The translations under genes and the position numbers were made by a program. Below, in pieces: positions 1 through 34,789 of a stretch of 34,789 nucleotides of DNA; positions within the stretch are counted from its first letter, which is position 1, and the number at the start of each line of letters is the position of its first letter. This stretch comes from Alphaproteobacteria bacterium HGW-Alphaproteobacteria-6 (GTDB lineage Bacteria; Pseudomonadota; Alphaproteobacteria; Rhodobacterales; Rhodobacteraceae): the NCBI GenBank assembly GCA_002841115.1, contig PHEC01000011.1, positions 1-34,789 on the forward strand, read 5' to 3'. The notes under the pieces were generated by a model, which worked only from the letters and a program-made list of their open reading frames with translations, made no database searches and had not been told where the DNA came from.

Positions 1-709
1 GCACCCTGAGCGGCCGGCGCACCGCGGCGCGCAGCCCGGGGCGCAGCGGCGCATGGACCTGTTTGGAGACCTCGAGCATCAAGACCCCGCCGGCCACCAC
101 CGACGAGACCCGGTGGCCGAAGCGTTCCCACATCGGCGCGGTGCGCAGCCAGAAGCGCCGGCCGCTCGGCGGCACGAAAAGGGCGGTCAGGTGGCGCTCG
201 GCGGTGAAGTTGTGGCGGCGCAGCTGGGCATCGAGCTGGCCCATCGAATAGGGCCGGCCGAAGCCGAAAGGCGTCTTGTCGGAGCGCGACCAGAGGCCCG
301 AGCGGTTCGGCACGATGAACAGCGCCCGCCCGCCGGGGCCAAGCACCCGCCAGCATTCGTCAAGAAGGGCCGACGGGTTTTCCGAGGTTTCCAGCCCGTG
401 CATCAGCACCAGCCGGTCGATCATCCCGGTCTCGATCGGCCATTGCACCTCTTCGCACAGGACCGAGACATTCTCCATCCCGGCCGGCCAGGGCATCACC
501 CCCTGCGGGCCGGGCATCAGCCCGATCACCCGGCGCGCCCCGGCCAGGAAGGGCCGCAACAGCGGCACCGCAAAGCCGAAGCCGACGATGGTCTGGCCCT
601 TGACCTCGGGCCAGAGCGCGGTGACCTGGTCGCGGATCGCCTTCTGCGCGACCCGGCCAAGCGGCGTGCGGTAATAGAAATTCCGCAGGTCCAGCACGTC
701 GAGATGCAT
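1..709 (-). CDS. Class I SAM-dependent methyltransferase (3' end cut by window edge)
   Basis: The minus-strand frame is open from an ATG at 709-707 to the window edge, giving about 236 residues with no stop, so the C-terminus is missing. The start reads [18 protein letters not shown]. The Rossmann-type stretch [15 protein letters not shown] and the later [20 protein letters not shown] (the post-motif strand typical of Methyltransf_11-like proteins) support a SAM methyltransferase. The glycine motif is less canonical than usual and the substrate cannot be read from sequence. It is transcribed divergently from gloB with 68 bp between the two starts. From memory, this neighbour pair is common in Rhodobacteraceae, but no function linking them is shown here. 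Confidence 0.8.
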
Positions 710-777
710 TGCGCCCGCCTCTCGCTTGGGCAAAACTCGGATTCGGACCGACAATACGGAAAGCCGCGCGAAACGCC

Positions 778-1545
778 ATGCCCCTGACCATCGTCACCGT
801 GCCCTGCCTCAGCGACAATTACGCCTATCTGGCGCATGACCTTGCCACCGGCGCCACCGCCGTCGTCGATGTGCCCGATGCGGCGCCGATCCTGAACGCG
901 CTGGCGGCGCGCGGCTGGCATGCCAGCCACATCCTGATCACCCATCACCATGACGACCATATCCACGGGCTGCGGGCGCTGGCCGCGGCGACCGGGGCGC
1001 GGGTGATCGGGGCCGCCGCCGATGCCCACCGGCTGCCGCCGCTCGACGAGGCGCTGGCGCCCGGCGACGTGCTGCGCCTCGGCATGGAGGCGGGCGCGGT
1101 GATCGACGTATCCGGCCATACCATCGGCCATGTCGCCTATCATTTCCCGCAATCGAAGGCGGTCTTCACCGCCGACAGCCTGATGGCGCTGGGCTGCGGG
1201 CGGGTGTTCGAGGGGACGCCGGCGCAGATGTGGGACAGCCTGTCGCGACTCGCCGCCCTGCCGCCCGACACCAAGGTCTATCCCGGCCATGAATACACCG
1301 CCGCCAACGCGCGTTTCGCGCTGACCATTGAACCGGACAATCCCGATCTTATATCACGCTCGCAGGCGGTGCAGGCCGCCCGCGCCGCAGGCCGCCCGAC
1401 GGTGCCCTCGACGCTGGCCGAAGAGCTTGCGACCAACCCCTTCCTGCGCGCGGGCCTGCCCGCGGTCAAGGCATCGGTCGGACTGCCGGGTGCCCCCGAC
1501 GCCGAAGTCTTCGCCGAGATCCGCGCCCGCAAGGATCGCTTCTGA
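778..1545 (+). CDS. gloB: Hydroxyacylglutathione hydrolase (glyoxalase II)
   Basis: The 255-residue protein is a metallo-beta-lactamase-fold enzyme that hydrolyses S-D-lactoylglutathione to D-lactate and glutathione, completing methylglyoxal detoxification in the cytoplasm. The dinuclear metal site is visible: THHHDDH at residues 55-61, a histidine in VSGH (113), an aspartate in FTAD (133) and a histidine in YPGHEY (171). The C-terminal region with NPFLR matches the substrate-binding helical domain of GloB. The length equals the family norm. The ATG at 778 is preferred to an upstream in-frame start because the family begins with the sequence [15 protein letters not shown]. It is divergent from the methyltransferase and followed by clpA. 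Confidence 0.95.
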
Positions 1546-1732
1546 CACAATCGCGGCGATCTGCTCACGAAAAGACGCAATGGGATCACAATTTCCCCCG
1601 CTTCGCGCGCAATGATGAAATTCAGCGCCGAAAAGACTTGAAGCCCGCCGAATTCCACCGAACCTTAAAGGTATGAGGCAAAGGTGGACCGGGGCTTCGC
1701 ACCCCGCCGACCCGGTAGAAAGGAGCACGCAA

Positions 1733-4054
<2,322 letters not shown>

Positions 4055-4075
4055 CGATCCCCGGACTGACAATCC

Positions 4076-4110
4076 CGTTCGGGCGCCGCCAAATGGGTGG
4101 CGCCCGAACG
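4076..4110 (+). terminator. Strong hairpin after clpA
   Basis: A perfect 12-bp inverted repeat (CGTTCGGGCGCC at 4076-4087 pairing with 4099-4110) with an 11-nt loop lies 21 nt after the clpA stop. There is no T-run, as is common for hairpins in high-GC alphaproteobacteria. It may end clpA transcription or protect the 3' end. Confidence 0.65.
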
Positions 4111-4258
4111 CTGCGCCCGGACTTCGCCCACCCCGGGCGTGATCTGGCGGCGTCCGGGCCGCCGGCGGCTGCACCGGGTTCGTGCCAGGGGCGCGGACTT
4201 GCGGCATTCGGCGGCGCGGCCCATGATGGCGGCGGATGCGATGGGCCGGAGGCAGGAA

Positions 4259-4675
4259 ATGAAGGCACGGGTGACGTGGGTCGAGGCGCGGACCTTCGCG
4301 GGCGCGGTCGAAAGCGGCCATGCGATCGTTCTGGGCAGCGCCCATGGCGACCACCCGAAACCGGGGCCGAGCCCGATGGAACTTCTGCTGATCGGGACCG
4401 GGGGCTGTGCGGCCTATGACGTCGTCCACATCCTCGAGAGGGGCCGCGCGCCCATCGCGGGATGCGTCTGCGAGGTGAGCGCCGACCGTGCCGAGACCGA
4501 CCCCAGGGTCTTCACCCGCATCGAGATGCGGTTCATCGTCACCGGCCGGGGCCTTGACCCGAAGGCGGTCGAGCGGGCGGTGCAGCTGTCGGCCGAGAAA
4601 TACTGCTCGGCCTCGGCGATGATGGCGAAGGCGGCCGAGGTGACGCACCGGTTCGAGGTGGTGGAGGCGCCCTAG
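4259..4675 (+). CDS. OsmC/YhfA-family protein
   Basis: This 138-residue OsmC-fold protein has two conserved cysteines, Cys50 in GTGGCAAYD and Cys116 in KYCSASAM. In OsmC/Ohr peroxiredoxins this pair reduces organic hydroperoxides. The spacing and the GGC..D signature are closest to the YhfA-like branch, whose physiological substrate is unclear. The early segment PKPGPSPMELLL is typical of the family. The ATG at 4259 follows AGGCAGGA; a longer frame starts upstream but reads through non-conserved sequence. It stands alone between the clpA hairpin and a 0.5-kb gap. Confidence 0.88.
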   Translation: MKARVTWVEARTFAGAVESGHAIVLGSAHGDHPKPGPSPMELLLIGTGGCAAYDVVHILERGRAPIAGCVCEVSADRAETDPRVFTRIEMRFIVTGRGLDPKAVERAVQLSAEKYCSASAMMAKAAEVTHRFEVVEAP

Positions 4676-4987
4676 CCGGTCCGGTTTTCGCGACGCCAGC
4701 GTCGCCGAAACCCGCCTGGAGCACCACACGATCGAGGTCGTGACGCTGGACGCCCCTTGTCGCCGCTGGCCCCGGGAATCCGCAAGCCATGGCCATCCAC
4801 CTTGATCCGGGGAACGGCCCGACGACGACGCCGGGCCTTGCTCCGGACCGGACCGAGGCCTGACGACGCCGGTCTTGCCGGGCGTCGCCGGCAAAGGACC
4901 GTCGCGGTCTTCGCCACAGCCAAATGCGCAGGATCGACTTTCCGAAAGGGCGCCCGGTGCCGGATCCGGCCCGTGATGACCCGTGGC

Positions 4988-5018
4988 CATGACGGGCCGG
5001 TCTGTCGGCCCCGTCATG
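4988..5018. repeat. Inverted repeat upstream of the amidohydrolase operon
   Basis: CATGACGGG (4988-4996) pairs perfectly with CCCGTCATG (5010-5018), with extra GC pairing inside. It may be a terminator without a T-run or an operator. It sits directly upstream of the putative promoter of the next operon. Confidence 0.45.
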
Positions 5019-5021
5019 TCA

Positions 5022-5063
5022 TGCCAAATTCGTTTGACACTTGCGCTTCGGCTGCCAAACTCG
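5022..5063 (+). promoter_or_regulatory. Putative promoter with 31-bp-spaced direct repeats
   Basis: TGCCAAATTCG (5022-5032) and TGCCAAACTCG (5053-5063) are 10/11 identical and start 31 bp apart, about three helical turns. They flank a TTGACA hexamer (5034-5039). The arrangement suggests a regulator binding one face of the DNA around a promoter. No good -10 hexamer is visible, so the promoter call is weak. Confidence 0.35.
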
Positions 5064-5174
5064 GCCCTGCCATATGTTTCTTCGGATGTTGGATTCGCGC
5101 GCAAGGATGTGCGATCTGCCTTTTGACGCCCGGGCAATGCCCGCGGTCTGCGTTTCGAACCGGAAAGGGTTTCC

Positions 5175-6638
5175 ATGTGTCTTGCCTGTGATGATCCCGG
5201 CCTTGCCCTGTCGGCAGGGATCGAGCCGTGCCACTGTGGCGCTCGCTACACGTTCGCCGCCTACGCGCGGATCGAAGCCGACCTGCGACGCAGGGAGTTC
5301 CTGTCCGGCTCTGCTGCGGTCATCGGATTGTTCGCAGGCTTTGGTCTGGCCCCGCGCGAAGGTCGCGCGCAGACGCCGGGCCGGCCGTTGCTTCTGACCA
5401 ATCTGCGGCTTTTCGACGGCGAGTCCCTGTCGATGCGTGACGGTCTTGAAATCCTTGTCGAGGGAGACCGGATTGCCGGGCTTGTTCCTGTCGGCCAGGG
5501 CCCGCAGGACGCCGAGCGGATTGATTGTGGTGGCAGGGCCGTCATTCCGGGGCTGATCGACGCGCATTGGCACACGACGCTTGTCGGGGTCAGCCAGATG
5601 GCGGCGCTGACCCAGGACATCGGGTTCGTGCACTTGGCGGCCGGGCGCGAGGCGGGGGCGACGCTTCAGCGCGGGTTCACCACCGTGCGCGATGTCGGCG
5701 GGCCCGCCTTCGGGTTGAAGATGGCGATCGATCGGGGTGTCGTGGCGGGGCCGCGGATATTCCCGTCCGGCGCGATGATTTCGCAAACCTCCGGGCATGG
5801 TGATTTCCGGTTGCTGAACGAACTGCCCCGGTTCCCCGACACACCGGCCAACTACATCGAAAGACAGGGTGTCGCACAGATCGCGGACGGGTCTGACGCC
5901 GTGCTGCGCGCCGCGCGCGAGCAGCTGATGAAGGGCGCGAGCCAGATCAAGATCATGGCGGGCGGCGGGGTCTCGTCGCTCTACGATCCGCTCGACAGCA
6001 CCCAATACACCGAGCGTGAGATGCGCGCTGCGGTCGAAGCCGCCGAGGACTGGGGCACCTATGTCTGCGCCCATGTCTACACCCCGGGCGGCATCAGGCG
6101 CGCGATCGCCGCCGGCATACGGTCGATCGAACACGGGCAGCTTGCCGATGACGAGACGGTTCGGATGATGGCCGACGCCGGCGTATGGTGGTCGATCCAG
6201 CCCTTCCTTGCCGACGAAGACGCCAACCCGATGTCGGACCCCATCCAGCGGGCCAAGCAGATGGAGGTGGCCGAGGGCACGGTGCGGGCATTCGAACTGG
6301 CGCGAGCGCATGACGTGCCGCTTGCCTTCGGGTCGGACATCCTGTTCAACCCCGCGGGTGCCGCCAGCCAGGGTCGGCAACTTGCGAAGTTCGCCCGGTT
6401 CATGTCGCCGCTCGAGGCCTTGCACAAGGCGACCGGTGCTGCCGGGCAGCTTCTGGCCATGTCGGGCGCCAGGGCACCCTATGATGGACGCCTCGGCGTC
6501 ATCGCCGAAGGGGCGCTGGCCGATCTGCTTGTCGTCGATGCCGATCCCGAGGCCGACCTCGACTGGCTCGACAGCCCCGAAACCTCTCTGCGCCTGATCA
6601 TGAAGGGCGGACGGATCGTCAAGAAGACCTTGCAATGA
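5175..6638 (+). CDS. Tat-exported metal-dependent amidohydrolase
   Basis: This is a 487-residue amidohydrolase-superfamily enzyme of the imidazolonepropionase/Xaa-Pro-dipeptidase-like type. The metal-site motifs are HWH (131-133), the lysine in QIKIMAGGG (probably carbamylated), CAHVYT, SIEHGQ and GSDILF. A twin-arginine motif RREFL (39-43) followed by a hydrophobic stretch and an RAQ site indicates export to the periplasm. About 38 residues precede the twin arginine and contain four cysteines as CxxC and CxC (residues 2, 5, 19, 21), which is unusual for a Tat leader. The ATG at 5175 follows GGAAAGGG. The stop overlaps the start of the next gene (ATGA), so the two are translationally coupled. 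The substrate is unknown. Confidence 0.85.
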   Translation: MCLACDDPGLALSAGIEPCHCGARYTFAAYARIEADLRRREFLSGSAAVIGLFAGFGLAPREGRAQTPGRPLLLTNLRLFDGESLSMRDGLEILVEGDRIAGLVPVGQGPQDAERIDCGGRAVIPGLIDAHWHTTLVGVSQMAALTQDIGFVHLAAGREAGATLQRGFTTVRDVGGPAFGLKMAIDRGVVAGPRIFPSGAMISQTSGHGDFRLLNELPRFPDTPANYIERQGVAQIADGSDAVLRAAREQLMKGASQIKIMAGGGVSSLYDPLDSTQYTEREMRAAVEAAEDWGTYVCAHVYTPGGIRRAIAAGIRSIEHGQLADDETVRMMADAGVWWSIQPFLADEDANPMSDPIQRAKQMEVAEGTVRAFELARAHDVPLAFGSDILFNPAGAASQGRQLAKFARFMSPLEALHKATGAAGQLLAMSGARAPYDGRLGVIAEGALADLLVVDADPEADLDWLDSPETSLRLIMKGGRIVKKTLQ

Positions 6639-7396
6639 ACCGAGACACGTTCCAACCTGGACCTGCGAGCAGGGCCGCGGTTGCTGCCGGGCTTGCGTTG
6701 ATGGCTGGCGGCCCGGCCGCGGCGCAGGATAGCGGTGACTGGGTCTGGCAGGTCACGCCCTATGTCTGGGCCACCAGCGTGTCGGGTGACATCACCCCGT
6801 TCACCGGCGCGCCCGCACTTTCGTTCGATTCGTCGTTTTCGGAGGTGCTGGAGGATCTCGACGCCGCCTTCTTCCTGTCAGGCTATGCGCGCCGCGATCG
6901 TTTCGTCCTGCTGGGCGATCTGAGCTATTCCAAATCCTCGCGCGACGGGCTGGTGCCACCCGGAGCGCCGGCGAGCGGCGAACTGGAACAGATATCGCTG
7001 ACGCTTGCCGCCGGCCACAGGGTGATCGAGGAACCCCGTGTTGCGGTCGATGTTCTGGGCGGTGTGCGGCTCTGGCGCATCAAGGGCAAGGTGGATGTGC
7101 CTCTTGCAGGCGTGTCGGTGTCGCCGTCGAAATCGTTTACCGATCCGATCCTTGCCGTCCGGGCGAACCTCTCGCTCGCCCCGGGGTGGTCGGCGATACT
7201 CTACGGCGATTTCGGCGGCCTCGGCATCGGGTCCGACCAGACCAGCCAGGTGCTGGCGACTGTCAATTACCAGGTCAGCGACCGGGTTTTCCTGTCGGCC
7301 GGTTACCGCACGCTCAGCGTCGATTTCAGCGAGGGCGGAACCCGGATCGATGCCACGATGAAGGGTCCGTTGCTGGGCGCGACCTGGCGCTTCTGA
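6635..7396 (+). CDS. Outer-membrane beta-barrel protein
   Basis: The 253-residue protein begins with a signal peptide (hydrophobic VAAGLALMAGGPAAA, probable cleavage before QDSGDW). It consists of alternating aromatic/hydrophobic strands such as WVWQVTPYVWATSV and ends GATWRF, the terminal-aromatic signature recognised by the BAM machinery. It resembles small outer-membrane proteins of unknown function found in proteobacteria. The start overlaps the stop of the amidohydrolase (ATGA at 6635-6638), so the periplasmic enzyme and the barrel are made together. A role in getting the enzyme's substrate across the outer membrane is only an inference. Confidence 0.75.
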   Translation: MNRDTFQPGPASRAAVAAGLALMAGGPAAAQDSGDWVWQVTPYVWATSVSGDITPFTGAPALSFDSSFSEVLEDLDAAFFLSGYARRDRFVLLGDLSYSKSSRDGLVPPGAPASGELEQISLTLAAGHRVIEEPRVAVDVLGGVRLWRIKGKVDVPLAGVSVSPSKSFTDPILAVRANLSLAPGWSAILYGDFGGLGIGSDQTSQVLATVNYQVSDRVFLSAGYRTLSVDFSEGGTRIDATMKGPLLGATWRF

Positions 7397-7684
7397 TCGC
7401 GCACCGGACCGTTGCCTTGCCGCGGTCTTCCCCGGAGGCCGGCGGCACATCGCGACGGGCCGCGGCAGCCCGGAAGGGCGATCTGCGCTAGGCTCTGCGT
7501 GCCGAAGGTTTCGGGATGGCCGGGGCTTGATCGTTGAGACGAGCCCTCGCCGCCCTGTCGGCGCCAGGTGCTTCTGATCCGCTTTTCGGCAAGCCATGGT
7601 TGAAACGTTCCTTCGATCCATGGACAAGGCCGCATCCGGACAGGACCTGAGGGAAGGCGGCAAGGCCCTTCGCGGCCGGTTCCC
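7397..7684. other. Non-coding sequence
   Basis: No gene or clear signal was found between the outer-membrane protein and the gene fragment that follows. It is part of a nearly 1-kb stretch of degraded sequence. Confidence 0.5.
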
Positions 7685-7850
7685 ATGAGCCATTTGATTG
7701 ATGAACCTGATTGCAGTGTGACGCCGATCGGCGCGCCGAGCCTGCGGCGGCGCGATCCGAGGCTCGGCGTGGATGAGTTCGAGGCCATGCTCGGCGACGA
7801 CTTCCTGATGACCAGCCATTTCACCGCCTCCGAGGTCGCGCTCGGGCGTG
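7685..7850 (+). pseudogene. 5' fragment of a spermidine synthase-like gene
   Basis: An ATG at 7685 opens a frame whose first 55 residues (TPIGAPSLRRRDPRLG, then EAMLGDDFLMTS and SEVALGR) resemble, from memory, the N-terminal part of the spermidine synthase-like proteins of Rhodobacterales. After about 7850 the similarity stops and the frame runs into repeat-like sequence with no SAM/decarboxy-SAM binding motif. It is therefore read as a truncated remnant. The frame stays open to 8176, but that part has no recognisable protein character. A homology search is needed to confirm the family. Confidence 0.45.
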
Positions 7851-7900
7851 ACCATGGCTGCGGGCCCGGCCCGGCGCTGGCCGCGTCCGGACCTGGCGGG

Positions 7901-7985
7901 CAGCTGAAAAAGGAACTCGGGCAATGTCTGGCGGGGAGACTTTTCCTGCCCTGCCCTCGGATCCTGGCGCCGAGGGACGCGCCCG
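7901..7985 (+). repeat. Dispersed repeat, left copy
   Basis: This segment is roughly 80% identical to the reverse complement of 34601-34680. The best-conserved cores are CTGAAAAAG, TGTCTGGCGGGGA and GCGCCGAGGGACGCGCCCG. Both copies are next to broken genes. It may be a mobile-element end or a chromosomal repeat family; it does not look coding in a convincing way. Confidence 0.6.
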
Positions 7986-8387
7986 ACCCTGGGGGGGCGC
8001 CTTGCCACGCCGGGGCTGCGGTGCTTTATCGCAGCCAGGCCCTTCCGAGCGTTGTGCTATTTCTGACGGTGCCATGCGCCCTCCCGCCGGGAGGGTCGGG
8101 CGCGGCCCGGGCTGGTCGCCCGGGCCAGGGCTTGTGGGAAGCGTGGCGAGGAACGGATTTCCGATCTCAAGGTTGAAAACGGCTGGGTGCGGGGCTTCTT
8201 CAGCAGCCTGTTAAAGGGGGATGGCGCGAGGGCGTCTGGCCGGCGATGTCCGGGTCACGGGCGCCTGACGAATTTGCCCTGGCGGCGGCCGGTTCGGTGA
8301 CATCGTCACCGATGGGTTCGCCGGGATCGGTTATCTGGCCAGGCGGCCGTCCCCGGACCGCCGGTCCTTCAATCCGGATCCTGACGC
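7986..8387. other. Degraded gap with two strong hairpins
   Basis: No gene is supported here. It holds two consecutive hairpins: CCCTCCC (8080-8086) with GGGAGGG (8090-8096), and GGCCCGGGC (8104-8112) with GCCCGGGCC (8118-8126). Either could stop transcription. Around 8180-8217 a short stretch (CTTCTTCAGCAGCCTGTTAA) is reminiscent of insertion-sequence ends, but this is not proven. Confidence 0.45.
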
Positions 8388-8483
8388 ATGACCATCAGAT
8401 CCCTCGCCCGCCATGTGCCGATCCTGCAATGAAGCAGTTATGACCGGCAGGCCCTTGCGGGCGATCTTCTGGCGGCGCTGATC
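8388..8483 (+). pseudogene. Orphaned N-terminal codons of the SulP gene with in-frame TGA
   Basis: An ATG at 8388 starts the SulP-like peptide MTIRSLARHVPILQ. This is followed by TGA (8430-8432), then in the same frame YDRQALAGDLLAALIV, which leads straight into the downstream transporter. SulP proteins often carry a tryptophan at this point (TGG), so a single G-to-A change could explain the stop. Unless the stop is read through or a later start works, the transporter loses its N-terminal tail and part of its first membrane helix. Confidence 0.7.
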
Positions 8484-10157
8484 GTGACGATCATGCTGAT
8501 CCCGCAGTCGCTGGCCTATGCGCTGCTGGCGGGGTTGCCGCCCGAGGCGGAGCTTTACGCCTCGATCGCGCCGATCATCCTTTATGCGATCTTCGGCACA
8601 AGCCGGGTGCTGGCGGTCGGGCCGGTGGCCGTGGTGTCGCTGATGACTGCCGCCGCCATCGGTGCCATCGCCGAGCAGGGCAACATGGGCTATGCGGTGG
8701 CCGCGCTGACGCTGGCCGGGTTGTCGGGCGTGATGCTGCTGGCGCTGGGGCTGCTCAGGCTTGGGTTTCTGGCGAATTTCCTGTCGCATCCGGTGATCGC
8801 GGGGTTCATCACCGCAAGCGGCATCCTGATCGCGACCAGCCAGATCAAGCATATCCTTGGCGTCAGTGCCGGTGGCGATACCCTGCCGGCCATGATCGTG
8901 TCGCTGGGCGGGCACCTTGGCCAGACCAACCCGGTCACCCTCGGCATCGGCGTGGCCGCGACAGCCTTTCTGTTCTGGGTGCGCAAGGGGTTGAAGCCGC
9001 TGTTGCGCCGTCTCGGCCTCGGCCCGCGACCGGCGGACATGATCACCAAGGCCGGGCCGGTCGCCGCCGTGGTGGTCACCACGCTGGCGGTCTGGGGGTT
9101 CGGGCTGGAGGCGCGCGGCGTCAGGATCGTCGGCGCGGTGCCGCAGGGCCTGCCGCCGCTGACGCTGCCCTCGGTCTCGCCCGACCTGATCGGCCTGCTG
9201 ATCGTGCCGGCCTTTCTGATCTCGATCATCGGCTTCGTGGAATCGATCTCGGTCGCCCAGACCCTGGCGGCCCGGAAACGCCAGCGGATCGACCCGAACC
9301 AGGAGTTGATCGGCCTTGGCGCCGCAAATATCGGCGCGGCCTTCACCGGGGGCTATCCGGTGACGGGCGGGTTCGCCCGGTCGGTGGTGAACTTCGATGC
9401 CGGCGCCGAAACCGCCGCCGCCGGGGCCTTCACCGCCGTCGGGCTGGCGATCGCGGCGCTGGCGCTGACGCCGCTGATCTACTTCCTGCCGGTCGCGACC
9501 TTGTCGGCCACGATCATCGTCGCGGTCCTCGGCCTTGTCGATTTCTCGATCCTGAGGCGCAGCTGGTCCTATTCCAGACCCGATTTCATCGCGGTTGCGG
9601 CGACCGTCCTGTTCACGCTCGGCTTGGGGGTCGAGACCGGCGTGTCGGCCGGTGTGATCCTGTCGATCGGGCTGCATCTTTACCGCACCTCGCGGCCGCA
9701 TGTCGCCGAGGTCGGCCTGGTGCCCGGGACCCAGCATTTCCGCAACATCAACCGCCACGCGGTCCTGACCGATCCCGGCCTGCTGACGATCCGCATCGAC
9801 GAAAGCCTGTATTTCGCGAATGCGCGGTTCCTTGAGGATTGCATCTATGACCGCCTGGCCGACGACAGCCCGATCCGCGACGTGGTGCTGATGTGCTCGG
9901 CGATCAACGAGATCGACCTCAGCGCGCTGGAAAGCCTTGAGGCGATCAATTTGCGGCTGAAGGAAATGGGGGTCCGGCTGCACCTGTCCGAAGTGAAGGG
10001 CCCGGTCATGGACGGGCTGCAGAGGACCCATTTCCTTGATGCGCTGAGCGGGCAGGTGTTCTTGTCGCAATACGACGCCTGGGTCGGGCTGGCGCCCGGC
10101 CCGGATGACGGGCGGCCGCAAGGCGTCGCGACACCGGTCACCCCGGCGGGGGCATGA
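8484..10157 (+). CDS. SulP-family anion transporter with STAS domain (5' end interrupted)
   Basis: The open frame from GTG 8484 gives 557 residues. It contains the SulP membrane core (IPQSLAYALLAGLPPE near the start, PVIAGFITASG, FVESISVAQTLAARK, GGYPVTGGFARSVVN) with many hydrophobic helices. A C-terminal STAS domain follows from about residue 430 (ITEIDLSAL-like segment NEIDLSALESL). SulP proteins import sulfate, bicarbonate or other anions across the inner membrane. The natural start appears to be ATG 8388, but a TGA at codon 15 interrupts it; no ribosome site is visible before GTG 8484. Function is therefore doubtful. A sulfotransferase gene nearby makes sulfate an attractive substrate, but this is an inference. 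Confidence 0.8.
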   Translation: MTIMLIPQSLAYALLAGLPPEAELYASIAPIILYAIFGTSRVLAVGPVAVVSLMTAAAIGAIAEQGNMGYAVAALTLAGLSGVMLLALGLLRLGFLANFLSHPVIAGFITASGILIATSQIKHILGVSAGGDTLPAMIVSLGGHLGQTNPVTLGIGVAATAFLFWVRKGLKPLLRRLGLGPRPADMITKAGPVAAVVVTTLAVWGFGLEARGVRIVGAVPQGLPPLTLPSVSPDLIGLLIVPAFLISIIGFVESISVAQTLAARKRQRIDPNQELIGLGAANIGAAFTGGYPVTGGFARSVVNFDAGAETAAAGAFTAVGLAIAALALTPLIYFLPVATLSATIIVAVLGLVDFSILRRSWSYSRPDFIAVAATVLFTLGLGVETGVSAGVILSIGLHLYRTSRPHVAEVGLVPGTQHFRNINRHAVLTDPGLLTIRIDESLYFANARFLEDCIYDRLADDSPIRDVVLMCSAINEIDLSALESLEAINLRLKEMGVRLHLSEVKGPVMDGLQRTHFLDALSGQVFLSQYDAWVGLAPGPDDGRPQGVATPVTPAGA

Positions 10158-10268
10158 CCAGAGCCCGGCGCGACGTGCGCGGCCGGGGCAGGGGGCAACC
10201 GATCATGCGAAAGCACCGAGGATGCCGGGGGAAAAGCCTCGCAATGGCGCCGGACTTGTGGCAATGAC

Positions 10269-10284
10269 CGCCCGAAAACGGGCG
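10269..10284 (+). terminator. Small GC hairpin after the SulP gene
   Basis: CGCCCG (10269-10274) and CGGGCG (10279-10284) form a 6-bp stem with an AAAA loop. A further GC-rich inverted repeat follows at about 10283-10303. There is no T-run, so the terminator role is tentative. Confidence 0.35.
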
Positions 10285-10323
10285 CGGGTGGCTTCGCCCC
10301 CGCCATGAAACCGAAGCTGGCCG

Positions 10324-10353
10324 GGTGAATTCCGCGAATTCACCGCTGGTGAA
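10324..10353 (+). promoter_or_regulatory. Mutually exclusive hairpins before the GT25 ribosome site
   Basis: GGTGAATTC (10324-10332) can pair with GAATTCACC (10336-10344), giving a 9-bp stem. The same middle arm can pair through TTCACC (10339-10344) with GGTGAA (10348-10353). The two structures exclude each other and end just before the AAGGAGG ribosome site at 10355-10361. This could modulate translation, or the first palindrome could be a protein-binding site. Confidence 0.45.
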
Positions 10354-10380
10354 CAAGGAGGAATTGCCATCACGCCGCAG

Positions 10381-11160
10381 TTGCCGATCCTTGTCCTCAC
10401 GCTCAAAGGGGCCGACGAGCGGCGCGCGCCGCTGGTGCGCCGCCTGCAGGCGATGGGGCTGCAATACGAGCTGTTCTTCGGCATCGACGGGCGGCAGGGC
10501 CTGCCGGCCGAGCATGAGCCGCTGGTCGACCGGTCGGCGCGGATCAACGCCGGCCGCCGGCCGATGTCCGATCCCGAATATGCCTGTGCGCTGTCACACC
10601 TGATGATCTATCGCCGGATCGTCGAGCGCGGTCTGGAACAGGCTCTGATCCTGGAGGATGACGCCATCATAGGCTCGGCGCTTGCGGCGCTGGCGCGCGG
10701 GGCCATTCGGCCGGTCGGCGACCTCATGCTGCTTGACCACTGGAAGGGGTTCTTCCGCCGCCTGGGCCGGATCCGGCTGTCCGCGGGCTTCGATGCCCAT
10801 CGCATCGCCGTGCCGCCCGACCTGGCTACGGGATATGTCGTGACCCGGCGTGCCGCGGGCCATTTTCTCGATTGCGCCTTTCCGGTTCGCCGTGTCGCCG
10901 ACTGGCCCTGCGATATCGCAAGCCTTGCCAGCTATGCCGTGCATCCGCGCATCGTCGACAGCCCGGACCAGAAGGCCGCCCCGTCGCAGATCCGCGAGTC
11001 CCGCGACGGGATGAACAGGCACGGGCAGCCAAAGCCGTCCGGCTGGAGACGCCGCCTGACCCGGGCCTACTGGCAGAGGTGGCTGCGCAAGCGCCGTTAC
11101 CGGCGGCTGGACCGGGCGACTGCACTTGACATCGGGCCGGCCGACCCGCCTCAGTCGTAG
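10381..11160 (+). CDS. Glycosyltransferase family 25 protein
   Basis: This is a GT25 (LPS-type) glycosyltransferase of about 260 residues. Visible motifs are the N-terminal strand PILVLTLKGADERR, the ALSHLMIY segment and the LILEDDAII acidic motif expected to bind metal and nucleotide sugar. The basic C-terminus (RRRLTRAYWQRWLRKRRYRR) suggests membrane association. The start is uncertain. A strong AAGGAGG at 10355-10361 is 7 nt from an ATC codon at 10369, which would give MTPQLPILVL; the first standard start codon in frame is TTG at 10381. Either a rare ATC start is used or the original ATG was lost. The gene overlaps tail-to-tail with the sulfotransferase by 10 nt. Confidence 0.82.
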   Translation: MPILVLTLKGADERRAPLVRRLQAMGLQYELFFGIDGRQGLPAEHEPLVDRSARINAGRRPMSDPEYACALSHLMIYRRIVERGLEQALILEDDAIIGSALAALARGAIRPVGDLMLLDHWKGFFRRLGRIRLSAGFDAHRIAVPPDLATGYVVTRRAAGHFLDCAFPVRRVADWPCDIASLASYAVHPRIVDSPDQKAAPSQIRESRDGMNRHGQPKPSGWRRRLTRAYWQRWLRKRRYRRLDRATALDIGPADPPQS

Positions 11161-11954
11161 GAAAACGCCTCGAAATCCGGCAGGTAGATTTCGCGTATCC
11201 GCCGTTTTTGCGCTGGCGTCAGTTGAAATCCGGGCTCCGAGGACCGGTTGAAATAGCGCTCGGAAAACGCCGACCTTTTCTTTGCGTCAAGCGCCAGAAG
11301 CTCGGCAACACGGGAAAAATCCTCGCGGAAGCGCTCGATCCTGCCGATGAAGTCATGCCGGCAGAAGGCGAGGCCGATATTGTCGACCTGCCGACGCCAG
11401 TGCGGATCGGTCAGCAGGGCGTCGCGGGATATCGAGGTTTCCACATAGTCGAGAAAGATTTCGAACTTCGCCGCTACCGGCAGGTCCTCGCGAAAGCCGT
11501 GGCTGGCGATGGCCCGCAGGGTGACCGGCGATTGCCCGTTCTTCTTGTCGAGAAGGATGTTCTGGAAGGCCGAAATCACCCGGGTTTCGGGGTGCCTGGT
11601 GAAGGTAAAGGACGGCATCCGGCGGTTGGAAAGGATATCCCGATTGATCAGGAAGCCCTTGAAATATTGTCTCAATACATCGTTTTCATGATGGATGTCG
11701 CCATCGAAGAACCGCCCGGTTCTGGCGAAATAGACCGCCTGGGAAAGCGTGCTGCAACCGCACTTGTAATTTTTCAGCAAGATCGCCGGGACGCCCGTCG
11801 CCGAAACGAGAAGTTTGTAGACAATTTTCTTTTCTGTCGGCGTGCCGTTTATCCGCAGGTTCCGGCGGCTTTTCCTTGAGAAAGGATAGCGAAAGACATC
11901 CTGCCAGCGGCGCGGCGGAAATTCGTCGAACCAGATGGTCTTCTCCGCACCCAT
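11151..11954 (-). CDS. Carbohydrate sulfotransferase-like protein (Sulfotransfer_2 type)
   Basis: The 267-residue protein carries a PAPS-binding 5' phosphosulfate loop, KNYKCGCSTL (62-70), and a 3' phosphate motif FTRHPETRVISAF (118-130) with RHP and a downstream serine. These match the HNK-1/chondroitin-type sulfotransferases, which transfer sulfate from PAPS to sugar hydroxyls. ATG at 11954 is chosen because GGAGG lies 6 nt upstream; a TTG farther upstream would run through that ribosome site. The last 10 nt overlap the end of the GT25 gene on the opposite strand. Its neighbours, a GT25 glycosyltransferase and a PglK-like exporter, suggest sulfation of a surface glycan. Confidence 0.82.
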   Translation of the reverse strand: MGAEKTIWFDEFPPRRWQDVFRYPFSRKSRRNLRINGTPTEKKIVYKLLVSATGVPAILLKNYKCGCSTLSQAVYFARTGRFFDGDIHHENDVLRQYFKGFLINRDILSNRRMPSFTFTRHPETRVISAFQNILLDKKNGQSPVTLRAIASHGFREDLPVAAKFEIFLDYVETSISRDALLTDPHWRRQVDNIGLAFCRHDFIGRIERFREDFSRVAELLALDAKKRSAFSERYFNRSSEPGFQLTPAQKRRIREIYLPDFEAFSYD

Positions 11955-12216
11955 CGCCCGCCTCCGCAACCGCTGCCGGACCGGCCCACATGCCCGGCCG
12001 CCGGCCGGGCATGTGTGTCAGCCATCCGGGCGCGGAATGCAAGCCGCATCGTCGCGGCGGGCCTCTCGCGCGCCGGGCGCGCCGGCCTTGGCATTTGACA
12101 ATCTCGCCGGTTTGCGATCATTGCAGGGCCGCGATCCGTCGCCGGTTTCGCGCACCGCTCTCCGCCGCCCGCACGGATTGATGGCCGGACCGCCGGACAC
12201 GAAAGAAGAACAGCAG

Positions 12217-14013
12217 ATGACAGGCTACAGGAAGGCATTCCGGCTTCTCACCCGGCGCGAAAGGCGGCGCGGCGTGCTGGTTCTCGGCGTGGTGCTGATC
12301 GTGGCGCTGTTCGAGGCGCTGGCGGTGGTTTCGGTGGTGCCGTTCATGAGCGCGCTCGGCAACCGCGACATGGTCGAGACCAACCGCTACATGAAATTCG
12401 TCTATGACTGGATGGGGTTTGCCTCGGCCAACGACTTTCTGCTGTTTCTCGGCATCGCCTCCTTCGCGCTTCTGGTGACGGCGGCGGTGGTGCGGATCCT
12501 CGGCAAGTATCATGTGACGGTCTTTGCCCAGATGCTGCGATCCTCGATCGAGACGCGGCTTCTGGAAAACTACCTGCGCCAGCCCTACGAGTTTCACCTG
12601 AACCGCCATTCCGGCGATCTGGCGAAATCGATCCTGTCGGAGGTCGATCAGGTGATCAACAACGTCTTCCAGCCGATCGCCAACATGCTGGCGCAGGTCT
12701 TCACGCTTCTCATCCTGGTGGTGGTCCTGCTGATCTACAATCCGGTGGTGGCGTTGACGGCGGTGGTGGTGCTGGGCGGGGCCTACTGGGTGATCTACGC
12801 GATCATCCGCCAGTATATCGACCGTATCGGCGCGGCGCGGGCCAAGGCCAACCGGGCGCGGTTCGAGACGACGGTCGAGGCGATCGGCGGCGTCAAGGAT
12901 ATCCGGCTTCTGGGCCGCGAACAGGCCTATCTCGACCGGTTCCGCGCGCCCTCGCGCAAGATGTCGCGCTATCTGGCGATGGACCAGGTTCTGGGTCAGG
13001 TGCCCAAGTTCCTGATCGAGGCGATCGCCTTCGGCAGTATCCTGCTCATGAGCCTGGCGCTGATGGCCGGCGCGCGCGAGGGCGAGGGGCTGGGCACGGT
13101 CCTGCCGACCCTCGGGCTTTACGCCTTTGCCGGCTACCGGATCCTGCCGGCGATCCAGCAGATCTACCGCTCGCTTACCCAGATGCGTTTCGGCGCGCCG
13201 GCGGTGACCACCATCCATGACGACCTGCGCAACACCCGCGACCTTGTGGATATCCCGCAAGGTCCGGTCGCGCCGCTGCCGCTGAAGGACCGTCTGTGCC
13301 TTGACGCGGTCAGCTATGGCTATCCCGGCGCCGCCACCGCCGGGGTCAGCGACATCACGCTGGAGATCGCGGCCGGAACCACGCTCGGCATCGTCGGCAG
13401 CACCGGCGCGGGCAAGACGACGCTGGTCGATCTGATCCTTGGCCTGCTGACGCCCTCTGCGGGCCATATCGCGGTCGACGGCACCCGCCTGACGGCGGAG
13501 AACCTGCGCAACTGGCAGGCCAATATCGGCTATGTGCCGCAGGACATCTTTCTGGTCGATGCCAGCATTTCCGCCAATATCGCCCTTGGAATCGCGCCCG
13601 ATCTGATCGATGCGGCGCGGGTCCGGCAATGCGCCCGGCTCGCCCAGGTCGACAGCTTCATCGAGGGCGAGCTTCCCGACCAGTATCAGACCCGTGTCGG
13701 CGAGCGCGGCGTGCGCCTGTCGGGCGGCCAGAAGCAGCGCATCGGGATTGCCCGGGCGCTTTATCACGACCCCGAAGTGATCGTCTTCGACGAGGCGACC
13801 AGCGCGCTCGACAACCTCACCGAGCGCGACGTGATGAAGGCGGTCGGGGCGCTGCACGGGACCAAGACCATCATCATGATCGCCCACCGGCTGAGCACCG
13901 TGAAGATCTGCGACCGGATCGTGGTTCTGGAAAAGGGCCGCCAGACCGGCCTTGGCAGCTATGCCGAACTGAGCAAGGGCAACGCCGGCTTTCAGCGGAT
14001 GCTGGCCGGCTGA
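12217..14013 (+). CDS. ABC exporter, PglK/MsbA-like, fused permease and ATPase
   Basis: The 598-residue half-transporter has about six transmembrane helices in residues 1-330 followed by a nucleotide-binding domain. The domain has Walker A GSTGAGKT (about 394-401), signature LSGGQKQR (about 501), Walker B VIVFDEATSALD (about 521) and the switch histidine in IAHRLS. The permease resembles flippases of lipid-linked oligosaccharides (PglK) and MsbA. It presumably moves a lipid-linked glycan or glycolipid across the inner membrane, in keeping with the adjacent GT25 and sulfotransferase genes. The start could also be ATG 12181, adding 12 residues; 12217 (MTGYRKAFRLL) looks more family-like, though the ribosome site is weak. 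Confidence 0.88.
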   Translation: MTGYRKAFRLLTRRERRRGVLVLGVVLIVALFEALAVVSVVPFMSALGNRDMVETNRYMKFVYDWMGFASANDFLLFLGIASFALLVTAAVVRILGKYHVTVFAQMLRSSIETRLLENYLRQPYEFHLNRHSGDLAKSILSEVDQVINNVFQPIANMLAQVFTLLILVVVLLIYNPVVALTAVVVLGGAYWVIYAIIRQYIDRIGAARAKANRARFETTVEAIGGVKDIRLLGREQAYLDRFRAPSRKMSRYLAMDQVLGQVPKFLIEAIAFGSILLMSLALMAGAREGEGLGTVLPTLGLYAFAGYRILPAIQQIYRSLTQMRFGAPAVTTIHDDLRNTRDLVDIPQGPVAPLPLKDRLCLDAVSYGYPGAATAGVSDITLEIAAGTTLGIVGSTGAGKTTLVDLILGLLTPSAGHIAVDGTRLTAENLRNWQANIGYVPQDIFLVDASISANIALGIAPDLIDAARVRQCARLAQVDSFIEGELPDQYQTRVGERGVRLSGGQKQRIGIARALYHDPEVIVFDEATSALDNLTERDVMKAVGALHGTKTIIMIAHRLSTVKICDRIVVLEKGRQTGLGSYAELSKGNAGFQRMLAG

Positions 14014-14184
14014 TCGCGTCGGCCGGGCCGTTCCCCGCCCCCTTTCCGATCCGCGGTGGCGCTGGCCGGGAAGGCCGAGGGGGGCGCTATCGGCACCAAC
14101 CGGCCGTCGGCGAAGCCGGCGCGGTTCACTGGCGCGCGTTCCGTGTTAGGCTGTGCCGGGGGATGTCGCGGCAAGGGGGTCGAC

Positions 14185-15519
14185 ATGCAGGGCCAGGCCG
14201 GACTGGACCTCGGGCAATCGCGGTCGCTTGCCATGACCGACGATCTGCGAGGCGCGATCGGTCTGCTCAGATACCGCAATCATGAACTGGTCGAAGCGGC
14301 GCTGCTGGCGGCACGAACCAACCCGCATCTGTCGATATCGGAGACCGGGCAGGCGGCGGGCCTGTCCTGGCTGGACAGCTTCCGGCATGTCCCGTCGGAC
14401 GGCGCCGGCCGCTCAGGCGCGGGCGGCCCGGGCAAGCCAACCGGCGCGGCCAGCGGATCGGAGGACTGGCTGCCCGCCGCGTCGCCTGGCCTGGTGGCCC
14501 ATGTTCTGAGGCAGATCAACCTTGTCATTCGCGATTCCGCGCAGCGCCCCATCGCGCAGGCCTATCTCGAGGCGCTGGAACCAAGCGGCTGGCTGTCGCG
14601 CGGACCCGCCGACATCGCCCGGACCTGCGGCTGCAGCATCGACGAGGCCGAGCAGGTCCTTGCCCTGCTGCAGCAGGTCGATCCGGCCGGGCTTTTTGCA
14701 CGGTCGCTTGCCGAATGTCTGCGCCTTCAGGCACTGGACGCAGGTGTCCTGACACCCGAATTCGCGCGGCTGCTGGAGAACCTGGAGATGCTGGCGGCCA
14801 GGCAGTTCGACCTGCTGGCCGCGGAATGCGGCTGCGACGTCGACCGGTTGCAGGGAATGATCCGGACCCTGCGTGGCATGAATCCCAAGCCCGGCGCTGC
14901 CTTTTGCGAGGATATGTCGCCGATCACCGCGCCCGATCTGCTGGTCTGCCGCGACGGCGACCGGTGGATGGTCGAGCTGAACCGGTCGACCCTGAAGGCG
15001 ATCGAGGTGGTGCCGCTGCCGGGCACGGCGGCCGCAGCCGGCGATCTGCAGAAGGCGACGGCGCTGGTTCGGGCTGTCAGGCGCCGCAATGGCGCGGTGC
15101 TGCAGGTGGCCAGTGCCGTGATCGGCTGGCAACTGGGCTTTGTCGCGCAGGGGGTTCGCGCCTTGCGGCCGTTGAGCCTTGCCGATGTCGCAGAGATGAC
15201 GGGCCTGCACGTCAGCACCATTAGCCGCGTCACCGCGCACCTGCTGATCGCCCTGCCGGCAAGGACGGTCCGGTTCCGCGACCTCTTCAGCGCGGCCTGC
15301 GCCCCCGATGTCGCCAGAACCCGGGTTCTGGATGATATCCGCCGGCTGATCGGGGCCGAAGACCCCGCCGCGCCGATCACCGATGCCGCCATCGCCACCC
15401 GGCTGGCCCGGGCCGGCGTCGTCCTGGCCCGGCGCACAGTGGCAAAGTTCCGCGCCGAACTGGGCATACCCGGCGCGCCGCAGCGGCGCGGCAAGCCTGC
15501 CCCGGGTCCGCGCGCGTGA
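14185..15519 (+). CDS. rpoN: RNA polymerase sigma-54 factor, probably an accessory copy
   Basis: This 444-residue sigma-54 has region I at the N-terminus (LGQSRSLAMTDDLRGAIGLL), a core-binding domain (MNPKPGAAF segment), the helix-turn-helix region LSLADVAEMTGLHVSTISRV, and the RpoN box ARRTVAKFRA at residues 415-424. Sigma-54 recognises -24/-12 promoters and needs an AAA+ activator to open them. ATG 14185 follows AAGGGGG. An RpoN paralogue beside an activator gene and two -24/-12-like promoters suggests a dedicated regulon rather than the housekeeping nitrogen factor. Rhodobacteraceae are known to carry several non-interchangeable rpoN copies. The usual housekeeping rpoN neighbours (lptB, hpf, ptsN) are absent here. 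The RpoN box has Phe where Tyr is usual (AKFR). Confidence 0.92.
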   Translation: MQGQAGLDLGQSRSLAMTDDLRGAIGLLRYRNHELVEAALLAARTNPHLSISETGQAAGLSWLDSFRHVPSDGAGRSGAGGPGKPTGAASGSEDWLPAASPGLVAHVLRQINLVIRDSAQRPIAQAYLEALEPSGWLSRGPADIARTCGCSIDEAEQVLALLQQVDPAGLFARSLAECLRLQALDAGVLTPEFARLLENLEMLAARQFDLLAAECGCDVDRLQGMIRTLRGMNPKPGAAFCEDMSPITAPDLLVCRDGDRWMVELNRSTLKAIEVVPLPGTAAAAGDLQKATALVRAVRRRNGAVLQVASAVIGWQLGFVAQGVRALRPLSLADVAEMTGLHVSTISRVTAHLLIALPARTVRFRDLFSAACAPDVARTRVLDDIRRLIGAEDPAAPITDAAIATRLARAGVVLARRTVAKFRAELGIPGAPQRRGKPAPGPRA

Positions 15520-15550
15520 CTCCCTCGGCCAGGGTCGCGTGATTTTTCCG

Positions 15551-15574
15551 ATGCGTGCGCGGATTTCGCGCATG
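15551..15574 (+). promoter_or_regulatory. Putative activator-binding site upstream of the peptide ABC operon
   Basis: ATGCGTGCGCGGATTTCGCGCATG contains TGCGCG, a 5-nt spacer and CGCGCA as a perfect inverted repeat. It is centred about 95 bp upstream of the -24 element, where sigma-54 activators bind. A related element occupies the same relative place before the AtuA-like gene (23318-23339). Confidence 0.5.
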
Positions 15575-15654
15575 TCGAGCCTGCAGAGGCGGAACCACTC
15601 GGCTGGAATGTTGCAAGTAACTGGTCACCAAGGGCTTTCTTTCGACGCGGGCCA

Positions 15655-15670
15655 TGGCACGATTTGTGCA
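15655..15670 (+). promoter_or_regulatory. Sigma-54-type -24/-12 promoter of the peptide ABC operon
   Basis: TGGCACGATTTGTGCA has the invariant GG and GC dinucleotides spaced by exactly 10 nt, and TGGCAC matches the -24 consensus. At -12 it reads GTGC instead of the usual TTGC. The match continues as CATAT in the second copy at 23407-23422. The expected start of transcription is near 15681, leaving a leader of about 70 nt. The sequence is also nearly palindromic (GCAC..GTGC), so an operator is an alternative reading. Confidence 0.65.
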
Positions 15671-15751
15671 TATGGATAGGTGTCCAGAAGGCATCTTGCC
15701 GAACCGGACAGGACGTGCCGCCATGAGCGCATTGCGATAGGGAGTGATAAC

Positions 15752-17287
15752 ATGAAGACAGTGCAGAGCCTGACGATGGCAACTGCGATGGTACTCTGTC
15801 CGGTTCTGCCGGGGGTGCAGGCTGCCGATCTGATTGTCGGCTTTACCATCGATGCAGATACGCTCGATCCCGCCAACCACCGCAAGCGCGAGACCGAGAC
15901 GATCATCCGCAACATCCATGACGGCATCCTGACGCGCGACCCCGACATGCGGGTCGTGCCGGAAATCGCCGAGTCGATGACCCAGGTTTCGCCGACGGTC
16001 TATGACTTCAGGATCCGCCCGGGCATCAAGTTCCATGATGGCTCCGAAATGACCGCCGAAGACGTCAAGTTCACGCTCGACCGGGTGACGCTCGAAGGCG
16101 CGATGGGCGACGGGCAGACCAGCCCGCGTCAGGGGCTGATGGGCCCCATCGCCTCGGTCGAGATCGTCGGGGGCGACACGGTCCGCATAACGCTGAAGGA
16201 ACCCTGGCCGATCCTGCCCGCGATGCTGCCCAATCAGCAGGTCGTGTCGAAGGCATTCGTCGAGGCGAACGGTTCGGCCGGGATCGCGACGGCGACCAAT
16301 GGCACCGGCCCGTTCAAGCTGGCGGAATGGCGCAAGGGCGATGCGATCATTCTGGAGCGGTTCGACGACTACTATGGCGGCGCGCCCGATATCGCGCCGG
16401 TCGGCGCGGCCTGCGTCGACCGGGTGATCTTCAAGATCATTCCCGAAAGCGCCAGTCGCGTTGCCGCCCTGCTGGCCGGCGATGTCCATATCATCAACGA
16501 ACTGCCCACCTTCTCGATCGCCCAGGTCAAGGCGAACGAAGGCACCGACGTGATGACGGTCAACGGCACCCGCAGCTTCTTTCTTGCGATGAACATGCAA
16601 GGCGAGGTGTTCGACGATCTGAAGGTGCGCCAGGCGGCGGCCCATGCCATCGACAAGGACCTGATCATCGACCGCATCCTCGACGGCACCGCCGCCCGGA
16701 TCGAAGGGATCCTTTCGCCCGACGCCTTCGGGGCCAGCGAGTTGCCCGCCGTGTCCTATGACCCCGAAAAGGTCAAGGTGCTGCTGGCCGAGGCCGGGTT
16801 CCCCGACGGCATCGACATCACGATGGACACCGAAGGCGCCTTCAAGGACACCGCCGAGGCGATCGCATCCATGCTGACCAATGCGGGCATCCGCACCACC
16901 GTCGCGGTGGGCGAAAGCGCGCAGCTGACCGAGAAGTGGCGCACCGCCGGCAAGCCGAAATCGGGCGACATGTATTTCTCCAGCTGGGGCAATGGGTCGC
17001 TCGATCCCTTCGACATCTTCACGCCGACGCACCGGACCAATGACCGGGGCAATTCGGCCGGCTATTCCAATCCGGCGCTGGATGCGCTTCTCGATGCCGC
17101 GGCGGTCGAAATGGACGTGGACAAGCGCGCGGGGATGTACCGCGAGGCCGAACTGATGATCAACGCGGATCAGCCCTACGTCTATCTGTGGGTGCCCCAG
17201 GACATCTACGGCGTGTCGAAAAGGCTGTCGGGCTGGCAGCCCAGCGCCGACAGCCGGATCAACCTGCACGACGCCTGCATCAACTGA
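15752..17287 (+). CDS. Peptide-type ABC transporter substrate-binding protein
   Basis: This 511-residue SBP_bac_5 protein (DppA/OppA-like) has a signal peptide ending near GVQAAD. Its body carries typical features of the family: IDADTLDPA at the start, KFHDGSEMTAEDVKFTLDR and the hinge segments NGTGPFKL and VRQAAAHAIDKD. It captures the substrate in the periplasm. ATG 15752 follows GGGAGTG at 15740-15746. It is the first gene of an operon with two permeases, two ATPases and an acyltransferase-like enzyme. The ligand cannot be read from sequence; the family binds peptides but also nickel, glutathione, opines and other compounds. Confidence 0.92.
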   Translation: MKTVQSLTMATAMVLCPVLPGVQAADLIVGFTIDADTLDPANHRKRETETIIRNIHDGILTRDPDMRVVPEIAESMTQVSPTVYDFRIRPGIKFHDGSEMTAEDVKFTLDRVTLEGAMGDGQTSPRQGLMGPIASVEIVGGDTVRITLKEPWPILPAMLPNQQVVSKAFVEANGSAGIATATNGTGPFKLAEWRKGDAIILERFDDYYGGAPDIAPVGAACVDRVIFKIIPESASRVAALLAGDVHIINELPTFSIAQVKANEGTDVMTVNGTRSFFLAMNMQGEVFDDLKVRQAAAHAIDKDLIIDRILDGTAARIEGILSPDAFGASELPAVSYDPEKVKVLLAEAGFPDGIDITMDTEGAFKDTAEAIASMLTNAGIRTTVAVGESAQLTEKWRTAGKPKSGDMYFSSWGNGSLDPFDIFTPTHRTNDRGNSAGYSNPALDALLDAAAVEMDVDKRAGMYREAELMINADQPYVYLWVPQDIYGVSKRLSGWQPSADSRINLHDACIN

Positions 17288-17331
17288 CCCGCGTTCGCAG
17301 ACAGGGGGGGTAGGGGCATGAGGGGGCGGGC

Positions 17332-18339
17332 ATGAGTCTGGGCAAGTTTCTTGAGCGTCTGCTGCAACTTCTGCCCGTTCTTCTGGGGGTCAGCGCCATC
17401 GCGTTCCTGATGATGGCGCTGACGCCGGGCGATCCGGTGCAGATCATGATCGGCGACCAGTCGATCACCCCCGAACAGGAGGCAGAGCTGCGCCGCGGTC
17501 TTGGCCTCGACCGGCCGATGCTGGAGCGGTTCTTCATCTTTCTGGGCAATGCGCTGCAGTTCGATTTCGGCACCAGCTTCTATCACCGGCGCCCGGTCGG
17601 CGACGTGATCGCCGAACGCCTGCCGGCGACCATCGAGCTCAGCCTTGTTGCCCTGATTGTGGCGCTGGTCACGGCGATCCCGCTCGGGGTTCTGGCGGCG
17701 ATCCGCAAGAACTCCATCCTCGACCGCCTTGCCACGGTCGGCTCGCTTCTGGGAGTGTCGCTGCCGGGCTTCTGGTTCGGCATCCTGCTGATCATGCTCT
17801 TCGCGGTGCATCTGCAGATCCTGCCCGTCTCCGGGCGGATCGGATATTCCAGCGAGGTGTCGCCAATCACCGGCTTTCTGCTGATCGACACGCTGCTGCA
17901 CGGGGATCTGCGCGCCTTTGGCGATGCGCTGCGCCATATCCTGCTGCCCGCGATCACGCTTGGCCTGCCGATGACGGCGATCCTGATGCGTGTCACCCGC
18001 ACCTCGATGCTTGAGGTGCTGCGCCAGGACTATGTCACCTTCGCGGATGCCAAGGGCCTGTCGCGCCGCCGCGTGCTGTTTCGACACGCGCTGAAGAACG
18101 CGCTGATCCCGACCGTATCGGTGGCGGCCATCGAAACCGGCAGCCTGCTGGGCGGCAACATGATCGTCGAGACGGTCTTCGGCTGGCCCGGACTGGGGCG
18201 GCTGGTGGTCGAAAGCATCTTCTTGCGGAACTACCCGCTCGTGCAGGCGGCGGTGCTGTTCTACGCGGTCACCTACGTTCTGCTGAACTTCTTCGCGGAT
18301 ATCCTCTATACCGTCCTGAACCCGCGGGTGAAGCTGTGA
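17332..18339 (+). CDS. Peptide-type ABC transporter permease, DppB-like
   Basis: A 335-residue inner-membrane permease with about six helices. It has the N-terminal TPGDP motif (MMALTPGDPVQIMIG) and the EAA-type loop FADAKGLSRRRVLFRHALKNALIP, which contacts the ATPases. It pairs with the next gene to form the channel. The stop TGA overlaps the GTG start of the next gene (GTGA at 18336-18339), showing tight translational coupling. A 44-nt G-rich gap separates it from the binding protein. Confidence 0.92.
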   Translation: MSLGKFLERLLQLLPVLLGVSAIAFLMMALTPGDPVQIMIGDQSITPEQEAELRRGLGLDRPMLERFFIFLGNALQFDFGTSFYHRRPVGDVIAERLPATIELSLVALIVALVTAIPLGVLAAIRKNSILDRLATVGSLLGVSLPGFWFGILLIMLFAVHLQILPVSGRIGYSSEVSPITGFLLIDTLLHGDLRAFGDALRHILLPAITLGLPMTAILMRVTRTSMLEVLRQDYVTFADAKGLSRRRVLFRHALKNALIPTVSVAAIETGSLLGGNMIVETVFGWPGLGRLVVESIFLRNYPLVQAAVLFYAVTYVLLNFFADILYTVLNPRVKL

Positions 18340-19223
18340 CGATGCTGGCCGAAACCCCGGTGGCGGATTCGATCCTTCACAGGAACCTCGCGACCTTTGC
18401 CCGCAACCGCCTGGCGATGGGCAGTGCCGTCGTGGTGCTGCTGTTCGTGCTGATGGCGATCCTTGCACCCTGGGTTGCCCCGCAGGATCCCTATGCGACC
18501 GACCTGTTCCGGCGCCTTCAGCCGCCCGCCTGGATCGAGGGCGGTGACTGGGCCTTTCCGCTGGGCTGCGATGCGCTGGGGCGCGATATCCTGTCGCGCA
18601 TGATCTATGGCGCGCGCATTTCCATCTTCATCGGTGCATCGGTGATCCTTGTCGCCACGACCATCGGCATCCTGGCCGGGCTAGCGGCGGGCTATCTGCG
18701 CGGCTGGGTCGATGTGGTGATCTCGCGTCTTGTCGATATCCTGCTGGGCTTTCCCTACCTGATCTTTGCCATCGGCCTGATGGCGATGATGGGGCCGGGC
18801 CTGTGGAACATCATCCTGGCGCTGGCCTACAAGGAATGGGTGATCCCCTGTCGGGTCGTGCGGGGCGAAACCCTGGCCACGCGCGAACTGGAATATGTCG
18901 AGGCGGCCCGCGCGTTGGGTGCGTCGAGCCGGCACATCATGCTGAAAGAGATCCTGCCCAACATCCTGTCGCCGGTGATCGTGGTTTCGACGATCCGCAT
19001 GGCCCATGTCATCATCCTCGAGGCGTCGTTGTCCTTTCTCGGCCTTGGCGTCCAGCCGCCGACGGCCAGTTGGGGCAGCATGGTGTCGGACGGCCGCGCC
19101 TTCATCCTCGAGGCGTGGTGGGTCTCGACCTTCCCGGGCGTGGCGATCCTGCTGCTGGTGCTGGCGATCAACGTCGCAAGCCAGGGCCTGCGCGACGCCT
19201 TTGATCCGCGGTTCTCGGAATGA
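18336..19223 (+). CDS. Peptide-type ABC transporter permease, DppC-like
   Basis: A 295-residue permease with the DppC N-terminal domain (NLATFARNRLAMGSAVVVLLF, APQDPYATDL) and the coupling loop EAARALGASSRHIMLKEILPN. It forms the membrane channel with the preceding gene. Translation may start at GTG 18336, overlapping the upstream stop, or at ATG 18342 two codons later. The stop overlaps the next ATG (ATGA at 19220-19223). Confidence 0.92.
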   Translation: MTMLAETPVADSILHRNLATFARNRLAMGSAVVVLLFVLMAILAPWVAPQDPYATDLFRRLQPPAWIEGGDWAFPLGCDALGRDILSRMIYGARISIFIGASVILVATTIGILAGLAAGYLRGWVDVVISRLVDILLGFPYLIFAIGLMAMMGPGLWNIILALAYKEWVIPCRVVRGETLATRELEYVEAARALGASSRHIMLKEILPNILSPVIVVSTIRMAHVIILEASLSFLGLGVQPPTASWGSMVSDGRAFILEAWWVSTFPGVAILLLVLAINVASQGLRDAFDPRFSE

Positions 19224-20212
19224 GCGTGCTGCTGGACATCAAGGGGTTGCGCACGGTGTTCGACACCCGGGCCGGCGCGGTCTGGGCTGTCGACGGGGTC
19301 GACGTGCAGCTGATGCGCGGCGAATGCCTGGGCATCGTCGGCGAAAGCGGGTCGGGTAAATCGGTGACCTTCGCCAGCGTGATGGGCCTGGTCAAAAGCC
19401 CCGGCCGCGTGGCCGAAGGCCGGATCGTCTTTGACGGGCGCGACCTGCGGGCGCTGACGCCAGACCAGATGCGCGCGGTCCGTGGCAAGGAAATCGCCAT
19501 GACCATGCAGGACGCGCTGACCGCGCTGAACCCCGCGCTGACCGTGGGCGAGCAGATCGCCGAGGTGCTCGAGGCCCATGACGACACCCTGCCGCCACGG
19601 GGCCGCGCCCGCAGCAGGGCGATCCGCGACCGGTCGGTCGAGATGCTGGGTCTGGTCGGCATCCCCGCACCGGACAGCCGCCTGCGCCAGTATCCGCACG
19701 AATTTTCCGGCGGGATGCGGCAGCGGATCATGATCGCCATCGCCCTGGCCTGCGGCCCGAAACTGCTGATCGCGGACGAACCGACCACGGCCCTTGACGT
19801 GACGATCCAGGCGCAGGTTCTGGAACTGATCTCGGACATTCGCAAACGGATGGGGATGAGCGTGGCGCTGATCACCCATGATCTGGGTGTGGTGGCCGAA
19901 CACTGCGACCGGGTCATGGTGATGTATGCCGGACAGGTCGTCGAGCAGGGGCCGACCGCGCAGGTGATCGGCGAACCTCGGCACCCCTATACGCGCGGCT
20001 TGCTCGGGTCGATTCCGCGGCTGTCGATGCGGGGCCAGCCGATCACGCCGATTGAAGGGCAGGTTCCCGACCTGATCGGCCTGCCGCCGCAATGCCGGTT
20101 CCATTCGCGCTGTCCGGTGCGCAGCGACGCCTGCCTGGCCCCGATTGCCATGCGTGCTGCCGGCCCGGGCCGGTCGGCCCGCTGCATCCATGTTCACGAG
20201 GTTGCGCCATGA
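19220..20212 (+). CDS. Peptide-type ABC transporter ATPase, DppD-like
   Basis: A 330-residue ATPase with Walker A GESGSGKS (41-48), signature FSGGMRQR, Walker B LLIADEPTTALD and the H-loop ITHD. The C-terminal oligopeptide/dipeptide motif is present: PHPYTRGLL-type segment and the cysteines CRFHSRCPVRSDAC. It works as a heterodimer with the next ATPase. Start and stop overlap the neighbours (ATGA at both ends), so the operon is tightly coupled. Confidence 0.93.
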   Translation: MSVLLDIKGLRTVFDTRAGAVWAVDGVDVQLMRGECLGIVGESGSGKSVTFASVMGLVKSPGRVAEGRIVFDGRDLRALTPDQMRAVRGKEIAMTMQDALTALNPALTVGEQIAEVLEAHDDTLPPRGRARSRAIRDRSVEMLGLVGIPAPDSRLRQYPHEFSGGMRQRIMIAIALACGPKLLIADEPTTALDVTIQAQVLELISDIRKRMGMSVALITHDLGVVAEHCDRVMVMYAGQVVEQGPTAQVIGEPRHPYTRGLLGSIPRLSMRGQPITPIEGQVPDLIGLPPQCRFHSRCPVRSDACLAPIAMRAAGPGRSARCIHVHEVAP

Positions 20213-21216
20213 CGCTGCTGAAGGTCGAGCATCTGTCCAAGCACTACGAAGGGCGCCGGGGCATGATCGAGCGGCTGACCGGCACGGCCCATACCGTGGT
20301 GCGCGCGGTCAACGATGTCAGCCTGACGGTCGACCGGGGGGAAATCCTCGGGCTGATCGGCGAATCCGGTTGCGGCAAGTCCACCCTCGGTCGCGCCATC
20401 CTGCGCCTGCACGAGCCGACTTCGGGTCGGGTGAGCTTTGACGGCACCGATGTCACCGCCCTTGCGCCGGCGGCGCTCAAGGCGATGCGGCGGCGGATGC
20501 AGATCATCTTCCAGGACCCCTACGCCAGCCTGAACCCGCGGCGCACCGTTGCCCAGATCGTCGGCCTGCCGCTTGAACTGCATGGCCTGGCCGAGGGCGA
20601 AGAGGCCCGCGCCATCGTGGCGCGGATCATCGAACGGGTCGGGCTGAAGGCCAACCAGCTTGACCGCTATCCGCACCAGTTCTCGGGCGGCCAGCGCCAG
20701 CGGATCGGCATCGCCCGCGCGCTTGTCTCGAACCCCGAATTCGTCGTCTGCGACGAGCCGGTCTCGGCGCTGGACGTGTCGATCCAGGCCCAGATCATCG
20801 CCCTGCTGCAAGAGCTTAAGCAGGAATTCGGCCTGACCTACCTGTTCATCTCCCACGATATCTCGGTGATCGGCTATCTCAGCGACCGGGTCGCGGTGAT
20901 GTATCTGGGCGAGATCGTCGAGATGGGCCCGGTCAACGCCGTCCTGTCGCAGCCCCGCCACCCCTATACGCAAAGCCTGATGTCGGCGGTGCCCGAACTT
21001 GACCGCGAGGGTCCGCGCCGCCGGGTGCGGCTGACCGGCGACCTGCCCTCGCCGTTGAACCCGCCGGCGGGGTGCAAGTTCCACACCCGCTGCCCCCTGG
21101 CGGCAGAGACCTGCCGCAGGCTTGCGCCGGTGACCGAACAGGTCGGGCCGGGCCATTCCGCCGCCTGCCACCGGCTGGACGAACGACTGAACCTGCTGGC
21201 CGAGGCGGGCGCATGA
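20209..21216 (+). CDS. Peptide-type ABC transporter ATPase, DppF-like
   Basis: A 335-residue ATPase with Walker A GESGCGKS (51-58), [12 protein letters not shown], signature FSGGQRQR and Walker [13 protein letters not shown], plus the C-terminal cysteine segment [14 protein letters not shown]. It completes the importer. ATG 20209 overlaps the stop of the previous gene, and its own stop overlaps the start of the acyltransferase-like gene (ATGA at 21213-21216). That joins the hydrolase to the transporter at the level of translation. Confidence 0.93.
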
Positions 21217-22289
21217 TCCGGCTGCACGCAACCGGCGATGCCCGGGCGCGCGGCGCCGCGCAGGGGCGCAGCGGTCTGGCCGGCGATCTGGCCGCGCAGG
21301 TGCGGGCGGCGACCGTGGCCCGGGTGCAAACCGCGCGCGCCGACGGCTTGCTGGATGCCGAGGCCACCGCCTATCTGGCGGCGCAGCGCGCCTTTCACGC
21401 AAGACACGACCCCGACGGTCTGGCAGAGCTGGGCGGCATCGCCTCCGGCTTCAACCTGCCGGAAGCTGACCTTTTCGCCCATCTGCATCTGGGAACCCTG
21501 CGCGACCTGAAGGGCGGCGCAAGACTGGTCGACGGGTGCAGCGCCTGGGCGCTGACCGATGGGCCGGACGGTCCGCTGGTGGTGAAGAACCGCGACTATT
21601 CGGGACAGCATCTCGGCATTCAGGCGGTGGCCGACCACAAGGGTCCCGATATCGTGACCGGCGGGATGCTGTGTCTGGGCAGCCTGGGCAGCCCCGGGGC
21701 CTATTCGTCGGGGATCAACGCCGCGGGGCTGGCGGTTGCGGATACGCAGGTGGCGGTGGCCACCCACCGCGTCGGCTGGCTGCGCTATTTCCTGATGACC
21801 CGCCTTCTGGCGCAATGCGCGAGCGTGGCCGACGCGCTGGGTTTTCTGTCCGGGGTTCCCCATGCCGGGGGCGGCACGCTGATCCTGGCGGATGCGCAGG
21901 GGGCGGCGGCGGCCGTGGAACTGGGCGCGCGCGCCATCGCCCGGGTCAGTGCCGCGCGGGTCTGGCGCACCAACCATTTTGTCTCGGACGCACTGGCCGA
22001 TGACACCTTGCCGCCGGGCGACGACACCATCGCCGCCAATTCCCGCCAGCGCCTTGCCTATCTTGCGGCGACGCTGCCCGAAGGGAACTGGACCATCTCC
22101 GCCGCGCGTGCCCTGATGGCCACCCATCCCGCGCCGGGCGGCACTGGCGCCCCGATCTGCCAGCATGGAACGCTCGATGCGACGCAGACCATTTCCTCGG
22201 CCGTCTATTCGTGTACCCTGCGCAGCATCGAGATATGCGAGGGGAATCCCTGCACCGGCGCCTGGCAGCGTTTCGCGCTGTCGTCCTAG
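21213..22289 (+). CDS. C45-family (isopenicillin-N/acyl-CoA:6-APA acyltransferase-like) hydrolase
   Basis: The 358-residue protein belongs to the N-terminal-nucleophile superfamily, family C45. These enzymes cleave themselves before a cysteine that becomes the nucleophile, then hydrolyse amides or transfer acyl groups. The cleavage site is LVDGCSAW, with the Gly-Cys bond at residues 108-109, followed by VVKNRDYSG as in family members. Later blocks [13 protein letters not shown] and RTNHF are also conserved. It has no signal peptide, so it acts in the cytoplasm on imported material. Its start overlaps the stop of the last transporter gene, which ties the enzyme to the imported substrate. Possible substrates are N-acyl amino acids, acylated peptides or beta-lactam-like compounds; none is proven. 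Confidence 0.85.
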
Positions 22290-22303
22290 CCGGGGTCGGG
22301 GCG

Positions 22304-23305
22304 ATGGAACGGGGCATGGCCGATTACAAGGGCGAACTGATCGGCGAGCATGAAAGCATCCAAAGCCTGCGCCGCCTGATCCTGCGGGTGGCGCAAAGCC
22401 CGGCCCGCACCGTGCTGATCTATGGCGAAACCGGCACCGGCAAGGGGCTTGTCGCGCGGATGATCCATCAGGGATCTGCGCGCAAGTCAGGGGAATTCGT
22501 CGACATCAACTGCGCGGCGATCCCGGCCAGCCTGCTGGAATCGGAAATCTTCGGCCATGAAAAGGGCGCCTTCACCGGCGCTGTCGAACGCAAGCTGGGT
22601 CTGGTCGAGGCGGCCAACGACGGCTCGGTCTTTCTGGACGAGATCCGCGAGATGGACCCGCCGCTTCAGGCCAAACTTCTCAGCCTGCTGGACACGCAGC
22701 AGTTTCGCAGGGTCGGCGCCGTCAAGCCAACCACGGTCAATGTCCGCTTCATCGCCGCCACCAACAAGGTTCTTCTGGCCGAGGTCAAGGCCGGCAAGTT
22801 CCGAGAGGACCTGTATTACCGCCTGCAGGTGGTGGCGCTGAACGTTCCGGCGCTGCGCCAGAGGGGCGATGACGTGCTGGTGCTGGCCCGGCATTTCATC
22901 GACAAGTTCAACCGGATCTACACGCGCTCGATGGTCGGGCTGTCGGATGAAACGACGGAGATCTTCCTGCGCTACCCCTGGCCCGGCAATGTGCGAGAGC
23001 TGGAAAACCTGCTCGAGCGCATCTTCATCCTGGAAGATGACGATCTCATCCAGCCCCGGCACCTGCCCGACCGGATCCTGCGGACCGTGCGGTCGGGACT
23101 TGCGGCACCGGCTGAGGCGCCGGATGCGGCGCTTCCGCCCATGGACGGCGATTTCCGCGACGCGACCGAAGCGTTCCAGCGCATGCTGATCGAACGCGCG
23201 CTGGCCCGGGCGACGGGAAACCTGACCGATACGGCCCGCCATCTCGGCATCAGCCGTCATGCGCTGCGCCACCAGATGACCAAACTGCGCATCGCGCCGG
23301 CGTAA
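22304..23305 (+). CDS. Sigma-54 activator (bEBP) without sensory domain
   Basis: The 333-residue protein has an AAA+ domain that starts almost at the N-terminus: Walker A GETGTGKG (41-48), the sigma-54-contacting loop GAFTGA (88-93), Walker B SVFLDE (108-113) and the arginine-finger region FREDLYYRL (167-174). It ends with a Fis-type helix-turn-helix ([20 protein letters not shown], about 306-325). No receiver, PAS, GAF or ligand-binding domain precedes the AAA+ part, as in PspF and HrpR/S, so it must be regulated by another protein or by its own level. It starts 14 nt after the acyltransferase-like gene, apparently within the same operon (an alternative ATG is 22316). Natural targets are the promoters at 15655 and 23407. 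Confidence 0.92.
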
Positions 23306-23317
23306 ATCGCGCACCCG

Positions 23318-23339
23318 ATGCGCGCAGTTTGCACGCATG
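23318..23339 (+). promoter_or_regulatory. Putative activator-binding site upstream of the AtuA-like gene
   Basis: ATGCGCGC and GCACGCAT flank AGTTT, a 7-of-8 inverted repeat with a 5-nt spacer. It is centred about 80 bp before the -24 element, similar in sequence and place to the element at 15551-15574. Confidence 0.5.
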
Positions 23340-23406
23340 CCGGCGCGCCCGCCGTTCCGCTCAAAAATTCCCCTTTTTCTTCATGGCGTTGGATCGTGCG
23401 CGATCG

Positions 23407-23422
23407 TGGCACAATTTGTGCA
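23407..23422 (+). promoter_or_regulatory. Sigma-54-type -24/-12 promoter of the AtuA-like operon
   Basis: TGGCACAATTTGTGCA carries GG and GC 10 nt apart and differs from the element at 15655-15670 by a single base; the next bases CATATAG also match closely. The core GCACAA-T-TTGTGC is a perfect 13-bp palindrome. The predicted transcript start is near 23433, only about 15 nt before the first ATG of the downstream gene. Confidence 0.65.
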
Positions 23423-23447
23423 TATAGAGAGGAAAAGACACAGCTGA

Positions 23448-24818
23448 ATGGGAAAATTCATGACGTCGCTTCGGATCATCTGTCCCAACGGGCATCTGGG
23501 CTTTGCGCCCTTGAAGCCCGAAAGCTTCCAGATCGCCGTCGCCACCCGGCCCGATTTCATTGCGGCGGATTCCGGCAGCGACGACATCGGCCCGGTGCCG
23601 CTTGGCAATGACACCTGCGCCAGCCCCAGGGCCTGGCAGGAACATGATCTTGAGCTGATGCTGCTGGCCGCGCGCAAGCTGGGCGTGCCGATGCTGATCG
23701 GCTCGGCCGGCGATACCGGCACCAACAGCCGGGTCGACATGTATGTCGCGATGATCCGCGACATTGCGGCCCGTCACGGTCTGGCCCCCTTCCGGCTCGG
23801 CTGGTTCTATTCCGAAGTGGACAAGGAGATGGTCCGCGCGAAGATCCGCGGCGGTTCCCCGATCAAGGGGCTGGACGCCCGCGCCGATCTGACCGAGGCC
23901 GAACTTGACGCCACCAGCCGCATCGTGGCGATGGCCGGGGTGCATCCTTTCGTCAGGCTGCTGGAAGAGGGCTGCGACGTCATCATCGGCGGGCGGTCAT
24001 CCGACAGCGCGATCTTCGCGGCGGCCGCGCTTTTCAAGGGCTATCCGCAGGCGGAAAGCTATTACCTCGGCAAGGTGCTGGAATGCGCCTCGTTCTGCGC
24101 CGAACCTTACGGCGCAAAGGAAACCGTGATGGGCGAGATCACCGCCGATCATGTCGAGGTGACCGCGATGGCCCCGTTCCAGCGCTGCACCGTCGCCTCG
24201 GTCGCCGGGCATGCGATGTACGAGCGCTCAAACCCGTTTCATGAATTCGTGGCCGGCGGCATGCTTGACATGACCCGTTGCCATTACCGGCAGGTCGCCG
24301 ACAAGACCACCCGCGTCACCGGCATGGAATTTGTCCCCGCACAGGATTTCCGGGTCAAGCTGGAAGGATCGGGCAAGATCGGCGAGCGCTTCGTCGGGAT
24401 GGCGGGGATCCGCGACCCCTATACCATCGCCAATGTCGACGCGGTGATCGACTGGGCCCGCCAGCAGACCGTCGACCGGTTCGGCCCGGACGGCTGGGAA
24501 CTGCATTACAACGTCTTTGGCCGCAACGGCGTGATGGGCGACATGGAGCCGCTGAAGGACAAGCCGGGCCATGAATTGTGCATTGTCGTGCAGGGGGTGG
24601 CCCCGACCCGCGAGATGGCCGAAGAGGTCACGATGACCGGCACGCGGCAGCTGTTCTATGCCCGCCTGCCCGACGTCAAGGGCACGGCCGGCGGCGTGTC
24701 CTTCGTGCTGGACGAGGTGCTGCCGGCCAGCCCGGCCTATCGCTGGACGCTCAACCACACGATGGCGGTCAGTGATCCGCTGGCGCTGTTTCCCACCCAT
24801 ACGGCGATGGTCGGATAA
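23448..24818 (+). CDS. AtuA-like (DUF1446, acyclic terpene utilisation) protein
   Basis: The 456-residue protein matches the AtuA N-terminal domain family (DUF1446): N-terminal RIICPNGHLGF, DFIAADSGSDDIGP, LIGSAGDTGTNSRV and DVIIGGRSSDSAIFA. AtuA is named from the acyclic terpene degradation cluster of Pseudomonas, but most members are of unknown function and often lie in organic-acid or CoA-ester pathways. It has no signal peptide. Translation may start at 23448 or at ATG 23460; the early transcript start predicted from the sigma-54 element leaves little leader for the first. It is followed 11 nt later by a DUF4387 gene, the usual partner. Confidence 0.85.
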   Translation: MGKFMTSLRIICPNGHLGFAPLKPESFQIAVATRPDFIAADSGSDDIGPVPLGNDTCASPRAWQEHDLELMLLAARKLGVPMLIGSAGDTGTNSRVDMYVAMIRDIAARHGLAPFRLGWFYSEVDKEMVRAKIRGGSPIKGLDARADLTEAELDATSRIVAMAGVHPFVRLLEEGCDVIIGGRSSDSAIFAAAALFKGYPQAESYYLGKVLECASFCAEPYGAKETVMGEITADHVEVTAMAPFQRCTVASVAGHAMYERSNPFHEFVAGGMLDMTRCHYRQVADKTTRVTGMEFVPAQDFRVKLEGSGKIGERFVGMAGIRDPYTIANVDAVIDWARQQTVDRFGPDGWELHYNVFGRNGVMGDMEPLKDKPGHELCIVVQGVAPTREMAEEVTMTGTRQLFYARLPDVKGTAGGVSFVLDEVLPASPAYRWTLNHTMAVSDPLALFPTHTAMVG

Positions 24819-24829
24819 GGAAGATCAGG

Positions 24830-25159
24830 ATGAACACGCGCACCAGGCTTGCCGATCTGGCAAAGACGATACGCTCGAAGAACGCGGGCACCGACAAGAT
24901 CACCTTCGACATCATCTTCCGCGAAAAATCGACCTATGACATGGTCAAGCGATCGGGCAGCCTGTCGCCCGCTTCGGTTTGCGCGCTGCTGAACATCGAT
25001 CCGTCGCGGTTGACCGATTTCGTCGAATACGATCCGGCCTATGCGATCAAGTTCACGATCCTGCGCCTGCGCCCCTCGGGCAGTCCGGGCGATGCCGATA
25101 TCTTCGGCGCCCAGCAATATGCGCCATTCCTCGATGTCGAGATCGACCTGAGCAGTTGA
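24830..25159 (+). CDS. DUF4387-family protein, partner of the AtuA-like protein
   Basis: The 109-residue protein shows the family blocks RLADLAKTIRSKNAGTDKIT at the start, YDPAYAIKFTI in the middle and GAQQYAPFLDVEI at the end. DUF4387 proteins are encoded next to, or fused with, AtuA-like proteins, which suggests a two-part enzyme; the reaction is not known. The ATG is preceded by AAGGAAGATCAGG. The stop codon lies in a perfect 13-bp tandem repeat (25146-25171), so the tail of the gene has been duplicated just past its end. Confidence 0.85.
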   Translation: MNTRTRLADLAKTIRSKNAGTDKITFDIIFREKSTYDMVKRSGSLSPASVCALLNIDPSRLTDFVEYDPAYAIKFTILRLRPSGSPGDADIFGAQQYAPFLDVEIDLSS

Positions 25160-25171
25160 CCTGAGCAGTTG
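25146..25171 (+). repeat. 13-bp tandem duplication across a stop codon
   Basis: ACCTGAGCAGTTG occurs twice without a gap (25146-25158, 25159-25171). The DUF4387 stop TGA spans the junction at 25157-25159. It looks like a recent replication slip that left the protein unchanged. Confidence 0.9.
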
Positions 25172-25259
25172 ATCGGGCGCCGTGATCCGCGGACAGGGCC
25201 TCGGCGGGCCCGGGATGGTCGCACAGCGCATGGCGTCCGCCATCCTGTCGTGAGCGGCC

Positions 25260-27359
25260 CTACTGCGGAGAGTTCTGCCATGCGAAGCCTGCGCATGGAT
25301 GGTCGAACAGGTCCAGCAACTCGTCGTCAAGCTGCATCAGCGTCACCGAGGCGCCGACCATGTCAAGCGACGTGCAATAGTGCCCGACCATGCAGCGCGT
25401 GACGGTGATGTCGCGCGCGGCAAGGCGCTGCTGGATCCGGCGGCTCAGGATAAAGAGTTCCATCATCGGTGTTCCACCAAGCGAATTGACCAGCAGGGCA
25501 ACACGGGCGCCGGGCAGGGACTGCATCTCGCTCATCAGGCGGTCGAAAATCCGATCGGCGGCGGCGTCGGCCGTTTCCAGGGGCTGGCGCGTCACGCCGG
25601 GTTCACCGTGGATGCCGATACCCACCTCCATGTCATGCTCGCCGAGGCGAAAGCTGGGGCGCTGCGTATCGGGAAGGGAACAGGGCTCAAGCCCCAGCCC
25701 CATCGTGAAGGTTGCAGCATTGGCCTTGCGCGCAAGCCGTTCACAGTCACCAAGCGGATACATGCGGTCACAGGCGGCCCCGGCGATCTTGAACACGAAT
25801 ACGTTGCCTGCGGTGCCGCGCCGCCCCGCGCGATCTTCGGCAGCCGACGAGGCGACATCATCGGTTGTCAATATGGTGCGGACGTCAATGCCTTCGCCGG
25901 CGGCCAGTTCGGCAGCCATGTCGAAGTTCATGACATCCCCGGTGTAGTTCCCGTAAATGTAGAGAACGCCTGCGCCCGTCGAGGCAAATCGGGTGCAGGT
26001 CAGGACGCGATCCGGTGGCGGCGAGGCAAAGACGTTGCCGACGGCCACCGCATCGGCCAGCCCTGGCCCGACATATCCCAGAAAACAGGGCTCGTGCCCG
26101 GCACCGCCGCCGATCACCAGCCCGACCTTGCCCGCGCGGGGCGCCGTGCTGGACCGGATGGCCTGCAGCGATTTCCCGATCGGTGCAATGAACTGCGGAA
26201 AGGCACGCAAGGCGCCGTCCAGCGACTGGGACACGGCATCGCGCGGCGCGTTGATGAACTTCTTGACCCGGCTTCGCGTGGCAAAGTCTGCCGACCGGTC
26301 AACCTGGCCGGGCCGAGCGGATCGTGGCGCTTCGGTCTCGGCACCGTCGGCGCGCAGGATACCCTCGCCGGTCGCCGCGTCGGTCACAAGCACGGTAACG
26401 AAGCCGCCCCGCAAGGCGGCGAGGATCGCCGGCACCTTGTCATATCCGCCCGCCACCAGCACGCGGGTGGGCACCCTGGCAAGCTGATCCAGCTCGATTC
26501 CCAGCGTGCGGTTTGTCAACGGGCCGTCGACCTGCGCGCCGTTTGCATCGATGAAGCGGCCCGCGATCGAACCGACAGCATTATGGTAGTGGTCATGTTG
26601 CTGCAGGGCGCTGTCGAAGAAGCCGCTGATGTGAATGGTGGAATTTGCCCGCAGCGACGACACGCCAAAGATGATCCGGTCCAGCTGGTCGAAGGTTGCA
26701 ATCTGCTCTGCGACGACAGGCTCGCTCAGCAGGATCATCTTTGCTTCGGCCGAGGACAGGATGGCGGGTGCCGAGATCGGAATGGAGCGGGCGCCAAGCG
26801 CCTCTGCCAATCGGCGCGCACAGGCTTCGGGGGTATATTCAATGACCGCCGTGGTGCCGCCGGTGGCCTGAACGACCCGGATATCCTTCAGGTCACGATT
26901 TTCGGTTGCCCTTGCGACCGCGAGCATGGTCCGGCCCCAGGTAATGCCGATCGTGTCGCCGGAGTGCACAAGCGAGCCAAGCGCCTGCGCGCCGGCGGCC
27001 CCCAGCCGATCGATCAGCGACCTGTCACCGCCCTCGCCGGGGATCACAAGACACTCGTCCAGCCCGAAATGCTCCTGAAGGCGCCCGGCAATGGACAATG
27101 ACTTCAGCCGCTCGCTGGAAATGGTGATATTGACGATGCCCTTCGATCTGGCATCGGCCAGATAGGCATTGACCGTCGGCCGCGACACGTTCATCGCTTC
27201 GGCGACTTCCCCCTGGGTCAGGCCTTCCTCGTAGTAGAGCCAGCTCGCCCAGACCAGTGGATCCTCGCCAAAGCGCAGCGCCGAACGGACAAGCCCCGGC
27301 GATTTCGTGCGCGCGCGGTCTGCGTTGCGCGCCGCTCCATCGGTCGGCGCAGCACTCAT
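25260..27359 (-). CDS. SorC-family regulator fused to a dihydroxyacetone kinase DhaK domain
   Basis: This 699-residue protein joins two complete modules. Residues about 30-345 are a SorC/DeoR-type sugar-responsive repressor: helix-turn-helix GLTQGEVAEAMNVSRPTVNA (47-66) and an effector domain with SGDTIGITWGRTM. Residues about 360-697 are a full DhaK: GGGAGHEP (417-424) with His422, NYTGDVMNFD with Asp475, and IGIHGEPG with the substrate-linking His584. All expected catalytic residues are present. A DhaL gene lies directly upstream with an ATGA overlap (27357-27359), providing the ATP-binding partner. The protein may sense the kinase substrate and adjust the operon accordingly. It is the last gene of the operon. 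Similar fusions have been named in database annotation, but I know of no detailed study. Confidence 0.92.
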   Translation of the reverse strand: MSAAPTDGAARNADRARTKSPGLVRSALRFGEDPLVWASWLYYEEGLTQGEVAEAMNVSRPTVNAYLADARSKGIVNITISSERLKSLSIAGRLQEHFGLDECLVIPGEGGDRSLIDRLGAAGAQALGSLVHSGDTIGITWGRTMLAVARATENRDLKDIRVVQATGGTTAVIEYTPEACARRLAEALGARSIPISAPAILSSAEAKMILLSEPVVAEQIATFDQLDRIIFGVSSLRANSTIHISGFFDSALQQHDHYHNAVGSIAGRFIDANGAQVDGPLTNRTLGIELDQLARVPTRVLVAGGYDKVPAILAALRGGFVTVLVTDAATGEGILRADGAETEAPRSARPGQVDRSADFATRSRVKKFINAPRDAVSQSLDGALRAFPQFIAPIGKSLQAIRSSTAPRAGKVGLVIGGGAGHEPCFLGYVGPGLADAVAVGNVFASPPPDRVLTCTRFASTGAGVLYIYGNYTGDVMNFDMAAELAAGEGIDVRTILTTDDVASSAAEDRAGRRGTAGNVFVFKIAGAACDRMYPLGDCERLARKANAATFTMGLGLEPCSLPDTQRPSFRLGEHDMEVGIGIHGEPGVTRQPLETADAAADRIFDRLMSEMQSLPGARVALLVNSLGGTPMMELFILSRRIQQRLAARDITVTRCMVGHYCTSLDMVGASVTLMQLDDELLDLFDHPCAGFAWQNSPQ

Positions 27360-28015
27360 GGCGCCTGCTCCGCAAGATCAGACACGACGTCAGAGAGTGT
27401 CCGCAGGATGATCGCGGCAGAAACGGCACCGGGATCCTGGTGCCCGAGGCTGCGCTCTTTCAAGAGCGCGGCACGCCCGCGCGACGCAATCATCGTTGCC
27501 GTCGCCCGGGCTTCCGCCTCGGCCGCCTCGGCCGCTTTCAGCGCGACATGGCCCGGCCGCGCACCAAGGGCTTCTTGCGCCCGCGCGGCATGGGCGGCCG
27601 CCAGCCAGGCATCAAGCATGGTCTTGTCGCCCGCCTGGGCCTTGCCGCGAACCGCAATGCCGTCGGCCAGGGCAAGGATGAACGTGCTCAGCTCGCTCAG
27701 TGACAGGTCGGGTCTGTCATCGAAGGCCCGGCTCGCCTGCAGAAGGGCACTTGCATAGAGCGGGCCGACCGTGGCCCCGACATCGCTCAGGAATGCGACA
27801 GAAGCCTTGCGCAGCACGGCGGATGGCGGCTCTTTGGCAGCATCGATGTCGCGCAGGGTTGAAACAACGGCGGCAAACCCGTTTGCCATCGAGGTTCCGT
27901 GATCCCCGTCACCGATTTCGCCGTCCAGACCGCAAAGCGCCTCGCGGTTTTCTTCCAGCCGTCGGGCGACCGCGCGGAAGAACAGCAGAAGAAAGGGGGT
28001 GTCGATCGCTTGCAT
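27356..28015 (-). CDS. dhaL: DhaL-type kinase subunit (partner of the SorC-DhaK fusion)
   Basis: A 219-residue all-helical DhaL: Mg-ATP loop DGEIGDGDHG with Asp31, Asp36 and Asp38, then GATVGPLYASALL, KAQAGDKTMLDAW and the SRGRAALLKERSLGHQDPGA end segment. It supplies nucleotide to a DhaK subunit. ATG 28015 is preferred; a TTG at 28033 is possible, but the ribosome site is weak for both. Its stop overlaps the start of the SorC-DhaK gene, so the two proteins are probably made in equal amounts. It lies 48 nt after the other dhaL. Confidence 0.88.
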   Translation of the reverse strand: MQAIDTPFLLLFFRAVARRLEENREALCGLDGEIGDGDHGTSMANGFAAVVSTLRDIDAAKEPPSAVLRKASVAFLSDVGATVGPLYASALLQASRAFDDRPDLSLSELSTFILALADGIAVRGKAQAGDKTMLDAWLAAAHAARAQEALGARPGHVALKAAEAAEAEARATATMIASRGRAALLKERSLGHQDPGAVSAAIILRTLSDVVSDLAEQAP

Positions 28016-28063
28016 TCCGTATCTCTGTGGCAACGAAGGGATCCATGCAAGCGATTGCTGTCG

Positions 28064-28702
28064 TCAGTTCAGGCGTTTGGCGATGCCATCGGCCAGCGAT
28101 GTCAGGATCATGCAGCACGACGTGGCGCCTGCATCCAGCACCCCGCGCGACCTCTCGCCCAGCCGGCTTGACCGGCCGACCCTGGCCACGAGGTCAATGG
28201 TGCTGTCGCGCCCGACGGCCGCCGCCGCCTTCATCGTGCCGAGGCCCTCGGCGAAGCCCTTGTTCGAGGCGACCGCGGCCTCGAAGGCTTCGACCGCCGG
28301 CACCAGGCAATCAAGAAGCGTCTTGTCGCCGACCTTGGCAGATCCGATGTCCTGCACGCCGTCGAGACCGGCCCGCAGCATCCGGGCGAAGGCCGCCTCG
28401 TCGATCACCGGCCTTGCGGACAGTGCATCTGCCATGTCGGAGAACATCATCCCGTAAAGCGGCCCCATCGAGCCGCCGATTTCGGACATCAGGACATCCG
28501 ACAGGATCTGCATCGCTTCATCAAGCGTTTCCTCGCCCTTCAGGCGCTCTGCCGCGCGGCCAAAGCCCTTGGCCATGTTGACGCCATGGTCCCCATCACC
28601 GATCTTTCCATCGATTTCTGACAGATAGGCCTTGTTGGCGACGATTTCGGCCGCCATGTCGGCGACGATGGCGCCCGTGCCCTTGCTTGATATCCCGGTC
28701 AT
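28064..28702 (-). CDS. dhaL: DhaL-type kinase subunit (partner of the stand-alone DhaK)
   Basis: A 212-residue DhaL paralogue with DGKIGDGDHG (Asp31, Asp36, Asp38), GGSMGPLYGMMF and SAKVGDKTLLDCL, and the SSRLGERSRGVLDAGATS segment. It differs widely from its neighbour, so the two are not a recent duplication. ATG 28702 has a strong GAGGAGGG ribosome site. It follows dhaK by 12 nt and is presumably its ATP-binding partner. No DhaM phosphotransfer subunit is present in the window, so ATP-dependent phosphorylation is more likely than PEP-dependent. Confidence 0.9.
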   Translation of the reverse strand: MTGISSKGTGAIVADMAAEIVANKAYLSEIDGKIGDGDHGVNMAKGFGRAAERLKGEETLDEAMQILSDVLMSEIGGSMGPLYGMMFSDMADALSARPVIDEAAFARMLRAGLDGVQDIGSAKVGDKTLLDCLVPAVEAFEAAVASNKGFAEGLGTMKAAAAVGRDSTIDLVARVGRSSRLGERSRGVLDAGATSCCMILTSLADGIAKRLN

Positions 28703-28714
28703 GTCCTGCCCTCC

Positions 28715-29707
28715 TCAAAATCCGGCGCAGGCGGTTTCGACATCAAGCAGGCGCTTGAGGTCGCCGTCCAGAGCCAGAACGGTCAATGTCGCCCCAACCA
28801 TTTCCAGCGAGGTGAAATAGTTGCCGACATAGGCGCGATGAACGGTCAGGCCGCGCGCCACGATCTGGCTCTCGATCCGGTCGTAAAGAACGTAGAGTTC
28901 GTTGATCGGCGTCGCTCCAAGGCCGGACACCAGAACCGCGACCTCACGCCCGGCGGGCAGGTCGTGGTCGTCCAGCACGATCCTGACCATGTCGTCGGCC
29001 ACCTCATTGGCCGATTTCAGGATCTCGAGCCTGGTGCCGGGTTCGCCATGATGCCCGATCCCGACTTCCATCCTGCCGGGCTCGATCTGGAAGTTCGGAT
29101 GACCAACCGCGGGAAGGGTGCAGGGCCCAAGGCCGACACCGACCGACCGGCAGCCATCAATCGCCTTTTGTGCCGTGGCAATGACCTCGTCGAGGCTGGC
29201 CCCCTCGGCGGCCTTTGCGCCGCCGATCTTCCACATGAAGATCTCCCCCGCGACACCCCGGCGCTTTTCACGCTCCGCAAGCGGGGCCGAGCAGACATCG
29301 TCATTGGCAACAACCGTGGCAACGTCGATGCCGTCCCTGGCTGCCATCTTGCGGGCCATCTTCACGTTCATGTTGTCGCCGGCATAGTTGCCGTAAAGCA
29401 CCGCCACCCCGGCACCCCCATCCGCCGCCCTGATCGCGTCAAGGAAGCTCTTGGCGGTCGGTGACGAAAAGAGTTCGCCGACCGCGACAGCATCGACCAT
29501 GTTTCGCCCCGCGTAGCCGATGAAGGCCGGCTCGTGACCCGAACCACCGCCGGTCACAATGCCGACCTTGCCCTTGACCGGGGCGTTTCTGGCGACGACG
29601 ACGCGGGGGTTTGACGGGTCGATCCTGACCAGGTCACGATGCGCCTTGACAAAACCGGCGACCGTCTCATCGACGATATCATCGGGATTGTTGAAAAATC
29701 TCTGCAT
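28715..29707 (-). CDS. dhaK: Dihydroxyacetone kinase-type subunit DhaK
   Basis: A 330-residue DhaK with the family residues in place: GGGSGHEP with His58, GNYAGDNMN with Asp111, and GIGHHGEPG with His220, which binds the ketone of the substrate covalently. DhaK-type kinases phosphorylate dihydroxyacetone, and in tetritol pathways erythrulose. The preceding SDR dehydrogenase and the sugar-type ABC importer point to a ketose made from a polyol. The start has only a weak ribosome site. The pair with the following dhaL forms the first of two kinases in this operon. Confidence 0.92.
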   Translation of the reverse strand: MQRFFNNPDDIVDETVAGFVKAHRDLVRIDPSNPRVVVARNAPVKGKVGIVTGGGSGHEPAFIGYAGRNMVDAVAVGELFSSPTAKSFLDAIRAADGGAGVAVLYGNYAGDNMNVKMARKMAARDGIDVATVVANDDVCSAPLAEREKRRGVAGEIFMWKIGGAKAAEGASLDEVIATAQKAIDGCRSVGVGLGPCTLPAVGHPNFQIEPGRMEVGIGHHGEPGTRLEILKSANEVADDMVRIVLDDHDLPAGREVAVLVSGLGATPINELYVLYDRIESQIVARGLTVHRAYVGNYFTSLEMVGATLTVLALDGDLKRLLDVETACAGF

Positions 29708-29721
29708 TTCTCGCCTGTTCT

Positions 29722-30489
29722 CTATTTGATGCTGAAGCCGCCATCGATCATGAGATCGGCGCCGTTGATCATTCTTGCGGCATCGGACGCAAGAAAGACC
29801 GCTGCGGCCGCAATCTCGCAGGGTTCGGCGAAGCGACCGGTCGGAATCTGACCGATCAGGGCATCACCCTTGGGTCCTGCCCAGGCTTTCTTCCCGAGTT
29901 CCGTCAGCACGACGGTCGGTGAAATCGAATTCACGGTGATCCCGTATTTGCCCCATTCCAGGGCCAGCGTCCTGGTCATCCCGAGGACGCCGAATTTCGA
30001 CGCGCAATAGGCGACATGGTCTTCGATCGCGATTGTCGCGGCTTGCGACGCCAGGTTGATGATCCTGCCGTCCCCTTGCGCGATCATCTGGCGTCCGACA
30101 GCCTGGGCCATCAGAAAGCTGCCGGTCAGGTTCACGTCGATCGTTCGCTGCCACGCGGTCAGGGAAATGCTTTCGGCGGGCGCAAGATCGACGATCCCGG
30201 CGCTGTTGACCAGAACATCCACCCGACCGAATTTGGCGATGACGGCCTGAACCGCCGCCGCGACCAGGGCCGGATCGGCCACATTGCAGGCAAATGCCTC
30301 GGCATTTCCCAGTTCGGCGGCCTTTGCCTCGACATTTGCGGCGTCGAGATCGAGCAGTGCGAGGCGAACGCCCTTGCTGGCGTAAGCGTCGGCGATTGCT
30401 GCGCCGATCCCGGATCCTGCGCCGGTCACAATGGCTGTTCGACCCGAAAGCGGAAAATCGAGATCAAGATTGGCTGGCCCGTTTGGCAT
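29722..30489 (-). CDS. SDR-family polyol dehydrogenase-like oxidoreductase
   Basis: A 255-residue classical short-chain dehydrogenase: NAD-binding TGAGSGIG, NSAG, the catalytic serine in NLASQAA and YCASK with the Tyr-Lys pair. Asp at the end of the second strand (ALLDLD) favours NAD over NADP. In operons with DhaK/DhaL and a sugar ABC transporter, such enzymes oxidise polyols to ketoses, for example D-threitol to D-erythrulose, although the true substrate is unknown here. It lies just after a strong intra-operon hairpin and 14 nt before dhaK. Confidence 0.9.
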   Translation of the reverse strand: MPNGPANLDLDFPLSGRTAIVTGAGSGIGAAIADAYASKGVRLALLDLDAANVEAKAAELGNAEAFACNVADPALVAAAVQAVIAKFGRVDVLVNSAGIVDLAPAESISLTAWQRTIDVNLTGSFLMAQAVGRQMIAQGDGRIINLASQAATIAIEDHVAYCASKFGVLGMTRTLALEWGKYGITVNSISPTVVLTELGKKAWAGPKGDALIGQIPTGRFAEPCEIAAAAVFLASDAARMINGADLMIDGGFSIK

Positions 30490-30521
30490 CGCAAGTTTCC
30501 CGGAAACGAGGTGGAAAAGGG

Positions 30522-30549
30522 CGGCCCAGGGCAGCTTGGCCCTGGGCCG
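30522..30549 (-). terminator. Intra-operon hairpin after the binding-protein gene
   Basis: CGGCCCAGGGC (30522-30532) and GCCCTGGGCCG (30539-30549) form an 11-bp perfect stem with a 6-nt loop, 5 nt beyond the binding-protein stop. On the minus strand the stem is followed by CCTTTTCC. It may partly stop transcription or protect the mRNA end so that the binding protein is made in excess. Confidence 0.7.
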
Positions 30550-30554
30550 TCGAC

Positions 30555-31541
30555 TCAGTTGCGCAGAGCGAGGAGGGCGTCAACATTCTCTGCGGTCACG
30601 GGCGTCCACGGAACATTGTAGGCTTTGTCCTTGCCGTCATTCCACGGCATGTCCGTGTAGTGGGTCCAGATCTCCGACATCGGCTTGTAGTCCGGCATCT
30701 TAGCCGCGATCGCAAGGTCGAGGGCGCCTTGCGCCTGGGCCGCGCCGTCTTGCAGGATCGACGCCATGTCGCCCGCCTTCACCGCCAGAAGCGCATCGGT
30801 GATGCCGTCGATCCCGGCGATCGCGAAATCGGTCACCTCGAACTTTGCACCCTTGATCGCTTCGATTGCCCCAAGCGCCATCTCGTCGTTCTGTCCGATC
30901 ACGCCGGCGATTTCGCCGGGATGCGCCGTCAGCCAGTTTTCCATCAGGGTCTGCGCTTCGGCGCGGCTCCAGTTGGCGGTCCGCTGCTCGATCACCTTGA
31001 CATCGGGGCATTCTGCCAGGGCCTTCAGGTTCCCTTCAAGCCGCTGGATCTGTGCGGATTGCCCGATCGGGCCTTCGATGATCACGACGTTGCCCGTGCA
31101 GCCGATCTTGTCGAGGACGTATTTCGCCTCCATATAGCCCGACTGGACGTCGTCCGACCCGACATAAGCGGTCAGCAGGTCGCTGTTGACCCGGGTGTTC
31201 GATCCGAAGACCGGAATGCCGGCCTCGCTCGCGGCCTGCACGGCCGCCGCGCCGGCCTCGATGTCGATCGGCACGAAGATGATGCCATCGTAGCCCTGGG
31301 TGATCATCGTCTCGAACTGTTCCTGCTGGACCAGGGCATCATACTTGCCATCGAAGATCGTCACCGTGACGATGCCGTCCCTGACCGCCGGATGGTTTTC
31401 AAGCGCCTCTGCCCAGATCTGCATGAACTCGGCATTCAGGCCGTAGACGGCCGCGCCGATCTTCAGCGGCTCCTGAGCGGCGGCCGGCATGGCGACCATC
31501 AGCGCGCTGATCGACACCATCGTCTTGAGTAGGGTCTTCAT
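30555..31541 (-). CDS. Sugar-type ABC transporter substrate-binding protein
   Basis: A 328-residue Peripla_BP_4 (ribose-binding-like) protein with a signal peptide (LLKTMVSISALMVAMPAAAQ) and family features YDGIIFVPIDIEA, GIPVFGSNTRV and VIGQNDEMALGAIEAIKG. It captures a sugar or polyol in the periplasm. ATG 31541 follows GGGAGGAG, which decides it over a TTG or longer start. It is downstream of the permease gene and upstream of the hairpin and the catabolic genes. Confidence 0.93.
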   Translation of the reverse strand: MKTLLKTMVSISALMVAMPAAAQEPLKIGAAVYGLNAEFMQIWAEALENHPAVRDGIVTVTIFDGKYDALVQQEQFETMITQGYDGIIFVPIDIEAGAAAVQAASEAGIPVFGSNTRVNSDLLTAYVGSDDVQSGYMEAKYVLDKIGCTGNVVIIEGPIGQSAQIQRLEGNLKALAECPDVKVIEQRTANWSRAEAQTLMENWLTAHPGEIAGVIGQNDEMALGAIEAIKGAKFEVTDFAIAGIDGITDALLAVKAGDMASILQDGAAQAQGALDLAIAAKMPDYKPMSEIWTHYTDMPWNDGKDKAYNVPWTPVTAENVDALLALRN

Positions 31542-31608
31542 GAGTGCTCCTCCCTTGATTGGCACCTTCCTGCCGCCGCCACCATGACGACCGGCAATTC
31601 CGCAAGGC

Positions 31609-32607
31609 TCAGGCCTGTTTGTGCCGAGCCTGATCCAGCATCACCGCGGCAACGATCAGCCCGCCCTTGATGACCTGCTGGTAGTAGGATTCGACCCCCA
31701 TCAGATCGAGGCCGTTGTTCATCACGCCGATCAGCAGGGCGCCGATCACGGTGCCGGTCACCCTGCCGATGCCGCCTGCCAGCGATGTTCCCCCGATGAC
31801 CACTGCGGCAATCGCATCCAGTTCATAGGCAATTCCTGCCTGGGTCAGGGCAGAGCCGGTCCGCGCGGCAAGCATCATGCCGGCAAAGCCCGCCATGCCG
31901 CCGGAGATCACATAGACGAGCAGCCGGATGCGGGGCACGTTGATACCCGAGACTTTCGCCGCATGCGGGTTGCCACCGGCGGCATAGACATGGCGCCCGA
32001 AGCGGGTAGAGGTCAGCACCCAGGTTGCCGCCAGGAAGATGACGGCAAAGGCGACCACAGGCATCGGTATTCCGGCCAGGTCGGCGGTGCCGATCCAGCG
32101 GTAGGCGTCGGTCAGGTTCGGCACCGGCTTTCCACCCGCGTAGATCAGCGTCAGGCCGCGTGCCGCCGACAGCATGCCAAGGGTTGCCACGAAGGCCGGA
32201 ACATTGAAGCGTGCGACCACAAATCCGGACACGGCGCCACAGGCCATCCCGACCGCGAGGCCCGCGCCGAATGCGATTGCCACCGGGTAGGGGCCGCCTG
32301 CCACCATCGCCGCCGAGGATGTCGTGGCAAGCGAAGCGGACACGACACCGGCAAGTGCGACGATCGAGCCGACGGACAGATCGATGCCGCGCGTCAGGAT
32401 GACGAATGTCATGCCGATCGCGAGGATCCCGTTGATCGAGGTCTGACGAAGGACGTTCAGAATGTTCCGCCCGGTCAGGAAGTATTCGTTGGCGAATGTC
32501 AGAAAGATGCATGCCACGATGAGTGCGATCAGGATGCCGTATTTCTGGGCATGGCTGGCAAGCACCTGTGCAGAGCCGCCGGCTGCCCCGGATCTTGATT
32601 GTGCCAA
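31609..32607 (-). CDS. Sugar-type ABC transporter permease (RbsC-like)
   Basis: A 332-residue permease of the ribose/xylose type with about ten helices and the marker segments GMTFVILTRGIDLSVGS, NVPAFVATLGML and IGGTSLAGGIGRVTGT. The best start is TTG at 32607, with GGGAG 7 nt upstream. A longer frame starts further up but would overlap the ATPase gene, and no suitable ATG lies near the true N-terminus. It forms the channel with the ATPase at 32633-34114 and gets substrate from the next gene's binding protein. Confidence 0.92.
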   Translation of the reverse strand: MAQSRSGAAGGSAQVLASHAQKYGILIALIVACIFLTFANEYFLTGRNILNVLRQTSINGILAIGMTFVILTRGIDLSVGSIVALAGVVSASLATTSSAAMVAGGPYPVAIAFGAGLAVGMACGAVSGFVVARFNVPAFVATLGMLSAARGLTLIYAGGKPVPNLTDAYRWIGTADLAGIPMPVVAFAVIFLAATWVLTSTRFGRHVYAAGGNPHAAKVSGINVPRIRLLVYVISGGMAGFAGMMLAARTGSALTQAGIAYELDAIAAVVIGGTSLAGGIGRVTGTVIGALLIGVMNNGLDLMGVESYYQQVIKGGLIVAAVMLDQARHKQA

Positions 32608-32632
32608 GTTGTTTCTCCCTGGTATCTTCGGT

Positions 32633-34114
32633 TCAGGCAGCCAGATGAACGAGTTTCTCGGCCGAGAGATCCCTGCGGTCGATCTCTCCGGCAATGCGGC
32701 CCTCACGCATCACGATTGCCCTGTCGGCCATTCCAAGGACCTCATCGATTTCCGACGAGACCATGATCACGGCGCCGCCGGCAGAGGCGAAGTCGGACAT
32801 GATCCGATAGATCTCGCGTTTCGCGCCGACATCGACGCCGCGTGTCGGCTCGTCCAGCAGAAGGACCCGCGGGGTGGTCAGAAACCACTTGCCCAGAACG
32901 ACCTTCTGCTGGTTCCCGCCAGACAGGCCGGACACTTCCAGCCGGTCCGACGCGGTCTTGATCCCGAACATCTCGATCATGCGCCCAGCGGCCTGCGCCT
33001 CGCGCCGAGAGCGCATGACCGGGCCGCTCGACATCTCGTCAAGACTCGCCATGCAGATATTCGCCCGGACATCCGCCGACAGCACCAGCCCGGAGCCCTT
33101 GCGGTCCTCGGTGACGAAGGCAAGGCCATGGCTGATGGCTTGCCGCGGGCTGCCGAGGGTGATCGGCCGACCTTCGAGGCGGATTTCCCCGCCGAGGTCC
33201 GGCGACAGACCGAACAGCCGTTCGAAGATCTCGCTTCGCCCCGAGCCCATCAGGCCATAAAGCGCCAGTATCTCGCCCTTTCGCAGATCGAAGGACACGT
33301 CGCTGACGCCGCGCTCTGCGTTCAGATTGCGAACCGAAAGGATGGCCGTCGGTTCGGTCCGGTTCTCCTTGACAAACTCCTCGGCCAGGGGGCGACCGAC
33401 GATCATCTGGATCAGGTCCTCGCGGGTCACATCGGCAATCTTGCCGCTGTCGATGAACTGGCCGTCGCGGAACACCGTGTAACTGTCCGCGATGCCGAAG
33501 ATCTCGGACAGCCGGTGGCTGACATAGACGACGCCCTTGCCCCGTTCCTTCAGCAATCTGATCGCCGCGAACAGCTGGTCAGCCTCGGCCTCGCCCAGGG
33601 CGGATGTCGGCTCATCCATGAAGATGACTTCGGCATCATAGGACAGCGCCTTGGCAATCTCGACCAGTTGCAGTTCGGCGACCGTCAGTTCCATCATCAC
33701 AGTATCGGCGCGGATGGAGAAATGCAGCCCGTCGAGCAGGGCCTGCGCGCTGGCATTCATCTGCCGGAAATCGACGCGGCCAAAGCGCGCCAGCGGTTCA
33801 CGGCCGAGGAAGATGTTCTCGGCAACCGTCATGGCGGGAACCGGATTGAGCTCTTGCTCGATGATCGAAATGCCTGCGGCAAGCGCATCCGAGGGGGTGT
33901 CGAAGGCAACCTCGACGCCGTTGCGCGCTATCGTCCCGCCGTCGCGCTGGCGAATGCCCATCACGATGCCGAGAAAGGTGGATTTTCCGGCGCCATTTCC
34001 GCCGCACAGGGCATGCACGGATCCTGCCTCCAGTCGGAACCTGCCATCCCGCAGAGCAGCAATGCCACCGTATGATTTCTTCAACCCGCTGACCTCAAGC
34101 AGGGCCCTGGTCAT
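32633..34114 (-). CDS. Sugar-type ABC transporter ATPase (RbsA-like, two domains)
   Basis: A 493-residue protein with two ATP-binding domains. The first has Walker A GGNGAGKS and Walker B EVIFMDEPTSALG; its signature is degenerate (LTVAELQLVEIAKALS). The second has the degenerate Walker A GLMGSGRS, signature LSGGNQQK and Walker B VLLLDEPTRGVD, as is usual for the RbsA/XylG family. It drives sugar uptake with the two following genes. ATG 34114 is preferred over a longer start because GAGGGGACGGACA precedes it. It is the first gene of the minus-strand operon. Confidence 0.93.
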   Translation of the reverse strand: MTRALLEVSGLKKSYGGIAALRDGRFRLEAGSVHALCGGNGAGKSTFLGIVMGIRQRDGGTIARNGVEVAFDTPSDALAAGISIIEQELNPVPAMTVAENIFLGREPLARFGRVDFRQMNASAQALLDGLHFSIRADTVMMELTVAELQLVEIAKALSYDAEVIFMDEPTSALGEAEADQLFAAIRLLKERGKGVVYVSHRLSEIFGIADSYTVFRDGQFIDSGKIADVTREDLIQMIVGRPLAEEFVKENRTEPTAILSVRNLNAERGVSDVSFDLRKGEILALYGLMGSGRSEIFERLFGLSPDLGGEIRLEGRPITLGSPRQAISHGLAFVTEDRKGSGLVLSADVRANICMASLDEMSSGPVMRSRREAQAAGRMIEMFGIKTASDRLEVSGLSGGNQQKVVLGKWFLTTPRVLLLDEPTRGVDVGAKREIYRIMSDFASAGGAVIMVSSEIDEVLGMADRAIVMREGRIAGEIDRRDLSAEKLVHLAA

Positions 34115-34149
34115 TGTCCGTCCCCTCCCTCGATCCAGCACGAAACCTG

Positions 34150-34187
34150 GATGCATCATGTGTCAAGCGATGCATGACTTTTGTCAA
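34150..34187 (-). promoter_or_regulatory. Repeated elements upstream of the polyol operon
   Basis: The minus strand reads TTGACA twice (34187-34182 and 34166-34161), each followed by a GATGCAT-type element (GATGCATG at 34169-34176 and the perfect palindrome GATGCATC at 34150-34157 on the plus strand). The paired arrangement suggests a promoter and regulator sites; the SorC-DhaK protein is the obvious candidate binder. No clear -10 hexamer is seen. Confidence 0.45.
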
Positions 34188-34322
34188 ACAGAAAAGATGA
34201 TTTATCGCAAGCCACTGTTAAGTTGGAAAAATCTACCATCCGTGATGTGCAGGACTGCCTGATATCCGGGAGCGAGGGCAGGGATACCTGTCCGATTCGG
34301 CCTCGGCCTGAGTGCTGCCTCA
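34188..34322. other. Non-coding, AT-richer stretch
   Basis: Nothing is identified here. Between 34188 and about 34250 it is noticeably less GC-rich than the rest, as promoter-distal DNA often is. Confidence 0.4.
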
Positions 34323-34496
34323 GGGGTCTTTGGCCGCAACAACCGCATCTTCGTCGGATCGCGGACTGGCGGCAAATCCGCGGCTATCGCCTGCACTCTG
34401 ATCGAAGCCGCAAAATGGAACGGCGTCGATCCCCAGGCAGGTCTCGCCCGCTCTCGCGCCCGCATCAGGGCACAGCCGGCGTCGAAAGGCGCATGA
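34323..34496 (+). pseudogene. Remnant of an IS66-family transposase C-terminus
   Basis: In one frame the sequence encodes GRNNRIFVGSRTGGKSAAIA followed by LIEAAKWNGVDPQA. This matches the C-terminal block of IS66 TnpC transposases (GRKN.LF.GS..GGKSAAI..TLIETAK.NGVDPQA). The similarity ends near 34440, and the frame stops at 34494-34496. Only this short part is left; no other IS66 genes are seen. Confidence 0.8.
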
Positions 34497-34600
34497 AGCA
34501 GCTTGTGCAGACCAAGTGCCAGCGATCTGCCGGTTTGATGCCCGCGACAAGGCGCGGCTGGTCAGCCATGGCGCGCGCGGGGCTCGGGTCTGGCGTCCGG

Positions 34601-34680
34601 GCGCGTCCCTCGGCGCCGGGAACAGGTGGCGGGACAGGAACAGTTTCCCCGCCAGACACTGGCCGAGTTTCTTTTTCAGC
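34601..34680 (-). repeat. Dispersed repeat, right copy (inverted)
   Basis: The reverse complement is about 80% identical to 7901-7985. The two copies face each other across about 26.6 kb. Here it follows an IS66 remnant; on the left it follows a broken gene. Confidence 0.6.
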
Positions 34681-34744
34681 GGCCGGCCTGGAGCGGATCG
34701 CGTTCATTCGCATTCACGCGACCCACTCTAACCTTCTGATTTCG

Positions 34745-34789
34745 CATGTCCGAGTAGCGCAAAACCGGTTCCCACTTTTGCGCGACATG
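34745..34789. repeat. Palindromic repeat element at the window edge
   Basis: GCGCAAAA (34757-34764) pairs with TTTTGCGC (34776-34783), and outside it CATGTC (34745-34750) pairs with GACATG (34784-34789). The inner motif GCGCAAAACCGGTTCCCACT is, from memory, a frequent intergenic palindrome in alphaproteobacteria. It may extend beyond the window. Confidence 0.65.

Follow-up and report, generated by a model that had tools for sequence, protein, structure and literature searches.

Sigma-54 (RpoN) is usually viewed as a global factor that serves many promoters scattered over the genome. A locus of Alphaproteobacteria bacterium HGW-Alphaproteobacteria-6 (Rhodobacteraceae; assembly GCA_002841115.1, contig PHEC01000011.1) raises the question of whether such a factor can be confined to a single nutrient pathway. 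Positions 14185-25159 of this contig hold ten genes, namely rpoN, five genes of a peptide-type importer, a C45 hydrolase, a sensorless sigma-54 activator, AtuA, and DUF4387, with -24/-12 promoters sited ahead of the importer and ahead of atuA (Table 1). Hereafter, the window means the whole 34,789-nucleotide stretch analysed. A first-pass annotation had read a sigma-54 gene, a GAFTGA activator, two -24/-12 elements, an importer, a C45 enzyme, and an AtuA/DUF4387 pair from the letters alone; Pfam and NCBIfam models confirmed the proteins of this list, the DUF4387 protein being recognised through its homology to chain B of PDB 9erq, and both -24/-12 elements proved to be at the places given. We consider a self-contained sigma-54 module to be very probably the best explanation of the whole.

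Table 1. Features of the sigma-54 cassette; positions are those of contig PHEC01000011.1.
Feature	Position	Strand	Support
rpoN (dedicated sigma-54, very probably), 444 aa; region I-like N-terminus, core-binding and DNA-binding domains, RpoN box	14185..15519	+	PF04963/PF04552
Probable activator site (UAS) TGCGCGGATTTCGCGCA, centre 91 bp upstream of the -24 element	15556..15572	+	TGCGYG-N5-CRCGCA, 0 mismatches; phasing
-24/-12 promoter 1 (importer operon) TGGCACGATTTGTGCAT	15655..15671	+	Pattern scans, conserved position in relatives
Solute-binding protein, family 5 (SBP_bac_5; peptide/dipeptide type)	15752..17287	+	PF00496, 277 bits
Importer permease B	17332..18339	+	PF00528
Importer permease C	18336..19223	+	PF00528, PF12911
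Importer ATPase, OppD/DppD-type	19220..20212	+	PF00005, PF08352
Importer ATPase, OppF/DppF-type	20209..21216	+	PF00005, PF08352
C45-family acyltransferase/hydrolase	21213..22289	+	NF040521, 131.2 bits vs cut-off 85
Sigma-54 activator (bEBP): AAA+ with GAFTGA, Fis-type HTH	22304..23305	+	PF00158, PF25601, PF02954; alignment
Probable activator site TGCGCGCAGTTTGCACGCA, upstream of atuA; spacer 7, not 5	23319..23337	+	Read from sequence; 2 mismatches to 5-spaced motif
-24/-12 promoter 2 (atuA operon) TGGCACAATTTGTGCAT	23407..23423	+	Pattern scans, conserved position in relatives
AtuA-family protein, CmlA (citramalate lyase subunit A) homologue	23460..24818	+	PF07287; PDB 9erq_A, E 2.2e-70
DUF4387 protein, CmlB (citramalate lyase subunit B) homologue	24830..25159	+	PDB 9erq_B, E 2.2e-22

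The cassette RpoN is a divergent sigma-54 under purifying selection

The window RpoN scores well above the Pfam cut-offs for the core-binding domain (133.1 vs 22.9 bits) and the DNA-binding domain (127.9 vs 22.8 bits), and its RpoN box reads ARRTVAKFR. PF00309 (region I) was not reported for this protein, yet an LAMTxxLRxAIxLL-type N-terminus is seen in it and in most cassette copies. It falls under the TIGR02395 cut-off (259.5 vs 277.35 bits) and under those of the remaining six NCBIfam sigma-54 models, and is thus a divergent member by full-length score. The RpoN box pattern was matched in 17 of 22 cassette copies, the other five having Q or R in place of the first A.

One has to keep in mind that rpoN evolves faster than its neighbours, the window RpoN being 36-52% identical to its cassette orthologues where the figure for the rest is 52-96%, and that the copy of one genome (G012) is shorter, at 366 aa; both points would fit a copy in decay that persists through linkage. 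Such decay is hardly credible given dN/dS values of 0.19-0.34 in six close pairs, which denote purifying selection, reading frames that are open in all 22 copies translated, and, in the copies looked at, an RpoN box that is kept and a recognisable HTH. The cassette RpoNs, including that of G189, form a single clade with moderate support in a quick tree (SH-aLRT 86), and the lptB-linked RpoN of the window's own genome sits in another clade. We rejected the idea that rpoN has a sigma-54 promoter of its own, as the best sites ahead of it score no better than shuffles.

Linkage of rpoN to the operon is a feature of Rhodobacteraceae

In all 23 cassette genomes examined, rpoN lies immediately ahead of the importer; among 394 genomes of the family searched, it adjoins the SBP gene in 16 of the 16 that have the activator (spread over two contigs in G189). 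The gene set first seen in the window recurred around RpoN in each relative inspected, within the limits of its contigs. A contig search with the window RpoN as sole query found no relative; the same kind of search with an activator alignment gave at least 80 loci, 29 of which were examined for the operon. At least 12 loci outside Rhodobacteraceae carry the operon without a linked rpoN (Ciceribacter thiooxidans, Stappia stellulata, Microvirga, Polaromonas, Humitalea, Elioraea, Neoroseomonas, and others). Their gene order is identical to that of the cassette and both -24/-12 sites are recognisable in 10 of the 12, but, besides the missing rpoN, positions -11/-10 are not fixed to AT; four outgroup upstream regions were without a recognisable -24/-12 site. 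Because the operon occurs without a linked rpoN outside the family, rpoN was probably added to it later.

Several candidates were set aside. Locus L202 has an rpoN near the operon that we do not count as dedicated, since it is on the opposite strand, 3.5 kb downstream, in an apparent lpt-rpoN-hpf-ptsN setting (gene names read from the sequence). The sigma-54 genes of G328, G319, G283, G157, G221, and G111, the best six by score among genomes without the cassette activator, were rejected as cassette remnants, all six being among flagellar genes. A plasmid search with the activator returned four records, only from Ciceribacter and Cupriavidus and none from Rhodobacteraceae; the two Cupriavidus loci examined hold activator-AtuA-DUF4387 alone.

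In nine genomes, the cassette copy is the only sigma-54 found

The first-pass annotation had proposed that this RpoN serves only this catabolic set. The support is stronger than it anticipated in one respect, as no sigma-54 gene other than the cassette rpoN was found in 9 of the 23 cassette genomes. A second sigma-54 match is present in the window's own genome and in 13 others (merely a 62-aa fragment in G006), so cross-talk is possible there. Defluviimonas sediminis, for example, has a second rpoN in addition to the cassette. The annotation's reading supposed another rpoN copy in the organism, and one was indeed found, in the housekeeping-type order lptA-lptB-rpoN-hpf; because of this copy, we only infer that, in the window's own genome, the cassette RpoN is reserved for the cassette.

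The window activator has its GAFTGA at residue 88, and no sensor domain was found in it. In seven of the nine sole-sigma-54 genomes, no activator with an intact GAFTGA was found besides that of the cassette: G[AS]FTGA is absent from 44 of the 46 other activator-type proteins judged in the nine genomes, a count scored by alignment (a regular expression missed many proteins) that leaves aside two activators truncated by the ends of their contigs (G032:C11 and G174:C71). The other two genomes, G134 and G375, encode one more activator bearing GAFTGA/GSFTGA, and the cassette RpoN may therefore have a further target gene in them.

As the operon-bundled copy is the only sigma-54 found in several Rhodobacteraceae, this usually global factor appears to serve a single pathway in them. 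We lean towards the broader view that, in part of the family, the cell's whole sigma-54 system has been reduced to an operon-borne unit of one sigma, one activator, two promoters, and one nutrient pathway, and that sigma-54 modules there are single-function cassettes, a second nutrient cassette of this sort being present in four genomes.

Promoters and upstream palindromes

In the window's own genome, the only exact TGGCACRNNTTGTGCAT sites are promoters 1 and 2, the positions of both being conserved in relatives. With up to two mismatches, there are four sites vs five in a reversed control, and this total is therefore at chance level; the motif is thus not above control elsewhere, in agreement with the annotation's idea of a dedicated factor. 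The loose pattern TGGCACNNNNNNTGC with one mismatch gave 12 sites in the window vs 13.4 expected, which is also chance. Across ten whole genomes, 18 of the 22 sites of the promoter pattern lie in the cassette, leaving outside it no more than the control level (4 vs 5 sites in a reversed control). In G032 and G339, the atuA promoter does not fit the strict pattern (CGGCAC and GCGCAT), so a scan with this pattern overlooks genuine sites and may overlook more of them in other places.

These scans bear on whether the cassette RpoN could be a relocated general sigma-54 that serves further genes through other activators, as the additional GAFTGA/GSFTGA activator retained by G134 and G375 beside their only sigma-54 might suggest. 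We hold this to be unlikely, since pattern sites outside the cassette do not exceed the control, the other seven sole-sigma-54 genomes show no other intact GAFTGA among the activator matches checked, and the lptB-linked RpoN belongs to a different clade.

All 52 cassette promoters have AT at positions -11/-10, vs 4 of 32 promoters without a linked rpoN, which suggests co-adaptation of RpoN and promoter and gives a statistical sign of possible promoter discrimination near -11; the loci being related, the Fisher and shuffle figures overstate independence. This contrast also weighs on a quite unlikely alternative, that of an ordinary sigma-54 operon transcribed by either RpoN, the linked rpoN being a neighbour with no exclusive role. 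The same operon without a linked rpoN in other families and the housekeeping-type RpoN of the window's own genome would agree with it; besides the fixed AT, the adjacency in 23 of 23 genomes, the lack of any other sigma-54 found in nine of them, and the purifying selection on rpoN argue for the dedicated factor instead.

TGCGYG-N5-CRCGCA within two mismatches was found in 41 of 43 upstream regions vs 33 of 430 shuffles, which do not preserve the high GCGC content, and 5 of 32 operon pieces. These upstream palindromes are phased with a period of about 11 bp, and GCGCG dyads occur at spacing 5 in 12 regions and at other spacings in 4-6 regions each. They are probable activator sites.

A proposed working of the cassette

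The solved relatives of the SBP include dipeptide- and agrocinopine-binding proteins. The GCS motif of the C45 enzyme is present in 21 of 21 orthologues, and we take its Cys to be the nucleophile. The proteins of the adjacent AtuA and DUF4387 genes are homologous to CmlA and CmlB, respectively, the two chains of citramalate lyase (PDB 9erq, 9evf), and this homology predicts a citramalate-lyase-like enzyme. A literature search, with most subscription journals outside its reach, found nothing on DUF4387 or on citramalate lyase with CmlA; the cassette suggests a tie between AtuA/DUF4387 and the uptake of a peptide-like compound plus a lyase step.

In the model that we propose, the cassette RpoN would be made from a promoter that is not sigma-54-like in appearance and would guide RNA polymerase to just two promoters, both of which the sensorless activator would open through its GAFTGA AAA+ motor after binding the phased palindromes ahead of them. 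Promoter 1 would drive the importer and C45 hydrolase genes and, in a positive feedback, that of the activator, and promoter 2 would drive AtuA-DUF4387. Judging from homology, the importer may bring in a peptide-like amide, which C45 would cleave, with AtuA-DUF4387 acting in a citramalate-lyase-like way on a product. Ancestrally, a general RpoN would have served the operon; in Rhodobacteraceae, an rpoN paralogue would then have become fixed in front of it and have adapted together with the promoters.

Comparison with known dedicated RpoN modules

Specialised pairs are described in Cereibacter (Rhodobacter) sphaeroides, namely RpoN1-NifA (nif), RpoN2-FleQ (fla1), and RpoN3-AprX (xrpA), with rpoN2 located within the flagellar locus and promoter discrimination reported at -11; the accessible parts of these sources give no function for RpoN4 (PMC11999139, PMC7277832, PMC3162934). 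As far as these parts go, the modules and the cassette have in common that a sigma-54 paralogue is paired with a single activator and a limited set of genes, and the mark of such a module, in which rpoN is linked to or co-occurs with an activator and the targets of that activator, is found in the cassette. Unlike these modules, the cassette has a nutrient import/catabolic operon as its target, its sigma, activator, sites, and targets are contiguous, and its sigma-54 is the sole one found in 9 of 23 genomes. The cassette is thereby more self-contained than the known nif, fla1, and xrpA modules. The first-pass annotation's view that a sigma factor packaged with one nutrient pathway would be unusual, and seems undescribed for these genes, needs qualifying, as dedicated RpoN-activator pairs are on record in C. 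sphaeroides (PMC11999139); as to its second half, our literature search, with most subscription journals outside its reach, showed no sigma-54 carried in an operon of this gene content.

The cassette also points to a possible function for one kind of rpoN paralogue. If our reading is right, an operon-borne sigma-54 that is the only one of its cell and has a single apparent activator would offer a minimal natural system for the evolution of promoter specificity and of sigma-activator pairing, with matched outgroups available in which the same operon has no linked rpoN.

The second nutrient cassette, which has no clear -24/-12 pair and whose best site ahead of the PAS gene falls, in L044, inside the last part of the preceding reading frame, comprises in its four genomes a glutamine-synthetase-like gene, a PAS activator, a Pot-type importer, and rpoN.

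Gene content and conservation

The cassette studied here lies in a draft genome of 3.77 Mb (288 contigs, 87% complete; the window is its contig 186). Its importer is of the peptide type, and its features are listed in the table together with neighbouring and comparison loci.

Positions of the cassette features and of further loci mentioned in the text
Sequence	Positions	Strand	Feature
Window	14185-25159	+	Ten genes: rpoN, SBP, two permeases, two ATPases, C45 hydrolase, sigma-54 activator, AtuA, DUF4387
Window	15655		Promoter 1, -24/-12 site 5' of the SBP gene
Window	22304		Start taken for the activator (333 residues)
Window	23407		Promoter 2, -24/-12 site 5' of atuA
Window	25263-27359	-	699-aa fusion of a SorC-like regulator (HTH and sugar-binding domain) with a dihydroxyacetone-kinase DhaK domain
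L202, alphaproteobacterial MAG	3414-11333		Operon 3.5 kb from an oppositely oriented rpoN in a housekeeping-like setting
L044	249-10325		Second packaged sigma-54
L045, genome G012	9526-10626		Cassette rpoN of just 366 aa

We searched 394 genomes of the family, the window's own included, for the activator (E <= 1e-120) and found it in 16; in all of them rpoN lies directly 5' of the SBP gene, on a single contig in 15 and, in G189, in a cassette split over two contigs, one carrying rpoN, SBP and the start of a permease. Seven additional genomes of the window's genus, to which its relative Defluviimonas sediminis also belongs, carry the cassette (G004, G006, G012, G014, G018, G019 and G021; contig ends fall before the activator in the first two). 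The rpoN-SBP adjacency thus holds in 23/23 cassette genomes and the order from rpoN to atuA is unbroken in 20 (the G014 sequence ends within atuA); the same arrangement recurs at four more named loci (Rhodobacteraceae UBA6213, Maritimibacter sp. HL-12, HLUCCA09 and Pseudotabrizicola).

The fastest-evolving cassette gene is rpoN, with 36-52% identity to the window copy versus 52-96% for the other genes, cross-matches between both ATPases at contig ends being excluded. Its dN/dS in six close pairs (0.19-0.34) indicates purifying selection, four neighbour genes giving 0.04-0.25, and the RpoN box is retained in 22/22 copies, its first residue being altered in five. The short rpoN of G012 apparently misses an internal stretch; the other cassette genes are there as far as sequence was examined. 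Downstream of the window cassette, the SorC-like/DhaK fusion gene adjoins two DhaL genes, another DhaK, an SDR and a sugar-type importer.

Promoters and putative activator sites

Promoter 1 is located 79-104 nt before the SBP gene in 22/22 cassettes with sequence there, and promoter 2 47-57 nt before atuA in 21/21. The 17-base promoter form is exact at just two places in the window's genome, both of them cassette promoters, a result bearing on the proposal of the first-pass annotation that this RpoN serves only the linked catabolic set; two additional sites appear at 2 mismatches, one without the GG, and the reversed control gave five with <=2. Across ten genomes, the pattern TGGCAYRNNNNNTGCAT matched 22 sites, 18 in cassettes and 4 elsewhere (reversed control, 5). 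A looser pattern gave 18 sites in the window's genome versus 12 in its control.

Positions -11/-10, which played no part in picking sites, read AT in 52/52 cassette promoters versus 4/32 promoters of operons without linked rpoN (the outgroup), the loci being related, some nearly identical, and the Fisher value descriptive only. Four outgroup upstream regions (L166, L199, L200 and L211) show no recognisable site. In C. sphaeroides, promoters served by RpoN1 are reported to differ from those of RpoN2 at position -11 (PMC11999139, PMC3162934). The region upstream of rpoN scores not above shuffles for a sigma-54 site of its own; a feedback loop would therefore include the activator, not rpoN.

Over 43 upstream regions, the commonest dyads are GCGCG-N5-CGCGC (12) and GCGTG-N5-CACGC (8), the highest count among 20 shuffles being 3; base composition explains part of this signal, because GCGCG dyads with other spacings reach 4-6. 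The motif TGCGYG-N5-CRCGCA of the probable activator sites occurs with <=2 mismatches in 41/43 regions versus 33/430 shuffles and 5/32 operon pieces (200 nt). Distances from these putative sites to the -24 element share one helix face (resultant 0.79 for a period of 11 bp and 0.65 for 10.5 bp; equalled by 0/5000 random sets); as relatives in the full set are not independent, we also took the 17 distinct distances alone, which give 0.61-0.73.

Sigma-54 genes and activators

A PF04552 search found a single sigma-54 gene, the cassette's, in nine of the 23 cassette genomes (G032, G134, G189, G375, G212, G339, G174, G228 and G413; 94-100% complete). The window's genome has two, the other lying in the order lptA-lptB-rpoN-hpf. 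We then considered the 50 non-cassette PF00158 matches of the nine genomes (30 stronger, 20 split or partial), weak matches such as a Clp-type ATPase, one of which is also in the window, being left out. The sigma-54-contacting motif G[AS]FTGA is missing from 28 of the 30 stronger matches, where it is deleted or reads GAFPGA/GAMPGA and, once, G-FTGQ; the exceptions have GAFTGA (G134:C2) and GSFTGA (G375:C35). The motif is absent from every reading frame of the 20 others, among which 16 align without it, two are fragments ending short of its position (G174:C71, G032:C11) and two are not activators by tblastn. Outside the cassette the motif was thus seen just in G134 and G375, so that among the PF00158 matches checked no intact activator besides the cassette's was detected in 7/9 genomes. 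At L131, L134, L135 and L141, loci of sole-sigma-54 genomes, GAFPGA or GAMPGA replaces GAFTGA in activator-type proteins, which look, from their sequences, as if they had abandoned sigma-54 contact.

The cassette activator has no sensor domain by Pfam, its AAA+ domain beginning at about residue 12; control could come from a cassette protein partner or from activator supply through feedback.

Origin of the linked rpoN

Outside the family, 12 loci carry the operon without linked rpoN: a Ciceribacter plasmid, G642, G600, Stappia, Rhizobiales AFS003181, a gammaproteobacterial MAG, Microvirga, Polaromonas, Rhodoferax, Humitalea, Elioraea and Neoroseomonas (from Stappia onwards, 0.9-7 kb is available 5' of the SBP gene; Rhodoferax ends inside atuA). 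Both promoters are recognisable in 10 of them. Within the class, 3 of 385 genomes, the window's included, have the activator. The cassette RpoNs, with the G189 copy, form one clade (SH-aLRT 86) adjoining RpoNs that include one of a flagellar cluster (G059) and separate from the lptB-linked RpoN of the window's genome. The simplest reading is that an operon previously served by a general RpoN gained an rpoN paralogue once; we infer gain rather than loss elsewhere. At L202, the operon and an rpoN are neighbours without sharing orientation.

Predicted pathway

Each of AtuA and DUF4387 is homologous to one chain of PDB 9erq, an entry whose two chains bear the labels of subunits A and B of citramalate lyase. 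The C45 protein has the GCS motif in 21/21 orthologues, and sequence search found no relative of it in the PDB. An amide would be imported, hydrolysed and passed to a lyase step.

Comparison with known systems and a second cassette

Of the four RpoNs of C. sphaeroides, three are known to work with an activator and a set of genes of their own, while RpoN4 is given no role (PMC11999139, PMC7277832). Unlike those, the window type is a contiguous nutrient cassette and at times the entire sigma-54 system; it is a new form beside them. No description of an operon-borne sigma-54 with such a gene set came up in the literature searched, which has partial coverage.

A second packaged sigma-54 was seen in four genomes (G011, G342, G314 and G106; L044, L276, L277 and L278) in the same order: glutamine-synthetase-like gene (incomplete in the L277 and L278 sequence examined), PAS protein, PAS-activator with GAFTGA, SBP, Pot-type ATPase, two permeases, GATase and rpoN. 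No clear promoter pair was found in it; its gene content suggests a pathway for gamma-glutamylation of polyamines or amines.
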